A stretch of DNA of 64,000 nt from Gynurincola endophyticus (GCF_003991195.1 NZ_RCWL01000004.1:62001-126000); one strand, 5' to 3'; counted from the first letter of the stretch, positions 1 through 64,000 are shown. The notes: generated by a model from the letters alone, not told the origin. Numbers and translations are program-made.

Positions 1-1737
1 GTTCACTCCGTTTGCACCCAGTTCTTTTGCGATCGGCATTCTAAAGCTTGTTCCGGCATTCAGCTTCCAAAGCCATTGATCTCTGTTATAATTTACTCCA
101 ACACTCCAGTTGAGGCTGGTAAAGTCACGATTGATATTGTTTACCCTTTGCAAATACTGACGGGTTGTATCAGTTGCATTGATAATGTAAGACGGAAACC
201 AATCAGTATATTCTTTCATTTCCATTTTACCATAATTCATTCGAACTGCACCATGCACCACAACATCGTTATTTAAGCGATATTGATCATAGGCATATAT
301 TCCGGCGGTGAGCTGATTGAATGCGGGAATTAAAAATCCCCATCCGTCAATTGTATTTTGTTGGTATTCTGCATTTCCACCTATGGTTAAAAGATGTTTA
401 TTCAAACGTATCTGGTCACGTATATTAAAAGAGTAAACATATTTATCGTATTGCCGTTCGAGCGTAATGGGGCTCGTCAGAGTATCAGGATAAATGGCCG
501 GCATATAGCCATGGTTAGTATAATGATTCCATTCCTGTCTGAAATTTCTTTGTATACCTATTTCTGTTTGAATATGATGTTTCTGCAACTGAATCGATGT
601 TTTATTGATCAGTTTATAGTGTGTTACATTCTGACGTGGCAATAAGATATCTCTTGAGGAAGCATCGTGAAGATCGTGGTCAACCCTTCTCGGCTCCAGT
701 CCGTGTGCATTTGCAAAAAAGCCACTCTTGTTATAAATTCTGCTGGCATAGAATACCGACTTCACATTTTTTCCCATCCATCCTGCACTGAGATGAAAGT
801 TAATATCCCTACCTGCCGTATTCCGAACTTGTTGTCGGTGCAGCGGAACAGCATAATCATAAACATACACGGTATCTGCAGGCACTTTATAATCGCCGTA
901 AAAGATGCCGGTAGCCCGCAAATCAAAAAAAAGTTTGTCTTTTCTTCCATAAAGATTCAATGAACCTCCGGCTAAAGCATTATTTGTTTTTCCGGAAAGA
1001 TCGATTGATCCGCCCCAGGTGTTTTTTTCAGGAGCCGGAGCCGGTTGTATATCAATAGCACCGGCAATGGCGTCAGAACCATACATGAAAGAGGCTGCGC
1101 CTTTAATAATTTCTATGCGTTGCGCACTGTATTGATCTATTTCTAATCCATGATCAGCACCCCATTGCTGACCTTCGTGTTTAACACCGTTCTCAACAAC
1201 TACCACCTGGTTAAAACCAAGTCCTCTGATGAGTGGTTTTGAATTGCCCGAGCCAATACCGATATTGTTAATACCGGGTAAACGTTCAAGCGATTTCATC
1301 AGACTGCCTCCCTGATATCGTTGCAGGTAATCGTTGTTTACCACTTCCATACTAAAGTTGCTGGTTCTTTTTCTACGGTCTTCGTATGATTCCGTAACAA
1401 GTACCTGTTCTAGTTGCTGATGGTCGGGAATGAGTTGTATGTCTGGCAAAACGAGTATCTGATTACCTACCTGCACGGTGGTATCGTACACCTGAAAACC
1501 TGTATAGGTAATCAGAAGTTTATATACGCCGCTTTCGAGATGGTCAATTTGAAAGAAACCTTTTGTGTTTGATTTTACCATGATATGATTTTCATTCATC
1601 ATAATAGTGGCACTTTCTAACGGTTGGTTATTTCCTAAAACCCGTCCGGCAATACCTGCTTGTTGCGCACTAACTTCACCATAGCCAAAAACTAATAGTG
1701 AAATCAGCGCTATATAATAGCCTGCTTTCATACTCAT
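1..1737 (-). CDS. TonB-dependent outer-membrane receptor, 3' end cut by window
   Basis: The reading frame stays open from an ATG at 1737 to the window edge, giving 579 residues with no stop. A signal peptide ending near VSAQQ is followed by a carboxypeptidase-regulatory-like beta-sandwich (about residues 25-110). A plug domain follows (about 120-240) with SLERLPGIN, LIRGLG, IEIIKGAASFMYGSDAIAG, then barrel strands. It should be an outer-membrane transporter energised by TonB. About the last 200 residues of the barrel are missing, judging from FRMPIAKELGANGVN at the cut edge, which in this family precedes the final strands. An in-frame ATG at 1731 is an alternative start. The small His/Cys protein upstream is on the same strand and probably co-expressed. 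The substrate is unknown; a metal ion or metal chelate is a guess from the neighbour. Confidence 0.93.
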   Translation of the reverse strand, partial: MSMKAGYYIALISLLVFGYGEVSAQQAGIAGRVLGNNQPLESATIMMNENHIMVKSNTKGFFQIDHLESGVYKLLITYTGFQVYDTTVQVGNQILVLPDIQLIPDHQQLEQVLVTESYEDRRKRTSNFSMEVVNNDYLQRYQGGSLMKSLERLPGINNIGIGSGNSKPLIRGLGFNQVVVVENGVKHEGQQWGADHGLEIDQYSAQRIEIIKGAASFMYGSDAIAGAIDIQPAPAPEKNTWGGSIDLSGKTNNALAGGSLNLYGRKDKLFFDLRATGIFYGDYKVPADTVYVYDYAVPLHRQQVRNTAGRDINFHLSAGWMGKNVKSVFYASRIYNKSGFFANAHGLEPRRVDHDLHDASSRDILLPRQNVTHYKLINKTSIQLQKHHIQTEIGIQRNFRQEWNHYTNHGYMPAIYPDTLTSPITLERQYDKYVYSFNIRDQIRLNKHLLTIGGNAEYQQNTIDGWGFLIPAFNQLTAGIYAYDQYRLNNDVVVHGAVRMNYGKMEMKEYTDWFPSYIINATDTTRQYLQRVNNINRDFTSLNWSVGVNYNRDQWLWKLNAGTSFRMPIAKELGANGVN

Positions 1738-2014
1738 TAAATCCTCATTGCAACCATACGTGCAATGAACGGTAAACTAAAAGTGAAATACTTTTAAATA
1801 GAAGATGGTAGTTACCCCGGAAGATAAAGTAGCGGCAGAAGATGTACAGATCAATGATCTGAATCTGGATAAGACCGGATTTTCAAAAATGAATGAAATA
1901 ACATTCACATTTACTGACTTATTGGTATAGATATACAATTACCGATAGCAGAAAAATCTATCTTATCAAAAAACAACCGGCTACACTCGAAAAATGAGGT
2001 AACACATAAAGAGA

Positions 2015-2353
2015 TTATGCTAATGAAGGGGGGCCCTGAAGGGAGAAAAAATACTGAGGAAGCGCATAAAGATGGCTTTCAACAACTGAATGTTTTATGT
2101 GATGCGGTTGTTGAAAAACCGGCCATTCAATTGTATCAACAGAAAGATAAGGAGATGAAACTACTAAATCAACACAGTCACATACAACACCGGCCTGAAC
2201 AATATGATGTCTGCCGTCGTCGGGAACATTGTTATAAGTATGTATATGCTGAGAGAAGAGGTCATGCAAATAATGCCTGGGCATAATGCTGAACGTAAAC
2301 ACCAGCATTATCCAAAGGGTCATTATTTTTTGTATGGTTGCGTTGCCTCTCAT
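2015..2353 (-). CDS. Small secreted His/Cys-containing protein, upstream of TonB receptor
   Basis: A 112-residue protein with one N-terminal hydrophobic segment (about residues 8-22), probably a signal peptide or anchor. The mature part is rich in histidine (HYLHDLFSQHIH, GRHH) and has a CDC pair near residue 59. It ends FSLQGPPSLA. Small exported proteins with scattered His/Cys and a C-terminal GPP-type ending are, from memory, common next to TonB-dependent receptors in Bacteroidota; I know no established function. A promoter lies just upstream and the receptor follows 277 bp downstream. A periplasmic metal-binding or sensing role is inference only. The opposite-strand frame over the same bases looks like a shadow. 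Confidence 0.7.
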   Translation of the reverse strand: MRGNATIQKIMTLWIMLVFTFSIMPRHYLHDLFSQHIHTYNNVPDDGRHHIVQAGVVCDCVDLVVSSPYLSVDTIEWPVFQQPHHIKHSVVESHLYALPQYFFSLQGPPSLA

Positions 2354-2369
2354 AATTGAAACAATGTTG

Positions 2370-2401
2370 CAAATTTATATAATTTGTTTTTATATAACAA
2401 C
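2370..2401 (-). promoter_or_regulatory. Bacteroidota-type promoter of the small His/Cys gene
   Basis: On the minus strand, TAAATTTG (2370-2377) matches the -7 consensus TAnnTTTG exactly. TTG (2398-2400) lies 20 bp upstream, matching the -33 element. The start codon at 2353 would follow a leader of roughly 10 bases. Confidence 0.6.
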
Positions 2402-2564
2402 ATTTTTTTCAGGAAACCGGAACCGGTGCGGATAAACGGTGATTTTCGGGCTTATTTTTACTATTTCGAATAGTTTTCTTTACCCCACAGAATAGATAAT
2501 TCTTACTATTTTTTATAGCCACCTACAACTCTGTCTTAATTTTAATTATTCGTTAATCATTCTT

Positions 2565-2601
2565 AAAAACGCCAACCGGCTCCTCTATTGAAAAGCCGGT
2601 T
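2565..2601 (-). terminator. Rho-independent terminator of the ribose/nucleoside operon
   Basis: AACCGGCT (2574-2581) pairs with AGCCGGTT (2594-2601) across a 12-base loop. Read on the minus strand, the stem is followed by GGCG and five T (2565-2569). It lies about 70 bp after the last gene of the minus-strand operon. Confidence 0.7.
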
Positions 2602-2670
2602 ACGTTCTTGTTGTTTACTTGCGGGTAAGATTATAGACATAATCCTACGATGATTTTATCAAATTTTTAT

Positions 2671-3786
2671 CTACAGGTTGATTACTGAGGTTTTTAATTC
2701 ATAATTCCATTGATTATAATAATGGTTTCCCGAAGGTGTTTCTAATGAATCCGAAACATAATGGATCACGTTAATACCGAAATCAGGCGCAATTCCACCC
2801 CATGCTACCTTACCGATTGCAGGCGTATGATTGTATTTTTTTCCGGTTTGAGCAATTCCGATTTCACCTACTTTAGTCCAGGCACCTCCATCGCTCCAAA
2901 AACCAGCTCCCGGCATTTTCATAATTTCTATTTTTTCGGTAATCTGACCGGGCGAAGAGCCGGAATGCACAGGGCGAACCATGAAGAACTGATCTACACC
3001 GGTATAATCCCAGGCATAATCGATCGACTCCAGAAAGTCCGGTGCATCTCCGTCTAACTGAAACAATCCGGCAATGCTGACAGAATTAGCTGAGTTACCC
3101 AGGTTGATAGCTGAAAGGTTGCCGATGTTGATATGTCTTCGGATAACACGTAAACCTGTTTCATCATCAACTGTATAAGCCAGTAAAAATTCACCACCGT
3201 TTCCTACAGTACTGGCAGCGGGTTGCAGAGAACCGAGTCTGTTACGTCCACCAATATTCAGATTACCGGTTCCGCTCCATGTTTTTGTAATGAGCGGTTG
3301 TTTGTATTTCACCCAGGTAGTTGCTTCAAAAGAATTACTTAATGCAATACCTACCTGATTGTATTCATAATCCTGATTGGCACCCGTATAAAACATCACC
3401 GTATTATAAGTTTTACCTTCGTAAACGATGTTTGTTCCAGAAACCACACAAGGATCGCCTACGTAAGCGTTATCCCACTCCCCTGCGGTTCCTTTTTCTA
3501 AGATATTTTTTACTTCTACTTCTACGGTCTGGTCTGCCATTTTTATTTTTCTGAAATGGATTGCACCAGAATAGTTTTCGTCATCCGGTTGATCGGTATA
3601 GTACAAATACAGATAACCGTTTTCAACAATAGCTCCGGGGCCGAACGGCCGATAAGAGAAGTTAGCCGCTACGGGTGTTGTATCTACCGGTTTCGGAGGC
3701 GGATCCCATACATAGCTGGTACGCTCATCTTTCTGACAACTGATCGCTGCGGTTATTATCAAGAGATATATAATAAACTTTTTCAT
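2671..3786 (-). CDS. Beta-propeller lipoprotein, GH43/GH32-superfamily-like (copy 2)
   Basis: A 371-residue lipoprotein with a signal peptide ending in lipobox AAISC (acylated Cys17). The body has repeats typical of five-bladed beta-propeller glycosidases, including GEWDNAYVGDPCVV (about residues 104-117), which resembles the acidic DP motif of the GH43/GH32 superfamily. MFYTGANQDYEYNQVGIALS follows. It is a paralogue of the next gene upstream, sharing the order GEWD, then GDP/CDP, then QVG/EVG-ALS/AFS, then KTW. Last gene of the operon, 18 bp after its paralogue. In the ribose/nucleoside context it may bind or hydrolyse a riboside-containing glycan at the cell surface. The exact family and substrate are not settled by eye. 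Confidence 0.75.
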   Translation of the reverse strand: MKKFIIYLLIITAAISCQKDERTSYVWDPPPKPVDTTPVAANFSYRPFGPGAIVENGYLYLYYTDQPDDENYSGAIHFRKIKMADQTVEVEVKNILEKGTAGEWDNAYVGDPCVVSGTNIVYEGKTYNTVMFYTGANQDYEYNQVGIALSNSFEATTWVKYKQPLITKTWSGTGNLNIGGRNRLGSLQPAASTVGNGGEFLLAYTVDDETGLRVIRRHINIGNLSAINLGNSANSVSIAGLFQLDGDAPDFLESIDYAWDYTGVDQFFMVRPVHSGSSPGQITEKIEIMKMPGAGFWSDGGAWTKVGEIGIAQTGKKYNHTPAIGKVAWGGIAPDFGINVIHYVSDSLETPSGNHYYNQWNYELKTSVINL

Positions 3787-3804
3787 ATAGCTTAATTTGA
3801 AATT

Positions 3805-4953
3805 TTACTTCGGCTGAATACTTGTTTTGAAAATGGTATACGTCCATTCGGCATGATGATCAGGTGTTGCTGAAACATCCGGTTGTGCTTTGCTGATAGT
3901 GAAGTATACTTCCATATTTTCAAGTCCGGTGGTGATTCCGAAAGCGTTTCTAGCCAGTGCAGCATTATGATTTCGCGGATATCCGCTTACCGATTCATCA
4001 ATTCTAACGATTCTTTTCCAAACACCTCCACCAGTTAAGAACTCATTATAATTCATCATATTTACTTCCACTGCTGCAGGAATATAATTCGGATAATTCG
4101 ACGGAGCCGGTTGTACATGTCTCACCATATATACATTTTCAGTGTTGGCATCAACAGCAAAATCGGCATTCGGTGCAATATCCGACGTGGTATAATTCAT
4201 TTGAGTTAAGCCCGAAGTGGCCATTTTCACGGGTGTACCCAGTACCGGTTGATTCATATCTGACAAATCAGCTTCTCTTATCAGCGTACGAGTACCTTCC
4301 TGATCACCGACTGTATAAGTGATTAATACCTTTCCTTTCTGATCTAATGATACAACAGAAGGCTGACCTACTCCCCAGGCAGTATATAGCTGACCATTAC
4401 TACCTTCATATTGCAAATCCTGATCGCCTTCCCATGTTTTCGGCACCAGCGGCCCCGGATATTTTACCCAGTCATTGGTTGTTAACGAATTACTGAAAGC
4501 CACCCCTACTTCATTATAATACCGGTTGTTTTTGTTTCCCAGAAAGAATAAAGCATATTTGTAGTTTACACCATTCATGTTAAAATCACCTTCAATAACA
4601 GAAGGGTCACAAACATGCCGGTCGTCCCATTCACCGGTATTACCGGGTGCTAAAACAATAGATGGCTGAGATACTCCTGAAGGAGATTCATGGATGTAGT
4701 AAATCTGATCATGAAACTCACCATCCGGATCATTTCCGCAGAACCACAGGTGTCTGTCAGCACCATCTATGATAATACTCGGACAATAAGCATACTTTCG
4801 TTCTCCTTCAAATCCGAATATCTTTTTTACCGGAGAGGTAGTGTAGCGTGCTGAAATTGCCGGTTCCCATTCCGGAATGTCAATTTTTTTCTGACAACTG
4901 CCGGCTGTTAAAAGCAAACCGGCAATGGTAATATCTTTAAGCAATCGAATCAT
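3805..4953 (-). CDS. Beta-propeller lipoprotein, GH43/GH32-superfamily-like (copy 1)
   Basis: A 382-residue lipoprotein with signal peptide and lipobox TAGSC (Cys20). It has beta-propeller blades: CPSIIIDGADRHLWFCGND, then GEWDDRHVCDPSVIEG (about 117-132), then YALFFLGNKNNRYYNEVGVAFS. The GEWDD...DPSV stretch and the blade spacing mirror the downstream paralogue. Proteins of this fold include glycosidases whose active site is a trio of carboxylates; a confident catalytic assignment needs a structural alignment. It starts 6 bp after the nucleoside hydrolase stop, so it is translated from the same mRNA. Likely surface-exposed, as most lipoproteins of SusC/D loci are. Confidence 0.75.
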   Translation of the reverse strand: MIRLLKDITIAGLLLTAGSCQKKIDIPEWEPAISARYTTSPVKKIFGFEGERKYAYCPSIIIDGADRHLWFCGNDPDGEFHDQIYYIHESPSGVSQPSIVLAPGNTGEWDDRHVCDPSVIEGDFNMNGVNYKYALFFLGNKNNRYYNEVGVAFSNSLTTNDWVKYPGPLVPKTWEGDQDLQYEGSNGQLYTAWGVGQPSVVSLDQKGKVLITYTVGDQEGTRTLIREADLSDMNQPVLGTPVKMATSGLTQMNYTTSDIAPNADFAVDANTENVYMVRHVQPAPSNYPNYIPAAVEVNMMNYNEFLTGGGVWKRIVRIDESVSGYPRNHNAALARNAFGITTGLENMEVYFTISKAQPDVSATPDHHAEWTYTIFKTSIQPK

Positions 4954-4959
4954 GATAAA

Positions 4960-5994
4960 TTATTTTAGCGCCTTCGGCTTTTGTGTAACAAGATTTTTGA
5001 TAGCTGTTAACATGGCATTTGTTTGTTCATCGGAAGCGTTCAGGTAATAATGTAACCCGTTTGGATCAGCTTGAAAAGTGGTGATTCCTTTATCGTTCAC
5101 TGTAACAGTTCCTGCTACACTTTTTTCAAAATATTGTTCGCCTTCTACTGCATATAGAACAGATAATAAATCCCATGACGGACGATCATATGGCATGTCG
5201 AGATAAAATTTATAAGCTTCTACTAACGGATGAGGATTTGCCCATGTAAAATCATTTTCAATACTCACGGCAGGATAGTTTACCCGTATACCCAGTTCAA
5301 ATGGCGTAAATACGATCACTCCGGGCCAGTTTGAAAAAGCTTGCTGAGCTGCCGGTATATCTTTTACAACATTGTACTCGGGAAGATTTTGCCCGTTGAA
5401 ATTACCTGCCATAACAGACAATAATTTTACTTTTTTAGCAACCAGCTCTTTACCATTAAATGGTGAAAGATCGTCAGCAGGTGAAGCTAACAAACGGGCG
5501 ATATTGGTAGAAAAGCCAACAGATATAATTACGACGGAGCTATCTTTTTGTTTAGCCAGTAGTTGTCTGTACAGGCGTGTAGCTTCATGGTACTTGCCGG
5601 AAGTGTCAGGATGATTGAACAATTGTTTTCCATCTTTTTGCATCAACCAAACGGCCTCTGCATAATTTCGTGAATCGCCTTCAGAATCAGCACCGTTTTC
5701 AACAGTACCGACCGGCAGCGTTTCATATCCGTACCATTCATTCAGTAAATGAATAAAAGGAACTGAATAAGTATTATATTTGGTAGAAAGAACTCCTAAA
5801 AAATGAATCTTTTGCTGATCGGCATATTTATACAACATATCGATAGCAAGTACATCATCCACATCATTACCCATATCCGTATCAAAAATCACCTTTACCG
5901 GTTCGGTTTTATTGTCAATAGCCTCATTATTTTTATTGGCATCATTACAACCAGCAAAAGCAATAACAGCCAGTATCAATAGTTTAAATTTCAT
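4960..5994 (-). CDS. Nucleoside hydrolase lipoprotein (IunH/RihA-like)
   Basis: Inosine/uridine-preferring nucleoside hydrolase family: cleaves the N-glycosidic bond of ribonucleosides to base and ribose. The signature DTDMGNDVDD (about residues 38-47) supplies the aspartates that bind the catalytic calcium. VISVGFSTNIARLL and the C-terminal WDLLSVLYA are also family-like. Unlike cytosolic RihA, it has a lipoprotein signal with lipobox AFAGC (Cys16), so it works in the periplasm or at the surface. I start at 5994 (MKFKLLIL) rather than 6015, because this puts the hydrophobic signal at the N-terminus. It lies 50 bp after susD in the operon and would liberate the ribose that the transporter and ribokinase upstream then use. 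Confidence 0.9.
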   Translation of the reverse strand: MKFKLLILAVIAFAGCNDANKNNEAIDNKTEPVKVIFDTDMGNDVDDVLAIDMLYKYADQQKIHFLGVLSTKYNTYSVPFIHLLNEWYGYETLPVGTVENGADSEGDSRNYAEAVWLMQKDGKQLFNHPDTSGKYHEATRLYRQLLAKQKDSSVVIISVGFSTNIARLLASPADDLSPFNGKELVAKKVKLLSVMAGNFNGQNLPEYNVVKDIPAAQQAFSNWPGVIVFTPFELGIRVNYPAVSIENDFTWANPHPLVEAYKFYLDMPYDRPSWDLLSVLYAVEGEQYFEKSVAGTVTVNDKGITTFQADPNGLHYYLNASDEQTNAMLTAIKNLVTQKPKALK

Positions 5995-6044
5995 ATCTGC
6001 TTTTTTATAAACCACTCAATTAGTTTTTAATTTTCAATTAAGAA

Positions 6045-7445
6045 TTAATAAGAGTCATTTTGTTTTAAAAGTTTATTCACATCCATTTCTCTTTGCGGAA
6101 TGGGGAATACTTTGTTTCTTTCAAAAATCTGTTTACCGGTTTGACTGATCGTCTGTACCAGCTGTCCGGTTCTTACCAGATCAAACCAGCGATGCCCTTC
6201 AAAAGCCAGTTCCCAGGCTCTTTCCTGCCAAACGGCCTGACGGAATGATTGCTGATCAAAATTCTGCACGTCATATAAATTCACATTAGCGCGGTCGCGG
6301 ATTTTATTAATAGCATCAAAAGCTTCTACACTACCGTATTGAATTTCATTTTTTGCTTCTGCGTACATTAATAATACATCAGCGTAACGTAATACCGGAT
6401 AATTGACTCCCGACAAACCACCTTCAGCCAGATCAAAATACTTAAAAGAGTACGGCTTGTTGAAGTTGGCAGTTCCGCTGCCGTCGTATTTGGGATACGA
6501 AGTTCTGATGAGTTGTTTGCGGGCATCATTACCGGCAAATGAATTATAGAAACCGGTTTCAACAGCCATCTCACCATAACTTTGTACCGCTTGAATACCA
6601 CTTGAACGAGGCGCAAAGTTGACGCTATAACTACTGTTAATAATGCCGGCTTTATATTGAACACAGAAGATAAACTCTTTACCGTTTTTATTGGCATTCG
6701 TCCATACATCACCGTAACTACTGAATAAACTGTGTTTACCGATCACCGATTCTAACTGATCAACGGCAGGTTCCCATCTTCCCAGTGTCAGATATACTTT
6801 CCCCAACAATGTTTTAGCAGCATAAACAGTAGCTCTTCCTGCAGGCATTGATTCAGGTAAATGTTCTCCGGCAAAAGTTAAATCACCGATAATGGTTTCA
6901 TATACCGTAGCAGCATCAGACTGTGGCAGATTCACTTCATCTAAAGAACTGACATAATTGAGTGACAAGGGAATTTTTCCGAACCAGCGAACCATGTTGA
7001 AATAAAACAGCCCTCTTAAAAAACGAGCTTCGGCGAGTAATTGATTTTTAATGGCAGGATTAATATTCCCTTCCATTAAATTGATTTTATTGATTGCCAG
7101 ATTTGCCCTGTTAATACCCATATAATGTACACGCCAGTAAGCAGCGATAATATCATTATTAGAATCAAAAGTGTAGCTATCCATTGAAGTGGTAGACTGA
7201 TTTCCCTGGTAACCCGGTTCCATTAAATCGGAAGGGAGGTCAGACATATTGTAAAAAGAACCGTAAGCGTTAAAATCAGAGAGCGTGGCATAGATTCCTA
7301 CTACCCCTGAATTAGCTTGTTGTTCATCTTTATAAAATTGATCAGGATCGATAAAAGCATCAGGCTTTTCTTCGAGAAATTTCATGCATGAAGTGATACT
7401 CAGCACAAAAAACAATATCGGGAGTTGCCATATTTTAAGTTTCAT
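6045..7445 (-). CDS. SusD/RagB-family nutrient-binding lipoprotein
   Basis: A 466-residue SusD-like outer-membrane lipoprotein, lipobox SITSC (Cys20). N-terminal FLEEKPDAFIDPDQFYKDEQQA and the TPR region with LLAEARFLRGLFYFNMVRWFGKIPL are hallmark SusD sequence. The C-terminal YPVLRYADVLLMYAEAKNE and QERAWELAFEGHRWFDLVRTG form the RagB/SusD domain. It forms the lid over its SusC partner, encoded 16 bp upstream, and binds the substrate at the surface. Neighbouring nucleoside hydrolase, ribose transporter and ribokinase point to nucleosides or ribosides as ligand. Length is normal, slightly shorter than many SusD proteins. Confidence 0.95.
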   Translation of the reverse strand: MKLKIWQLPILFFVLSITSCMKFLEEKPDAFIDPDQFYKDEQQANSGVVGIYATLSDFNAYGSFYNMSDLPSDLMEPGYQGNQSTTSMDSYTFDSNNDIIAAYWRVHYMGINRANLAINKINLMEGNINPAIKNQLLAEARFLRGLFYFNMVRWFGKIPLSLNYVSSLDEVNLPQSDAATVYETIIGDLTFAGEHLPESMPAGRATVYAAKTLLGKVYLTLGRWEPAVDQLESVIGKHSLFSSYGDVWTNANKNGKEFIFCVQYKAGIINSSYSVNFAPRSSGIQAVQSYGEMAVETGFYNSFAGNDARKQLIRTSYPKYDGSGTANFNKPYSFKYFDLAEGGLSGVNYPVLRYADVLLMYAEAKNEIQYGSVEAFDAINKIRDRANVNLYDVQNFDQQSFRQAVWQERAWELAFEGHRWFDLVRTGQLVQTISQTGKQIFERNKVFPIPQREMDVNKLLKQNDSY

Positions 7446-7461
7446 AGCAATCGTTTTTTAA

Positions 7462-10400
7462 TTAAAAGGAAACAGATACACCCATCAGGAAAGTACGCGC
7501 CTGTGGATAAAAACTATAATCATAACCGAGCAACAACGGATTCAATCCAAACAAATTCACTTCCGGATCATAACCGGTATACTTAGTGAATGTCCAAAGG
7601 TTTTGAACAGTGGCATATACCCTCAATCTGTTGAGTTTGGTTTTTTCCAGCAATTTGGCCGGAAGGTTATATCCGAATGTTACGTTCTTTATCCGCAGGA
7701 AACTACCATCTTCCAGATACATGGAAGATGTTAATGGTGCAATGTCAGCCCCCATCCGGGTATGAGTATTGGTTGGATTGCCAGGCGTCCATGCATTTCG
7801 ATAAGTATCTCTGGTAATGTTGGTGGTACCGTTAGGAAATTTATAATCGATATATGCTTCGTTCAATATTTTATTACCGTATGAACCGGTGATAAGAATA
7901 TTTAAGTCAAAGTTTTTATAAGAAAAATCATTACTGAAACCTGCGATAAAATCAGGATGCGGATTTCCTATAATGGTACGGTCATTGGCATTGATCATAC
8001 CATCATTATTCACATCAACGATTTTCTGATCTCCCGGACGGGCGCCCGGTTGTGCTGAGTTCTTTATATCATCACCTTCCTGCCAGATACCTGCATTCTG
8101 ATAACTGTAGAACATGCCGATCGGGTGACCTACTCTTGCCACACTATAACTTCCGAAGTAAAACAAATAACCATTAGTAATAATTTCATTGTTCTCTCCT
8201 AAATCCAATACTTTATTTCTATTAAAACTGATATTGAAGTTGGTCGTCCATCTGAAATTCTTACCCTGTATCGCCTGTGCGTTCACCGCCAGTTCCAAAC
8301 CTTCATTTGAAATAGCTCCTGCATTCGTAATAGCAGAAGTATAACCCGAGCTATAAGGTATTTGTGCATTCAATAACAGATCGGTCGTTTTTTTATAATA
8401 ATAGTCTGCAGTAAATAACACTCTGTTATTGAAAAATCCTGCATCTATCCCTGCATTAAATTGACCAGTACGTTCCCATCTCAGATTTCTGTTAGCAATT
8501 GAAGTGGGTACAATACCAACCTGGCGTTCATCTCCCAGAACAGCATATACACCATTTAGCTTAGCGAGTGAACTGTAAGAGCCGATTTCCTGATTACCGG
8601 TAATACCGTATGATACACGTAATTTCAAATCACTGATTGCAGGAATATTCTGAATAAAGTTTTCTTCGGATAAACGATAAGCTACAGATGCAGAAGGGAA
8701 AAAACCGTATTTGTTGTCAGCTCCAAAGCGTGAAGAGCCATCAACTCTTCCGGTGAAAGTGAATAGATATTTTCGGTCGTACTGATAATTTAAACGAAGG
8801 AAATAAGAATTCAAAGATGCTTTATCACTGGTAGAGGCAGAAGGTTCCTGAATCTGGCCAAGCCCCAGATTGTTAAACTTGAAGTGATCATCAACAAAAC
8901 CTTTAGCAGTAGCAGAAACATTGTTAAAATACGTTTCCTGGAAAGTAATACCGGCTACCACATCTCCCTCATGTAAATCACTTTGCAAAGAATAGGATAA
9001 AGTATTTTCATTCAGCCAGGAAAGATATCTTGAAGTACTGATGCTGGCAGTACCTAAATTATCTACATATCCGTTACCCGGTGTTCCTTTCGGCTGATAA
9101 TACTCATATCTGCCGTAAGAAATATCAGCCCCGGCCATCGTGCGGAATTTCAGGTTTGGAATAATTTCATACTCGCCATACACACTACTGATCGCGTGTG
9201 TTTTTTTGAACTGGTTGGTAACACTTTCAGCTAATGCCACCGGATTACCTTTACTATAAAAAGAAGCTCCGTAGAAAGACGCCAGTTCATTGTTCGTTAA
9301 CCAGTTTCCGTATTTATCTTTAGGAGACGCAATCGGAGATATCGTTAGAGCAGCGGTTAAAGCACCGGGATCATCCTGATCATGAAAAGTTTCAGACAGG
9401 TTGAAGTTAACACCGAACTTTAATTTATCAGTGGCTTTGTTTTCGAGATACAAGCGCAGGTTACCACGCTGCAATCCGGAACCGATTACAACACCTTCCT
9501 GATTGAAATAATTCATTGAAAGGTTGTACTGTGTTTTATCATTACTGTTACTGATACTTAACTGATGATTCGTAATGTTTGCAGGCCTGAAGATTTCTTG
9601 CTGCCAGTCTGTACCCTTACCAAATGCGGCCGGATTATCAAAGATGGGTGTTAATCCGTCAGTAGCTCTTACGTCATTTACGAACTGCGCAAATTCCGTT
9701 GCATCGAGCATGTCAATTTTGCGGGAAGCTGTTTGCTGGCCGGCATAAGAATTTAACTCAGCTCTGAAACGTTTGGCAGCATTCCTTTTAGTGGTGATAA
9801 TAACAACACCATTAGCGCCTCGTGAACCGTATATAGCCGTAGCAGAAGCATCTTTCAGTATATCGATACTTTCGATATCGCCCGGGTTAATAGTACTGAG
9901 ATCACCTACTCCCGGAAACCCATCGATTACATATAAAGGATTACTACCTCCGTTGATAGAGTTAATACCTCTGATACGAACAGCAATGTCACCACCCGGT
10001 TTAGCACCGCTGGCATTAACAATCTGAACACCGGCAGCTCTGCCTTGCAGAAATTGTTCCATCGAGGTAACGGGTGTTTCAGCGATTTGCCGACCGCTTA
10101 CGCTGGAAACAGCACCCGTAAGATCTGTTTTTTTTCTGGTTCCATAACCGATTACCACTACATCTGCCATTTGCTGAATTTCTTCTGACAAGCGAATGAT
10201 CCAGTCTTTTTTATTGTTGATAGAATCAATAAAAACCTGATAGCCTACCATCGATACTTCTATTACTTTATCGGTAGCAGCCTGAATAGTTAAGGTAAAA
10301 TAACCTTTTTCATCTGTGAGAGTAGTTTTTCCGGTTTCTTTAATACGAACCGTAGCACTTTGTAAAGGAAGCTGGGTGGAGGCAGATAAAACCTGCCCTT

Positions 10401-10506
10401 GTATCTGCTGCGCCGCAACGGGCAAAGCAGCTATACAGGAAAACAATAGCATTCCGGCCAGCGTCCTTATTTTTGGAGAGAAGAATACGTTAAACATAGC
10501 AATCAT
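7462..10506 (-). CDS. SusC/RagA-family TonB-dependent transporter
   Basis: A 1014-residue SusC-type receptor. Signal peptide (to about 32, VAAQQ), then a carboxypeptidase-regulatory-like domain (about 33-110) with TLTDEKGYFTL. A TonB-box-like stretch ADVVVIGYGTRKKTDLTGAV follows. The plug (about 125-240) has LQGRAAGVQIVNASG, VRIRGINSINGGSNPLYVIDG and IESIDILKDASATAIYGSRGANGV. The 22-strand barrel runs to the C-terminal aromatic F. It imports the nutrient captured by SusD, encoded next. It starts 20 bp after the sugar transporter stop, in one operon. The upstream methionine pair (MIAM) leaves a small start ambiguity of three residues. Confidence 0.96.
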   Translation of the reverse strand: MIAMFNVFFSPKIRTLAGMLLFSCIAALPVAAQQIQGQVLSASTQLPLQSATVRIKETGKTTLTDEKGYFTLTIQAATDKVIEVSMVGYQVFIDSINNKKDWIIRLSEEIQQMADVVVIGYGTRKKTDLTGAVSSVSGRQIAETPVTSMEQFLQGRAAGVQIVNASGAKPGGDIAVRIRGINSINGGSNPLYVIDGFPGVGDLSTINPGDIESIDILKDASATAIYGSRGANGVVIITTKRNAAKRFRAELNSYAGQQTASRKIDMLDATEFAQFVNDVRATDGLTPIFDNPAAFGKGTDWQQEIFRPANITNHQLSISNSNDKTQYNLSMNYFNQEGVVIGSGLQRGNLRLYLENKATDKLKFGVNFNLSETFHDQDDPGALTAALTISPIASPKDKYGNWLTNNELASFYGASFYSKGNPVALAESVTNQFKKTHAISSVYGEYEIIPNLKFRTMAGADISYGRYEYYQPKGTPGNGYVDNLGTASISTSRYLSWLNENTLSYSLQSDLHEGDVVAGITFQETYFNNVSATAKGFVDDHFKFNNLGLGQIQEPSASTSDKASLNSYFLRLNYQYDRKYLFTFTGRVDGSSRFGADNKYGFFPSASVAYRLSEENFIQNIPAISDLKLRVSYGITGNQEIGSYSSLAKLNGVYAVLGDERQVGIVPTSIANRNLRWERTGQFNAGIDAGFFNNRVLFTADYYYKKTTDLLLNAQIPYSSGYTSAITNAGAISNEGLELAVNAQAIQGKNFRWTTNFNISFNRNKVLDLGENNEIITNGYLFYFGSYSVARVGHPIGMFYSYQNAGIWQEGDDIKNSAQPGARPGDQKIVDVNNDGMINANDRTIIGNPHPDFIAGFSNDFSYKNFDLNILITGSYGNKILNEAYIDYKFPNGTTNITRDTYRNAWTPGNPTNTHTRMGADIAPLTSSMYLEDGSFLRIKNVTFGYNLPAKLLEKTKLNRLRVYATVQNLWTFTKYTGYDPEVNLFGLNPLLLGYDYSFYPQARTFLMGVSVSF

Positions 10507-10526
10507 TTTTTGTATGCGAAATAGTA

Positions 10527-11528
10527 TTACATACCGGCTAATACCAGTAGTACAATACCGGAAAGGAAAAACAAGAACATTAGGGTTACCAGCTTTTTAA
10601 CATTCGGGTCGTTAGATTTGAATTCTTTCCAAATGAATACACCCCATAATGCAGCCACCAGCGTAGCACCCTGACCCAGGCCATAAGAAATAGCATAACC
10701 GGCTTTGCCTGCTGCCAGGATATTTAACAGCATACCGATGCACCAGATAATTCCACCGAGTACACCTGTCAGATGTGTTAAAAAATTTCCCTTAAAATAA
10801 TCTTTGTAAGAAAGAGCTGATCCGCTGATCGGGCGTTTCATCAAAATGGTGTTAAATAAAAAATTACTGATAAACACGCCGATACCGAAACAAACCAAAG
10901 CGGTGTAAGGAGTCAGTTTACCGGCGGCAGGATTTGCAAAATCGTCAGACATGGAAGCAGCTACAAAACGGTAAAAGAAAGACATTAACACGCCGGCAGC
11001 AATAGCCAGTGCAATTCCTTTTACTGAAACATTTCCGGTACTGCGGTTTACACGACGATACGCTACTGCATCAAGAATAATGGCAACAACGACAAGGCCA
11101 ACACCAATGAACAGTAATCCGGCATTGCCATAAGGAGCAGCAGCGTAATTGACAAGAACACCCAGTACAAGTGCCAAACCAACTCCCACCGGAAAAGCAA
11201 CTGCCATTCCTGCAACGGCCATTGCTGCTGATAACAAAATATTAGAAAGATTAAAAACAGCTCCACCTAACATTGCTGTTACCAGATTAGCAGTATCAGC
11301 CTGTGACCAGTCGGCAAGGAAAGACCTACCTTCCGTACCTGTACTTCCTAAAGTAAATGCAGCGATCAGGGTAGTTAATAAAAGTCCGATCACATAATCC
11401 CAATAGTATAATTCAAAGCGCCAGGTTTTGGCGGCGGATAATTTTTGTGTATTTCCCCACGATCCCCAACATAACATGGTGATGATGGTGAACACTACAG
11501 CGAGTGTGTAAGAAGAAACAAGAAACAT
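10527..11528 (-). CDS. GRP-family sugar permease (RbsU/RhaT-like), probable ribose transporter
   Basis: A 333-residue inner-membrane protein with about ten hydrophobic helices and almost no soluble domain. The N-terminal CWGSWGNTQKL is typical of the glucose/ribose porter (GRP) branch of the drug/metabolite transporter superfamily. The C-terminal half has GGIIWCIGMLLNILAAGKAGYAISYGLGQGATLVAALWGVFIWKEF, also typical. It should carry a monosaccharide, most likely ribose released by the nucleoside hydrolase, across the inner membrane by proton symport. It lies between ribokinase and susC in the same operon. Ribose specificity is inferred from context, since the family also includes glucose and rhamnose carriers. 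Confidence 0.88.
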   Translation of the reverse strand: MFLVSSYTLAVVFTIITMLCWGSWGNTQKLSAAKTWRFELYYWDYVIGLLLTTLIAAFTLGSTGTEGRSFLADWSQADTANLVTAMLGGAVFNLSNILLSAAMAVAGMAVAFPVGVGLALVLGVLVNYAAAPYGNAGLLFIGVGLVVVAIILDAVAYRRVNRSTGNVSVKGIALAIAAGVLMSFFYRFVAASMSDDFANPAAGKLTPYTALVCFGIGVFISNFLFNTILMKRPISGSALSYKDYFKGNFLTHLTGVLGGIIWCIGMLLNILAAGKAGYAISYGLGQGATLVAALWGVFIWKEFKSNDPNVKKLVTLMFLFFLSGIVLLVLAGM

Positions 11529-11601
11529 ACGGCAGCGTTTTAGTTAATTATTTGGAGGTAGATAAGAGCATCCGAAAAATGTCACATTTACCAGACATGT
11601 A

Positions 11602-12531
11602 TTATTGGGCAAGATTTAACTGGTGAGCGATCACTTCATTACGATGCGGAATAGAAGCCTGTGCACCCATTCTCGTAACGGAGATGGCAGCTGCCTGACT
11701 GGCAAAAGCAACGGCGTCTTCAAGCGATTTATCTTCAGAGAGTGCTACCGCCAGCGCACCGTTGAAAACATCACCGGCAGCAGTAGTATCAACCGTTTCA
11801 ACTTTAACAGAGGGAATGATACTGCATTTACCTTCGGCACATAAAAGTGCTCCTTCGGGGCCCATCGTTACTACTACATTCTTTACACCTTTCGCGCAAA
11901 TGCGTTTAGCAGCTGCTTCAGCAGATTTCATATCAATTACTTCAATACCGGTGATAGCACTGGCTTCGGTCGTATTCGGAGTAAGAATATTTACACGGGT
12001 TAAAAGCTGTTCAGACAGATGGTTGGCGGGAGCTGGATTTAAAATGACTCTTACATCGTGAGCGGCAGCTTCTTCAATTACCCATTCAACCACCTCCATC
12101 GGTGTTTCCAGCTGAACTAATAAGATAGCCGCCTGGCGGATAACCTCTCTCGCCTGTTGCAAATCGGTAATCTGCATACTGGCATTGGCTCCGGAGGCTA
12201 CAACGATACTGTTTTCTCCTTTTTTGTCGACCGTAATCAATGCTACACCAGAGGGTAGCTCATCGTCAGACAATAAATAAGTAGTGTTAATACCTTCATT
12301 GGCAAAAAGCTGAGAGAATTGTTTGCCAAACACGTCATTTCCGAGCTTTGAAATAAAGATGACTTCACCACCTAAGCGGGAAACGGCTACTGCCTGATTG
12401 GCACCTTTACCACCCGGGTTCATAAAAAATGAGCCGGAAAGAACGGTTTCGCCGGGCACTGGGATATGATCTGTTTTCACTACCATATCCATGTTTGAAC
12501 TTCCTACAACAACAATCGATTTATTTTTCAT
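11602..12531 (-). CDS. rbsK: Ribokinase
   Basis: PfkB-family kinase that phosphorylates D-ribose to ribose 5-phosphate with ATP. Substrate-binding NMDMVVKTDHIPVPGET and the first PfkB signature PGGKGANQAVAVSRLGG are near the N-terminus. NPAP and NTTE sit in the middle. The C-terminal VDTTAAGDVFNGA contains the anion hole and catalytic aspartate. I start at 12531 (MKNKSIVVVGSSNMD): a 16-residue longer frame begins at 12579, but its extra residues are not family-like, and about 309 residues is the normal length. First gene of the seven-gene operon, 73 bp before the transporter gene. Cytosolic; the end point of the scavenging pathway. Confidence 0.95.
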   Translation of the reverse strand: MKNKSIVVVGSSNMDMVVKTDHIPVPGETVLSGSFFMNPGGKGANQAVAVSRLGGEVIFISKLGNDVFGKQFSQLFANEGINTTYLLSDDELPSGVALITVDKKGENSIVVASGANASMQITDLQQAREVIRQAAILLVQLETPMEVVEWVIEEAAAHDVRVILNPAPANHLSEQLLTRVNILTPNTTEASAITGIEVIDMKSAEAAAKRICAKGVKNVVVTMGPEGALLCAEGKCSIIPSVKVETVDTTAAGDVFNGALAVALSEDKSLEDAVAFASQAAAISVTRMGAQASIPHRNEVIAHQLNLAQ

Positions 12532-12710
12532 ACCTCTTGAGAATTTCTTTACTCCTTCAAAAATAGAGGCAGTAAGCAAAGAAAATCAGCCAATTAAATA
12601 CAAATTGCTTAATTTCAAATAATATTTTTATGAAATAATTTATTATATTTAATTGTTTTTCAATAATATACAAAATAAAATATAACACAAACGGCTGAAT
12701 TCCAAAACGC
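12532..12710. promoter_or_regulatory. Divergent intergenic region, ribose operon / helical-repeat gene
   Basis: An AT-rich gap between the divergent starts. On the minus strand TATTTTTG (12558-12565) matches the -7 consensus, but I see no TTG at the proper -33 distance. On the plus strand TATATTTA (12644-12651) is a one-mismatch -7. No operator was recognised. Confidence 0.3.
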
Positions 12711-14207
12711 ATGTCACTACACACTGCCATTAAACTCGTTCACTCTCTTTCTAAGTCAGAAAAGAAGATGTTTACACTTTACACCCGTCAACAATCGGTA
12801 ACACGGGGGTACGTAGAGCTATTTCGATTAATTGAACGACACCGCATAACCGACGTTCAAAATGTCAGCCGTTTATTTCTGGAGAAGTATAACCGAAAAC
12901 AGCTGAATAACAGTGCCGCCTACCTTGTAAAAGTGATTACACAATGTTTAATTGATATCAAAACCGAAAAGGATCCATTTTTCCAGCTGATACATAAGTT
13001 TTTGGAAGTACAAATCTTACAGGAACGGGCACTCTATACAGAGAGTAATGACCTTCGGATACAAATACAACTGCAAGCACGCCTGCAACAACAACCGGTA
13101 ATTGAATACTTAACCTACCGGAAAGAGTTAGATGTACTTAGTATTAATAACTTTCAGGAAATAAATGATACCGAACTGATTCAAAAACAGATGCGGGCAA
13201 AAGAGTTATTAAAAACCATACACCATGCACAGGAGCATCATACTTTGTTTGAACTGCTTAAATACCGGTTAACCAAAGCGGGCAAACTTTCATCAGCCGA
13301 AGAGCAGAAAAAAATGAATGACCTGATGCTGAGCGAAATGATTCTGGTTGCCGATAAGTCGAAGAAAAATTTTACACAACAAAAACTGCATCTGTTATTT
13401 CAGTCTTATTTTTTCACCAACGTTTCCGATCACCGGTCTGCCCTAAAAACCTTCAACGTATTGAATCAGCTTTTTGAAGACAATATAGCTTTACAGGAAA
13501 ACCCGCCCCATGATTATTTATCTACTCTTACCGGCATTCTGGACAATCTTCAATCATTGAAGATGTATACAGAAATGGAACCGTACTTATTAAAGCTGCA
13601 GCAGCTGAGCATAGCAGCTTATCCGGAATATTTTAAATCGCTCGCGCATGGCTTATACTTAAATTATCAACTGGCAATTTTCATAGCCAACAATGAATTG
13701 AATACGGCAAAAAGACTCATTGAACATGCTGATAATGCAGGTTTACATCAATATGTAATGGCGGATGAAGAAAAACTATGGAGCTTGTTTTTTTACTGCA
13801 GCTTAACTTATTTCAAGTTGAAAGAATATAAAAAGGCGCATCGGTTCATCAGTCATATCATGAATAACTACAAAGAACAAACAGCCTGGATCATTTGCAA
13901 AGCTACCCGTCTGCTCAATATGATGATCTACTTTGAACAAGGTGACAATGATTATCTGGAATATGAAATAAGATCTTACAAACGATTCTACAAGAATAAA
14001 AAAAGCCAGTTAAAGAGTGAGTTGATGTTATTAAGGTTATTAGCCAACTGGTCGAAGATCAATCGTAAAAACATTACTACAGATGCGGTCAAAAAATTAA
14101 ACGCAGAAATAAAAGAGATTCAATCAAGTCCGTATGAAGAACAACTACTGGTATATATCGATATACCTGCCTGGGCAATTCAGAAAACAGGCATTATGGT
14201 CAGCTAG
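12711..14207 (+). CDS. Unknown helical-repeat (TPR-like) protein, divergent from ribose operon
   Basis: I do not recognise this 498-residue protein as a named family. It has no signal peptide or membrane segment and looks almost wholly alpha-helical. Paired helices with A/L/Y spacing (for example LFFYCSLTYFKLKEYKKAHRFISHIM) suggest TPR-like repeats over about residues 200-450. The N-terminal KLVHSLSKSEKKMFTLYT and LFRLIERHRITDV could be a small helical domain. It is divergent from the ribose/nucleoside operon with 179 bp between starts, a position often held by a regulator, but no DNA-binding motif is visible. A cytoplasmic scaffold or sensor role is speculation. Confidence 0.75.
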   Translation: MSLHTAIKLVHSLSKSEKKMFTLYTRQQSVTRGYVELFRLIERHRITDVQNVSRLFLEKYNRKQLNNSAAYLVKVITQCLIDIKTEKDPFFQLIHKFLEVQILQERALYTESNDLRIQIQLQARLQQQPVIEYLTYRKELDVLSINNFQEINDTELIQKQMRAKELLKTIHHAQEHHTLFELLKYRLTKAGKLSSAEEQKKMNDLMLSEMILVADKSKKNFTQQKLHLLFQSYFFTNVSDHRSALKTFNVLNQLFEDNIALQENPPHDYLSTLTGILDNLQSLKMYTEMEPYLLKLQQLSIAAYPEYFKSLAHGLYLNYQLAIFIANNELNTAKRLIEHADNAGLHQYVMADEEKLWSLFFYCSLTYFKLKEYKKAHRFISHIMNNYKEQTAWIICKATRLLNMMIYFEQGDNDYLEYEIRSYKRFYKNKKSQLKSELMLLRLLANWSKINRKNITTDAVKKLNAEIKEIQSSPYEEQLLVYIDIPAWAIQKTGIMVS

Positions 14208-14245
14208 AGTGTAGAATGAAAACGAACCATGAAGAAATTCAGGAA

Positions 14246-14593
14246 TTAAGGTTGAATCGGAAACTTTTCATTTAATTTGCGCTCTGTTTTTACTGTCAGT
14301 AGTATTACCGACCCCACCAATAACGCAATTGCAAGTATCAATTCAATGACCGGATTCAATTTTAAAAACAATCCGGCGACAGAAAGCAGCGCCAGCACAA
14401 TTCCGGTTTTAATCATCAGACGAGCTGAATATTGCTGTGCAAAATCCCACCGCTCCTGATTTTTTTTAGAACCGGGCGTTCTATATCCATATAAATGGTT
14501 GATTTGCTTTGGTGGTGATTTCAGCAGAATAAAACCGGCAATCATAAAGATGGGGCCTACCATAACAGGAATCAGAAATAATGGATTGCTCAT
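14246..14593 (-). CDS. SdpI-family small membrane protein
   Basis: A 115-residue protein with three hydrophobic helices (about residues 5-25, 58-77, 83-102). Between helices 1 and 2 is INHLYGYRTPGSKKNQERWDFAQ, matching the SdpI-family motif GYRTP-S-KN-E-W. Bacillus SdpI gives immunity to the SdpC toxin, but most homologues like this one have no known role. It is convergent with the 498-aa gene, with only 38 bp between stops. No partner toxin genes are nearby, so an immunity role should not be assumed. Confidence 0.8.
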   Translation of the reverse strand: MSNPLFLIPVMVGPIFMIAGFILLKSPPKQINHLYGYRTPGSKKNQERWDFAQQYSARLMIKTGIVLALLSVAGLFLKLNPVIELILAIALLVGSVILLTVKTERKLNEKFPIQP

Positions 14594-14773
14594 ACGCTAT
14601 GAATTAAATTATTTTCATATTAATCATCATTAACCGGAAGATAATAAAATGATTCAATAATTCAAAGTACATTTCGGATAAACCGTTAAGCTAATTATGC
14701 TTTATAAAATCAAAAACTTTATCATTTCCAAGAGTGAAGAGGTTTTCCGTACTAATAGAAAAAGAGTAACTGA

Positions 14774-14781
14774 TAAATTTG
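14774..14781 (+). promoter_or_regulatory. -7 promoter element upstream of DUF4468 gene
   Basis: TAAATTTG is an exact match to the Bacteroidota -7 consensus TAnnTTTG, 24 bp before the ATG at 14806. I see no good -33 TTTG at the expected distance, so the assignment is tentative. Confidence 0.4.
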
Positions 14782-14805
14782 AAGCAACCTTTAAATTTAT
14801 AAAAA

Positions 14806-15408
14806 ATGAAAAAATTAATTCCGCTATTAGTTATGATGGTTTTAAACGTTTCTACTAATGCACAGACTGCTAAAGAAATGCTGGCTGAAATAAACGGTAA
14901 ATGGGAGTTAGATGACAACAACAATGTAACTTTTGTAAAACTAATTGAAGCACCGGGATTAACAAAAGATGAGATTTTCAATAGAGCGCTCAACTATTTT
15001 ACCTACAACTATGTAAGTGGAAAATCAGTCATTCAGCACCAGGATAAAGAAGCAGGCTTAATAGTAGGAAAAGGCTTATATAGTAATGTTCATATGGGTG
15101 TTTCACTGCAAACCACTCTTGTAGATGCCTGGCATATTCTGCGGGTAGATGTAAAAGACGGAAAGGCAAGAGCAATAGTAACATTAACTGATTATGAAAA
15201 GAAAATCACCGGCAGCAATGGAACCAGTACCTATTCAACGATGAAAATTTCATCTGAATACCCCATCAATGCGAAAGGCATGCAAAAAACAGTGATGTCA
15301 AAAGCGTTTTATAAATCTTACCAGAGAACAATGAAAACACTCAACGCAGTAGATAGAGCGATCAAAGAGGGCAATACTTCTAAATCAGTGGAAAATACAG
15401 ACTGGTAA
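14806..15408 (+). CDS. Secreted DUF4468-type protein
   Basis: A 200-residue exported protein with signal peptide ending near STNAQT (about residue 20). The core has VTFVKLIEAPGLTKDEIFNRALNYFTYNY, then a beta-rich region through ILRVDVKDGKARAIVTLTDYE. This is the pattern of DUF4468, a Bacteroidota periplasmic domain with a TBP-like fold and no known activity. A -7 promoter element lies 24 bp upstream and a strong two-way terminator follows, so it is a single-gene unit. Confidence 0.8.
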   Translation: MKKLIPLLVMMVLNVSTNAQTAKEMLAEINGKWELDDNNNVTFVKLIEAPGLTKDEIFNRALNYFTYNYVSGKSVIQHQDKEAGLIVGKGLYSNVHMGVSLQTTLVDAWHILRVDVKDGKARAIVTLTDYEKKITGSNGTSTYSTMKISSEYPINAKGMQKTVMSKAFYKSYQRTMKTLNAVDRAIKEGNTSKSVENTDW

Positions 15409-15455
15409 AACAAACACCGGCTTACAAATCTCTTTTATTTACAAGCATTATTTAG

Positions 15456-15503
15456 TTAAATAACCGCAGCCATAGGTATCACCTGTTAGCTGCGGTTATT
15501 TAA
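15456..15503. terminator. Two-way terminator, 15-bp perfect stem
   Basis: Arms 15456-15470 and 15489-15503 are perfect reverse complements (15 bp, core AACCGCAGC/GCTGCGGTT, flanked by A/T pairs) with an 18-base loop. It lies between convergent genes ending at 15408 and 15505 and should stop transcription from both sides. Confidence 0.85.
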
Positions 15504-15504
15504 A

Positions 15505-16890
15505 TCATTTCAAAAACACAACAGCCTTTTCCAATACACTGTCTTCGTTCTTTAAAAGATCTTTTACTGTATATTCTGCTTTTATATGTGGTTCAATACC
15601 CTTACCTATAAACTCAGTTCCATCGGGCAATAATACTTTTTTAGTACATATCCAGGCTTCTCCGCCGATGGGTAAACTGATGAGCAGGGGCTGCCCGGTA
15701 CTGCCGTTGGTGAAGTTGCCGATTCTTTTAATATGTGGCTGATTGCTGGTAAATATCAAAAAATCTTCAGCAGCCGAAGCCGTAGTTGATTCGGTAAGAA
15801 TTACAGTAGGAATGATTATTTTTTCGGTACCGGCCGGTATTTTTGAAGGCTGATAAGGATACTGATGCATCAGACTTCCCTGTGCAGCTTTATAATGCAT
15901 CAGCGTTTGTTCTTTATCCAGGCCCCATTCCTTTTTTCCGTTTACGGTGTCAGCAGGGGTCAGAAAACTTCCCAACGCTTTATCGGTAGGAATTAATAAC
16001 CTGCTTTGATTTTTAGCTCCATAGATTAAAGAATCATTTACCAGGTGCTGAGCAATCTTTCTCGACAACACAGAGCTTCCGCCACCATTGTATCTGATAT
16101 CGATGATCAGGCTTTTTGCTTTCTTTAATTCAGGTAGTACTTTCAGAAACTCATCATATATACCGGCATTTTCAAAAGAAAGTATTTTGATGTAATAAGT
16201 ATTTTGGTTGATCCATTTTGAAGAAAACACTTCCACCTTTGGAAAAACAGGATACATTTTAGCATCACCTGAAAATCTCTTCAATGATAGTTTCAGCGTA
16301 TTAACTTTACCATCCGGTTTCTTATATTCAACAGTATAGTTGGTTCCTGCCAGGTTTTTAAACAATAACTGAGCCGCTCTTTTGACTTTTACGTGTGGTG
16401 AGGATACTGATAAATATGGAGTTACTTCTTGTTCAAGATATTGTTGTATGGGAATATTATTTACTTTCAGCACTTCAGTGCCGATTGGAAGTAATTCTTT
16501 TTTTGTTTCAATAATTCTTGTTACCACTACTTTGTTTTCGATATAGTCTGTAGCAAGTTTCAGATCACCGAATTCATTGATAATCCATTGACCGTCTAAC
16601 TCATCCGGTAAATAAACCTGGGTATGTCCGTCGTTTAATAATGCAGACATTTTTTGAAGCTCCAGATAATATTCAAAATCATTAAGAGCAGGAATCTTTT
16701 CAATTAATTTTTTATAAGCTTCGTTCCAGACGGTTTTATCTACTTTATCAAAGTAAACAAAATTGTAATTGACTTCCTGCCAGTAATTAGATAATCCGTA
16801 TATTTTATCAACGGTAGATATTTTGTTCAGTTGCTGTGCCTGCATCTGAGAAAACAATAACAGCAACATTCCAAGAAGGGTACTTCGCAT
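15505..16890 (-). CDS. Secreted S41-family (C-terminal processing-like) peptidase
   Basis: A 461-residue exported serine peptidase. Signal peptide to about residue 18 (MQAQQ), then an N-terminal helical domain (YWQEVNYNFVYFDKV...). A PDZ-like region follows (about 115-180, VLKVNNIPIQQYL), then the tail-specific protease core. In the core, SLIIDIRYNGGGSS (about 270) and VILTESTTASAAEDFL (about 370) hold the catalytic serine region of S41 enzymes. Bacteroidota have many such periplasmic copies with unknown substrates. It is a monocistronic-looking gene ending at the two-way terminator. Confidence 0.88.
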   Translation of the reverse strand: MRSTLLGMLLLLFSQMQAQQLNKISTVDKIYGLSNYWQEVNYNFVYFDKVDKTVWNEAYKKLIEKIPALNDFEYYLELQKMSALLNDGHTQVYLPDELDGQWIINEFGDLKLATDYIENKVVVTRIIETKKELLPIGTEVLKVNNIPIQQYLEQEVTPYLSVSSPHVKVKRAAQLLFKNLAGTNYTVEYKKPDGKVNTLKLSLKRFSGDAKMYPVFPKVEVFSSKWINQNTYYIKILSFENAGIYDEFLKVLPELKKAKSLIIDIRYNGGGSSVLSRKIAQHLVNDSLIYGAKNQSRLLIPTDKALGSFLTPADTVNGKKEWGLDKEQTLMHYKAAQGSLMHQYPYQPSKIPAGTEKIIIPTVILTESTTASAAEDFLIFTSNQPHIKRIGNFTNGSTGQPLLISLPIGGEAWICTKKVLLPDGTEFIGKGIEPHIKAEYTVKDLLKNEDSVLEKAVVFLK

Positions 16891-16946
16891 TTCTTACAAC
16901 TTTTGGCGCAATTTGCTTTGGTAAATAATAATTAGTTGCAATTTAA

Positions 16947-16973
16947 GCATTCGGTGGCAAAAATACCGAATGC
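16947..16973 (-). terminator. Hairpin between the lipocalin-like and S41 peptidase genes
   Basis: GCATTCGGT (16947-16955) pairs perfectly with ACCGAATGC (16965-16973) with a 9-base loop. It lies downstream of the minus-strand gene ending at 17040 and upstream of the peptidase start. There is no real T-run, so it may be a weak terminator or a leader structure. Confidence 0.4.
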
Positions 16974-17039
16974 AACCACAGCAGTTCATCTTGTCACCAA
17001 ACAATTAGTTGGTCAATGATACATTCTGCCGAACGGCAC

Positions 17040-17753
17040 TTATTGTTTTTCAAGTTTGCTCCACACTTCATAAATAGCTGCGCCGCTCGAGCTGAGGCCC
17101 GAATGAATCCAGTTGCCTTTTTCTACTTTAGCATCAAACGACAAAGAACTTCCTACCCTGCTGTTATCTCGTGAAAAGAATTCAATATGTTCGGTATATT
17201 TTCCATTTTCAAAAGTGTAACGGCCGCCACCTGTACCGGAAAATTCACCGGTTTTAATGTTAATGGCCGCCCATTGAAAACGGGTTCCACTTAATATTTT
17301 TAATGTTCTGCGTTCTCTTAAAGGCATATTTTGTACTTCAGCTCCCTGTTGACGGCCGGTAATACGCCAAACCCCGGACAAAGCATTTTTATTTTCATCA
17401 ACACGTTGCCATTTAGCTTCTTGTCCGGTGATATTACTTACTAAGTTTGCATCCAGTTTATAAGAAAAAGAAGCTGTTTTCCCTAACCAGCTATCCAGGT
17501 CTTTACCTGCTTTTTCCGCATTATATTCCCAGGTAATTTTTATCGAGTTTTTATCTACGGTATATGGCCCGCCCTGCGTATTAATAAACTTTTTATTTGC
17601 CAGGTCAAATGTGCTGAATGAGCAATAACCATCCACAAAAACAAGTGTATATTCAGTGGATCCTGACTTATATTGCCAGGCACCGTCAATTTTTTGCGAA
17701 AATCCTGCAATAGTCAGTAATAGTAAAGCAAACGTTAGCATAATATTTTTCAT
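17040..17753 (-). CDS. Secreted lipocalin-like protein with two beta-barrel-type domains
   Basis: A 237-residue exported protein with signal peptide ending at GFSQK (about residue 19). Two similar beta-rich domains can be seen. The first begins IDGAWQYKSGSTEYTLVFVDGYCSF (about 21), the second LSGVWRITGRQQGAEVQ (about 124). Each has the G-W start and short strands of lipocalin-like domains. Bacteroidota homologues are usually called membrane or secreted protein with no known function. Start chosen at the only methionine that gives a complete signal peptide. Confidence 0.7.
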   Translation of the reverse strand: MKNIMLTFALLLLTIAGFSQKIDGAWQYKSGSTEYTLVFVDGYCSFSTFDLANKKFINTQGGPYTVDKNSIKITWEYNAEKAGKDLDSWLGKTASFSYKLDANLVSNITGQEAKWQRVDENKNALSGVWRITGRQQGAEVQNMPLRERRTLKILSGTRFQWAAINIKTGEFSGTGGGRYTFENGKYTEHIEFFSRDNSRVGSSLSFDAKVEKGNWIHSGLSSSGAAIYEVWSKLEKQ

Positions 17754-17961
17754 AATCGGTGTTTTTATTTTTTATTACATGAATAAAACAATTCGCAATG
17801 CATAGTAAATGGCTTTTTATATAAAAGAAAAATCAGTCATATTTGTATTCTCCATTAAAACTATTTCGTTGATAATAATTGTTCAGCTAAATCCTTATCC
17901 TCCGCTGAGTAGGCAAATTCTATTTACTATCCATTTTCAATTTCCAATTCTCACCTCTTTA

Positions 17962-19152
17962 TTAAAAAATCATCGTAGCAAAATCAGCCAGATAAATTCT
18001 CCAGTTTTTCCAGATATGTCCTTCTTCGTTTTCAAAATACTTGTATGGGTATTTATTCTCATCCAGTATTTTTCTGAAATCCTGATTAGCTTTATACAAG
18101 AAATCTGTTTTGCCGATCGCTATCCAATAAAGTTTCGGTTTAAGGTCAAACTGTTTTTTAAGTTTCTGATTAAAGTTTTCATAAATAGCTGACTTTGTAT
18201 TATTCATTGGCATAATGGCTGCAGAGAACAATCCTACATAGTCAAACTGATCAGGATATTCTTTTGAAATATGTAAAGAATGAAATCCCCCCATAGACAA
18301 TCCTGCAATTGCACGTCCTGATTTTTGCTGAATAGTTCTGTAATTCTGTTCAACAAATTTCATTACATCAGGGAAACTTTTTTCCATTGTTCCATCCATT
18401 GTATTAGGTAATTGCATGGTCGGTTTTACATATCCGAGTGCTGATTCTCCTGGTGCGGCTTCCTGCGCCACATTACCATTGGTCATTACAACAATCATCG
18501 GTTTGGCCTTACCTTGTGCAATAAGGTTATCGAGAATTTGTGCGGTTCTACCTAATGCAATCCAGGCTTCTTCGTCTCCTCCCATTCCGTGCAGCAAATA
18601 CAAGACCGGATAATTGGTTTTAGAAGATTCATAACCGGGTGGTGTGTAAACAGTTAATCTGCGTTCTTTTTGTAAAGTCATGCTATTGTACCACCTCCGG
18701 GCAACAGTTCCGTGAGCAACTGCGTTCACTTTATACAGATCTGCCTGTCCGCCACCAATTATGAAAACACTGGTCACAGATCCTACATCCCGAATCTGAT
18801 AAACATTATTCGGATCGCTTATTTTCACGCTATCAAGTAGAAAGGAATAACTGTACAACTCAGAGGCTAACGGCCGGGCAGTGGTGAATTCCCACAATCC
18901 GGCAGCTGACCGGGTCATATCCTGCACACCGGGAACATCCACTTCTCCGTAAGGTGTTTTTGACTTTTGGGCAGGCAAAAAATCGCCTGTAACCTGAACA
19001 GTTTTTGCATTCGGCGCAAACAAGCGGAAAGTAACCCTATTATCGGAGTGCACTTCCGGCGAAATACCGGATTGTGCATTAAAAATAGCTTGTTGTGCAG
19101 TCAGGGTGATTCCAACCAATAAAACCGGTATAAATAAAAAAAGTTTTTTCAT
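17962..19152 (-). CDS. Secreted CE1-type esterase with N-terminal E-set domain
   Basis: A 396-residue exported esterase. Signal peptide to about 19, then an early-Ig/CBM48-like domain (about 35-130) with VTFRLFAPNAKTVQVTGDF. The alpha/beta-hydrolase of the feruloyl/acetyl xylan esterase type (CE1, esterase D-like) follows. VLYLLHGMGGDEEAW forms the oxyanion region, GLSMGG the nucleophile elbow (Ser286), and EEGHIWKNWR the catalytic histidine (His379). Such enzymes remove acyl groups from plant polysaccharides in PULs, but no glycosidase genes sit beside it here, so the substrate is open. Monocistronic and divergent from the AraC regulator at 19442. Confidence 0.88.
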   Translation of the reverse strand: MKKLFLFIPVLLVGITLTAQQAIFNAQSGISPEVHSDNRVTFRLFAPNAKTVQVTGDFLPAQKSKTPYGEVDVPGVQDMTRSAAGLWEFTTARPLASELYSYSFLLDSVKISDPNNVYQIRDVGSVTSVFIIGGGQADLYKVNAVAHGTVARRWYNSMTLQKERRLTVYTPPGYESSKTNYPVLYLLHGMGGDEEAWIALGRTAQILDNLIAQGKAKPMIVVMTNGNVAQEAAPGESALGYVKPTMQLPNTMDGTMEKSFPDVMKFVEQNYRTIQQKSGRAIAGLSMGGFHSLHISKEYPDQFDYVGLFSAAIMPMNNTKSAIYENFNQKLKKQFDLKPKLYWIAIGKTDFLYKANQDFRKILDENKYPYKYFENEEGHIWKNWRIYLADFATMIF

Positions 19153-19441
19153 GTAATTGTCAGCTAAAAGTTTCTCTATTTTACAAAAAAAAATTCAGAA
19201 ATACTCATAAAATTCAATAATTTTCAAATGTCGGGCACTGTTCACTGACAATACAACTATACTAAAAAAGTATTTTGCCAATCTTTAAGGCAAATCATTT
19301 CTTTTTTTCCAAAACTCGTAATCAAAATTGCCTCTTTTTCTTTAACTTGATCCGTTAATATCAGCGTATTATCAAAGAATAAAAAATGCTACATTCACAG
19401 GTAGAATCGGATTGTTCTTTCAACAGAAATTGTGACATAAA

Positions 19442-20413
19442 ATGATCATAAAAAGTAAAATAAAGGGGCTGGACGAGTGGTTGTTTATTGAAGATATTCC
19501 TGATCAGTATACACCCAACAAATCTGTATCAGAAAAAAAGGTAGTCATTAACCGTAGTCCTGTACGCATGGATAATTTCCAGTTAAGCAGCTCGGGGATA
19601 TTTTTATTGTATTCTGAGATGAAATGCGAAGAGCCGGTTCGAATCAGAACTGAAGTGTTGGGGGAAACCGTTACCAGCCATTTTATATTTTACAAACAAC
19701 CATCATTTAAGAAACTTACTATTTCAGGCAGAAGCCGCCATAACATCCGATACATTCCGAATACGGTTCAGGAGTATGAGATGAAAGACGGCATAGAATA
19801 CAGTTATTTCCTGATGGTACTTTCGAAGGATTATTATTTTCACCTGATCAACCGGCACTCTTCTCTGCATGAAGATTTTGTGCAGGAAATTGAAAAGGGA
19901 AAACATGTCAGTATTGCCCCCAATGATATGCCGGTAACACCGGAAATGAGCCGTGTGATCAGTGAATTACAGGAAGGACAAAAATCAGGAGAAATACGTC
20001 GGTTACATACCGAAGCAAAAGTAATGGAGTTACTGATTTATCAATTGGAACAGTTAAAATCTTCAGAAGAAGAGCTTTCCATCAAAGCATTACGCGCAGA
20101 TGATATTGAAAAACTGGAATTAGTAAGAAGTATTCTGGAACAAAACTTTATTGACCCGCCTTCGCAAAAGGAACTCTCTGTAAAAGCAGGATTAAACGAA
20201 TCTAAATTGCGACGTTCGTTTAAAGAGTATTTCGGAACAACCATTCACGACTATACAGTTCGCATAAAAATGGAATACGCACGAAAGTTATTATTAGAAG
20301 AGCGTAAAACTATTTTTGAGGTTTCAGAACTGACAGGCTTTAATCATCAGAATAATTTCAGTAGTGCTTTTAAAAAATACTTCGGTATTTCACCGAGTGA
20401 TATAAGATATTAG
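19442..20413 (+). CDS. AraC-family transcriptional regulator (PchR-like)
   Basis: A 323-residue regulator. The C-terminal third (about 215-323) carries two helix-turn-helix motifs of the AraC family: SQKELSVKAGLNESKLRRSFKEYFG and TIFEVSELTGFNHQNNFSSAFKKYFGISPSDIRY. The N-terminal two thirds form a ligand-sensing domain without strong similarity I can name. AraC proteins of this build (PchR-like) often control iron and siderophore/heme uptake genes in Bacteroidota. This one is convergent with the heme transport genes, a long inverted repeat separating their stops. It is also divergent from the CE1 esterase, so its target could be either. Confidence 0.85.
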   Translation: MIIKSKIKGLDEWLFIEDIPDQYTPNKSVSEKKVVINRSPVRMDNFQLSSSGIFLLYSEMKCEEPVRIRTEVLGETVTSHFIFYKQPSFKKLTISGRSRHNIRYIPNTVQEYEMKDGIEYSYFLMVLSKDYYFHLINRHSSLHEDFVQEIEKGKHVSIAPNDMPVTPEMSRVISELQEGQKSGEIRRLHTEAKVMELLIYQLEQLKSSEEELSIKALRADDIEKLELVRSILEQNFIDPPSQKELSVKAGLNESKLRRSFKEYFGTTIHDYTVRIKMEYARKLLLEERKTIFEVSELTGFNHQNNFSSAFKKYFGISPSDIRY

Positions 20414-20504
20414 TTAATTGAAAATGGAAAGCTGAAAATTGAAAACGTTGCCAGGCTGTATTGTTCAAAACACTTTCAATTTTCCATTTTCAACTTTCAA
20501 TTAA
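20414..20504. repeat. Long imperfect inverted repeat between convergent genes
   Basis: Arms 20414-20444 and 20474-20504 are reverse complements at 26 of 31 positions, both built of TTGAAAA/TTGAAAG-like units. The left arm begins directly after the regulator stop. The right arm overlaps the last codons of the fusion gene ending at 20490. It probably acts as a two-way terminator, and resembles TTGAAAATTGAAAA-type intergenic repeats seen in Bacteroidota. Confidence 0.75.
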
Positions 20505-22340
20505 GTGCATTCTTTCTAATGTATTCTTCCACTCTTCCACATGCTCTTTTCCTACTTCATGTTTACCGGTTACCTGCAACATGAGTTCTCCGTCGTGGTC
20601 ATATAATTCAAGCAGATGCATAGGCCCGGTTATAGTTGGTTGAATAATATGCCAGACGCTTCCGATGGCATCTTCCTGAACAAACAACTTACATTTTGCA
20701 TCGGCCACCTGATAACAGCTGCCTGTATCAATTAAATTCTTAATCACTCCTACCTGTGTATGTATACAACTTCTGTTGCCGGCTTGTAACTTCACCGGTA
20801 TTTCGTTATTCATACAATGCGTCATCACTTTTTTAAAATTGTAAAGGCTCATTTTTGCCGCACAATTATCTGGTGCCAGCCGTATTGCCTGACTACGTCT
20901 GATTCCGAATTTCCGGAGAATGACAGATAGTTCATCTGCATTTTTCATAGCATGCCATGAATCACAAAACAATTGCTGATTAACAGATTCATCAGGTATT
21001 TCTTTGTATGACTGAACCTTACTTTTATGTATATCAAATGGCTCTTGTCTGGGTGAGCGAAATTGTCTGACAATAGCATCATAAACGTCAATATCACTTT
21101 CATCAGTTAAAGTAGCTTTATACAACAGCTCTCCTTCTGCATTAAAAAACTGTAAGCTCTTTTCGTTATTATAAATATCATTATAAGCAAAAACAGTTTG
21201 CCATAACTGATGCGATACATTCAGATCAATATCTTCATCATCAAATTTTACAATTTGTTCATTGCTGGAATAATTCTGATAAATGCCGGTTCGTTCCACC
21301 ATCACATGTTCGCTGTAGGTTTGGGTGGTTACTGACTTCAGGGCGGGTAAATTTCTTAATAAAGCCGGTATATCTGCTTCCAGTAAAACGGCATTGCCGT
21401 TTAACTCAAGCATTACTGTTGAGGCTTCAGAAATATTCAATTGACGGGCAATGTCACGTATTGTATAATGAGGATACATTTCTCTAAGAGAGATATATCT
21501 ATCTTTTAATGATTGTTGTTTTGATTCTTCCGGCAACCAGGAGTTGAAGTTTTCGGCCTGTAACCTGATTTCCTTTACTAGTACAAAAGGTTTCAAAGTA
21601 CGCGGATTGATCATGACTTCTGTTTCAATAGAAAAAACGGAATAGATATCCAAAGGAGTTAATACTTCCGAAGGGGTACCATCTTTCCATCTTCTACCAT
21701 TTTTCATCATCAATATTCTATCGGCATATTGTGCGGCAAGGTTAATTTCATGTAATACTGCCAAAACCATATATCCTTTTTTGGCTAATGCCCTGGCAAT
21801 AGCCATCGTTTGTTGCTGATACAACATATCAAGGCCGGTAACAGGTTCGTCTAAAATAATCAATCCTCTTTTTCTATCCCACAATTGCGCCAGTACGCGG
21901 GCCAGTTGAACCCGTTGTTGTTCGCCTCCGGAAAGAGTTAGAAAAGATCTTTCTGCCAGGTGTTCAATACCACAAACCTTCATGGTTTCCAGTACAATAT
22001 CATGATCAGCATTTGTAGGGTTATTACGATGATAAGGATATCGCCCCATCATAATAATTTCCTGACAAAGGAATGGCATATTGACTACATTGTGCTGACT
22101 TAAAGTTGCCTTTAAAGAAGCCAGTTCAACTGAATTATAATCCTGTAACTTTTTTCCGTATAAACTAACAGATCCGCTATCAGGTTTTTGTTCACCGGTA
22201 ATCATGCGCAGCAATGTAGACTTGCCGGCACCATTCGCTCCAAGAAGCGCTAATACTTCACCAGGACGAACCGAAAACGTAATATCTTTCAGAATCGTTC
22301 TTTTCTTAACTGCATATGTAACCGAATCAACCTTCAACAT
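20490..22340 (-). CDS. hmuV-hmuS: Fusion of heme ABC transporter ATPase (HmuV) and HmuS/ChuS-like heme protein
   Basis: A single 616-residue frame. Residues 1-265 are a heme-type ABC ATPase: Walker A GANGAGKST (34-42), signature LSGGEQQRVQLARVL (136-150), Walker B LIILDEP (160-166), H-loop His197. Residues 270-616 match a whole HemS/ChuS/HmuS protein with both of its repeats. The first covers about 280-430 (IRDIARQLNISEAS, LLRNLPALKSVTTQ). The second covers about 455-616 (GNRSCIHTQVGVI, FVQEDAIGSVWHIIQP, LLELYDHDGELM). HmuS-type proteins bind heme and pass it on or degrade it in the cytoplasm, so the fusion ties import energy to heme handling. By alignment from memory, the ChuS axial ligand His193 is replaced by Asp469, and the His73 position by Val348. 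It starts 11 bp after hmuU. Confidence 0.9.
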   Translation of the reverse strand: MLKVDSVTYAVKKRTILKDITFSVRPGEVLALLGANGAGKSTLLRMITGEQKPDSGSVSLYGKKLQDYNSVELASLKATLSQHNVVNMPFLCQEIIMMGRYPYHRNNPTNADHDIVLETMKVCGIEHLAERSFLTLSGGEQQRVQLARVLAQLWDRKRGLIILDEPVTGLDMLYQQQTMAIARALAKKGYMVLAVLHEINLAAQYADRILMMKNGRRWKDGTPSEVLTPLDIYSVFSIETEVMINPRTLKPFVLVKEIRLQAENFNSWLPEESKQQSLKDRYISLREMYPHYTIRDIARQLNISEASTVMLELNGNAVLLEADIPALLRNLPALKSVTTQTYSEHVMVERTGIYQNYSSNEQIVKFDDEDIDLNVSHQLWQTVFAYNDIYNNEKSLQFFNAEGELLYKATLTDESDIDVYDAIVRQFRSPRQEPFDIHKSKVQSYKEIPDESVNQQLFCDSWHAMKNADELSVILRKFGIRRSQAIRLAPDNCAAKMSLYNFKKVMTHCMNNEIPVKLQAGNRSCIHTQVGVIKNLIDTGSCYQVADAKCKLFVQEDAIGSVWHIIQPTITGPMHLLELYDHDGELMLQVTGKHEVGKEHVEEWKNTLERMHLIES

Positions 22341-22351
22341 ACGTATTCTGT

Positions 22352-23389
22352 TTATTGATGTAGTTTCTTTTTGTCTTTAATAAGGATATAGATAAATACA
22401 GGTGTTCCCAGCAGTGCCGTAATAACTCCGATCGGCAATTCAATCGGCGGTACCAGAATACGGCTTAGCATATCTGCTACAGTAAGTACAAGAGCACCCA
22501 TAATAGCTGAGGCAGGTAAAACATATCGGTTATCAACACCTCCTATTAATCGTATAAGATGTGGCACCAGCAATCCTACAAAACCGATAATACCGGAAAC
22601 AGAAACGGCGGCTCCTACTGCCAACGTTGCCAGCAACACTACTCTTCTTTTAATTACCGATGGCCTCATTCCCAGTTGTTCTGCCTGTGATTCACCTAAT
22701 ACGAAAGCATTTAGCATTTTACCCTGAAATGGTAAAATGAAAACAGGAATCAATATAAACGGTGCTACTACCAGTAAAGTTTCCTGTGTGGCGCCCGCAA
22801 GGCTGCCTAACATCCAGAAGGTAATGTTTCGCAATTGCTGGTCATCGGCCATAAAAGAAATCAAACCGGTTAAGGCGCCGGCTAGTGCATTAATGGCAAT
22901 ACCTGCGAGTAACATGGTGGCAATATTAGGTTTACCATTTGTTTTTGAAATATTGTACACCAGAATAGAAGCAACAGCAGCTCCTATAAATGCACTTACA
23001 GGAAGCAGGTAATAGCCGACCATCAGACTCATACCGGCGAACAGGGTCGTTTCAAGCATTATTACAAGTGCACTCATTAACGAAGCTCCGGCAGATATAC
23101 CAATCAATCCGGATTCAGCAAGCGGATTTCTAAAAACCCCCTGAATGGCAGCACCTGAAATGCCCAGCGCTGCACCTACCAGTATTCCCATCAATACACG
23201 TGGAATACGCACAATTGACAGCACTCCCTTGTACTGGTCATCCAGCTGATCGCTATGATAAATGCCCAGTATATCCAGTACTGACCAGATTACCTGCTTA
23301 ATAGGAATATCCATAGCTCCTACCGACATCGAAACAATCACTGAGATAATAAGTGCGGCTGTCAGTGATATGTAAATAACTTTTTTCAT
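22352..23389 (-). CDS. hmuU: Heme ABC transporter permease HmuU (FecCD family)
   Basis: A 345-residue FecCD/BtuC-type permease with about ten hydrophobic helices. Family sequence includes RIPRVLMGILVGAALGISGAAIQGVFRNPLAESGLIGISAGASL near residue 60. Also present are FWMLGSLAGATQE mid-protein and VSGIIGFVGLLVPHLIRLIGG near 265, the region that docks the ATPase. It forms the inner-membrane channel for heme delivered by HmuT, encoded 70 bp upstream, and pairs with the ATPase part of the fusion protein downstream. Normal length. Confidence 0.94.
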   Translation of the reverse strand: MKKVIYISLTAALIISVIVSMSVGAMDIPIKQVIWSVLDILGIYHSDQLDDQYKGVLSIVRIPRVLMGILVGAALGISGAAIQGVFRNPLAESGLIGISAGASLMSALVIMLETTLFAGMSLMVGYYLLPVSAFIGAAVASILVYNISKTNGKPNIATMLLAGIAINALAGALTGLISFMADDQQLRNITFWMLGSLAGATQETLLVVAPFILIPVFILPFQGKMLNAFVLGESQAEQLGMRPSVIKRRVVLLATLAVGAAVSVSGIIGFVGLLVPHLIRLIGGVDNRYVLPASAIMGALVLTVADMLSRILVPPIELPIGVITALLGTPVFIYILIKDKKKLHQ

Positions 23390-23459
23390 TCCAATATATT
23401 CCTATGCTCTGTCGTTTGTGATGATAATTTTATAAGGTTGGAGGCAGGTTCTTTCTTAC

Positions 23460-24302
23460 TTATTGATATATTTTGGTATGCAGATCAATAATAGCATCTC
23501 CTAATCTGGAAGAAAAGCCGACCATTAGCGGGCCGTTTACCGACACGATTTTCTTGTTTTTTCCTGCATTTGTCAATGCAACTCCGGGCATTTTAAGAAT
23601 TGATTCACTACCACCCAGGCTGCTCACACCAAAATCAAACAGGAGTATAACATCCGGATTTGCTTTAATCAGTGCTTCGGTGCTATAAGGTTTAAAAGAA
23701 GCAAACTCCTGAACAGCATTTTTACCACCGGCCAGTTCAATCATTGCATCTATATTGGTTCCTTTTCCGGCAATCGTCATGTTTCCTGCCCCTCTGGCAT
23801 AAACAAACAAAACCTTTTGAGATTTTTTATTATTCGCTTTTACTTTTTGTAAAGCCTGTTGAACTTTTTCATTAGAGATTTTGATCAGTTCTTCGCCTTT
23901 TGCGGGTACTTCCAGTGCATTAGCTACTGTTCTGATCATTTTTTCAGCCCCTTTTACCGAATATTCCTGTTGAATAGTAACCAGTTTAATTCCTGCTTTT
24001 TTTAATTGCAGTACCACTGTTTTAGAAATATCTCCTTCAAGCGCTAATACCAGATCCGGACTAAACTGCATGAGTCCTTCTACCGAAACAGCGCGATTGC
24101 GGCTTACTTTCGGTAATTGTTTAACATATGCCGGATATTCGCTGGTAACATCAGTGGCAACAATACTTTTTCCGAAACCCAGGGCATCAGTTGTTTCAGT
24201 AATAACGGTTCCCAGCGTAATAATTCTTTTGGGCACTCCGGCACTTACGGTGGTGGATATACACAACAGTAAAATGATCAGAATGCTGTTTATACTTTTC
24301 AT
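23460..24302 (-). CDS. hmuT: Periplasmic heme-binding protein HmuT
   Basis: Substrate-binding protein of the heme ABC importer. A signal peptide (to about STTVSAG) is followed by a cluster A-3 (TroA-like) binding fold: KRIITLGTVITETTDALGFG, VEGLMQFSPDLVLALEGD, QQEYSVKGAEKMIRTV. VLFVYARGAGNMTIAGKGTNIDAMIELAGG is characteristic of HmuT, and a tyrosine in the QEYS region is a candidate heme ligand. I start at 24302 (MKSINSIL); ATGs at 24311 and 24326 are in frame but only lengthen the N-region. It heads the hmuT-hmuU-hmuVS minus-strand operon, divergent from the HmuY operon. Confidence 0.93.
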   Translation of the reverse strand: MKSINSILIILLLCISTTVSAGVPKRIITLGTVITETTDALGFGKSIVATDVTSEYPAYVKQLPKVSRNRAVSVEGLMQFSPDLVLALEGDISKTVVLQLKKAGIKLVTIQQEYSVKGAEKMIRTVANALEVPAKGEELIKISNEKVQQALQKVKANNKKSQKVLFVYARGAGNMTIAGKGTNIDAMIELAGGKNAVQEFASFKPYSTEALIKANPDVILLFDFGVSSLGGSESILKMPGVALTNAGKNKKIVSVNGPLMVGFSSRLGDAIIDLHTKIYQ

Positions 24303-24393
24303 GTTTGTCATCGTTTCGCAATGCAAAAAAAGTACTTATTCAACTATTATATAGCATATCCTGAGCACACAAAGCAGGCCTGGTGCATTTTTT

Positions 24394-24415
24394 CCTGATT
24401 TCGTAAACGGTTTAC
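24394..24415. promoter_or_regulatory. Candidate operator: CCTGATTTCGTAAA copy 1 with palindrome
   Basis: The first copy of the repeated 14-mer runs into GTAAACGGTTTAC (24403-24415), a perfect palindrome around one central base. It is about 100 bp upstream of hmuT. A regulator binding site is inferred from the repetition, not known. Confidence 0.45.
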
Positions 24416-24592
24416 TAAGCTGAAAAAGCGTCTTTCAATTGAGTGTTTTACCAATGAAAGCAGGTTTTATCAGCTTAAAATATTGAAATCCACTCTTAAC
24501 AAAAACAACACGAAATACATACAAAAAAGACCGGATTGCATATGCCTGGTAAAAATTGAATACAAGATTTATCACATTCCATACAAGGGACT

Positions 24593-24635
24593 CCTGATTT
24601 CGTAAATGCAATTATAAAATAGTGTCGAAAATTTG
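24593..24635 (+). promoter_or_regulatory. Candidate promoter/operator of the HmuY operon
   Basis: CCTGATTTCGTAAATG (24593-24608) is followed 19 bp on by AAAATTTG (24628-24635), a one-mismatch -7 element, 24 bp before the hmuY start. The same arrangement of TTCGTAAATG and a -7-like element is found before the second cassette at 28959. Confidence 0.45.
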
Positions 24636-24658
24636 CAGCAATCTAACTGAAATTAAAA

Positions 24659-25357
24659 ATGATCAACTTTTTAACCCGATGGGGCATTGTTGCCGTACTG
24701 TTTTTAACCGTTTCCTGTACGAAAGAATCTGCTCCGGCAGACAATGACCAAAAAAGCACCTGGGTATACGATTTAGCTGGCGACACCGGTGCCGCAATGG
24801 GTGATAATTCCGAAGGAAAAGAAAAACGGGGCTTCTATACCTTTCTGTTCAGATTCAGGGATCAGCGTCAGATATGGCTGCGTACTGCTGCAGACTCTGC
24901 TCAATGGCTTCCTACGGCAGATTGGGATCTGGCCTTTACCGGTCCGTACAATAGTGAAATTTTTGCCAATGATGCATCAAAGGAATATAATCCTGCCAAA
25001 GAATATGATGGAGTGGGTACGGCAAAAGTAGTGATGCTGGATAAAGCATATCACCTGGTAACGGAAGCACCTGACGATGCTGTTTTTGAAACTTCAGAAG
25101 TCAACAAAATCGGATGGGCGGGTTCTACAACATCTGCCGGCTGGTTTTTCTATAGCCTGAGTTCTCACATTATGCAGCCGATTAAGAGCAGAACATACGT
25201 CATCAAATTAAATAGTGGCAAATTCGCCAAGCTTGAATTGTTAAATGCATATCAGGGTAATCCTCCTGTAGTAACCGATTTAAACTGGCCTGCGCCCTAT
25301 TTTACTTTCAGGTATTATGTTCAGGAAGATGGGAGTAGAAACCTGAATACAAATTAA
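24659..25357 (+). CDS. hmuY: HmuY-family heme-binding lipoprotein
   Basis: A 232-residue lipoprotein, lipobox LTVSC (about Cys20). The all-beta body matches the HmuY family: WLPTADWDLAFTGPYNSEIFAN, then TYVIKLNSGKFAKLELLNAYQ, then VTDLNWPAPYFTFRYYVQEDGS. In Porphyromonas gingivalis HmuY takes heme from host proteins and gives it to the receptor HmuR. Heme ligands vary between homologues (His or Met); SSHIMQP around residue 170 offers both. First gene of the plus-strand heme lipoprotein operon. It is more like classical HmuY than the two longer paralogues downstream. Confidence 0.9.
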   Translation: MINFLTRWGIVAVLFLTVSCTKESAPADNDQKSTWVYDLAGDTGAAMGDNSEGKEKRGFYTFLFRFRDQRQIWLRTAADSAQWLPTADWDLAFTGPYNSEIFANDASKEYNPAKEYDGVGTAKVVMLDKAYHLVTEAPDDAVFETSEVNKIGWAGSTTSAGWFFYSLSSHIMQPIKSRTYVIKLNSGKFAKLELLNAYQGNPPVVTDLNWPAPYFTFRYYVQEDGSRNLNTN

Positions 25358-25451
25358 GCGAACTATCACAAAATATAAAGAGCACCATACAATCGTATTA
25401 TACACTTACTCAGTTGCTTTAATTTAATTCACACACACTAATAAAAGAAAA

Positions 25452-26210
25452 ATGGAAAGGAGAACTCTATGGCTTTTAATGCTGACTGTTCTGTTGGCAT
25501 TTACTGCCTGTTCAAAAGATGATGATAACGAACCTGATCCGGAACCGGAACCAACGGCGGATTTTTATTACAAATTACATCGTGTTGAGAATTTTGCTGT
25601 AGAAAATGATGACAGTAATCCAACGCAGGCAAAACCGGCAGTAGCTTTCAGTCTGTACAACAAACAAGAAGTACCTACCAGCTACCTGAAAACTAACAGA
25701 TGGGATATTTCATTCAGTAACCTCTATAATAGTTTCTTAGGTGGAAACAACGGTGCGGATCTCAACAATGCCGGTTACGGCGGTGCCTCCAGAGGAGGAA
25801 TATTAATACTTGAAAAACACTTTGATGAAGTAACCGAAGTACCTGCTAACGCCGTGTTCAGAACTGCCAGTGGTATTATTGGTACAGACGATTCAGGTGC
25901 GTTTGGAGAAGGTATCGGCTGGTACCTGTATGATTTCGGCGGTAACATTGTAGGAGATGGTACAATACAAAAGCAACACATTGCCTATGCACTCAGCGAA
26001 GGAGTTACCACCAACGATCAACTTACTGTAAAACCACGTACAATCATTGTTAAAACAGCAAAAAACGATTATGCTAAGATCAAAATGATCAGTTGTTACA
26101 AAAACCTGTTTACACCGGAGGAGTGGTACAAAGACGCTCCAAAAATGTTCTTCACATTTGAATACGTAGTAATTCCGGGAGGAGAAACAAAATTTGAAAT
26201 AAAACCCTAA
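25452..26210 (+). CDS. HmuY-family lipoprotein, long form (cassette 1)
   Basis: A 252-residue lipoprotein, lipobox AFTAC (about Cys20), with an acidic linker of D/E/P residues. The body shares the HmuY pattern: YLKTNRWDISFSNLYNSFLGGNNG, GWYLYDFGG, and PRTIIVKTAKNDYAKIKMISCYK. It is clearly paralogous to the protein at 29044, with common YYKLHR, SRWD/NRWD, KQHIAYAL and KIKMISCYK stretches, and more distantly to the hmuY at 24659. A surface heme-binding role is likely; the exact ligands are not visible by eye. It lies 94 bp after hmuY and 11 bp before the first DUF5018-like gene. Confidence 0.85.
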   Translation: MERRTLWLLMLTVLLAFTACSKDDDNEPDPEPEPTADFYYKLHRVENFAVENDDSNPTQAKPAVAFSLYNKQEVPTSYLKTNRWDISFSNLYNSFLGGNNGADLNNAGYGGASRGGILILEKHFDEVTEVPANAVFRTASGIIGTDDSGAFGEGIGWYLYDFGGNIVGDGTIQKQHIAYALSEGVTTNDQLTVKPRTIIVKTAKNDYAKIKMISCYKNLFTPEEWYKDAPKMFFTFEYVVIPGGETKFEIKP

Positions 26211-26221
26211 ATAACCCAGAC

Positions 26222-27187
26222 ATGAATTCTTTAAAGAATATTTTTTTAATCCTGCTCTCAGTTGTATTTTTTGGTACTGCCTGTACAAAAACAGAAGATT
26301 TACCCCCTTTAAGTCAGAGCCAGTTATTAAGTTTTAAAGTTGCTACACTTGATGGTGAGCTGGTAGCTGCAGTTGATCAGACAGATAAAACAATCACCAT
26401 ATATGTTCCTTTCTATTATGAATTTGATGTAATTGACCCGATTATTACAGTTTCAGCGGGTGCCCGATTAAAAGAAGAAGTACTTCCGGTAAGTGTGCTG
26501 GCAGATGATGTTCAATACACTGTGATCGGATCAGACAATAGCGAAACCGTTTATGCCCTTACAGTTAAGTTACTTCAGCTCACTCCTCTCACCATGAGAG
26601 AATTATCATCCGAAACCAACACTGCCACTATGGTTATCGGAGCTTATAACGTAAAAGTATACGGAAGCTTTAATACTACTGACGCCAGCAAAATCACCAT
26701 TTTTGTAGTAGATGAAGAAGGAAATGAATATCCTACCAATGCCAATACCGGGTTCGGCCCTGCAAGTGTTGCTGTAACACAAAATGGCAATGGACTGAAA
26801 GAATATTCATTCGGTAATATACAAATACCTCAAACGCTTACACCGGGATTATATTATATAAGAGGAAAAGTATTAGGACAGGTAGGCACTACAAAGTATC
26901 CGGTGAGAATGGTATGGGGATTACCGGTATTTGTTTACGCTACTATTGATGTTAAAGCCACCGAAACGTTTAAACTGGAAACCGCAAGTGCTGCACTGAA
27001 TGACGTCAGAAGAGTTTACTTCATTGTAAACGGTGTAGAAAAAGATCTTGAAATTGTTAGTCAGACCTATAGAGATGTAACAGTTCGCGTACCGTCAGAT
27101 ATGCCTCCGGGATCTTATAATCCAAAAGTAGTTTGTGGAACTGTTGGAACGGCCTCTCCTTTCTGGAACATTACCATCAGCGAATAA
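26222..27187 (+). CDS. DUF5018-like/IPT lipoprotein A (cassette 1)
   Basis: A 321-residue lipoprotein, lipobox FGTAC (about Cys21). The N-terminal domain (about 35-125) shows the DUF5018-like pattern: LLSFKVATLDGELVAAVDQTDKTITIYVPF, IDPIITVSAGARL, YTVIGSDNSETVYALTV. The remainder is beta-rich with IPT/TIG-like segments (KVYGSFNTTDASKITIFVVDEEGNEYP). It is paralogous to the protein at 29849. Next to HmuY-type genes it is probably a surface-exposed accessory that binds heme or a heme protein, but no such role has been shown to my knowledge. It is 28 bp before lipoprotein B. Confidence 0.8.
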   Translation: MNSLKNIFLILLSVVFFGTACTKTEDLPPLSQSQLLSFKVATLDGELVAAVDQTDKTITIYVPFYYEFDVIDPIITVSAGARLKEEVLPVSVLADDVQYTVIGSDNSETVYALTVKLLQLTPLTMRELSSETNTATMVIGAYNVKVYGSFNTTDASKITIFVVDEEGNEYPTNANTGFGPASVAVTQNGNGLKEYSFGNIQIPQTLTPGLYYIRGKVLGQVGTTKYPVRMVWGLPVFVYATIDVKATETFKLETASAALNDVRRVYFIVNGVEKDLEIVSQTYRDVTVRVPSDMPPGSYNPKVVCGTVGTASPFWNITISE

Positions 27188-27215
27188 CCCCTGTCAAAAC
27201 CTTTAAAAATTAAAC

Positions 27216-28181
27216 ATGTACTTAATTAATAAACTTACTCATAAAACAATTCTTTCATCAATAGGAACCATTGTTCTTTTATCAGCTGTATTGTTCTCGT
27301 GCAAAAAAGAAGATGCTAAAATTCCCTATACTGAAGTTGTAAATTTCACTGTTGATGTTGAAGGCGAAGCTGTAAAAGCGGCTGTTGATAATGACAAAAT
27401 CATTTTATACTGGCCGTTAGAAAAGGATATTCCTGAAACAATCAGCCCGGTGATCAATGTATCAAAAAATGCTACTATCAGTCCGGCTTCAGGAGCTACA
27501 ATTTCTACCACTGAAACAGTAGTTTACACTGTTACGTCAGAAACTGGTGCTGTACGTAAGTACACATTATACATTCCGAATAACAAAGTAAAACCTTACA
27601 TAAAATCATGGGATGGACTGACTCTCTACAATGGAAAAGCATTTATAGTGGAAGGCAATCAGATTAATATACGCGGAGATTATTTCAGTACAAAAGAAAA
27701 CGGATCTCGTGTATTCATTACCAATGAAAACAATCAGGAAGTAGAAGCTGAAATAGTGGCTAAAACCGGATTAGTATTTGGTTTCAGACCAAAAGAAATA
27801 GGAACATATAAAAAGTTCAGATTCGAATCAGCAGGATACACTTTTACTTTTGATACTGTATTTCATTACGTAAGCGATCCATTCTCACGTATATCCTACC
27901 CTACTGAAAATATAACAGTAAAACAGGGAGAAGATTTTGTATTAACAGGAAAAAACCTTGACAAAATCAGCAGTGTAGTTCTAACAAAATTAAGTGGTGG
28001 TGATCAATATGAACTGGTGATCAAGAATGCTACTTCAGCAACGATTACACTGACAACTCCCGCAACAATACCAACCGGAGAATATAATTATTTACTTTAT
28101 AAGCAAAATGCAGGAGAGTATCACGACATTATAAATGGCCAGCTTGCTTTATGGGAAACTGCAATAATAGTAACCAATTAA
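27216..28181 (+). CDS. DUF5018-like/IPT lipoprotein B (cassette 1)
   Basis: A 321-residue lipoprotein, lipobox VLFSC (about Cys29). A DUF5018-like N-domain (EVVNFTVDVEGEAVKAAVDNDKIILYWPL, DIPETISPVINVSKNATISPASG, YTVTSETGAVRKYTLY) is followed by two IPT/TIG-like beta-sandwiches (about 140-320, with FVLTGKNLDKISSVVLTKL). Paralogous to 30808 (shared YWP, DIPETI, PASG, KKY/RKY). Lipoprotein A is only distantly related, through the DUF5018-like domain. It closes the lipoprotein part of cassette 1. A hairpin separates it from the heme oxygenase gene. Function inferred only from location. Confidence 0.8.
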   Translation: MYLINKLTHKTILSSIGTIVLLSAVLFSCKKEDAKIPYTEVVNFTVDVEGEAVKAAVDNDKIILYWPLEKDIPETISPVINVSKNATISPASGATISTTETVVYTVTSETGAVRKYTLYIPNNKVKPYIKSWDGLTLYNGKAFIVEGNQINIRGDYFSTKENGSRVFITNENNQEVEAEIVAKTGLVFGFRPKEIGTYKKFRFESAGYTFTFDTVFHYVSDPFSRISYPTENITVKQGEDFVLTGKNLDKISSVVLTKLSGGDQYELVIKNATSATITLTTPATIPTGEYNYLLYKQNAGEYHDIINGQLALWETAIIVTN

Positions 28182-28191
28182 TACTTACATC

Positions 28192-28219
28192 AATGAGCTA
28201 TTGTTGTCAATAGCTCATT
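28192..28219 (+). terminator. 12-bp perfect hairpin between lipoprotein B and heme oxygenase
   Basis: AATGAGCTATTG (28192-28203) pairs with CAATAGCTCATT (28208-28219) across a 4-base loop. No T-run follows, so it may be a partial terminator or an mRNA-stabilising element that lowers or separates heme oxygenase expression. Confidence 0.6.
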
Positions 28220-28246
28220 CTTACAATCATACAAAAATACACGACT

Positions 28247-28813
28247 ATGTTAAGTAACAGCATCAAAGAAGCTACCAAAAGTGCCCATCAGCAATTAGAA
28301 GTAGTGGTAGTAAAAAAGTTAAAAGCTATCAGAAGTCATGCAGATTATGCAGATTTATTAAAACACTTTTATTCATATTTCAGTACGGTAGAAAAAACTA
28401 TCGCTCCATACATTACGACTGAAGTGTTACCTGATTACAGTCAGAGACGTACTTCTATTTACCTGAAACAGGATATCGAAGCGTTAGGGTTTTCAACACA
28501 AGAACTACCTGCTGCACAAGCTCCTGAAATCAATAGTACTATTGAAGCATTAGGTGCTTTATATGTAATGGAAGGTAGTATAATGGGTGGTAAAATCATC
28601 GTTCAGATGTTAGAAAAAGGTGGTATTACCAATGGAGTTTCGTTTTTTTCAGGATACGGAGAAAATACCGGCAGAATGTGGGGTGCATTTACAGAAGTAA
28701 TGAATCACCATGCACCTACCGAAGCTGATGAGCAAAAAGCGATTCATGCCGCCAATGAAACTTTCAGCAGATTCGGCGATGTTTTTACTTCTTCACTGGT
28801 AGCAAACTCATAG
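28247..28813 (+). CDS. Bacterial heme oxygenase
   Basis: A 188-residue cytosolic protein of the heme oxygenase family, which opens heme to biliverdin, iron and CO. The proximal heme ligand is expected at His14 in KSAHQQLE. The distal helix is visible as ALGALYVMEGSIMGGKII (about 100-117), with the flexible glycines GSIMGG. Length suits bacterial HemO/BphO-type enzymes. No signal peptide. It sits between the two lipoprotein cassettes on the same strand, so imported heme can be used as an iron source. A nested hairpin with a T-run follows its stop. Confidence 0.9.
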   Translation: MLSNSIKEATKSAHQQLEVVVVKKLKAIRSHADYADLLKHFYSYFSTVEKTIAPYITTEVLPDYSQRRTSIYLKQDIEALGFSTQELPAAQAPEINSTIEALGALYVMEGSIMGGKIIVQMLEKGGITNGVSFFSGYGENTGRMWGAFTEVMNHHAPTEADEQKAIHAANETFSRFGDVFTSSLVANS

Positions 28814-28825
28814 TACTATATTTTC

Positions 28826-28906
28826 ATTGACGGCAGGCAATTATCTGAGATCCGTTTTTTACGAAACACTACTTTCTTAGATAAAAAATATCTGCCGTCA
28901 ATTTTT
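28826..28906 (+). terminator. Nested hairpin terminator after heme oxygenase
   Basis: Outer stem ATTGACGGCAG (28826-28836) with CTGCCGTCAAT (28892-28902). Inside, TTATCTGAGA pairs with TCTTAGATAA with one mismatch. Five T follow the stem. It ends the first lipoprotein/heme oxygenase unit. Confidence 0.7.
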
Positions 28907-28958
28907 CAAACTGTTTAGCATACAAAATTTACCGAAAAGCATACAAATGAAATCCAAA

Positions 28959-28995
28959 TTCGTAAATGAAAAACATTGATTGTACATCAATTTTG
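28959..28995 (+). promoter_or_regulatory. Candidate promoter/operator of cassette 2
   Basis: TTCGTAAATG (28959-28968), palindrome ATTGAT-TGTAC-ATCAAT (28975-28991) and CAATTTTG (28988-28995, one mismatch to the -7 consensus) lie 50-85 bp before the ATG at 29044. The TTCGTAAATG box and its spacing to the -7-like element match the hmuY promoter at 24593. Confidence 0.45.
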
Positions 28996-29043
28996 CATTT
29001 TAGAATGATTGTATAGCAAAATTATTAAACCCTGTAATTCAAA

Positions 29044-29826
29044 ATGTATCAGAAAAGGAATTTTGTAGAAAAAGTAAAATTAGCAGCAGCACTAGTACTG
29101 TCTTTATCACTCGTGCTGGTATCCTGCTCAAAAGATAAAGAAATTATTGAAGACGAAGAGCCTCCGGTAGGCACAGAACATTACTATAAACTGCACCGGA
29201 TTAATAACCTGCCTACCGGATCAGAAGAATCGTCTGTTTCGCTAGACAATCGCCCTCCTATTTATTTAAATTTTGCTACCGGCACACTGGTAGATGCCAG
29301 ATACGCTAAAACAAGCAGATGGGATATGGCATTAGGAGGAATGTTTAATTGTTATTTCTCAGGAAATAATGGTACTAATGGTACTAACTTAGGATTTATG
29401 GGGCCCGGTGTTGGAGGAATTTATATTGTTGATAAACCTTTTGACGAGGTTATTGAAATTCCGAGCGACAATCTGTTTCAAACCGCTGCTGATGTTTACG
29501 GATCAGATGCAGCGGGCAATTTCGGCGATCGTATTGGTTGGTTTTTGTATGACTTCGATGGCGTTATTGTCAGCGATGGAAGACCGGAGAAACAACACGT
29601 CGCTTATGCTTTAGCCGAACCATTAACACTTACTAACGGAAAAGTCTTATCACCCAGAACAGTAATTGTTCGTACTGCAAAAGGTGATTATGTAAAAATA
29701 AAAATGATCAGTTGTTATAAAGATATCTATACACAAGCTGACTGGTACATTAATTCACCATTCATCTATTTCACCTTTGAATATGTGGTGGTACCAAAAG
29801 GAAGCAACAGATTTGAAATCAAATAA
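29044..29826 (+). CDS. HmuY-family lipoprotein, long form (cassette 2)
   Basis: A 260-residue lipoprotein, lipobox VLVSC (about Cys28). Body colinear with the protein at 25452: YYKLHRINNLP, KTSRWDMALGGMFNCYFSGNNG, GWFLYDFDG, KQHVAYALAE, PRTVIVRTAKGDYVKIKMISCYK. It is a HmuY-type beta protein expected to bind heme at the surface. Its own promoter-like region shares a sequence box with the hmuY promoter. It is 22 bp before the next lipoprotein gene. The second copy may have a different heme source or affinity; that is inference. Confidence 0.85.
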   Translation: MYQKRNFVEKVKLAAALVLSLSLVLVSCSKDKEIIEDEEPPVGTEHYYKLHRINNLPTGSEESSVSLDNRPPIYLNFATGTLVDARYAKTSRWDMALGGMFNCYFSGNNGTNGTNLGFMGPGVGGIYIVDKPFDEVIEIPSDNLFQTAADVYGSDAAGNFGDRIGWFLYDFDGVIVSDGRPEKQHVAYALAEPLTLTNGKVLSPRTVIVRTAKGDYVKIKMISCYKDIYTQADWYINSPFIYFTFEYVVVPKGSNRFEIK

Positions 29827-29848
29827 TAACTTTTCAAAAGAAACTATC

Positions 29849-30799
29849 ATGAAATATTCTTTCAAAAGAGTATATCTTTTAACTGCTTTATTCGGAGTTT
29901 GCACCATCATTTTCAGTGCCTGCACCAAAACAGAGAAATTACCAGACGAACCTAAGAACAAAATCACTGCTTACAAAATAGAAACAGCAGAAGGTATTTT
30001 ATTCGGCGCCATCGATAATATCAATAATACCATTAAAGTATATATACCGTATTATTTCGACTTTGCTATCATCGACCCTATCATTGAATTGAGTGAAGGG
30101 GCTAAGCTTAAAAACGAAGCAGAGCCAATTGAAATCGATGCACAGGATTATATTTATACAGTAGTAGGTGCTGACAATACTACCCGTGATTATAAACTTA
30201 TTATTGACATTCAGATTTCAAGACCACTTTGGGTAGAACGTATGGGAACAAGAAGTTATCTCGGAAACGGGTTTTCTGTATATGGTAATTTCAATACAAA
30301 AGATGCAACCGAACCGAAGTTGTTCATTGTAGATGAAGAAAATAATGAATATCCTTTAATCATTGCTGAAGGACACAACGTTTCAATTGTTCCGAGTGGA
30401 AATAATACTTACGGAATCACCGGTTATTTTTCACCTCAAAATTTGAGTCTGGAAAAACTTTATAAAGTAAGAGCAAAATTCCGTGGAATGACAGCAGATG
30501 GTGAGCAATGGTTTGAATTCACTCAATTTCAACCTCAATTCCACAATCTGACACCTTATGTTGAAGTAAAACGTGGTGATACGGTAACTCGTTATGCTTC
30601 TGCATCTACATTAGTAAAGCCAACCAGAATGTTTACCTATATTGATGGAGTAGAAACAGAAATGGAAATCATTTCATGGGACTTTGAAAAAATGACTTTT
30701 GTTGTTCCTGAAAACATGACTTATGGAATTACCTATGACACACGCGTATCATTCCAGAACTTCATGGACGCTCAAATTATCTTTAACGTTATTGAATAA
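29849..30799 (+). CDS. DUF5018-like/IPT lipoprotein A' (cassette 2)
   Basis: A 316-residue lipoprotein starting at 29849 (MKYSFKRVYLL). An open frame reaches back to 29777, but that would overlap the previous gene and bury the signal peptide. Lipobox FSAC near residue 24. The N-domain is like that of protein A: IETAEGILFGAIDNINNTIKVYIPYYFDFAIIDPIIELSEGAKL, then YTVVGADNTTRDYKLII. The C-terminal part has beta-sandwich segments (VYGNFNTKDATEPKLFIVDEENNEYP) colinear with A. Paralogue of 26222; 8 bp before B'. Role inferred from the heme context. Confidence 0.8.
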   Translation: MKYSFKRVYLLTALFGVCTIIFSACTKTEKLPDEPKNKITAYKIETAEGILFGAIDNINNTIKVYIPYYFDFAIIDPIIELSEGAKLKNEAEPIEIDAQDYIYTVVGADNTTRDYKLIIDIQISRPLWVERMGTRSYLGNGFSVYGNFNTKDATEPKLFIVDEENNEYPLIIAEGHNVSIVPSGNNTYGITGYFSPQNLSLEKLYKVRAKFRGMTADGEQWFEFTQFQPQFHNLTPYVEVKRGDTVTRYASASTLVKPTRMFTYIDGVETEMEIISWDFEKMTFVVPENMTYGITYDTRVSFQNFMDAQIIFNVIE

Positions 30800-30807
30800 A
30801 TTTTCTC

Positions 30808-31755
30808 ATGAAAGATCAAATTTCTAAAAATATACTACTGTTAATAATTTTTGCAGCGTCTTGTTTTACTGCCTGTAAAAAGGAAACAGAAAAATACGAC
30901 AATACAGAAATAATTCTATTTGAATATACGGATACGAATGGAGAAACCTTGCAGGCACCTGTATATGGTGACACCATTTACGTTTATTGGCCTCCGATGC
31001 AGGATATACCGGAAACAATTACACCGGCAATTACCTTACATCAGTCTGCAAATATTTTTCCGGCCAGTGGCCATACATTAAACCTTACCGATAACAACGG
31101 TTATACAATTACTGCAGAAAACGGTTCTGTAAAAAAATATAATGTTAAACTGATTATTAATCAACCTTATCCTTTTATCAGTCAGCTACAAAACATTAAT
31201 ACTGCAAATGGTAACAGGTTTTGGGTGAATAATAAAAACCTCACGTTCGCAGGAGATAATTTCCTTTTTGATGGTATGGAAACAAAAGTCTGGGCAAAAG
31301 ACGAAAGTGGTGTAAAAACTCCGGTAACAATTGTTTCTAATACAGGTGCGCGACTGATTGTTTCAGCCCCTCCAAAAGGCAAATACAAGCTCATCATCGA
31401 ACTAGGTATCCGTGAGGTAGAATATTTTTACGATGTAGAAGTGATTGAACCATTTGCAACACCGGCCTTTAATTTCACTACCGGCGGTTCAGTAAAAAGA
31501 GGTGAAACAATTACCCTTTCAGGAACACTACTCAACAAGATGACAAAAGTTACATTAGGTGATTATTTTGGAGTAAACATTCCATTAACGATCGTTACAG
31601 CAACTGAATCATCCATTATGTTACAAGTTCCGTCAGATGCAGCTACCGGATCCTGGAATCTCTTAAAGTTTGAATATTCCGGCGATCAGTATTACAACGC
31701 AGGGGCTTTATCAAGTTATTTATCAGGAGCACGTGTTATCAGTATTACACAATAA
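30808..31755 (+). CDS. DUF5018-like/IPT lipoprotein B' (cassette 2)
   Basis: A 315-residue lipoprotein, lipobox FTAC (about Cys22). A DUF5018-like N-domain (ILFEYTDTNGETLQAPVYGDTIYVYWPP, DIPETITPAITLHQSANIFPASG, YTITAENGSVKKYNVKL) precedes IPT/TIG-like sandwiches (ETITLSGTLLNKMTKVTLG near 235). Paralogue of B at 27216, with the same domain order and identical DIPETI and PASG motifs. It precedes the TonB receptor gene by 163 bp, with a hairpin and T-run in between. Probable surface accessory of heme capture; not proven. Confidence 0.8.
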   Translation: MKDQISKNILLLIIFAASCFTACKKETEKYDNTEIILFEYTDTNGETLQAPVYGDTIYVYWPPMQDIPETITPAITLHQSANIFPASGHTLNLTDNNGYTITAENGSVKKYNVKLIINQPYPFISQLQNINTANGNRFWVNNKNLTFAGDNFLFDGMETKVWAKDESGVKTPVTIVSNTGARLIVSAPPKGKYKLIIELGIREVEYFYDVEVIEPFATPAFNFTTGGSVKRGETITLSGTLLNKMTKVTLGDYFGVNIPLTIVTATESSIMLQVPSDAATGSWNLLKFEYSGDQYYNAGALSSYLSGARVISITQ

Positions 31756-31866
31756 TTTTTTATAGAAACTTAAATAAGTCAAACATTCAGTCCTTTTAAA
31801 ATCCAAACCAGTGAACTTACTCGGAGATAATTCCGAACCATAGATAACCATTTATCCAAAACAGTA

Positions 31867-31906
31867 AACACATAGTTGAAATTCAGCTATGTGTTCTGTT
31901 GTTTTT
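31867..31906 (+). terminator. Terminator-like hairpin just before the heme receptor start
   Basis: AACACATAG (31867-31875) pairs with CTATGTGTT (31887-31895) over an 11-base loop, followed by CTGTTG and five T (31902-31906). The receptor ATG is at 31919. It may end the lipoprotein operon or act as an attenuator controlling how much receptor is made. Confidence 0.6.
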
Positions 31907-31918
31907 AAAGCATATTGT

Positions 31919-34300
31919 ATGTATCATCTGTCAAAAATATTTTTCACATTCATCTTCTTGCTTTTAAGCCATGTTCTCACGGCCCAGAAAGTTAATATCA
32001 GTGGCGCCGTGACGGACACTTCAGGCCGGCCTTTAGCAGGAATCACCATCCGGCTTGAACCTGACAGACATCTTACCCAGACAGATGAGAAAGGACAGTT
32101 TATTATCAAAAATATTTATCCGGGTAATTATACCCTCATAGCCACTAGTGTTGGTTTTTTAGAACTCAATCAAACAATAACAGTTGAAAGCAATAACAAA
32201 AACTTTGTTGCTATTCGCCTGGAGGAAGGCATTAATGAATTAGATGCAGTAACTGTTCATACGATATCTAAAACCAGTAGTCCTGATAACCTGATCAATA
32301 TTCAACGAGGTGCCATGCCGGTGACAGTCATCAGCAGGGAAACGATTGAGAAAATGGGCAGCAGAAGACTAGATGAAATACTAAAAGAACAAACCGGAAT
32401 TGCAGTGGTGAATGATATCAGTGGCGGGGCAAGAGCAACGGGTATTCAAATGCAGGGATTCAGTTCTGAATACATCATGATATTAATTGACGGGCAACCG
32501 ATGGTAGGGAGAAACTCAGGAAGTTTTGATTTATCCCGGATCAGCGTTACCAATATAGAACGGATAGAAATCGTGAAAGGTGCGTCCTCATGTTTATTCG
32601 GCAGTGAAGCATTAGGGGGAGCGATCAACATCGTGACGCGACACGGAGCTATACAGCCCCAGGCACTGGCCAATATTCAATATGGCAGTTTAAATATATC
32701 AGATGCAACACTTGAAGGAGAAACGCCCTTTCATCATAACAGAGGAACCGTAAATTTATCTGCCAATTATTATCATAGTGACGGATATAATACTGATCCA
32801 AACTATATTGCCCGAGGCACTACTGCTCCACCCTACGACGATTACAGTGTTCAGGGAAGAGCCAGGTATCAGCTTTCATCTAAAGGCATCATCGGCATGA
32901 GCGGAAGGTATGCTTTACGAAAATCATATATGGAAAAGAGGTTTGAATCTCAGAATGGTAATGTACACACCACCGGTGACAGGCAGGATATCGCAGATAT
33001 TAATCTTTCAATGTACTATAATCATGATTTTACCAATGGTTTAAAAAGTATGAGCCGCGTTTATGTGACCAGTTATTTATCTGATATGAGTGTAATGTGG
33101 CAGCAACAAAACAATGATATCAGTAGTGAAAAATTCAGGCAGACTCTTTATCGCTTTGAACAGCAGTTTGCATATGCATACAATAGTCGTTTGAAATTTA
33201 CCGGAGGTTTAGGTGCAGGGCTTGAAACGATGAATACCAATGCATATACTGAGGCAGGAAACATGGCTACTTACTTTTCATACCTTCAGCTGGATTGGTT
33301 ACCCTTTGCCAATACAGAAATTATGGGTGGTATCAGGTATGATGGTCATAATAATTACGGTGGAAAATTAAATCCAAGTATAGGGCTACAACAAAAGCTT
33401 AATTCAATAGTATCATTCAGGGTATCTGCAGGAACAGGATTTAAAGCACCTGATTTCAAGAATCGTTTTCAGGTATTTGTGAATCCTACCAGTAATTATA
33501 TGGTAATTGGTACGGAAGTATTGGCATCAACCTTAGCGCAATTACAAAATGCCGGAGAAATCAGCGAGATCCGTCAGTATCTTTTTAAGCAGATAGCCGG
33601 CAATCTTCAACCGGAAAGATCGGTTTCATTAAATACAGGTTTTATCATAAAACCAGCCAAAAATTTAAAGTTTGAAGTGGGTGGCTTTTACCACCGTCTT
33701 ACCAATCAGATATATAGTGTACAGGTAGCCACCGGCACTGGTAACCGTTTAATATTTTCTTATCAGAATCTTCCAAAATCGTATAATACCGGTTTTGAGG
33801 GATCATTTTCATGGGCTCCGATAAGCAATCTTGAAATCAGCGGAGGATATCAGTTTCTGATATCAAAAGACAGGAGTGTGAAGGATAGTATTCTTGCCGG
33901 AAATTTTCCCTGGAATAAGGTGAGAAACAACAATACCGGAGAAACATTTACGGCCCGGCCTTCCGACTATTGGGGAATAGAAAACAGATCACGGCATATG
34001 GCTAATCTACGGATCATGTACAGTATACCTTCAGCCGGCATCAATATCAGTTTCCGCACCAATTACAGAGGAAAATATGCATTTGGAGATGCGAATAACA
34101 ATAATTTCATTGACAAGTATGATCACTTTGTGAATGGTTATCTGCTTTTAAATGCATCTATTGAAAAAAAATTATTGCAAGACCGGCTAAGCATCCGGCT
34201 TACAGCTGATAATATCAATGATTACACAGATCGATTGATTCCCGGACAGCCCGGCAGGATTATTTTATTTGGAGCAAGTTATCGATTTCAAAAGTATTAA
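31919..34300 (+). CDS. HmuR-like TonB-dependent heme receptor
   Basis: A 793-residue outer-membrane receptor from the ATG at 31919 (MYHLSKIFF); an upstream in-frame ATG at 31889 lies inside the hairpin and is unlikely. Signal peptide to about TAQKV, regulatory-like domain (about 22-105), plug (about 125-250) with LDEILKEQTGIAVV, MILIDGQPMVGR and IEIVKGASSCLFGSEALGGAINIVT, then a BtuB/FhuA-type barrel. GFKAPDFKNRF near 505 and NLQPERS are typical of heme/vitamin B12-type receptors. With HmuY-like lipoproteins upstream it is the likely heme gate, comparable to HmuR. A 42-bp palindromic terminator follows directly. Confidence 0.92.
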   Translation: MYHLSKIFFTFIFLLLSHVLTAQKVNISGAVTDTSGRPLAGITIRLEPDRHLTQTDEKGQFIIKNIYPGNYTLIATSVGFLELNQTITVESNNKNFVAIRLEEGINELDAVTVHTISKTSSPDNLINIQRGAMPVTVISRETIEKMGSRRLDEILKEQTGIAVVNDISGGARATGIQMQGFSSEYIMILIDGQPMVGRNSGSFDLSRISVTNIERIEIVKGASSCLFGSEALGGAINIVTRHGAIQPQALANIQYGSLNISDATLEGETPFHHNRGTVNLSANYYHSDGYNTDPNYIARGTTAPPYDDYSVQGRARYQLSSKGIIGMSGRYALRKSYMEKRFESQNGNVHTTGDRQDIADINLSMYYNHDFTNGLKSMSRVYVTSYLSDMSVMWQQQNNDISSEKFRQTLYRFEQQFAYAYNSRLKFTGGLGAGLETMNTNAYTEAGNMATYFSYLQLDWLPFANTEIMGGIRYDGHNNYGGKLNPSIGLQQKLNSIVSFRVSAGTGFKAPDFKNRFQVFVNPTSNYMVIGTEVLASTLAQLQNAGEISEIRQYLFKQIAGNLQPERSVSLNTGFIIKPAKNLKFEVGGFYHRLTNQIYSVQVATGTGNRLIFSYQNLPKSYNTGFEGSFSWAPISNLEISGGYQFLISKDRSVKDSILAGNFPWNKVRNNNTGETFTARPSDYWGIENRSRHMANLRIMYSIPSAGINISFRTNYRGKYAFGDANNNNFIDKYDHFVNGYLLLNASIEKKLLQDRLSIRLTADNINDYTDRLIPGQPGRIILFGASYRFQKY

Positions 34301-34303
34301 ATT

Positions 34304-34345
34304 GAAAATAAAAATGCCGGTAATATTACCGGCATTTTTATTTTC
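34304..34345. terminator. Perfect 42-bp palindrome, terminator after heme receptor
   Basis: Two 21-base arms (34304-34324 and 34325-34345) are exact reverse complements with no spacer. GC core ATGCCGGTAAT/ATTACCGGCAT is flanked by A-rich and T-rich ends. It starts 3 bp after the receptor stop and works as a terminator on either strand. Confidence 0.85.
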
Positions 34346-34736
34346 GATATATACATAACCATTCAGCCCGTTTATATCGGGTAATTATCTGTAATCATTG
34401 ATCTATTTATTTTTTTACATTTTCAATATACTTTTTTTATACAACACTATACTCCTCCAACCACCTTCATAGTGTTATAAAATATTGTTCCCCTTTATAC
34501 TGTTGATTTATATACCGCTCTGCTCCTGTAAAACCCGCTAAGCGGTATTTAACGAGCAATAACAATAAACCCCAGTGTGATTCATCAAGATGTAAATACA
34601 TCCAACGAATCTTGCCAACATAAAAATGCCAGCACAATCAAAAACAGCATGCTATACAATATATTATACGCAGCAGTTTTCAATAAAGATGACAATAACT
34701 AAAAAAAATATAGAAACTACAAAAGTTCAGAGAAAT
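34346..34736. other. Intergenic region after the heme receptor
   Basis: About 390 bp of AT-rich DNA between convergent genes. The only structure I see is a weak ATACCGC...GCGGTAT inverted repeat near 34512-34553 with a long loop. No coding frame, promoter or repeat stands out. Confidence 0.5.
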
Positions 34737-35147
34737 TTATTCGAAGTAAAGCATTCTGAATGCAGTAGCAAGAATACCTATTCCTGCCAGTAAAGTTATG
34801 ATGGCTATTACATGTTCACTGCTCTGATGCACTACAAATTTTTCAGGATTCGTTTTATCATAAAAAACAATCATTGATCGTCCTTTACTATAATAAGATA
34901 ATGTATTGGGGAAATAATTTAAGGGTTTACCATTTAACAGCTGCGTTTCTGCGGAATATTCTATGACAGGTGTATTCTTATTTTTGTAAAACGGACTTTC
35001 AGAAGGGTCTCCGAAACCTACAACCAGGCCACTTGTTTTTTTTCCAACATATTTTAATCTCAAAAATGACCATAGCCTTACAACTGACATATACATCAGT
35101 AACAAAGCTATCATCAACAGAATAAAAAAACTGATACTGAAATTCAT
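34737..35147 (-). CDS. DUF3592-family membrane protein (copy 1)
   Basis: A 136-residue protein with a hydrophobic helix at each end (about 5-27 and 112-132) and a small beta domain between. The middle has TSGLVVGFGDPSESP, TPVIEYSAETQLLNGKPLNYFPN, YSKGRSMIVFYDKTNPEKFVV, the pattern of DUF3592. Function is unknown for the family. It is a paralogue of the gene at 35349, sharing GKPLN-F and KGR/RGR-VFYD/VYYN-P-KFV/RFV. About 200 bp separate the copies. Confidence 0.75.
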   Translation of the reverse strand: MNFSISFFILLMIALLLMYMSVVRLWSFLRLKYVGKKTSGLVVGFGDPSESPFYKNKNTPVIEYSAETQLLNGKPLNYFPNTLSYYSKGRSMIVFYDKTNPEKFVVHQSSEHVIAIITLLAGIGILATAFRMLYFE

Positions 35148-35348
35148 AGGATAAACAATTAAACAGTTAAGATTGGTATAACAATATACTCCTTCCAGCC
35201 ATCTAAATATTAGAAATGGTCTCTACTAATATAATCATTCCTCCCGATAAAACAAAAGCAAAATACTCCAATCAATACAGGGAAATTGAGCGCTGTCTAA
35301 AATAAACATTGTCACAACACTATCCATTAGTAATTCACCAGTTTTAAG

Positions 35349-35789
35349 CTAGGAATTACCACTTATTTCTACCCAATTAGTGATAGCAGCTAAAAAGAGT
35401 TTTCCAAAATTGAGGAAAAGAACACAACCTACTAAAAATAAAATGATTGAAGTAATATGTTCACTCAGCTGATCGATTACAAATCGCTCAGGTTGTTGAC
35501 GGTTATAATAAACAATGACTTTTCTACCTCTTCCGTAGTTCGATAAAGTGGTGGGAAAATGATTTAACGGCTTTCCGCTAACAATTTGTGAAGATGCAGT
35601 AAATTCTATTACAGGAACCTGTGGACGAATTTTAATCGGAATACGTGACATAGCAAGATCAGAGACAACTCCATCAGTTTTAATACCATTATTCTTTAAT
35701 TTAATAAACGCAATCAACCTTCTGGAAGCAGCGTAAATCAACAATAATGTACCTAAAACGGCTATGGCAAGAATAATAATCATCAGCAA
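35349..35789 (-). CDS. DUF3592-family membrane protein (copy 2)
   Basis: A 146-residue protein with an N-terminal hydrophobic helix (about 1-20) and a second one at about 115-135. The central domain KTDGVVSDLAMSRIP, PVIEFTASSQIVSGKPLNHFPTTLSNYGRGRKVIVYYNRQQPERFVID matches DUF3592 and its neighbour copy. Start could be M1 or M3. Both copies probably came from one tandem duplication; neither has a known role. Confidence 0.72.
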   Translation of the reverse strand: MLMIIILAIAVLGTLLLIYAASRRLIAFIKLKNNGIKTDGVVSDLAMSRIPIKIRPQVPVIEFTASSQIVSGKPLNHFPTTLSNYGRGRKVIVYYNRQQPERFVIDQLSEHITSIILFLVGCVLFLNFGKLFLAAITNWVEISGNS

Positions 35790-35904
35790 CAGTATTTAAA
35801 GTATAAATCATTAACAGATAAATCAACAGCAACTTATATTCCACATCTGTCAGTTAATGATACATACTTCAAATTCTTTCTGTTATAATGAATTACATAA
35901 TAGC

Positions 35905-36774
35905 CTATCTTAATAAGATACGATTTTTATTTGAATTTTCCAAAATTCTTTTTCTATACTGTACCGGGCTCACTTTACGCATTGTTTTAAAAAAATGAGA
36001 CAAATGACTTTCATCTGTAAAGCCGAATTCATCAGCAATTTGTTTCATGTTTAATGCAGGAGTTTCAAGCCTCTTTTCAATGAGTTTAGTTCGGTACTCA
36101 TTGAGATAGCTTTTATAACTAATAGAAAAATTTCGTTTGAAATAATCACTAAAATACGTAGATGCAATATTAAATCTGGAAGCTATATTTTTGATTTGTA
36201 CCTGTGAAGGATTATATATATGCTGATGTATATATGAAATCAATTCCTCTTTATCAGGCTGTCCATTATCAATCCGGATATTTAGTTTTGCTGCAGCTTC
36301 TTTTATTAAACCGAAAATAGATAAAATCTGATAGTACACCAGTGGAGATGTTGCTACATCTTTTCTACAACTATAAGCAACTATATTTTCTATGGTATTC
36401 TGAAGAATCGAAACACAGGGTTCATTCATTTTCAACTTTACTTCTTTGAGCAGTTTATTCCTCATAATGCTCTCCGGAGTAATCAGCAAAAATGCATCAG
36501 GCTGGTGCATTTTATGACCGGCAAAATAACTGTCTGTAAACTTAATAAAAGTAAAGTGTGTACTTTTCGTAATCTCAAAACGATGTTTATCTTCCGGACT
36601 TAATATAAATAAATCACCTTTCTTATAAGGAATCTGATTATTGTTTAAAAGATGCAAACCCATCCCCTTTCTGATATACACCATTTCATAATATGTATGG
36701 CTATGCACAGGTAAATGAAAGGTTTCTTCTTCAAAATCATGAATCACTAATCTGTCAAACTGCGTTCTTTTCAT
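35905..36774 (-). CDS. AraC-family regulator with N-terminal cupin
   Basis: A 289-residue regulator. The N-terminal cupin (about 1-90; LPVHSHTYYEMVYIRKGMG, YKKGDLFILSPEDKHRFE) is the usual sugar/small-molecule sensing fold of AraC proteins. The C-terminal domain (about 180-280) carries two helix-turn-helix motifs: IKNIASRFNIASTYFSDYFKRNFSISYKSYL and MKQIADEFGFTDESHLSHFFKTMRKVSPVQYRK. It is divergent from the amidohydrolase/cupin/AKR/SDR genes and is their likely activator, answering to a substrate of that pathway. Confidence 0.9.
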   Translation of the reverse strand: MKRTQFDRLVIHDFEEETFHLPVHSHTYYEMVYIRKGMGLHLLNNNQIPYKKGDLFILSPEDKHRFEITKSTHFTFIKFTDSYFAGHKMHQPDAFLLITPESIMRNKLLKEVKLKMNEPCVSILQNTIENIVAYSCRKDVATSPLVYYQILSIFGLIKEAAAKLNIRIDNGQPDKEELISYIHQHIYNPSQVQIKNIASRFNIASTYFSDYFKRNFSISYKSYLNEYRTKLIEKRLETPALNMKQIADEFGFTDESHLSHFFKTMRKVSPVQYRKRILENSNKNRILLR

Positions 36775-37112
36775 TATATTTTATTAAGCGCATATTATAT
36801 ATATACAACTGTTTATGATATTTCTACAATTATAAAGTTAAGTTTTTTTTTGAACTTTGTTTTTTATTAAGGAATGCTAACAATCAAACTGATAGTCAGT
36901 CGGTTATCAAACCGGTTATTTTTTATTCTTTTCACTTCATCATTTATTTTGCCGTTTCTTGGAATCAATATTGATACAGTATTGGTATGATGATGACATT
37001 ACACGGTCAGATATGATTTACAAAATGAATAACTGACAAGCATAGCTGTCAAACATTAATAAAAAATTAATGAACTAACAACTATTAACTCATAACCTAT
37101 TAATTATTGATT
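36775..37112. promoter_or_regulatory. Divergent regulatory region, AraC regulator / amidohydrolase cluster
   Basis: A 338-bp gap. It holds the perfect 12-bp palindrome ATCAATATTGAT (36964-36975) and a short CGGTT-ATCA-AACCG hairpin followed by T-rich DNA near 36901. The palindrome is a plausible operator for the AraC protein, but there is no direct evidence. No convincing -7/-33 pair was found. Confidence 0.35.
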
Positions 37113-38483
37113 ATGAAAATATCTTACACTATTACTACTGTTCTGTTAGCTTTTGTAATTTTTATTGCATCGTGTAGAAATCAGCATCCGGATTTTGCTA
37201 AGGAAGGACTTCTGTTGAGAAGCGTAACACTCATTGATGGTAGCGGAGATGAACCGAAAAGAAGTGTTGACATTCTTATTAAAGGAGATACTATTTCAGC
37301 TATTGGCACCGGCCTCGATACCGGCACTGCCGCTAATGTTATCTTCCTCAGCGGAAAAACTGTAATGCCCGCTCTGATCAGCGCACACGTGCATGTAGGC
37401 AACGTGAAAGGAACCGAAAGCAATGCGGAATTTTATACACGCGAAAATATTGTCAACCAATTAAACAGATATGCCGACTATGGCGTATTAAATGTACTCT
37501 CTTTAGGAAGCGATCGCTCTTTATTATTTGAAGCCGGTATCAGAGATTCCTCAGTAGCAGGATCATTACCTGGTGCACGCCTTCAATCAGCCGGCTATGG
37601 GTTTGGGGTTTTAAACGGAACTCCACCGGTTGAATTCGGTATGACCAGCGTACTACGCCCTTCTACCCCACAACAGGTTAAACCTTTAATGGATAGCCTG
37701 ATAACACTGCATCCTTCCGTAATAAAAATATGGGTAGATGACTTCGGAGGAAAATATAAAAAAATGGAACCTTCCATTTATAAAGCCATCATAGACGAAG
37801 CACATAAAAATAATGTACGGGTTGCTTCACATGCTTATTATCTTTCAGATGCCAGACAATTAGTGAACGACGGCGTAGACATTATTGCCCATAGTATTCG
37901 TGATAGTATTATTGACGATGCACTGATACAACAAATGAAATCAAAAGGAATTATTTACATTCCTACACTTACGCTCGATCAATATGCTTATATCTATGCT
38001 TCGAAACCCGATTGGGCAGACGATGCATTCTTCAAAGCTTCATTAGAACCGGGCGTATATGAAATGATTACTTCAGAGAAATATCAAAACGATATTAAAA
38101 ACTCTGCTGTGTATGCCATAAATGAACAAGCTTTCAAAAATGCTGCACAAAATCTTAAAAAACTTTTTGATGCCGGTGTTCTTATTGCACTTGGCACCGA
38201 TAGTGGCGCTACCCCTGTACGTGCACAAGGGTTTAGTGAACATTTTGAACTTGAGTTAATGGTACAGGCAGGACTAACACCCCTGGAAGCCATTACCACC
38301 GCCACACGTAATGCCGCTAAAGCACTAAAGATTGATCATAAATACGGTACCCTGGAAGAAGGTAAAATTGCCGATTTTATTATTGTAGACGGTGACCCAT
38401 CTATCAATATTAAAGACACCAGAAAAATCAATGCAGTATACAAAGCAGGAAAAACAATCAGTCCAAAACCGGAAAAACAGTAA
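37113..38483 (+). CDS. Amidohydrolase-family lipoprotein (imidazolonepropionase/prolidase-like)
   Basis: A 456-residue metal-dependent hydrolase with lipoprotein signal (lipobox FIASC). Core motifs of the amidohydrolase superfamily: ISAHVHVG (metal-binding H-x-H, about 91-98), SVIKIWVDD (candidate carboxylated lysine), VASHAYY and IIAHS (metal histidines), ALGTDSG (catalytic aspartate). The C-terminal GTLEEGKIADFIIVDGDP closes the composite sandwich domain. The substrate is unknown; members cleave cyclic amides, dipeptides or lactones. Start taken at 37113 (MKISY), two residues after an alternative ATG. Head of the cluster opposite the AraC regulator, 28 bp before the cupin gene. Confidence 0.88.
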   Translation: MKISYTITTVLLAFVIFIASCRNQHPDFAKEGLLLRSVTLIDGSGDEPKRSVDILIKGDTISAIGTGLDTGTAANVIFLSGKTVMPALISAHVHVGNVKGTESNAEFYTRENIVNQLNRYADYGVLNVLSLGSDRSLLFEAGIRDSSVAGSLPGARLQSAGYGFGVLNGTPPVEFGMTSVLRPSTPQQVKPLMDSLITLHPSVIKIWVDDFGGKYKKMEPSIYKAIIDEAHKNNVRVASHAYYLSDARQLVNDGVDIIAHSIRDSIIDDALIQQMKSKGIIYIPTLTLDQYAYIYASKPDWADDAFFKASLEPGVYEMITSEKYQNDIKNSAVYAINEQAFKNAAQNLKKLFDAGVLIALGTDSGATPVRAQGFSEHFELELMVQAGLTPLEAITTATRNAAKALKIDHKYGTLEEGKIADFIIVDGDPSINIKDTRKINAVYKAGKTISPKPEKQ

Positions 38484-38511
38484 CACCGCGGCTTACTTAT
38501 AATTCTGTAAA

Positions 38512-39099
38512 ATGAATAGAAAATCTTTTATTAAAATGGGTAGCCTGCTGGCTGGAACATTTATACTGAAACTCAATTTACCGGCTATGAATATCAATCA
38601 ACCGATTACTTATTTCTTTGAAGATGATGGTATGATTCCCAATAGCAGGTATCCTTTAATCGTATACAAAAATGTTTTTTCATTAAGAGGTAATGAAGGA
38701 GCCGATTGGTTGGAAAAACATTTTTCAGAGAATAACTGGACTAATTCCTGGCGATGGGGTGTTTACCCTTTTCACCATTATCATAGCAACACACACGAGG
38801 TATTGGGGTGTTTTAGCGGGTCGGCCCTATTGCACATGGGTGGAGAAAAAGGGAAAAAAATAGAAGTAAGTGCAGGGGATATTATTGTAATACCCGCAGG
38901 CGTCGGGCACAAATGCCTTTCTAACAGCAATGACTTTACTGTTGTAGGTGCCTATCCCAATGGGCTTTCACCTGATCTGATGAGAGGTGAAAAAGCAGAT
39001 CGCCCTAAAGCTGATAAAAACATTGAAAAAGTCAGCCAACCCGAAACCGACCCTTTTACAGGAACAAAGGAAGGATTGATCAGATTATGGAAAAAATAA
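38512..39099 (+). CDS. Cupin-domain protein (YjlB-like) with signal-like N-terminus
   Basis: A 195-residue protein. The N-terminal MNRKSFIKMGSLLAGTF resembles a Tat or Sec signal, with RK in place of the twin arginine. The cupin barrel follows (about 75-160): HYHSNTHEVLGCFSGSALLHMGGEKG, VSAGDIIVIPAGVGHK, with the histidines that bind the metal. This layout resembles YjlB-type cupins. It may act on, or isomerise, a product of the neighbouring enzymes. A 15-bp hairpin follows 10 bp after its stop. Confidence 0.82.
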   Translation: MNRKSFIKMGSLLAGTFILKLNLPAMNINQPITYFFEDDGMIPNSRYPLIVYKNVFSLRGNEGADWLEKHFSENNWTNSWRWGVYPFHHYHSNTHEVLGCFSGSALLHMGGEKGKKIEVSAGDIIVIPAGVGHKCLSNSNDFTVVGAYPNGLSPDLMRGEKADRPKADKNIEKVSQPETDPFTGTKEGLIRLWKK

Positions 39100-39108
39100 C
39101 ATTCAGAT

Positions 39109-39149
39109 AAAATAAATTGTCAGTCACTCAGGGGCTGACAATTTATTTT
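39109..39149 (+). terminator. 15-bp perfect hairpin between cupin and aldo-keto reductase genes
   Basis: Arm 39109-39123 (AAAATAAATTGTCAG) pairs exactly with 39135-39149; loop of 11 bases. The right arm ends in TTTATTTT. It lies between co-directional genes 10 bp after a stop and may let only part of the transcripts continue. It also argues against the longer start at 39117 for the next gene. Confidence 0.7.
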
Positions 39150-39173
39150 GTTAACTCATCAATAACATATCCT

Positions 39174-40301
39174 ATGAACAGAAGAAACTTTTTAAAAAAC
39201 ACCACCATGAGTTCATCAGCACTCATGGCAGCAGCAACCATTCCTGCTTACATCGCTGCTCAATTAAATTCAAATACTATGACGGCATTCGCAGAAAAAC
39301 AACCGGCCAATAAATTCAGACCACTCACCCTCTCTGGTTTAGGAGGAGTTGCTATCGGAAACGGGTTCAATCAAAATCCTGACATTGAATGCCTGCAAAC
39401 AATGGAGGCCGCCTGGAATGCCGGGGTAAGATATTTCGATACTTCTCCCTGGTACGGATTAGGTATCAGTGAAAGAAGAATGGGATTATTTCTGAAAGAC
39501 AAACCAAAAGACTCCTTTACCATCTCTACCAAAATAGGCCGTATTCTGGAACCTAAGGAAGATTTCAAAGTAGATGCCAACTGGAAAGGGAAATTAAACT
39601 TTGGATATAAATATGATTATACCGCAGCTGGGGTTAGAAAAAGTGTTGAAGACAGTTTACACAGACTGGGATTGCCTTCACTCGACATCGTTTTTATTCA
39701 TGATCTTTCGCCAGATAACGCCGACATGAAACATAACTGGTTAAAATACTTTGATGAAGCTGCTAAAGGAGCCATGCCCGAATTAACCAAAATGCGCCAA
39801 GAAGGATTGATAAAAGGTTGGGGATTGGGTGTGAATACTATCGAACCAATTCTTAAAACACTCGAAATTGCAGATCCTGACATCTTTCTCTCAGCTTGTC
39901 AATATTCACTGATCGAACACGAAGCAGACCTGAATAAAGTATTTCCCAAAGTAGCAGCAAAAGGTATGTCAATTGTTGTGGGAGCTCCTTTATGTGCTGG
40001 TTTTTTAGCAGGAAAAGACCGTTATTTGTATAGCGGAGACTTTCCTAAAGGTGTAAAAGAAAAATTAGCCGCTTTAAAGAGAGTAGCCACTAATCATAAA
40101 GTAGATTTAAGAACAGCAGCATTACAATTCGCAGCTGCACCGGATGTAGTAGCTGCAGTTATTCCCGGCGCACATACAATTGAACAGGCTAAACAGAATG
40201 CCGCCTCTTTTAATGAGAAATTACCGGCAGCATTCTGGGAAGAACTTAAAAGCGAACAATTAATCGCCGCTAACGCACCAACACCTAAAGCTAAAAGTTA
40301 A
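39174..40301 (+). CDS. Tat-exported aldo/keto reductase
   Basis: A 375-residue NAD(P)H-dependent oxidoreductase. The N-terminus MNRRNFLKNTTMSSSALMAA carries a twin-arginine motif followed by a hydrophobic stretch, so a folded enzyme is exported. The AKR fold follows: LGGVAIGNGF, AGVRYFDTSPWYGLGISERRMGLFL (catalytic Asp/Tyr region), FTISTKIGR (catalytic Lys), VFIHDLS (His), CQYSLIEHEAD. The layout is close to D-threo-aldose/L-fucose dehydrogenases. I start at 39174, since the longer frame from 39117 overlaps a hairpin and blocks the signal. It is 12 bp before the SDR gene. Confidence 0.88.
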   Translation: MNRRNFLKNTTMSSSALMAAATIPAYIAAQLNSNTMTAFAEKQPANKFRPLTLSGLGGVAIGNGFNQNPDIECLQTMEAAWNAGVRYFDTSPWYGLGISERRMGLFLKDKPKDSFTISTKIGRILEPKEDFKVDANWKGKLNFGYKYDYTAAGVRKSVEDSLHRLGLPSLDIVFIHDLSPDNADMKHNWLKYFDEAAKGAMPELTKMRQEGLIKGWGLGVNTIEPILKTLEIADPDIFLSACQYSLIEHEADLNKVFPKVAAKGMSIVVGAPLCAGFLAGKDRYLYSGDFPKGVKEKLAALKRVATNHKVDLRTAALQFAAAPDVVAAVIPGAHTIEQAKQNAASFNEKLPAAFWEELKSEQLIAANAPTPKAKS

Positions 40302-40313
40302 ACAATTAAATAT

Positions 40314-41033
40314 ATGGAATCACTAAAAGGTAAAACTGCGATTATTACCGGAGGAACCAGAGGCATCGGAAAAGCAATAGCCGCTGCATTCGTCAAAGAA
40401 GGTATTCATGTGGGTATTATTGGCAGAAACGAAGAATTACTTCAAAAAACAGCCGCAGAATTATCTGCAGAAGATGCTAAAGTGGTATATGCAGCCGGAA
40501 ATGTGGCAAACCAGGTTTCCATCGTACTGGCAATTAACTCCATCAAAGAGAAATTAGGATCTATTGATATCTTAGTAAACAATGCAGCCATTGCTGCATT
40601 CGGAAATTTTACAGAAATGCCCACTGCTACCTGGGAAGAAATCATTCAAACCAATGTATTGGGCGTATACTATACCACCCATGCCGTTTTACCCGATATG
40701 TTTGCCAAACAATCCGGTGATATCGTTAATATCTCGTCTATGGCAGGTATTCGTGGAGCAGCCGGTACCAGCGCCTACAGCGCTTCAAAGTTTGCAGTTT
40801 TAGGACTCTCCGAATCACTGATGATGGAAGTTCGTAAACAAAACATCCGGGTAACGGCACTTACACCAAGTACCGTTGCTACAGACATGGCTATCGATGA
40901 CCTGAAAATAACAGACGGTAATCCTGATAAAGTGGTACAACCTGAAGACATGGCAGAACTGGTAGTGATGCAGCTAAAATTAAACAGAAGGGCTTTTGTA
41001 AAGTCAAGCAGCATCTGGAGCACTAATCCTTAA
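40314..41033 (+). CDS. Short-chain dehydrogenase/reductase (FabG-like)
   Basis: A 239-residue SDR enzyme, cytosolic. Cofactor motif TGGTRGIG (about 13-20), NNAA (about 85-88), catalytic Ser in VNISSMAG (about 140) and YSASK (Tyr/Lys, about 155-159). The sequence is like classical 3-oxoacyl-ACP reductase type SDRs, but in this cluster it more probably oxidises or reduces a sugar-like or cyclic alcohol. Last gene of the cluster; a terminator with a T-run follows 26 bp after the stop. Confidence 0.9.
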   Translation: MESLKGKTAIITGGTRGIGKAIAAAFVKEGIHVGIIGRNEELLQKTAAELSAEDAKVVYAAGNVANQVSIVLAINSIKEKLGSIDILVNNAAIAAFGNFTEMPTATWEEIIQTNVLGVYYTTHAVLPDMFAKQSGDIVNISSMAGIRGAAGTSAYSASKFAVLGLSESLMMEVRKQNIRVTALTPSTVATDMAIDDLKITDGNPDKVVQPEDMAELVVMQLKLNRRAFVKSSSIWSTNP

Positions 41034-41058
41034 TACATTGCTGGTCTATATTACTGAT

Positions 41059-41088
41059 ACCTGATTGCAGCTACCAATCAGGTTTTTT
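41059..41088 (+). terminator. Rho-independent terminator after SDR gene
   Basis: ACCTGATTG (41059-41067) pairs with CAATCAGGT (41075-41083) over a 7-base loop, followed by a T-run through 41088. A classical terminator for the plus-strand cluster. Confidence 0.85.
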
Positions 41089-41299
41089 ATTTATTAACAG
41101 TTTTTGTTTTTCTGTTTGCTTTCATTTTGGGTTGGATACAAGTATCTCCTTTACAACCCGAATCACATTCATTTTAAATCAATTACGAAAGAAAATATTT
41201 TGTATATGATCTGCGTGCAACGATATCATTTTTGTTTTGGTCATTATTACAGAAACATGTTTTTATTAAACCTTTCCTTTGACCACTAAATAAAAAAAT

Positions 41300-42061
41300 A
41301 TGACTAGATTCTATAAGTTAATTATAGCTCTAACATTATTCATTCCGGTTAGTCATCTATTTTCGGCTTGCAGTAAAACTTCTTCTGCTCCGGGATATCT
41401 ATATTTACCCTCTGTGATGGAAGTAACTTACCTGAACGAACCGGAAAAATCAGGAAGAATTGAATTTGAATATAACTCATTCAGACAAATAACCGCTATT
41501 AAGAAACATTATACCAATAATGATTCTTATGTACTCACTTATACGTATGATGATTTTCTAAAACTTACTACTATCAATAAAGTTACAGAAGAGGGCACTA
41601 CAAAATATGAAATAGCTTATGATGATATCAACAACAGTTATATTCCGCTATCTGTAAAAGTTATAACTCCTGACAATCAGGAAACCGACTATCCGGTAAC
41701 TGTACCCACGCAACATAATTATCAGATCGCGGCACAAACAATGCATATCAATCCCGAATACGATCTGCTGGGAATCAATCAAACCAGTATAAACTTCAAT
41801 ACCAACGCCGGTATTTTTAACGATGCCGTTTTTCAGCTGGCATTCTATTTAGGTTCTTTTGATACAGACTTCCGGGATTTTTCATTTTTTGCCAAACGTC
41901 AGATCAACAGCTCAACTACTGCTTCTGTTAACTACAACTATACCAGTGAAAGAAATGGAAATAACAGTATTATCAAATACGAAGTATTTACACAGGGTAC
42001 ACAAACCAAAGTAATGGAGAATAATATTCAATATCAGACCATCACCATTCCCGGTGAATAA
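41300..42061 (+). CDS. Lipoprotein of unknown function, YD/RHS-like beta repeats
   Basis: A 253-residue lipoprotein, lipobox FSAC (about Cys24). The body is beta-rich: IEFEYNSFRQITAIKKHY, YVLTYTYDDFLKLTTINKV, TTKYEIAYDD. Short strands with the look of YD/RHS-type or DUF4595-type repeats alternate, ending in a region with no recognised motif. Function unknown. It stands alone, in front of a shared terminator with the convergent pirin-like gene. Confidence 0.75.
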   Translation: MTRFYKLIIALTLFIPVSHLFSACSKTSSAPGYLYLPSVMEVTYLNEPEKSGRIEFEYNSFRQITAIKKHYTNNDSYVLTYTYDDFLKLTTINKVTEEGTTKYEIAYDDINNSYIPLSVKVITPDNQETDYPVTVPTQHNYQIAAQTMHINPEYDLLGINQTSINFNTNAGIFNDAVFQLAFYLGSFDTDFRDFSFFAKRQINSSTTASVNYNYTSERNGNNSIIKYEVFTQGTQTKVMENNIQYQTITIPGE

Positions 42062-42068
42062 AAAATAT

Positions 42069-42142
42069 AAAGGATGTCATTGATCTGTCATTAACAGATT
42101 TCTTCAAAAAATGGCGATCACCTCAAGTTAATGACATCCTTT
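42069..42142. terminator. Two-way terminator between convergent genes
   Basis: AAAGGATGTCATT (42069-42081) and AATGACATCCTTT (42130-42142) are exact reverse complements, with T-runs in the outward direction. The right arm overlaps the last codons of the pirin-like gene. Confidence 0.7.
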
Positions 42143-42825
42143 TTTTCAAACTCCAGCATACAGAAAATACTATTTCCGCTCAATACTTCAAAGTTGATTG
42201 CCGTAGTATCAAAAAAACAAATTCCGTCTCCCGCATATAATATACGTTCTTCCATTTCAACGGCGCCCTCCAACACAAATGCAAATAGCAATCCACCATT
42301 CAGCTTACTTTGATAAGAGAATTCTTTTCCCGGATTATAAGTGCCAATAGAAAAAGATATTGAAGGGTTATTTTTAAATAACTCCGGAATAATCCACTCG
42401 TCTTTTACAACAGATAAAGGAATAGGCAGAACAGTGGTTCGTTCAAAAAACTGTTGCTGTATACCAGACTTTATTCCTATATGTAAAAAACTGACCGGCT
42501 CTTCCGGGTCAAGACTCGTAATGGTCCACTTAGACTCAACCATTCGTTCTGAATAAAATATCTTACCGATACTGACTCCATACCGGATCGGTCCTTTCTG
42601 CACGATTAAATCTCCCACGAGAGGTACAATAATGTGTGCTGTGTAAGGTACTGTCAACAAATCAAAATCCTCCCCTTTTGCTAAAGAACACTCATTTAAT
42701 AAGTAAAGATTATCGACTCCGATTTTATCCGGATGATAATATTCACCATAATTAAAAGTGCTTAGTATTCTTTGACGGGCATCTTCCTGTATACCCCGTT
42801 GCTCGGCCATAAACATTTTTATCAT
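42118..42825 (-). CDS. Pirin-like bicupin, degenerate metal site
   Basis: A 235-residue protein with the pirin/quercetinase layout: N-terminal STFNYGEYYHPDKIGVDNLYLLNECSLAKG (about 24-53), first cupin to about 115, second cupin about 140-235 (SIGTYNPGKEFSYQSKLNGGLLFAFVLEGAVEMEE). In pirins the segment after G-x-F is HPHRDMEI, holding the iron-binding histidines. Here the corresponding stretch is GEDFDLLTVPYTAHIIVP, so most of the site is gone. A catalytic role is doubtful. Its ATG overlaps the previous stop (ATGA), so the trio 44056-42118 is translationally coupled. Confidence 0.7.
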   Translation of the reverse strand: MIKMFMAEQRGIQEDARQRILSTFNYGEYYHPDKIGVDNLYLLNECSLAKGEDFDLLTVPYTAHIIVPLVGDLIVQKGPIRYGVSIGKIFYSERMVESKWTITSLDPEEPVSFLHIGIKSGIQQQFFERTTVLPIPLSVVKDEWIIPELFKNNPSISFSIGTYNPGKEFSYQSKLNGGLLFAFVLEGAVEMEERILYAGDGICFFDTTAINFEVLSGNSIFCMLEFEKKDVINLR

Positions 42826-43334
42826 AATTCATCCTGTTGATAGGTTAATCTGTAAACACTCAAATAGGGTAATAATGTAACCAGAGCGGTTTGATAATCA
42901 TTCTTTTTTTCTATCTCTTTCGATAATAGTACCTTTTCACCGATCGTTTCCAACCATAAGACAGGTTCAGAGAAAAAATTGATAACAATTCTGAACGTAT
43001 CGATGGTACGTATATCTGCGGTGAGTAACTCAAAACTGAACTGCTTAAAAGTTAGTATTTTCTCTCCTGACTGATCATATATATCCGGAATTATATCTTC
43101 CAGCAGATGAAGAGAATTAAAAATCGCGCCGCTCACCAGATAAGGAAGCTGGTCTGCTCCATGAACGGTTGTTTTTATTTCTGAATAACTATGATACAAC
43201 TGCTCTCTGTTATAATACTGAAACTGTAATTTAAATTCTTCATATGCCTGCTCCAGCACCATCTTTTCCCATCGGCCCTGATGCGTAGAGTCAATCATTT
43301 TTTTGTAATGCAGGCTGATTAGTTTCCGTAACAT
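42822..43334 (-). CDS. Unknown 170-aa cytosolic protein, middle of an overlapping trio
   Basis: I do not recognise this protein. It has no signal peptide, is mostly helical at the N-terminus (YKKMIDSTHQGRWEKMVLEQAYEEFKLQFQYYNREQLYHSYSEI), and mixed after that. Its start shares the sequence TAATG with the stop of the intradiol dioxygenase-like gene, and its stop overlaps the next start. These overlaps on both sides suggest tight co-production with its neighbours. Confidence 0.7.
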   Translation of the reverse strand: MLRKLISLHYKKMIDSTHQGRWEKMVLEQAYEEFKLQFQYYNREQLYHSYSEIKTTVHGADQLPYLVSGAIFNSLHLLEDIIPDIYDQSGEKILTFKQFSFELLTADIRTIDTFRIVINFFSEPVLWLETIGEKVLLSKEIEKKNDYQTALVTLLPYLSVYRLTYQQDEL

Positions 43335-44056
43335 TATGCATTTACTTTAATGGTAATCGATAAGTTAAACCCATCAGCAAGATTACCGGTTATAGTAGCC
43401 ATTTCTTTGTCAACCCCATCACCGAATACATTGTCTCTTGAATTATAGGTATAGCCGCTAATTCCTTTTGTATAGCCATATGCACCACCTGTTGTGTTAA
43501 CAGTTGTTGAAAGACTATCCTGAAAGGCAATTTGTGTAATCAACAATGATGTACCACTGCTATTGTATACATGTACATGAATATGAGTTGCACGTCCCTG
43601 ATACCAGCCGGGAAAAATTGTTTTAAAACTCACTAATCCGTTGGTATCTGTATATTGCCGGCCTCTGAACCAATGCTGATTCTGATAATTGGTAGATTGC
43701 ATCTGTGTACCGCCATATTGCGAGTAATCTCCATTCACATCACAATGCCATATATCCACAATTGCTCCCGAAACCGGATTACAATTGTTTTTGACATTCA
43801 CAATAGTAATATCAGCAGTCATATCCGCCCCAATACCATCACCTTTTCTGATATCATTCCTGATATAGGATGTTGGACTCTTAGTCGGAAACGGCCCTTC
43901 TGTTTCAGTGGGTGTTACTATACACGAATCATCCACGGTAACATCGTTTCCGCTGCCGGAAGAATTGCTGTCGTTTTCACTTTTTTTACAGGCAGAGATA
44001 ATTAATGGTGATGCCGCAAATAACGATAAAGATCGTAGGAATTTTTTTCTTTCCAT
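43334..44056 (-). CDS. Intradiol ring-cleavage dioxygenase-like lipoprotein
   Basis: A 240-residue protein of the protocatechuate 3,4-dioxygenase fold. Signal with lipobox IISAC (Cys23), then TPTETEGPFP (about 48-57), then WHCDVNGDYSQY with Tyr111, then FKTIFPGWYQGRATHIHV with Tyr152, Arg155, His158 and His160. These four Tyr/His residues match the Fe(III) ligands of the family. Unlike the cytosolic catechol enzymes it is a single-subunit, exported lipoprotein, as many Bacteroidota homologues are. Its substrate is unknown; aromatic catabolic genes are absent nearby. Head of the overlapping trio. Confidence 0.88.
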   Translation of the reverse strand: MERKKFLRSLSLFAASPLIISACKKSENDSNSSGSGNDVTVDDSCIVTPTETEGPFPTKSPTSYIRNDIRKGDGIGADMTADITIVNVKNNCNPVSGAIVDIWHCDVNGDYSQYGGTQMQSTNYQNQHWFRGRQYTDTNGLVSFKTIFPGWYQGRATHIHVHVYNSSGTSLLITQIAFQDSLSTTVNTTGGAYGYTKGISGYTYNSRDNVFGDGVDKEMATITGNLADGFNLSITIKVNA

Positions 44057-44487
44057 AGCTGTATGATTTAATCGATTCTATTTCTAAAACTCAATCCAAT
44101 AATATCAAACGGCTATATAAGAAAATGTTAAGGATCGATGAGTGCAGTGTTTATATCGACGAGTGCTCCAATTATTTTATTTTTTTAATCCTTATAACAA
44201 TACCGATTATAAAAATGAAATGATGATATAGCAGTTATCGTCTATACCCTATCTATATCCGAACATACAAAATGATTATTTACAATTAATTAAAAGAAAA
44301 GTAAAACAATTCACTACGTTACAGTGTAATACTATAAAATAGCTTCCCCTTATCTACATAAATAACAGATAATCATATAAATACCATCAAAAAACAACAG
44401 TAAATGGTTCTGATTATTCAATTTCGTAATTTACAGTAAGTTCTTAGTAAAGCTGCTGCTGCCTTATTAAGTAAAACATAAAATATT
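44057..44487. other. Divergent intergenic region, dioxygenase-like trio / acetyltransferase
   Basis: 431 bp without a gene. It contains the direct repeat at 44134-44166 close to the dioxygenase-like gene. The other half is AT-rich, with no -7/-33 pair I could support for the acetyltransferase gene. Confidence 0.5.
44134..44166. promoter_or_regulatory. Direct repeat, two helical turns apart
   Basis: ATCGATGAGTGC (44134-44145) and ATCGACGAGTGC (44155-44166) differ at one base and start 21 bp apart, about 100 bp upstream of the dioxygenase-like start at 44056. The spacing of two helical turns suggests side-by-side binding of a regulator such as a LytTR-type protein; this is inference. Confidence 0.5.
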
Positions 44488-45711
44488 ATGTCTGAAACAA
44501 TTAAAGATAAACTGGTCATTAAAAAAGTAACACTTGCTCATATTAATCAATATGAAGAATTACTCAATTATGTTTTTCAGGTCACCAAACGAATGTTAAG
44601 AGAATATGGTTATGAAGAAGGCGAATTCAATAGATCTAAACAACCTATTCTGAGAAATGCAGAAGTACTGGGATGGTTCACTGAAAACGACCGGTTAATC
44701 TCTTCTCTGAGTATTTATCCTTTCCTTGTAAATATTCACGGAACTGAATATGAAATGGCCGGATTGACCGGGGTGGGTACTTATCCTGAATTTTCCAATA
44801 TGGGTTTAATGAACGACCTTATTAAAATGGGCCTGGAAAAAATGCGTGAAGCGAAACAATATATTTCCTACCTGTTCCCTTATTCCATCTCTTATTACCG
44901 GAAAAAGGGCTGGGAAATCATGTCAGACCGGATGACCTTTACCTTAAAAGACACACAGGTACCAAAATATCATCCCGTAAGCGGGCACGTTGAAAGAAAA
45001 AAAGTATCTGACCCTTCTGTAATTACAATTTATCAACAGTTTGCCAAAATCACACACGGATCGCTGATCAGGAACCAGTTTGAATGGACGGAATACTGGC
45101 GTTGGGAAAATGAAGAAGAGCGAACAGCTGCCGTTTATTTTGACACCAATAACAACCCTTTGGGCTATCTTTTTTATTGGGTGGAAAATGATGTATTTCA
45201 CATCAAGGAAATGGTATATATAACACAGGATGCCCGTCATGGACTCTGGAACTTTGTCGGTGCTCATGGTTCAATGATTGAAGAAATCAGAGGTACTAAA
45301 TATATGAATGAACCACTGGCTTTTAATCTGGACGATAGTCAGATCGTTGAAACCATTGAACCTTACTATATGGCACGTATTGTGGATGTAAAAGGATTTT
45401 TAAGTGCTTATCCCTGGGATGATACAATTGAACCCTTTCACTTTGTTGTGAGTGATCCAATTGCCGAATGGAACAATGGTATTTTTGGAATCAGACCATC
45501 CACCCATCAGGCATTTACGGCAGATATTACCCGTGAACCCGAAGGAAAAGCTGTAAAGATAGATATTCAAACCTTGTCTACCTTATTCATGAGTTATAAA
45601 TCACCGGCTTATCTTCACCGGTTGGGACGAATACAAACTGACGAAGTTACGCTAAGAATGCTCGAAAAACTTATTCCTACAGAGCAACCTTATTTTTCAG
45701 ATTACTTCTAG
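44488..45711 (+). CDS. Eis-like GNAT acetyltransferase with C-terminal SCP2-like domain
   Basis: A 407-residue cytosolic protein of the Eis family. The first GNAT domain (about 1-150) has MAGLTGVGTYPEFSNMGLMNDLIKMGLEKM, whose V-G-T-x-P-x-x-x-x-x-G-L is the acetyl-CoA-binding stretch, and YSISYYRKKGWEIMSD. A second GNAT-like domain follows (about 155-285). The C-terminal SCP2-like part (about 295-407) ends in SDYF; in Eis the terminal carboxylate serves in catalysis. Eis proteins acetylate amines of several kinds, including aminoglycosides in mycobacteria; the target here is unknown. The stop overlaps the next convergent gene by 4 bp. Confidence 0.88.
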   Translation: MSETIKDKLVIKKVTLAHINQYEELLNYVFQVTKRMLREYGYEEGEFNRSKQPILRNAEVLGWFTENDRLISSLSIYPFLVNIHGTEYEMAGLTGVGTYPEFSNMGLMNDLIKMGLEKMREAKQYISYLFPYSISYYRKKGWEIMSDRMTFTLKDTQVPKYHPVSGHVERKKVSDPSVITIYQQFAKITHGSLIRNQFEWTEYWRWENEEERTAAVYFDTNNNPLGYLFYWVENDVFHIKEMVYITQDARHGLWNFVGAHGSMIEEIRGTKYMNEPLAFNLDDSQIVETIEPYYMARIVDVKGFLSAYPWDDTIEPFHFVVSDPIAEWNNGIFGIRPSTHQAFTADITREPEGKAVKIDIQTLSTLFMSYKSPAYLHRLGRIQTDEVTLRMLEKLIPTEQPYFSDYF

Positions 45712-46592
45712 TAATCTACCGGTTTTACCGGTTCAAGTAATTCTATTTTGTAATAATAGTAATCGGGTAACCTATTTTCAGTATCATTTTTATTCAAATA
45801 AATCTTCAGAACGAGATCATCGTAGATTTCAACAATACTACCCTGCCGGTCAAAAAATGAAACAGGAACACAATATCTGCTATTGTTGATTGTAAAGTGG
45901 AAAATCCAGGAGTAACGGAACTGCCCGGCTGTTTCTGGTTCAATTTTTAAAAGAGTGGCGTCTCTTTTTTCTATGGATAAATTTAGTTCATTGATTTTGT
46001 TAAACACTACCGGTATTCCGGTTTTATCCACAGGTCTGTTAAACATTTCATCCACCACATTGATCTGTAGTTTTAGCTGAATATTGTTTTCTTCCGGATC
46101 CATTGGCAAAAGTAAAAGAATGCCTTCATTTTTCATAAGATATTCATCCTGCAGGTCAAAAGCTATATAAGAAGTTGCTATTGCAGTTACTTTTTCAATA
46201 ATTGCCCGGATTGCCTTTTCATGCTGCCTGAAATGTTGGATTGTAACAGTTTCACGGTCTATGTAGTTCAGGCTGAAAGTTAACTCCTCTGACTGAAAGT
46301 AAAAGCCGTTGTAAGCATAAGGATGTGGTTTTTCTACAAAAGAATTTTCACCATAAGGAATTAAATAGAGGCTTCCGAATGGAAATGAGAAATGCGGATT
46401 GTGATTCCAACGATTACCGAAAGTTTTCCTGTTACCATAGTATCGAACAAATGCACTTATTTTTTCAAAGTCGCGAAATGGTAATATGTTATGAAAAACG
46501 TCTTCTGTCATTTTTGAATGTTTCTGCCGGTCAGTTTGTGCATTGCAAACCTGAGCAGATAAAAAAATTAATATTGCGTAGGTTATTTTCAC
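45708..46592 (-). CDS. Exported protein of unknown function (294 aa)
   Basis: Signal peptide to about residue 18 (VCNAQT). The rest (HNILPFRDFEKISAFVRYYGNRKTFG, LYLIPYGENSFVEKPHPYAYNGFYFQ) is not a family I know. It is mixed alpha/beta with many aromatic residues and looks periplasmic. Its start overlaps the stop of the alpha/beta hydrolase gene by one base (46592), suggesting translational coupling. It is convergent with, and overlaps by 4 bp, the acetyltransferase. Confidence 0.7.
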   Translation of the reverse strand: MKITYAILIFLSAQVCNAQTDRQKHSKMTEDVFHNILPFRDFEKISAFVRYYGNRKTFGNRWNHNPHFSFPFGSLYLIPYGENSFVEKPHPYAYNGFYFQSEELTFSLNYIDRETVTIQHFRQHEKAIRAIIEKVTAIATSYIAFDLQDEYLMKNEGILLLLPMDPEENNIQLKLQINVVDEMFNRPVDKTGIPVVFNKINELNLSIEKRDATLLKIEPETAGQFRYSWIFHFTINNSRYCVPVSFFDRQGSIVEIYDDLVLKIYLNKNDTENRLPDYYYYKIELLEPVKPVDY

Positions 46593-47374
46593 TAATCTTT
46601 TAAATATTCCAATATATACTTTCTCATGATAGTTCTTTCTTCTTCTGTACCATCATCGTCCATTGTATTATGACTAACGGGTACTAATTGTATAGTGATT
46701 CCAAGTGATTTATTTTCTTCTTCTGACGGCAAAACTCCTTCATCAGCAGGAAAGTCATTCGATCGTAATGTGTATATTTTAGGCGTTTTAATTCTTGGTA
46801 AAGGCATACGTCGATGATCCATTGTAATTAATTTGTTAATCAGCTCAGGATGTTGATGGGCAAACAGCACACTCATGTCACCTCCGTTTGAATGGCCCAC
46901 TAAAGAAACATTATTATAATTAAGATCAGGATAGGTCTTTTTCAATTCATTCAAAACAAACAAAATATTTTCTGCTCCACGCTCCCAATTAGAACGACGA
47001 ACTATACGTGGATCACCTTCCATTGGCAACAAATCATCGGTGGGTAACTCATGTTGAATACTTACTACAAAATAACCTGATTGGGATAAATAATCAGTAA
47101 GGTATGAATAGGCAAAGTTATCGCCACCTTTGTTTTGTCCGTAACCGTGACTGAAAATAATTACCGGTAAACCTGCATTTTTTTCATTAACAGCTGCTGA
47201 AAAAACAGCTATGGGAATTTTTCTATTCCGTGAAGAGTCGAACCATTCAAGTGTATCTGATTGTATATATACGGGGGTGGCTACCTGTTCTGGAGTAGTT
47301 GCTGTATTACCGGCACAAGATAACAATACTATCACAAAAGCAACAACCGGGAGAATATTTTTCATTCGTTCCAT
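46592..47374 (-). CDS. Alpha/beta-hydrolase lipoprotein
   Basis: A 260-residue lipoprotein with lipobox VLLSC (about Cys20); an internal ATG at 47365 is an equally good start. Hydrolase core: VIIFSHGYGQNKGG (oxyanion region, about 70-83), SLVGHSNGGDMS (nucleophile Ser, GxSxG-type, about 158-169), LRSNDFPADEG (acid region) and VPVSHNTMDDDG (catalytic His). It is likely an esterase or lipase-type enzyme of the envelope with unknown substrate. Coupled to the unknown exported protein downstream. Confidence 0.85.
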   Translation of the reverse strand: MERMKNILPVVAFVIVLLSCAGNTATTPEQVATPVYIQSDTLEWFDSSRNRKIPIAVFSAAVNEKNAGLPVIIFSHGYGQNKGGDNFAYSYLTDYLSQSGYFVVSIQHELPTDDLLPMEGDPRIVRRSNWERGAENILFVLNELKKTYPDLNYNNVSLVGHSNGGDMSVLFAHQHPELINKLITMDHRRMPLPRIKTPKIYTLRSNDFPADEGVLPSEEENKSLGITIQLVPVSHNTMDDDGTEEERTIMRKYILEYLKD

Positions 47375-47501
47375 TTTACAAATTTATCTGATGTAATTTA
47401 ATACATTTGAAATGGATTCAGATAACTTTCACAATAAAGATTCGTGTAGTATAACCGGATGTGTATCCAACCGGCCGTTTGCAAAAACTTAAAAAGAAAA
47501 T

Positions 47502-48425
47502 TTACATTTGGCCCAGATAAGCAAAAACTGAAAATCGTTGATTGATGGTAATGAGGGGGTCAATCAAGCCAAGGCAGCTATCCAGATCACGATAACAAAA
47601 GGGTGCATCCGTTTTAATGTTGTCATTGGCAATCATTTCCGGGATATAGATTTTATTTCTCAGATCGTCATAGTCAAAGTTCATTGCATATTCTTTTGCT
47701 TCGCCGCGCGACATTACCCTGCCGGTTCCGTGACACAGTGAGTTGTAAGTTTGCCGTACTTCTTCCGTTGCCGTAATCAACACAACATCTCCATTCATAT
47801 TTGAGGGAACAACGGTTTGTTCGCCGGGTAATACTTTCACTGCACCTTTTCTGATAATTACCCCCTTTTCTGTGAGTTCGAAATGATTATGATTTTTATC
47901 GAGGATGAGGCGTAGTCGTCCGAAGTATTTTTGTAGTATGTTGAAAATTTCGAAACGGTTATCTTTTGCCCATTCGCATACTTCTTCAAATTTCGCATCA
48001 AATTTTTGGGGATTGTTGATGAGATCGTCTACCAGTTTAGACTCATTTCTGGAACCGGTATGAATGAGGAAGTAAATTTTATCATCCGTGTATGATTCCA
48101 GGGCATCGAGAAAATGGTTTCCGGAACCGAGATCGCCCAGTTTGCCTTTATTTGCTTTGATATCGAAGTAAATATCATCCCAGTTTTCTTTTTTAAAATC
48201 AGCTTTGGTAAGATCTGCTTCACACAATAACATGCCGCAACCGCAATCAGAGATAGCAAACTTCCGCCAGTCTGGCTGTTCAGTATACACTACAGTTCCG
48301 GTTGGTAAAGGTGATTTACCCGGACAGGCATCCGGGAAGAAGATGACCTTTTCAGCATTCAGGTCGTGTGGCAGCCAGCCATATACTTTGTTCAGCGGTT
48401 CGGCTGAGTAGTTAATCAATTCCAT
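47502..48425 (-). CDS. rtcB: RtcB-family RNA ligase, short form
   Basis: A 307-residue RtcB homologue, much shorter than the usual 400-480. Motifs in order: DCGCGM (60-65, metal Cys63), GNHF (His104), IHTGSR (His122), NHNHFEL (about 178-184), IRKGA (191-195) and LCHGTGRVMSR (230-240), with His232 expected to take the GMP. RtcB joins RNA ends with 2',3'-cyclic phosphate to 5'-OH in tRNA repair or splicing, using GTP and Mn. The compact form is a distinct subgroup; its RNA substrate is unknown. A palindrome follows upstream of its start. Confidence 0.88.
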   Translation of the reverse strand: MELINYSAEPLNKVYGWLPHDLNAEKVIFFPDACPGKSPLPTGTVVYTEQPDWRKFAISDCGCGMLLCEADLTKADFKKENWDDIYFDIKANKGKLGDLGSGNHFLDALESYTDDKIYFLIHTGSRNESKLVDDLINNPQKFDAKFEEVCEWAKDNRFEIFNILQKYFGRLRLILDKNHNHFELTEKGVIIRKGAVKVLPGEQTVVPSNMNGDVVLITATEEVRQTYNSLCHGTGRVMSRGEAKEYAMNFDYDDLRNKIYIPEMIANDNIKTDAPFCYRDLDSCLGLIDPLITINQRFSVFAYLGQM

Positions 48426-48504
48426 TTCTTGTAAGAAAGTCCTTTCTTATAATATACGAAAATTATCCGGTATCTCAAAATAAATTTTATTATGACCTAG
48501 TAAA

Positions 48505-48541
48505 AACAATTAAGAATTATTAATAATAATTCTTAATTGTT
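48505..48541. terminator. 37-bp perfect AT-rich palindrome
   Basis: 18-base arms (48505-48522, 48524-48541) around one A, core AATTAAGAATTATTA. It lies between the 78-aa gene stop and the rtcB start. It probably ends the long receptor operon or the 78-aa gene, though the stem is weak in GC. Confidence 0.6.
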
Positions 48542-48600
48542 CAAGACATCGAGTAACACCATATTTAAACCTGACTAAAGAACGGATTAAACCTAACTGA

Positions 48601-48837
48601 TCACCTGTAAGCTTTTTCCGTTGTAGCAACTTTACGTAACTGCACACGTACTTTTTTATATAGGATATCATATTCCCCGGCAAGCCGGTGTAATAAATCG
48701 ATTTGTGTTCTGTATTGCTGATAGATAGATTCAAGCGTTTGTACCTCTTCCATGGGTAATTGCTCGCCCTGTTCTACGCTTCTATCCGATACCCAGCTCA
48801 TGAGCCGCTTATGCTTTGATGAATCTATTGCAGCCAT
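48601..48837 (-). CDS. Small coiled-coil-like protein (78 aa)
   Basis: A short, mostly helical and charged protein (EEVQTLESIYQQYRTQIDLLHRLAGEYDILYKKVRVQLRKV), probably a coiled coil. No signal or membrane segment. Family unknown. It lies 26 bp after the IPT/NHL lipoprotein gene on the same strand and could be the last gene of the long operon. An overlapping frame at 48510-48734 looks like a shadow. Confidence 0.55.
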   Translation of the reverse strand: MAAIDSSKHKRLMSWVSDRSVEQGEQLPMEEVQTLESIYQQYRTQIDLLHRLAGEYDILYKKVRVQLRKVATTEKAYR

Positions 48838-48863
48838 TTGTGAACAATTTAGTAAGTGAAAAA

Positions 48864-51032
48864 TTATTGCAGGAACATTTTACGTACAGCTTTGTTATTT
48901 GCATCTAAAATGTAAATACTTCCGTCTTTTCCGATAGCAACATCATAAATGTTTGAAACTTTTGCATTCTGAAGCGTTCCATCTTCATAGCCAAAAGAAA
49001 ACCTGATCAGAGTGCTTACCTGTTTTGAAGAAATATTCACTAATCTCAGATTTCTACCGCTGGCTTCACCCACCATTATTGTATTAGGTGCGTAATAAAT
49101 AACAGATTCAATACCGTTGAAATAGGTATCTGTACCGAATCCATCTTTATAACCTCCGTCATATTGGCCTACTAATGTTACAGGTCTGATTCCTGCCGGG
49201 GTAGCCATATCAATACCGTTAGACCCGTTTGTATTCTGATCAGAATAGTAAATATTTCCTGCCGGGTCAACGTATGGTTTTGACCATACCCAGCCAGGCC
49301 CTGCTACTTTAGTGTAGTTACCTACTGTGTAAACTTTATTCATACCGGCACCGATACCACTCACATTTACATATAGTTCTCCGGCATCATTGATGGTCAT
49401 TTTAGCGGGTGAAAACCCTGACGCATGTACGGTAACCTGCCCTGACGAGCTTATTTTTCTTATTCTGCTTGCACCGCTTTCGGCAACATAAATATTGTCG
49501 TTTTTATCAATAGCAATACCCCATGGAGTACTGAATTCAATATCAACTCCATTTTCTTTCAAAGTAGTTACGACCCCTTCCTGGGTTATTTTTTTTACCC
49601 GGTTATTATTCCTGTCTGTTATATATACGTTTCCATCCCTGTCTAATGCTATTCCTCCTGCACCACTGGCAAATACATCTGAAGCTGGTCCTCCGGCAAG
49701 TGTCATTATACCTGCTCGTTTGAAAGGTTGCGGTGATTCTGCCTCCTGCTGGCCTACTACTACTTTTACCTTACCTGTAACAAGATTTTGCGGAGCAGTA
49801 ACTGTCAGCGAGTTTTCATCAGCAGCAGTTATTGTTGCAATAAGATCACCAAAATAAACAGTATTACCCGTAGGGTTACTATTGAAGCCTGTACCTGCTA
49901 TAGTAACGGAGGTACCGGCTAAACCATTATCAGGAGAAATGGCAGCAATACCTAAAGTCTGATCTTTAAATACGGGCCCTTCTACAGCCTGATCATTCAC
50001 AATTACTTTTACAATACCATCTCCGGTACCTCCGGGAATGGTCAGTTTCAACTGAGTTGCTGATGCACTCGTAACAGGCACTGCTATTCCGTTAATAAAA
50101 ACTTTGTTTTCGTCTGCTTCTGTGCTGAACAGGGTTCCTGAAATAGTCATTTCTGCTCCCTGAGGCCCGCTTTGCGGAGATATAAAATTAATCGTTGGCG
50201 GATCTACTACTGTAAAAGTTTCACCGGTCAGTTTTTGTCCGTTAATCACAACAGATAATGGCCCGGTAGTAACTTCCTCAGGAGCCAGTACTTCTAATGT
50301 GCTTTCAGTGGCAGTTAATACAACCGCTATTTTACCATTAAAATCAACCGTATTACCTGTTGTAGTTTCTTCAAACCCTCCACCAGTGATCACTACTTTT
50401 GTATTAGCACCACCGGTCTTGGGTTTGATATTATCGATTGCCTGATATTTGAAATTTTGTCCGCTTGCTTCGAGGCTGTTAACTTTTACTTTAACAGCAC
50501 CGGTTCCTGCTTTGTCTGGCACTTCGGCAACGATCAGCGTATCGCTCACACTTACGATTATGGCTGATTTTTCATTTACTAAAACTTCTGCCGGTTTTTC
50601 GGTACTGCTGAAACCGGTACCATTAATTCTGATCTGCGTACCTGCTGAGCCATTGGTTGGAAAAATACTGCTTACAGATAATGACTGATAGGTGTAAGTT
50701 CCTACTTCATAATTTTTATTATTGTAAGCAAGTGTAAGGTTACCGGTTTTACCATCAAAAGGAGCTCTAAGCACCAGTGTATTGGCAGTAACGCCGATTA
50801 CTTCCGCCTCCACCCCGCCTATGGTTGTTTTGTAGGAAGCAATATCTTTTACAAAACCACTTCCTTCAATGGTAACCAGTGTGCCGGCATTACCACTGTT
50901 AGGATAATAACTGTCTATTCGCAACACCACTTCAGGTGCCTTATCTTTTTTGCCACACCCTATGGTAGTAAACATGGCGATTACTACCAGTAATGTACTC
51001 AACCATGATAATTTTTTATAACTAAAATTCAT
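48864..51032 (-). CDS. IPT/TIG and NHL-repeat surface lipoprotein
   Basis: A 722-residue lipoprotein with signal and lipobox IGC near residue 26; start set at 51032 (MNFSYKK), since the frame from 51056 only adds eight non-signal residues. Five IPT/TIG domains begin with similar sequence: YYPNSGNAGTLVTI, IFPTNGSAGTQIRI, IKPKTGGANTKVVI, ISPQSGPQGAEMTI, ISPDNGLAGTSVTI (about residues 35-440). An NHL-type beta-propeller (about 450-722; GGIALDRDGNVYITDRNNNRVKKI) follows. Both domain types bind polysaccharide or protein partners. Last large gene of the long operon, directly after the second receptor. Confidence 0.88.
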   Translation of the reverse strand: MNFSYKKLSWLSTLLVVIAMFTTIGCGKKDKAPEVVLRIDSYYPNSGNAGTLVTIEGSGFVKDIASYKTTIGGVEAEVIGVTANTLVLRAPFDGKTGNLTLAYNNKNYEVGTYTYQSLSVSSIFPTNGSAGTQIRINGTGFSSTEKPAEVLVNEKSAIIVSVSDTLIVAEVPDKAGTGAVKVKVNSLEASGQNFKYQAIDNIKPKTGGANTKVVITGGGFEETTTGNTVDFNGKIAVVLTATESTLEVLAPEEVTTGPLSVVINGQKLTGETFTVVDPPTINFISPQSGPQGAEMTISGTLFSTEADENKVFINGIAVPVTSASATQLKLTIPGGTGDGIVKVIVNDQAVEGPVFKDQTLGIAAISPDNGLAGTSVTIAGTGFNSNPTGNTVYFGDLIATITAADENSLTVTAPQNLVTGKVKVVVGQQEAESPQPFKRAGIMTLAGGPASDVFASGAGGIALDRDGNVYITDRNNNRVKKITQEGVVTTLKENGVDIEFSTPWGIAIDKNDNIYVAESGASRIRKISSSGQVTVHASGFSPAKMTINDAGELYVNVSGIGAGMNKVYTVGNYTKVAGPGWVWSKPYVDPAGNIYYSDQNTNGSNGIDMATPAGIRPVTLVGQYDGGYKDGFGTDTYFNGIESVIYYAPNTIMVGEASGRNLRLVNISSKQVSTLIRFSFGYEDGTLQNAKVSNIYDVAIGKDGSIYILDANNKAVRKMFLQ

Positions 51033-51055
51033 ATTAGTTGTTTTTATTTTTATCA

Positions 51056-54000
51056 TTAAAATGTATATCTGACACCTAACTGTAATTGTGCTCTTGACCC
51101 GAAATAATCAATACTGTAGGGTTGCCCGGGGTTTTTAAATGTATATACCGGATAGTTACCGCTGTTTTGCATAGGCGGAAACAGTGTCGGAGTTAATCCA
51201 ACACTACTCGTACTGTTGAATGTATTAGGAGAAAAATACTGAATGCCCCAGTTTTTGCTGATCAGATTTGTAAGGTTCATTACATCAAACACAACTGTTA
51301 TATACTTCGATTTTGATTTGTTTAAAAAGATATCATGCGAAACATGTAAATCAGCCTGTACATTCCAGGGAGTTCTGCCCCTGTTTCTTTCGGTGAACTG
51401 ACCTCTTCTACTACTTAAATATTCATTACCATCGATGAACTGATTAAATGCATCAGCCTGTTGTTGTGCGGTTCCTTGTGAATTATCTTTAAAGAATCTT
51501 ACGGCTTGTTCCTGAGTTGGAATATAAACTAGTGAAACCTGTTGAGGTAATCCCTGAATACTGTTATTTACAATACCATAAGTAAACGGACTACCTGATT
51601 GTGCACTTACAAAAAGAGAAACAATTGTTTTTCCGGCTGTGTTCCAATAATGAGTGTAAGTAGCATTTGCCACAATTCTGTGACGTATATCGAAGTTACT
51701 GTAAGCCAGTGCCGGATTATTCGGCACCAGTGCCTGGTTTAACTGCCAGTTGCTTTCCATCGAGTTACGTACACCGTTACTAAGGTCTTTTGATTGTCCG
51801 TAAGTATATGAAACACTGGTATTAAAAATATTTCCGATTGATTTTGATACAGTACCTGTAACACTGTAACGGAATCCCTGATTGGTATTACTTAACAGGT
51901 AAGTATTTGAAAAGCGCGGATCTACCGTTCCGCTATAAATTGGTTGCTGACGTTCGGTATCATATCCATACCAACGAGGATTATCATTCGTATTTAACTG
52001 TTGAAATAAAACGTCTTTTATATTACGCGTATAGATACCCTCCACGGTAAACTTCCAGTTATTGTAGGTAGTGTAATCAATTGCCAGGCTACCTCTGAAT
52101 ACTTTTGGTAATACGAAATCATTATCAATCAAATCGATTTGTGTTTTTCCGCTGTTCGGATTATTCATAACAGCCCCGTTTTGTTCGATAAAATCACCAA
52201 TACCGTTCGGACTTGGTTTGATCGCATCACTACCCGGAACAAAAGGTTTATTATCGGCTCTCTGATCAAAGGCACCATAACTATCTCCTGTATTATAATA
52301 CGCATATGCTAACCAGGCAAAAGGTATACGCCCTGTAAATACACCGGCACCACCTCTTACAATTACAGTAGCATCACCCAACACATCATATCTGAAGCCC
52401 ACACGTGGTGACAACTGAACTTTGTTCATGAACTGGTTGTTTATTCTGTTCAACGGAGTATAAGTATAAGTATTTCCGAAATCGGGGTCTGCAAGAATAT
52501 TACGCACTTTATTACTCATTACCGGCATAGTTGGCAGATAAGCCAGGTCTGCGCGTAAGCCCGGTGTAATTTTTAATTTATCGCTTATTCTTATTTCGTC
52601 CTGAATATAGAGGCTGTACATATGTACATCAAAAATGGCAGCAGCATTATCCAGTATGTAATCTCTGTTATTATTTGTATAATTGTAACTTCCCCTTACC
52701 CTGTAAGGATTATTGCTTAAAAAATCTTCAATACTCTGGTAATCTACCCGACCATTCCAACCGTTCACAAAACCATAATTGATGTTATAGATTTCATTAT
52801 GTGTACCTATCAGGAACTTATGAATACCTTTATTCCAGTTAAGGTTTGCAGTAACTTCCCATGTTCTCTGACGCATATTGAAAATACTCGCCTCACGGTC
52901 TGAACCCAGATAAATGGTAGAACCGGGCGTTCGTCCCATAATTTGAACCTGTGGTAACGATGGGTCACTTATCGGATTTCGGCTATCTTTCACTTGTGAA
53001 AAACCCACAACCAGGTTTCCGGAAAGGTCATTACTGAAGCGGCTTTTCAATTCTGCTACCGTACTGGTTTGATTATTTACCTGCTCAAAAGCCATGCTGC
53101 TGAAACGGAAATCCTGCTGATCTCTGTCCATATGCGAAGCCTTACTAAAAATAGTATTGTTGCGCACCACCAATTGGTGGTTGTTATTAATATTCCAGTC
53201 TAGTCTGTTAAAAAACTTTTGCGATTCGCTCCAATTCGTATACATACCTGCAGTACCGGCATCGAATATATTTCCGTAGCGGCTTTGAACTGCATTGGAG
53301 ATAGCGTTTGCATCATCAACCGAAAGAATATGAGCGGTTTCATCTATTCCTGCAATTAATTGAGTAGGATCTTTTCTACCTGTAATTTCTTCATTGGTAA
53401 AGAAGAATAATTTATTCTTAATAATGGGAAATCCGACTCTGAAACCTGCCTGGTAATCATGAAAATCATTATCCATTTTTCCGAGAGAACCTTTTCTGTC
53501 TTTACCGATCATAGCTGCATTTCTTCCGAATCCGTATACCGATCCGGTTACTTTATTACTACCGCTACGGGTAACGGCGTTGACAGATCCTCCTGTAAAG
53601 TTTCCTATTTTCACATCAAATGGTGCCAGATAAACCTGAACATCTTCAATGGCATCCAGAGATAAAGAATTAGTACGGGTGCTGCTACCTGCCATACCGG
53701 AAGTACCGGTTTGTCCACCTAACGACGGACTAAACCCTATCGCGTCATTATTGATGGCACCATCGATTGTTACGTTATTATAACGAAAGTTAGTACCACC
53801 GAAACTATTGTCTTTGCTTCCTTGTGGTGTAAGGCGGGTAATATCGGTCAGGCTTCTGGTAATAGTTGGTGTGTTTCTCACCTGTTCAGCGCTGATATTT
53901 TTACCGGCACCATAAATATCTGCACGTTGTCTGGCTTTTCTTGAAGCGGTAACAACAACTTCGCCTAATTCTGCTGCACTTTCTGCAAGAACAAAGTCGA

Positions 54001-54352
54001 GTTGCTGGTTACCACCTAATCTGATAACAATATTTTCTCTTGTTTCGGTTTGTTTACCAATCATGGTAGCAGTAATAGTATATCCGTCACCGATACGCAT
54101 GTTGTTGATCGAATACAATCCTCTTTCATCTGTAGCAACGGTATATTTCGTAGCAGTTCCGGTATGTATTGCTGTAATGCTGACACCAGATAGGTTATTA
54201 CCCGAAACGTCTTTTACACGTCCGTTGAGAGAGCCACTGGTTTCCTGTGCATAAGCAAGCGTTCCCAGCAACAGCATTGATAAGAAGAAAGATAATCTTA
54301 TAGTGTTTTTATACAATCGAATAAACGATATTGTATAGGTTGATTTGTTCAT
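51056..54352 (-). CDS. Oar-like TonB-dependent receptor with carboxypeptidase-regulatory domain
   Basis: A 1098-residue outer-membrane protein. Signal peptide to about YAQETS (35), regulatory-like domain (about 38-115, GSLNGRVKDVSGNNLSGVSI), then a plug-like region (about 130-270) with LTRLTPQG, NVTIDGAINNDAIGFSPSLGGQTG and GGSVNAVTRSGSN. The large barrel ends GVRYTF. This order, with the VTIDG-N-D and GGSVNAVTRSG motifs, is that of Oar-type receptors used for protein or peptide export/import in Myxococcus and Bacteroidota. Its stop overlaps the next gene. No SusD partner is found; FAS1 and DUF4397-like lipoproteins lie upstream. Confidence 0.92.
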   Translation of the reverse strand: MNKSTYTISFIRLYKNTIRLSFFLSMLLLGTLAYAQETSGSLNGRVKDVSGNNLSGVSITAIHTGTATKYTVATDERGLYSINNMRIGDGYTITATMIGKQTETRENIVIRLGGNQQLDFVLAESAAELGEVVVTASRKARQRADIYGAGKNISAEQVRNTPTITRSLTDITRLTPQGSKDNSFGGTNFRYNNVTIDGAINNDAIGFSPSLGGQTGTSGMAGSSTRTNSLSLDAIEDVQVYLAPFDVKIGNFTGGSVNAVTRSGSNKVTGSVYGFGRNAAMIGKDRKGSLGKMDNDFHDYQAGFRVGFPIIKNKLFFFTNEEITGRKDPTQLIAGIDETAHILSVDDANAISNAVQSRYGNIFDAGTAGMYTNWSESQKFFNRLDWNINNNHQLVVRNNTIFSKASHMDRDQQDFRFSSMAFEQVNNQTSTVAELKSRFSNDLSGNLVVGFSQVKDSRNPISDPSLPQVQIMGRTPGSTIYLGSDREASIFNMRQRTWEVTANLNWNKGIHKFLIGTHNEIYNINYGFVNGWNGRVDYQSIEDFLSNNPYRVRGSYNYTNNNRDYILDNAAAIFDVHMYSLYIQDEIRISDKLKITPGLRADLAYLPTMPVMSNKVRNILADPDFGNTYTYTPLNRINNQFMNKVQLSPRVGFRYDVLGDATVIVRGGAGVFTGRIPFAWLAYAYYNTGDSYGAFDQRADNKPFVPGSDAIKPSPNGIGDFIEQNGAVMNNPNSGKTQIDLIDNDFVLPKVFRGSLAIDYTTYNNWKFTVEGIYTRNIKDVLFQQLNTNDNPRWYGYDTERQQPIYSGTVDPRFSNTYLLSNTNQGFRYSVTGTVSKSIGNIFNTSVSYTYGQSKDLSNGVRNSMESNWQLNQALVPNNPALAYSNFDIRHRIVANATYTHYWNTAGKTIVSLFVSAQSGSPFTYGIVNNSIQGLPQQVSLVYIPTQEQAVRFFKDNSQGTAQQQADAFNQFIDGNEYLSSRRGQFTERNRGRTPWNVQADLHVSHDIFLNKSKSKYITVVFDVMNLTNLISKNWGIQYFSPNTFNSTSSVGLTPTLFPPMQNSGNYPVYTFKNPGQPYSIDYFGSRAQLQLGVRYTF

Positions 54353-54385
54353 CTTTAAAATTTTACAATCATTGATACGTTATCC

Positions 54386-55378
54386 TTATTGTGTCTGACG
54401 CAAAGAACCATTGATAATGTGCAGTACACCATTTCCGGTAAGTATATCTCTTTTAGATACAGCTATATCTGATGTATTACCAATACCTCTGAGGCTAATG
54501 GTACTGAAAGATCCAGGAGCTGCCGGATCCTGTACCAGTTTGATATCGATGGTATTACCGTTAAACATTGCCTGTTTTGATGCATTGGAGGAGCCGGCAC
54601 TTAAGATATAATCATAAATAAAACGTCTGTCATTGACAATATGATAACTTACCAGGTCGCGTAATTGCTGAATATCTGTTTGTTTAATTTGTTGAACGCT
54701 GGCATAGCCTCTTTCGATCATTGCATTGTTAGCAGGTGCAAAAATGGTAAATGGGCCGGCTTCATTAATATCAGCCAGCATACCTGAGCTAATCAAAGCC
54801 TGGGTAAAAAGGGTTAGTTCGTGCTCAGCGGCAACGGCATCACCTAATTTATTATGCAGATAAGGAGTTAAAACACGATCAATAACCTGAATCAATCCAT
54901 TAGAAGCCGGAATATTTTTAGCTACCACTCTCGATCCGTTAATGGTAAGAACGGTATCCTGGCCTTTTATCCAATGAGTAGCATACATTTTACCTCCGCG
55001 TGAACGTAGTTCCTGGTTGAATAAAAAAGGGAGTTTATTCAATTCGTATTTACCGTCAAGTGTATGATAATTCGCAATACGTGTAATTATTGTTGCATTG
55101 GCAGTAAGTACATTTACTGCGTTCGGATAACCGGCTGCTCCAAATGCGATATCAGAAGGAGCTAATACGGTATAAGGGCCCGCTCCTTTTTGCAAATCCT
55201 GATCCAATGCACTTCTACGTAAAGCAGCATTAAATGAAGACAGATTAAAGTTATCAGCAACCACCATATTTATTCTGTTATTATCATAATTGCTCATTGT
55301 ATCAGCAGTGTTTTTGATACAGCCACTGATAGCAAGCATACCACATAAGGGGAGGTAAAGTAATTTTCTATACTTCAT
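54386..55378 (-). CDS. FAS1 (fasciclin) lipoprotein, copy 3
   Basis: A 330-residue lipoprotein starting at 55378 (MKYRKLL); an extended frame to 55420 would overlap the previous gene. Lipobox ISGC near residue 19. Two FAS1 domains: the first (about 40-165) with YTVLAPSDIAFGAAG and GLIQVIDRVLTPY, the second (about 180-330) with FTIFAPANNAMIERGY, YHIVNDRRF and GVLHIINGSL. FAS1 domains mediate adhesion by protein or polysaccharide contact. One base separates it from the gene before, 33 bp from the Oar-like receptor. Confidence 0.92.
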   Translation of the reverse strand: MKYRKLLYLPLCGMLAISGCIKNTADTMSNYDNNRINMVVADNFNLSSFNAALRRSALDQDLQKGAGPYTVLAPSDIAFGAAGYPNAVNVLTANATIITRIANYHTLDGKYELNKLPFLFNQELRSRGGKMYATHWIKGQDTVLTINGSRVVAKNIPASNGLIQVIDRVLTPYLHNKLGDAVAAEHELTLFTQALISSGMLADINEAGPFTIFAPANNAMIERGYASVQQIKQTDIQQLRDLVSYHIVNDRRFIYDYILSAGSSNASKQAMFNGNTIDIKLVQDPAAPGSFSTISLRGIGNTSDIAVSKRDILTGNGVLHIINGSLRQTQ

Positions 55379-55379
55379 C

Positions 55380-56693
55380 TTAATTGATTTTAAGGTCTTT
55401 TGGAATAAGTAAACGGTCAACTACGTGAATGGGCCCCATAATTGTATGAATGGTTTCAAGAATAGTGGCTTCAGGAAAATTTGAATTCTTCACTTTTACT
55501 GTACTTTTTCCTGCTTCGTTTTTACCGAAAGTGAAAGGCATTTTATAAGGAGGGTATCCTGAAGCATGATTAACAGAGTAATCATACAGATATTCATCCC
55601 TTAAATCATTTACAAAAAAATTGGTAGCCATGCCGCCCTGCACTTTACCGCTGGGTGTTTTGGGCAAATTATCTCTTCCAAAATCCCAGTGAAACGACAG
55701 AATAGAATCTGAAGGGAAACCCAGTGTCACCTCCCAGTAATCAAAATCGACAATGGGTGCAGCAGCATTCCGTTGATTCATTTGAAGGATTTCTTCAACA
55801 CTGTTAAAGCCTGCTTTTAAAAAAGCTTCATTTACGGGTATAAACATCATTTCTCTTGACACACTCATTTTGTCGCCATTATAAGTCTGAAATGATTTTA
55901 TTCTGGCATACTCGGCTCTGGTCCAGTCAATCCATCCCCAGCCACCGGGGTCAAAGCCGAAATTTTCTTCATAAATTCTTCTGTAGGTGAGGTCGTGTAT
56001 TTCATCAACCCTGGTTTGCAATTCAAAAAACATACTGAATCTCGGATCGATTCTGGCAACACTATAGAAGTCGGCTTCAATCGGTAAGCTTACCAGTTGA
56101 TCAATTGGCCATATATATCCATTCACGGCAGGAATCGCTTTCTCAGCATCTCCGGACGGTATAGCATTAATTAATAATTTATTCTGGTCTATATACAGGT
56201 AATGCCGGTAAAAGTAAACGTCAAACTGAGTATTACCCGGCTGTTCATTTCCATAGAAATAAGGCGTCTGAACATATTTCGGGTTGCTCAAAAATGAGGC
56301 ACTTGCGAGATTACCTGACACACGGCTAAGGGCCTCCTTACTGATTACACCTCTAAGCGTATAAAATTTTACAAGGCTGTCTGCCTGTATAACAGTCATA
56401 GCATCTATACGTGAGGCGGTATATCCTCCTGCCTGTAAAGCTGCGTCTGTTGGTACCAGTAAGGTATACTTAAATTTCCCTGACAATATGCTATCCATAC
56501 TACTTCGTTGGAATGCCTTATAAAATAGCTGATAAGAAGAAGCTTCCAATAATTCGTGAAGTGTTTGATTAGATTCTGGCTGATATGGGATCGGTTCTCC
56601 CTCCGGCGGAGGCATAAATTCATTTTTGGTACATCCTGCCAACGCTAAACCCAAAAATAAAACGGACAGATATTTTTTTATATTCTTTTTCAT
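55380..56693 (-). CDS. FAS1 (fasciclin) lipoprotein, copy 2
   Basis: A 437-residue lipoprotein (lipobox LAGC, about Cys21). FAS1-like parts: YKAFQRSSMDSIL, YTLLVPTDAALQAGGY and NGYIWPIDQLV in the first domain, MMFIPVNEAFLKAGFNSVEEIL in a second. The second domain is longer and diverged, with ETIHTIMGPIHVVDRLL near the end. The region between the two domains (about 200-280) has no motif I know. One of three FAS1 genes in a row, all in the same operon. Confidence 0.88.
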   Translation of the reverse strand: MKKNIKKYLSVLFLGLALAGCTKNEFMPPPEGEPIPYQPESNQTLHELLEASSYQLFYKAFQRSSMDSILSGKFKYTLLVPTDAALQAGGYTASRIDAMTVIQADSLVKFYTLRGVISKEALSRVSGNLASASFLSNPKYVQTPYFYGNEQPGNTQFDVYFYRHYLYIDQNKLLINAIPSGDAEKAIPAVNGYIWPIDQLVSLPIEADFYSVARIDPRFSMFFELQTRVDEIHDLTYRRIYEENFGFDPGGWGWIDWTRAEYARIKSFQTYNGDKMSVSREMMFIPVNEAFLKAGFNSVEEILQMNQRNAAAPIVDFDYWEVTLGFPSDSILSFHWDFGRDNLPKTPSGKVQGGMATNFFVNDLRDEYLYDYSVNHASGYPPYKMPFTFGKNEAGKSTVKVKNSNFPEATILETIHTIMGPIHVVDRLLIPKDLKIN

Positions 56694-56727
56694 TGAATGA
56701 TATTCTATTCGATTATTTGAAAATAGC

Positions 56728-57867
56728 TTACTTAATTAAATCCAGCGGAACAGCTGTAATACCGGTTAAGTGATGTACAATGCCGTTTTCAAATAAGCGG
56801 TCATAATTTTCGATTGCCGGAATTACTCCGTTATTGTTGGATTGTATTTCGGGTCCGATTCTGGTTCCGAAAGGCGTTGACCCCACCGGTGGTTTCCATA
56901 ATGAAAAAGTTGGAAAATTGGTATAGTGAGCATCACCCGGATTAGCACTGTAAGCATTTATGCAATTGATATGAACATACCAGTCGTCATTTCTGAGATT
57001 GGGAGCATACGTATACTCACCTCCTACCCTGTAAAACAAATATTGATCAGAAATAAAGAAATGATTATTATAAATTATATACTGCCCCAGTAATCTATTA
57101 CCATTATAATTATCAGCGTTCAGATCTTCCATCATCTGAAGGGTAATACCTTTATTGATGAATGCATTATTTTCAGGAGGAAATATGGTAAAAGGGCCAG
57201 GCTGAGATAATTCATTCCACAATCCGAATTTTTTCAATCCTGCAACGAAAATGCTGTAATTGGGTTGCGAGGCTAAAAAATCCTGTACAGTTTTTCCTTT
57301 ATGGTATTGTAACATTTTATCTAAAACATGTAATACACCATTTGACAATTCGATATTTGTACGAATCAGCTGAGATCCGTTAAAGTAAAATTTTCTGTCG
57401 CCGGTAATAGCCGACGCATAGGGGCTTGAGGAAGATAATGTTTCATACCTTACATCAACAGCATTAGTAGGAATAGAAGAAGTAGTCAGCCTTCTTTCTT
57501 TAATGATGTGATATTGCATTGCTTCCCGCAGGCTATCCTTATTTAAATGCAAAATATTTTCTTTTGTATGAATACCCATTCCTTTAAATGCACGGTCGTT
57601 TAGTGCCAGAACAGTAAAGGACCCTTCTGCATTCAGCTCATCCACTAAACCTGTATAATCCAATGCCGCATAAAAAAGCTGAAAATCAAAATTATTTCTG
57701 ATGAAATCACCTGCCGGTCTGATATTTTCATTAGGTTTTGGAATGAGTAAATCATCATGTTTACATGAGTACAAAAATGATAAGGAAAGCAGCAACAAAC
57801 CATTCAGTAGCCGTTGTACTTTATATTTATTATGATTTGATAACATCGTATACGCTGTTTTATTCAT
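56728..57867 (-). CDS. FAS1 (fasciclin) lipoprotein, copy 1
   Basis: A 379-residue lipoprotein, lipobox LYSC near residue 36; an alternative start is the ATG at 57846 (MLSNHNK). First FAS1 domain (about 55-185) with FTVLALNDRAFKGMGI, MQYHIIKERRLTTS and GVLHVLDKML. Second (about 195-375) with FTIFPPENNAFINKGI and IVHHLTGITAV. It lies 13 bp after the DUF4397-like lipoprotein gene. The three FAS1 copies differ in length and sequence, so they are not recent duplicates. Confidence 0.88.
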   Translation of the reverse strand: MNKTAYTMLSNHNKYKVQRLLNGLLLLSLSFLYSCKHDDLLIPKPNENIRPAGDFIRNNFDFQLFYAALDYTGLVDELNAEGSFTVLALNDRAFKGMGIHTKENILHLNKDSLREAMQYHIIKERRLTTSSIPTNAVDVRYETLSSSSPYASAITGDRKFYFNGSQLIRTNIELSNGVLHVLDKMLQYHKGKTVQDFLASQPNYSIFVAGLKKFGLWNELSQPGPFTIFPPENNAFINKGITLQMMEDLNADNYNGNRLLGQYIIYNNHFFISDQYLFYRVGGEYTYAPNLRNDDWYVHINCINAYSANPGDAHYTNFPTFSLWKPPVGSTPFGTRIGPEIQSNNNGVIPAIENYDRLFENGIVHHLTGITAVPLDLIK

Positions 57868-57880
57868 TTGAAGAATCTTA

Positions 57881-59092
57881 TTAATAAGAAGGTGCAGGAT
57901 ATTTTCTTTGCACGGTCATCATGTAAATTCCACCATTCACTACTTCTACCGTATTTACCGTAGCAAAAGTTCTTGGGTTGTAAGTACCGGAGTGAATACT
58001 CACCAGCATGTTAGGTAAAGTTCCAGCTGAGTTTATTCCGGTGAGACCCTGGCCATTTCTATAGCAGTTAAGCACTGCCCAGTTACCACCGGTATTAACA
58101 TCACCGCCAAAGTAAGTGTTGTTTGTCGGGTTGATTCCAGGCCTGAAGAAATCAAAGCTCTGCCAGCTGGCTGTTTTAATTTTATCATCGGCCGGATTAG
58201 CAAAAAGCGGGAAGTTTATATACGGAGCAACGGCATCAGAAGTTGAGTTTCTTTCAATCGTGGTAAGATAAACACCGTTGTAACCTTTCAATGCATTACT
58301 CCTGTAATTAGAACCCATGTTAGAAAGATTTTCGTCAGGATAAATAGTGAGATAAATATCCATTTTGTCTTGTATACCATACTGAAATTTTCCATTTCTG
58401 AAATTTTTTGGTTTGGCATCATCCGGTGATTGAACAAATCCTTTTGCCGAATAATTATAAAAATTTGTATACACCAGTTCATCTGAAAGCGGAAGTTTAT
58501 GAAATATTTCCTGCCTGAGTAATAATCCGTTTTCTTTTGTTTGAAAATCTTTCTGCAGCAGGTGCATGGTATACACTTCAGAAGCGGTTAATGAAACAGT
58601 GGTATCCAGCATAATATCATCTTTTAAATGCCCTTCCAGCTGAAAGTAAGGGATATCATTTTTAGGCCTGTACAAAAAAACAAATCTTAAATTTCCAGAA
58701 GGAATCTGTGCCCAGCTACTCAAGTCGTATCCATTCACAATTGGCGCAACCAATACATTTTCTTTTCCCGGATATTCCGGATTATTAACTGAAGTAGATG
58801 AACCTATATGAGAGGGATAAGGTGGTGCATAACTGTTTCGTATATCCAAAAAGTCACCAACTATTTCTGCTCCTTTAATTTTACCATCCGCACCATACTC
58901 CGGATTTATCAACATACACAAAAACGGAACTTTAACATCTTTTTCACCCAGGGTAAAACCATAATTAAAGTTATTAAACACGCGCAGGTAAGCAGGATTT
59001 TCAACCTTTGTATATTCCACTTTGGTACAACCGGAGGTAACCAGCACAAGTGCCCACAAACTATAAAGTAATATCAGAAACTTATTGTTCAT
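57881..59092 (-). CDS. Lipoprotein of DUF4397-like type
   Basis: A 403-residue lipoprotein, lipobox TSGC (about Cys22). The N-terminal KVENPAYLRVFNNFNYGF and later IPSGNLRFVFLYR resemble DUF4397-type Bacteroidota lipoproteins, but the match is weak. The rest is beta-rich with a C-terminal VNGGIYMMTVQRKYPAPSY. Function unknown; it is followed 13 bp later by the FAS1 genes. Likely a surface partner of one of the receptors. Confidence 0.72.
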   Translation of the reverse strand: MNNKFLILLYSLWALVLVTSGCTKVEYTKVENPAYLRVFNNFNYGFTLGEKDVKVPFLCMLINPEYGADGKIKGAEIVGDFLDIRNSYAPPYPSHIGSSTSVNNPEYPGKENVLVAPIVNGYDLSSWAQIPSGNLRFVFLYRPKNDIPYFQLEGHLKDDIMLDTTVSLTASEVYTMHLLQKDFQTKENGLLLRQEIFHKLPLSDELVYTNFYNYSAKGFVQSPDDAKPKNFRNGKFQYGIQDKMDIYLTIYPDENLSNMGSNYRSNALKGYNGVYLTTIERNSTSDAVAPYINFPLFANPADDKIKTASWQSFDFFRPGINPTNNTYFGGDVNTGGNWAVLNCYRNGQGLTGINSAGTLPNMLVSIHSGTYNPRTFATVNTVEVVNGGIYMMTVQRKYPAPSY

Positions 59093-59151
59093 GTATTTTA
59101 GTTTTAATCCGGTAAAGAGTCATACTTTACCGGAACTTATTTTAAATGATA

Positions 59152-60867
59152 TTATTTGTTATGTTTAAGTATCATAATTCTGGCAGGAACAGAAGAATTA
59201 TTCCGGCCGATTAAAGCAATTGTATATACACCTATATCTTGTGCTGGCAATGCCCTGTTCAGATTAGTATATAACTCTTTTCTTGTAATTATATCCTCAG
59301 AAGATACCGGTGTAATATCACTTGCCCAGGTACCTGGTATTACATCAGGTGCAGACCTGTACACCATAATTTCATATTCAGACCCCGGATAGGTGGTAAT
59401 AAGATATGGTTTATCGTAAACTGGTAATGCCGGCTGTAGGTTTGATGCAACAGTATGGCTCATCGGCTGTCCATTATTTTTTGTAAAAGTGATGTATGAA
59501 TTATCCGGAGACATATTCAAAAATCTTAAACTACTAAAAAACGTATACTTGAAATGGCCATAAGTGGCATCATCAATTGCACCAATATAATTTTTTCCAC
59601 TAAGGTCGTTTGAAACTGTAAGAATCTGAGCGTTTCCATTCGAAGAAGGATATAACCAAAAAGAATAATTCATCGAAGCTCTTAACACATGATGAGTAGT
59701 AGCGATAACTTTACCGGAAGCATCCGTAGCTTCAATTGTATAATCGCCCTGTACTACCGCCGTATATTCACTGGCATGCCCAAAACTAACCTGATTGCCG
59801 ATAGTATGTCCATTCACTTTGAAGTTAACCTCATCATTATTGAACGCATTTACACCCTGAATTCTGCAATAAGTCATATTCACTTCAGTAGAATTATCAT
59901 TGATTATACTGAATGAATTCTGATAAAGAAAAGCATCTTCACCTATGTCAGAAATATAGTAATTAAATCTTTGAGGTGTTACCACGATAGTATATATACC
60001 TCCTGGTTCATAAGTCATTAGCGGTGCAAATACCAGATTAGAAGTTGTTCTGAGACTGGTTGCCACTGTAGAAGTCGGAGGATCGATCATTGAATAGGCA
60101 TAACCCATTGGCTCGTATTGAGCTGACGGAATTTGCCTGCCATCATCAGTTAGTATTTTAAACTGATAGGTGCCATAAGGAACTTCTATATATTCTGAAA
60201 CCGGATTTGCAGCGGTTATTGAAGTAGTACTGGTATGAACAGCTGTACCATCTGCATAAGCAAGGGTGATATTTCCGTGTAATTCTTCCATACTACCGCT
60301 ACTGTTAGCAAAGTTTCCTTTAATTCTTGCTGATAGATTCAGAATTCTGATTTTAAAATGATCCGGTTTTGCAGGTGCTGTAATACCACGCGGAACTTTT
60401 ACACTCTGAGGTTGGCCTTCCTGCCAGTTTGAGGCTACCATCAAATAATAATCTACCGGATTATGATAATCATTTTCCGCCTGTATTATTTCGTCACGTT
60501 CTGCTTGTTTATAATAATTTCTGTCAAGAATTTTCAGCTCAACTTTTTCCTGATTATCAAACAGCTGTTGAGGAACAGTCCATGTACTGCCTAAACGTCC
60601 GTTTTTAGGAAAGTACTGAGTGCCGGGAGAAAAGCTGGCCTGAGGAGTCTGAGGATGTACAATATAAAAACTCGTTACACTGTCGCCGTTTGCAACTACC
60701 TGGTTGAAACCACCCAGGTTAATGATTCTGACGTTGGAGTTTTTCATATTATCAGTTATCATCCGGTTATCGGTGGTCATATCAAACTTGTCTTTCTGAC
60801 AAGATGATAGAGCAACCGCCAGCACAATCAGCCCTAAAAATTTATTAAAATGATTTCTTTTATTCAT
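59152..60867 (-). CDS. DUF4397-like lipoprotein, large
   Basis: A 571-residue lipoprotein, start at 60867 (MNKRNHF) rather than 60906, placing the hydrophobic signal and lipobox LSSC (about Cys23) at the N-terminus. SNVRIINLGGF (about residue 44) and VPYGTYQFKILTDDG (about 230) fit DUF4397-like beta-sandwich repeats. Later segments FKVNGHTIGNQVSFGHASEYTAVVQGDYTIEATDASG form another beta-sandwich. No catalytic motif. It lies 56 bp after the first receptor, the place where susD would normally be, and may be that receptor's surface partner. Confidence 0.75.
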   Translation of the reverse strand: MNKRNHFNKFLGLIVLAVALSSCQKDKFDMTTDNRMITDNMKNSNVRIINLGGFNQVVANGDSVTSFYIVHPQTPQASFSPGTQYFPKNGRLGSTWTVPQQLFDNQEKVELKILDRNYYKQAERDEIIQAENDYHNPVDYYLMVASNWQEGQPQSVKVPRGITAPAKPDHFKIRILNLSARIKGNFANSSGSMEELHGNITLAYADGTAVHTSTTSITAANPVSEYIEVPYGTYQFKILTDDGRQIPSAQYEPMGYAYSMIDPPTSTVATSLRTTSNLVFAPLMTYEPGGIYTIVVTPQRFNYYISDIGEDAFLYQNSFSIINDNSTEVNMTYCRIQGVNAFNNDEVNFKVNGHTIGNQVSFGHASEYTAVVQGDYTIEATDASGKVIATTHHVLRASMNYSFWLYPSSNGNAQILTVSNDLSGKNYIGAIDDATYGHFKYTFFSSLRFLNMSPDNSYITFTKNNGQPMSHTVASNLQPALPVYDKPYLITTYPGSEYEIMVYRSAPDVIPGTWASDITPVSSEDIITRKELYTNLNRALPAQDIGVYTIALIGRNNSSVPARIMILKHNK

Positions 60868-60923
60868 TTGTATTTCTTTTACAGTTTCAGTACTAAATCT
60901 TTTCACTGATCAATAGTGATGGA

Positions 60924-63900
60924 TTAAAAAATGTTATAGGTAAAACCGAACATAATCTCCGCACCTCTTTTAAAGCTTCTGTTGATATACTCGTTTCCAT
61001 ACCATTTACCACCGGTTTGTGGATTCGCATAAACTGTTTTAATAGCCGGGTTCAGCATATTCTTGGCGTATCCTTTGAACTGAATTCTGTCTCCGATTCG
61101 TTGTGAAAATACAAAGTCGAGGTATGGAACAGGTTGCGTATACAGATCCGGTTCACCAGTCAGGTTAATCTGCACCAATCGCTCTCCTACCATATTAAAT
61201 GTCAGGGTAAGATCAGTACCTGTTTTCTTGTTATCATAATTTAACCAGGCATTGATAGAGTAAGGAGCCTGTTCGAACAATGGACTGTTTTTTGGAGTAT
61301 ATCTGTCTAACGAACGATTGGCATTATAACGCTCTTCCGTTTTTTTAATTTCACTTTGAGCAATCAGAAGGTTCGTACCCAAAAAGAAGTTCTTTAAAGG
61401 ATCGAAAAGGTTACCGAGATTTTTTACCACTTCAAATTCTAAACCCCACACTTTACCTACATTTGGATCATTCTGAAACTGGATGGTAGGAAACTCAGGA
61501 TAAGTAGCCGCCAGTCCGTCTGTTTTCAAACTGAAAACTTTCACCAACTGATTCTGAATACGTTTTCCGAAAGCAGAAACAGCGATTACTTCACCTCTGT
61601 TTGGAAACCATTCCCATCTGAAATCAAAGTTTTGAGTATGTTGGTTTACCAGGTTCGGATTACCCACTACAAGACCCATTTGAAAAGCGTCAAATTCAAA
61701 CACATTGGTAATTTCTCTTAATTCAGGGCGGGCCAATGTTGTATTATAGGCTCCTCTGAAATTCATATTATCATTCAGGGTATAAGTAGCATTCACTGAA
61801 TAATAAGGTTTGTAATTTGCCTGATAAACAGAGTTAGGATTAATCGGATTTAAAGGAATGGCATTCCCTTCTGACGATTGTGCTGTAAGAGACGGATCTA
61901 AAAACACACCTGCAGTATCTACTGCTGATCCTATATTAGTCATTTCAAAACGAACTCCACCTGCCACGCGTAAACGCTCGTTTATTTTTAAATCGAGCAT
62001 CCCGTAGAGTGCATTTGTTTCAAAATAACCGGTATAGTTGTTAGGCGACTTCTGACTATTATATAAGAACCCACCAACGGGCATCCCTCCTTCTCCATGT
62101 CCGGGATTTAATCTCACTCCTACTATTTCACTACCTACCAATCGGTTCACATTACCGGAAACAGTATAAAGGGGTAATGCTTTATTACCTGAGAAATTTG
62201 ATCCTGGTAAGAATAGCTGATTCTCTCCAAATATTCTGTCGCGAAACAAGTAGTTAACTCCTGTTTTGAATTCCTGTTTTTGTCCGAGAAATTTAAAAGG
62301 GATGGTTAAATCTGCTTTATAGTTATAATTTTTTTCAGATAAATTTCTCCAGCGTCTGCCATTCGGTTCAGCCTGAATAATACCATATGTACCGAAGCCA
62401 TTCACATATCCAGAAGTAAGTGCATATAAGTGTTCAGAATAAACAAATTCACTGGAACCTGAATTTCCATCTACCACCGGTTTTGTATACCATCCACCAC
62501 CACGGGGCCTGTAATCAGCTATATTTACAAAACGAAAGTCGGGATCATTCTGATTAGAAGAAGAGGTAGCAATGTTATAACTCAATCTTGGAGAATAAGC
62601 ATTGGTTGAAAGTTTATGTTCACCCTGAAAATTAAAAGTATTCAGGTTTCTGAATGTTTGCTTTAGAGAGTAAGTAGTACTATGAACCTCTCCCGGAAGA
62701 CCCGTATATTCGTATTTACCGTACAGGTTTGTAGCGGTATTTTCTCCACCCCAGCTGCCCAGGTATTGCATACTTATTTCATGAAGCGCATTGAAACGGT
62801 AAGTTAAACCAGCCAGGGTTCCGTAGTTTAAAACCTCTGTTCCTGTATTCTCTTTATAGGTTTGATACTTTCCCATAAAAAGACTGTTCGGCGTGATATA
62901 GTTGGGGATATTTCTTGGGCTGTAAACATCAGGATTACCGGTAACCACCCCTTGATAGATACTGTACTGAGTAAGATCACCTCCGATAATATCTGTATAG
63001 CGCCGATAATAGTTTCCTCCCAGAATAAGACCCACTTTGTGTTTTCCAAATACATCAAAGCTATTTCCATAAGTAACAGAATATAACTGGTTCTGTGGGG
63101 CTTTTTTGTATTGGGTAGACATGATCGGATCAAAAGACTGCATGATATTATTAATACGGGCTACTTCTTTATAAGCATCCGGACTATAATTACTATTGGC
63201 TACCATCTGCTGAACACTACTCAATCCGTTTGGGTATTGACGGGCAAGATTTCTGAAATCACTGGTAAGATTCTTATCTTTAATTTTATGACCAAATGCA
63301 CCCATGTTACTATTCCAAAAGCTATTATATTTACCACCTAAACCGATATTTGAATTAAAACCAGTTTGTGCAATCACTTCCAAAGTCTGTACATCCGGAA
63401 CAGATTTGGTTTTCAATTCGACGATACCGGCTGCAGCATCTGCCGGTTTATCAGGAGTAACAGTTTTATAGATGGTGATGTTATCTAATAATGAAGCAGG
63501 AACAAGGTCTAATGGAATTGCACTTCTATCCGGATCTGACGAAGCCAGACGTGCACCGTTCAACTGTCCGATTACGCTTCTGTCGCCCAAACCACGTACC
63601 GCCACATACTTATCATCTGTAATCGTAACACCGGCTACTTTCGACAATGCCTGCGTAGTGGTAATACTACCAGTTTTAAGAATTTGTTCCGCAGAAATTG
63701 CATCTTGTACAATAGCTGCTTTTTTACGCTCTAACAGTACAGAGGCTTCCGTATTTGTTCTTCGGCGGGCCTGTACAGTTACTTCATCCATTACAGCAGT
63801 AGTAGATTTTAATACAATTTTCAGGCTATGCGAAGCAGGTGTAACAGCAAGTTCCTGTGTTTTATAGCCAACGAAGCTGAATACCAGAGTGGCTCCTTTT

Positions 63901-64000
63901 TCAGGTACTTTGATAGAAAAATTGCCATTCAAATCGGTGGCGGTACCTGCAGATCCGTTCTTCACATTTACAGATACACCTGTTAAAGCTTTATCCCCAT
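60924..64000 (-). CDS. TonB-dependent receptor, 5' end cut by window
   Basis: The frame is open from the right edge to a stop at 60924 (about 1025 residues seen). It begins inside the regulatory-like domain (GDKALTGVSVNVKNGSAGTATDLNGNFSI), so the signal peptide lies outside. Then a TonB-box-like VMDEVTVQARRR, plug with QALSKVAGVTITDDKYVAVRGLGDRSVIGQLNGARL and IPLDLVPASLLDNITIYKTVTPDKPADAAAGIVELKT, and a barrel ending FGFTYNIF. The plug pattern (LGDRSVIGQLNGARL) is that of Bacteroidota receptors that lack a SusD partner. A GTG at 63965 is not a start, since coding continues beyond it. It would be first or near first in the long operon. Confidence 0.9.
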   Translation of the reverse strand, partial: GDKALTGVSVNVKNGSAGTATDLNGNFSIKVPEKGATLVFSFVGYKTQELAVTPASHSLKIVLKSTTAVMDEVTVQARRRTNTEASVLLERKKAAIVQDAISAEQILKTGSITTTQALSKVAGVTITDDKYVAVRGLGDRSVIGQLNGARLASSDPDRSAIPLDLVPASLLDNITIYKTVTPDKPADAAAGIVELKTKSVPDVQTLEVIAQTGFNSNIGLGGKYNSFWNSNMGAFGHKIKDKNLTSDFRNLARQYPNGLSSVQQMVANSNYSPDAYKEVARINNIMQSFDPIMSTQYKKAPQNQLYSVTYGNSFDVFGKHKVGLILGGNYYRRYTDIIGGDLTQYSIYQGVVTGNPDVYSPRNIPNYITPNSLFMGKYQTYKENTGTEVLNYGTLAGLTYRFNALHEISMQYLGSWGGENTATNLYGKYEYTGLPGEVHSTTYSLKQTFRNLNTFNFQGEHKLSTNAYSPRLSYNIATSSSNQNDPDFRFVNIADYRPRGGGWYTKPVVDGNSGSSEFVYSEHLYALTSGYVNGFGTYGIIQAEPNGRRWRNLSEKNYNYKADLTIPFKFLGQKQEFKTGVNYLFRDRIFGENQLFLPGSNFSGNKALPLYTVSGNVNRLVGSEIVGVRLNPGHGEGGMPVGGFLYNSQKSPNNYTGYFETNALYGMLDLKINERLRVAGGVRFEMTNIGSAVDTAGVFLDPSLTAQSSEGNAIPLNPINPNSVYQANYKPYYSVNATYTLNDNMNFRGAYNTTLARPELREITNVFEFDAFQMGLVVGNPNLVNQHTQNFDFRWEWFPNRGEVIAVSAFGKRIQNQLVKVFSLKTDGLAATYPEFPTIQFQNDPNVGKVWGLEFEVVKNLGNLFDPLKNFFLGTNLLIAQSEIKKTEERYNANRSLDRYTPKNSPLFEQAPYSINAWLNYDNKKTGTDLTLTFNMVGERLVQINLTGEPDLYTQPVPYLDFVFSQRIGDRIQFKGYAKNMLNPAIKTVYANPQTGGKWYGNEYINRSFKRGAEIMFGFTYNIF

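What the first reader, a model, noticed from the sequence alone, without database searches (positions are those of the whole stretch)
24659..31755. Duplicated three-lipoprotein heme cassette around a heme oxygenase
HmuY-like (25452), A (26222), B (27216) and again HmuY-like (29044), A' (29849), B' (30808) have the same order, the same lengths to within about 10 residues, and clearly matching motifs pair by pair. A heme oxygenase separates them. A cassette of a HmuY protein with two DUF5018/IPT-type lipoproteins, kept twice, suggests a surface complex in which all three parts are needed. Classical hmu loci have one HmuY and no such partners.
Basis: partly seen in the sequence, partly recalled or inferred. 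Interest (0 to 1): 0.7.

Follow-up and report, generated by a model that had tools for sequence, protein, structure and literature searches.

The report
Repeated surface cassette for heme capture
This bacterium carries, twice side by side and once elsewhere, a three-gene cassette of cell-surface proteins that travels as a unit with a heme-import receptor in many related bacteria; two of the three proteins are built like the sugar-grabbing proteins of gut bacteria, suggesting that this design has been reused to gather heme iron.

Summary
HmuY-like (Y), A and B occur twice in the same order, with pairwise identities of 44%, about 31-34% and about 31%. A third complete Y-A-B cassette lies on another contig of the same genome, away from any receptor. 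The gene at 24659 is a second kind of HmuY-like protein (D). The two window cassettes are not recent tandem copies: Y1, A1 and B1 each group with standalone Sphingobacterium cassettes, not with Y2, A2 and B2.

Of 80 Y loci found elsewhere in Bacteroidota, 74 hold both A and B. In 296 same-family genomes the strong A and strong Y hits fall in the same 13 genomes; 20/20 A genes have B downstream and 18/20 have Y upstream. All 13 genomes carry D and a close relative of the window's TonB receptor. Y models as a HmuY fold with one invariant His. A and B belong, by sequence and fold, with surface glycan-binding proteins (SGBPs) of utilisomes.

Most likely this is an accessory heme-capture module, organised like an SGBP-equipped utilisome, for one D-TonB-receptor core. 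That the three proteins touch each other or bind heme is not shown. Classical hmuYRSTUV loci lack A and B. I found no description of the trio.

The parts
19442..20413 (+). AraC-family regulator linked to the locus
   Evidence: Close homologues lie beside the equivalent locus in G263 (L161, 500 bits); weaker ones beside others
20490..22340 (-). Heme ABC ATPase (HmuV-like) fused to ChuX/HemS heme-handling domains
   Evidence: Pfam HemS, ChuX_HutX, ABC_tran; NF010068 heme ABC ATPase above cut-off
22352..23389 (-). Heme ABC permease (HmuU-like)
   Evidence: Sequence, position, and a homologue beside the same locus in L161
23460..24326 (-). Periplasmic heme-binding protein (HmuT-like)
   Evidence: Sequence, position, and a homologue beside the same locus in L161
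24659..25357 (+). D: second type of HmuY-like surface lipoprotein, partner of the TonB receptor
   Evidence: HmuY Pfam 21.7 bits; D/Y hhalign 100% and a His invariant in 80/80 D; one strong copy in every Y-A-B genome
25452..26210 (+). Y1: HmuY-family lipoprotein of cassette 1
   Evidence: AF2 pLDDT 92; Z 15.1 to HmuY 3h8t; His176 invariant in 46 Y
26222..27187 (+). A1: SGBP-like lipoprotein of cassette 1
   Evidence: AF2 pLDDT 92.8; N-terminal domain Z 10.8 to levan SGBP 8aa2_G; A profile to 8aa2_T E 1.2e-5
27216..28181 (+). B1: SGBP-like lipoprotein of cassette 1, homologous to A
   Evidence: B profile to 3hbz E 3e-8; A/B hhalign 100%
28247..28813 (+). Heme oxygenase
   Evidence: PF01126 54 bits, E 2e-14
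29044..29826 (+). Y2: HmuY-family lipoprotein of cassette 2
   Evidence: PF14064 above cut-off; 44% to Y1
29849..30799 (+). A2: SGBP-like lipoprotein of cassette 2
   Evidence: 31% to A1, E 1e-50
30808..31755 (+). B2: SGBP-like lipoprotein of cassette 2
   Evidence: 31% to B1, E 5e-41; TIG domain
31889..34300 (+). TonB-dependent receptor with N-terminal extension, presumed heme receptor
   Evidence: Plug, barrel and CarbopepD_reg_2; only one of this subfamily in the genome; 42-71% identical receptor in the 12 other Y-A-B genomes

Best explanation
Y-A-B is a surface capture module of a TonB-dependent heme import system. Inferred mechanism: D and Y (both HmuY-type) bind heme and hand it to the receptor at 31889. 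A and B are SGBP-like lipoproteins whose lipidated N-terminal Ig-like domain sits on or near the receptor rim; their outer TIG/Ig domains reach out to hold heme-bearing proteins or to position Y, as SGBPs do for glycans in the levan utilisome. Many relatives add a surface S41 peptidase, which could cut heme-bearing proteins. Heme then passes through HmuT and HmuU/HmuV, and heme oxygenase opens the ring to free iron. Shown here: gene order, homology, conservation and co-occurrence of the trio, HmuY and SGBP folds, association with one receptor/D subfamily and with heme genes. Inferred: surface display, heme binding, contacts with the receptor, transport.
For: Trio conserved: 74/80 Y loci hold A and B, median Y-A gap 21 bp, in Sphingobacteriaceae, Flavobacteriaceae and Chitinophagaceae. 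In the same family, strong A and strong Y hits fall in the same 13 of 296 genomes; 20/20 A have B downstream and 18/20 have Y upstream. All 13 have D at E 4e-86 or better and a 42-100% identical receptor. Cassettes keep together when detached from the receptor: own C32, G016, L047, L048, L113. Y, A and B trees agree for copies 1 and C32. Y is HmuY-fold (Z 15.1) with an invariant His176. A matches levan SGBP by sequence (E 1.2e-5) and by fold (Z 10.8); that SGBP domain docks on the SusC lip (PMC7618045). Heme context: HmuT/U/V, HemS/ChuX, heme oxygenase; heme oxygenase within 10 kb in 46/80 loci. Lipoprotein signals are followed by K/D/E-rich residues in Y, A, B and D, consistent with surface export.
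Against: No physical contact, heme binding or expression was tested. Five loci carry receptor-D-Y-heme oxygenase without A/B nearby, so import can probably run without them. Two A-B pairs lack a neighbouring Y. The receptor falls below the NCBIfam hemin cut-off and scores slightly better to the B12 model, so its substrate rests on context. SGBP N-terminal domains are widespread in glycan loci, so the likeness tells architecture, not ligand.
Confidence: 0.62

Rival explanations
1. A and B are capture proteins for a particular heme-bearing protein, and the several Y-A-B cassettes in one genome are alternative heads for different heme sources that feed one shared D-receptor core.
For: Own genome: three Y, three A, three B but one strong D and one receptor of this subfamily. 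G317 has three Y and three A-B pairs, and G278 two of each, with one strong D and one such receptor each. Copies are very divergent (A 31%, B 31%), as expected if they bind different things. Cassettes occur detached from receptors.
Against: Divergence may only be age. No binding data. Most of the other genomes hold one cassette.
Confidence: 0.35
2. The locus imports something other than heme, for example another tetrapyrrole or a metal chelate, and the HmuY-type proteins bind that.
For: Receptor scores best to the TonB B12 model (121 bits, well below its cut-off).
Against: Heme oxygenase, HemS/ChuX fusion, heme ABC ATPase above its curated cut-off and HmuT/U sit in or beside the locus; heme oxygenase recurs in 46/80 loci.
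Confidence: 0.1
3. A and B are ordinary glycan-binding SGBPs that share an operon with heme genes, for example to hold cells to glycosylated hosts or polymers, without taking part in heme transfer.
For: Sequence and fold likeness to SGBPs.
Against: Near-perfect linkage to Y even when detached from receptor and other heme genes; no SusD or glycoside hydrolase in the window locus or the L161 locus.
Confidence: 0.2
4. The two window cassettes are a recent neutral tandem duplication.
For: Same order and lengths, adjacent.
Against: Only 31-44% identity; copy 1 is nearer to Sphingobacterium cassettes than to copy 2; no other locus of 80 has two A or two B.
Confidence: 0.03

Closest known systems
hmuYRSTUV heme operon (Porphyromonas, Bacteroides)
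   Same: HmuY-fold surface lipoprotein with a TonB-dependent heme receptor and downstream heme handling (PMC12583661; fold Z 15.1)
   Different: One HmuY and no A/B; HmuS de-chelatase, where this locus has heme oxygenase and a HemS/ChuX domain; here two or three HmuY-type proteins (D, Y, and X in relatives)
hfpR-DoxX-hfpY operon of Flavobacterium psychrophilum
   Same: HmuY-family heme-binding lipoprotein co-transcribed with its TonB receptor in a non-Bacteroides member (PMC9331221)
   Different: No D, A, B or heme oxygenase reported in the operon; a DoxX gene lies between
Levan/dextran utilisomes (SusCD + SGBP + GH)
   Same: Lipidated SGBP with N-terminal Ig-like domain; A profile finds this SGBP as best match in the PDB by sequence, N-terminal domain Z 10.8; multi-lipoprotein layout around one receptor (PMC7618045)
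   Different: HmuY-type proteins where SusD would be; heme genes in place of glycan enzymes; receptor is not a SusC model match
BtuB-BtuG and XusA-XusB lipoprotein-receptor complexes
   Same: TonB receptors that work with dedicated surface lipoproteins for non-glycan cofactors or iron (PMC10404256, PMC13142918)
   Different: XusB is a DUF4374 protein, not HmuY/SGBP; no three-lipoprotein cassette of this kind seen in what I read

Membership tests
HmuY family (PF14064) | HmuY fold | tested here: met
   AF2 of Y1 vs 3h8t Z 15.1, rmsd 3.0 over 155 residues; Y profile to BfrB E 1.1e-9
HmuY family (PF14064) | Pfam gathering score | tested here: inconclusive
   Y2 29.0 above 27; Y1 25.2 and D 21.7 just below
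HmuY family (PF14064) | Heme ligation by a pair of residues (His/His or Met/Met) | not testable with these tools
   One invariant His in Y (46/46) and in D (80/80); not placed on the heme site of 3h8t
Classical hmu operon | hmuY-hmuR-hmuS-hmuT-hmuU-hmuV gene set | tested here: not met
   No HmuS/CobN gene among the window frames read, 14000-42000; A, B, D and heme oxygenase are extra
SGBP (surface glycan-binding proteins) | Lipoprotein with N-terminal SGBP Ig-like domain followed by further beta domains | tested here: met
SGBP (surface glycan-binding proteins) | SusC/SusD pair and glycan enzymes in the same locus | tested here: not met
   No SusD-like gene or glycoside hydrolase in the Y-A-B loci read in full
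SGBP (surface glycan-binding proteins) | Binds a glycan | not testable with these tools
   No assay
Heme oxygenase (PF01126) | Family profile | tested here: met
   54 bits vs cut-off 23
TonB-dependent heme receptor (TIGR01785) | Curated score 316.85 | tested here: not met
   89.8 bits; general plug and barrel models are met

The most novel reading that the evidence does not exclude
A modular heme utilisome: one TonB receptor with a fixed HmuY-type partner (D) serves several interchangeable Y-A-B heads that spread as units. SGBP-type lipoproteins from glycan uptake were recruited to catch different heme-bearing proteins, in many relatives with a surface S41 protease.
Probability: 0.3. Interest if true: 0.75.

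Novelty: new variant of a known kind. Interest (0 to 1): 0.62.

Why it matters
Heme uptake in Bacteroidota is described around HmuY plus a receptor. Here a widespread locus of Bacteroidota such as Pedobacter, Mucilaginibacter, Sphingobacterium and Flavobacterium adds two glycan-type SGBP lipoproteins, conserved as a trio, and up to three HmuY-type proteins. If it works as inferred, the utilisome layout is a general outer-membrane design reused for a cofactor, and the partners to test are now named and ready for pull-down, cryo-EM and knockouts in harmless species such as Pedobacter or Flavobacterium johnsoniae.

Tried and rejected
Recent tandem duplication: rejected by trees and low identity. 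HfpY operon of F. psychrophilum as the same system: that operon is HfpR-DoxX-HfpY without A/B (PMC9331221). A promoter match for the Bacteroidota motif TTTG-N17-23-TANNTTTG: 1 match in the window, 4.3 expected by chance, none near the locus. Y1 against the PDB by single-sequence search gave nothing; the profile and the fold did. Phylum-wide search with A gave few strong hits because the draw is thin (10 of 395), so it was used only to show that A is uncommon. Literature: no paper found in the held open-licence library linking HmuY with SGBP/TIG partners; subscription papers are not covered, so absence is weak evidence.

Full report
What is there. The window holds, on the + strand, D (24659), Y1 (25452), A1 (26222), B1 (27216), heme oxygenase (28247), Y2 (29044), A2 (29849), B2 (30808) and a TonB-dependent receptor (31889), with gaps of 8 to 230 bases. 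On the - strand, facing away, lie HmuT- and HmuU-like genes and an ABC ATPase fused to ChuX/HemS domains, and beyond them an AraC-family regulator. Y1/Y2 are 44% identical, A1/A2 31% with E 1e-50, B1/B2 31% with E 5e-41.

D is a second class of HmuY-like protein (hhalign D to Y 100%). A and B are homologous to each other. The same genome has a third Y-A-B cassette on contig C32 (L006: Y 8474-9262, A up to 8487, a small HmuY-like X, B 5633-6634, then an S41 peptidase lipoprotein, all on the - strand) with no receptor or heme oxygenase in the 16.6 kb read. A classical-looking HmuY locus with receptor, HmuT/U/V and HemS lies on contig C23 and has no A or B.

Conservation. A scan of 84,980 species genomes with the Y alignment gave 80 loci from Sphingobacterium, Pedobacter, Mucilaginibacter, Olivibacter, Flavobacterium, Paenimyroides, Niastella, Chitinophaga and others. 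Annotated with local profiles, 74 of 80 hold A and 74 hold B; D is in 74, a receptor in 78 (68 of the 74 trio loci have a close homologue above 250 bits), heme oxygenase in 46, S41 in 27. The common order is receptor-D-Y-A-X-B-(S41)-(heme oxygenase). X, the gene between A and B in 54 of 74 loci, is a third HmuY-superfamily protein (hhalign 97-98% to Y and D). Six loci lack A/B: five with receptor, D, Y and heme oxygenase and one cut off by the contig end. The scan kept only the best 80 of 130 relatives, so it leans to close Y.

An A-first test guards against that bias. In 296 same-family genomes the 20 strong A hits lie in 13 genomes; all 20 have B downstream within about 1.1 kb and 18 have Y directly upstream. 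The strong Y hits fall in the same 13 genomes, from six genera, and B in these plus one more. By my own arithmetic a chance match of the two genus sets would be about 1 in 10^9 if genera were independent. The two A-B pairs without a neighbouring Y are in G278 and G317, which also hold a Y without A/B elsewhere. All 13 have a strong D (E 4e-86 or better) and a receptor 42-100% identical to the window's; of the 16 other genomes searched, nearly all have only distant D-like proteins and receptors of 31-40% identity, G260 (with B but no A or Y hit) being the exception for the receptor. The search scores only some first-look candidates, so single absences are not certain.

Copy number. The own genome has three cassettes but one strong D and one receptor of this subfamily; G317 has three Y and three A-B pairs and G278 two of each, each with one strong D and one receptor of this subfamily. 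No locus of the 80 has two A or two B, so the tandem pair is special to this window. The nearest arrangement, G263 (receptor 71% identical), reads D-Y-X-A-B-S41-heme oxygenase-receptor with HmuT/U/V and the AraC gene beside it. The window looks like that locus with X and S41 missing and a second cassette between heme oxygenase and receptor.

History. Maximum-likelihood trees of Y, A and B over 36 rows agree: copy 1 joins L047/L048 (standalone Sphingobacterium cassettes) at 98-100% in all three, and the C32 copy joins the Olivibacter/Mucilaginibacter/Pararcticibacter group in all three. Copy 2 is long-branched and weakly placed. The cassette is inherited as a block and the two window copies are old or separately gained.

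Structure. AlphaFold2 with session alignments gave confident models of A1 (pLDDT 92.8) and Y1 (92.0). Y1 matches HmuY 3h8t (Z 15.1), BfrB 8b6a (15.0) and other HmuY-type proteins, with unrelated chains at 2.3 or below. His176 is invariant in 46 Y and one His in 80 D; I could not place them against the heme ligands of 3h8t. A1 has three beta domains; the first (residues 31-118) matches the levan SGBP 8aa2_G (Z 10.8, 23% identity), 3hbz and other Bacteroides SGBP-type proteins, and the later two match IPT/TIG tandems. Sequence agrees: the A profile's best match in all PDB sequences is the levan SGBP (E 1.2e-5); the B profile's is 3hbz (E 3e-8), with PbSGBP-B weakly below. In the levan utilisome this lipidated N-terminal domain sits on the lip of SusC and the outer domain grapples substrate (PMC7618045).

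Mechanism, with what is inferred. Lipoprotein boxes followed by K/D/E residues suggest surface lipoproteins. HmuY-type D, Y (and X elsewhere) bind heme; A and B, placed like SGBPs, hold the heme source or steer Y over the receptor; S41 peptidases in relatives may break hemoproteins, as gingipains do for P. gingivalis HmuY (PMC3040768, by its title and abstract). Heme then passes the receptor, HmuT and the ABC transporter, and heme oxygenase releases iron. Only the gene-level and fold-level steps are shown.

Novelty. HmuY with one receptor is well known, and so are SGBPs. Their standing combination as a Y-A-B block serving a D-receptor core was not found in the open papers searched. I rate it a new variant of a known kind.

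Noticed in passing
window 20490-22340 (-): ABC ATPase, ChuX/HutX and HemS domains in one 616-aa protein; in 51 related loci with a match only 4 look fused, the rest hold the ATPase or HemS part alone.
   Followed up: partly
L006 6726-7300 (-) and genes between A and B in 54 of 74 loci: X, a small lipoprotein without Pfam match, is a remote HmuY-superfamily member (hhalign 97-98%), so many loci encode three kinds of HmuY-type protein.
   Followed up: partly
L006 4174-5709 (-); L042 11194-12696; L161 7241-8746 (-): A PDZ-S41 peptidase lipoprotein lies in 27 of 80 loci, usually just after B; it is absent beside the window cassettes.
   Followed up: partly
L157 5440-12770 (-): An A-B pair sits behind a different TonB receptor, a 507-aa lipoprotein without Pfam match and a DUF6607 protein, with no HmuY nearby.
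   Followed up: partly
L163 7339-8544; L158 5302-6543 (-): D-like proteins of about 400 aa, nearly twice the usual length, sit in loci with a TonB receptor.
   Followed up: no
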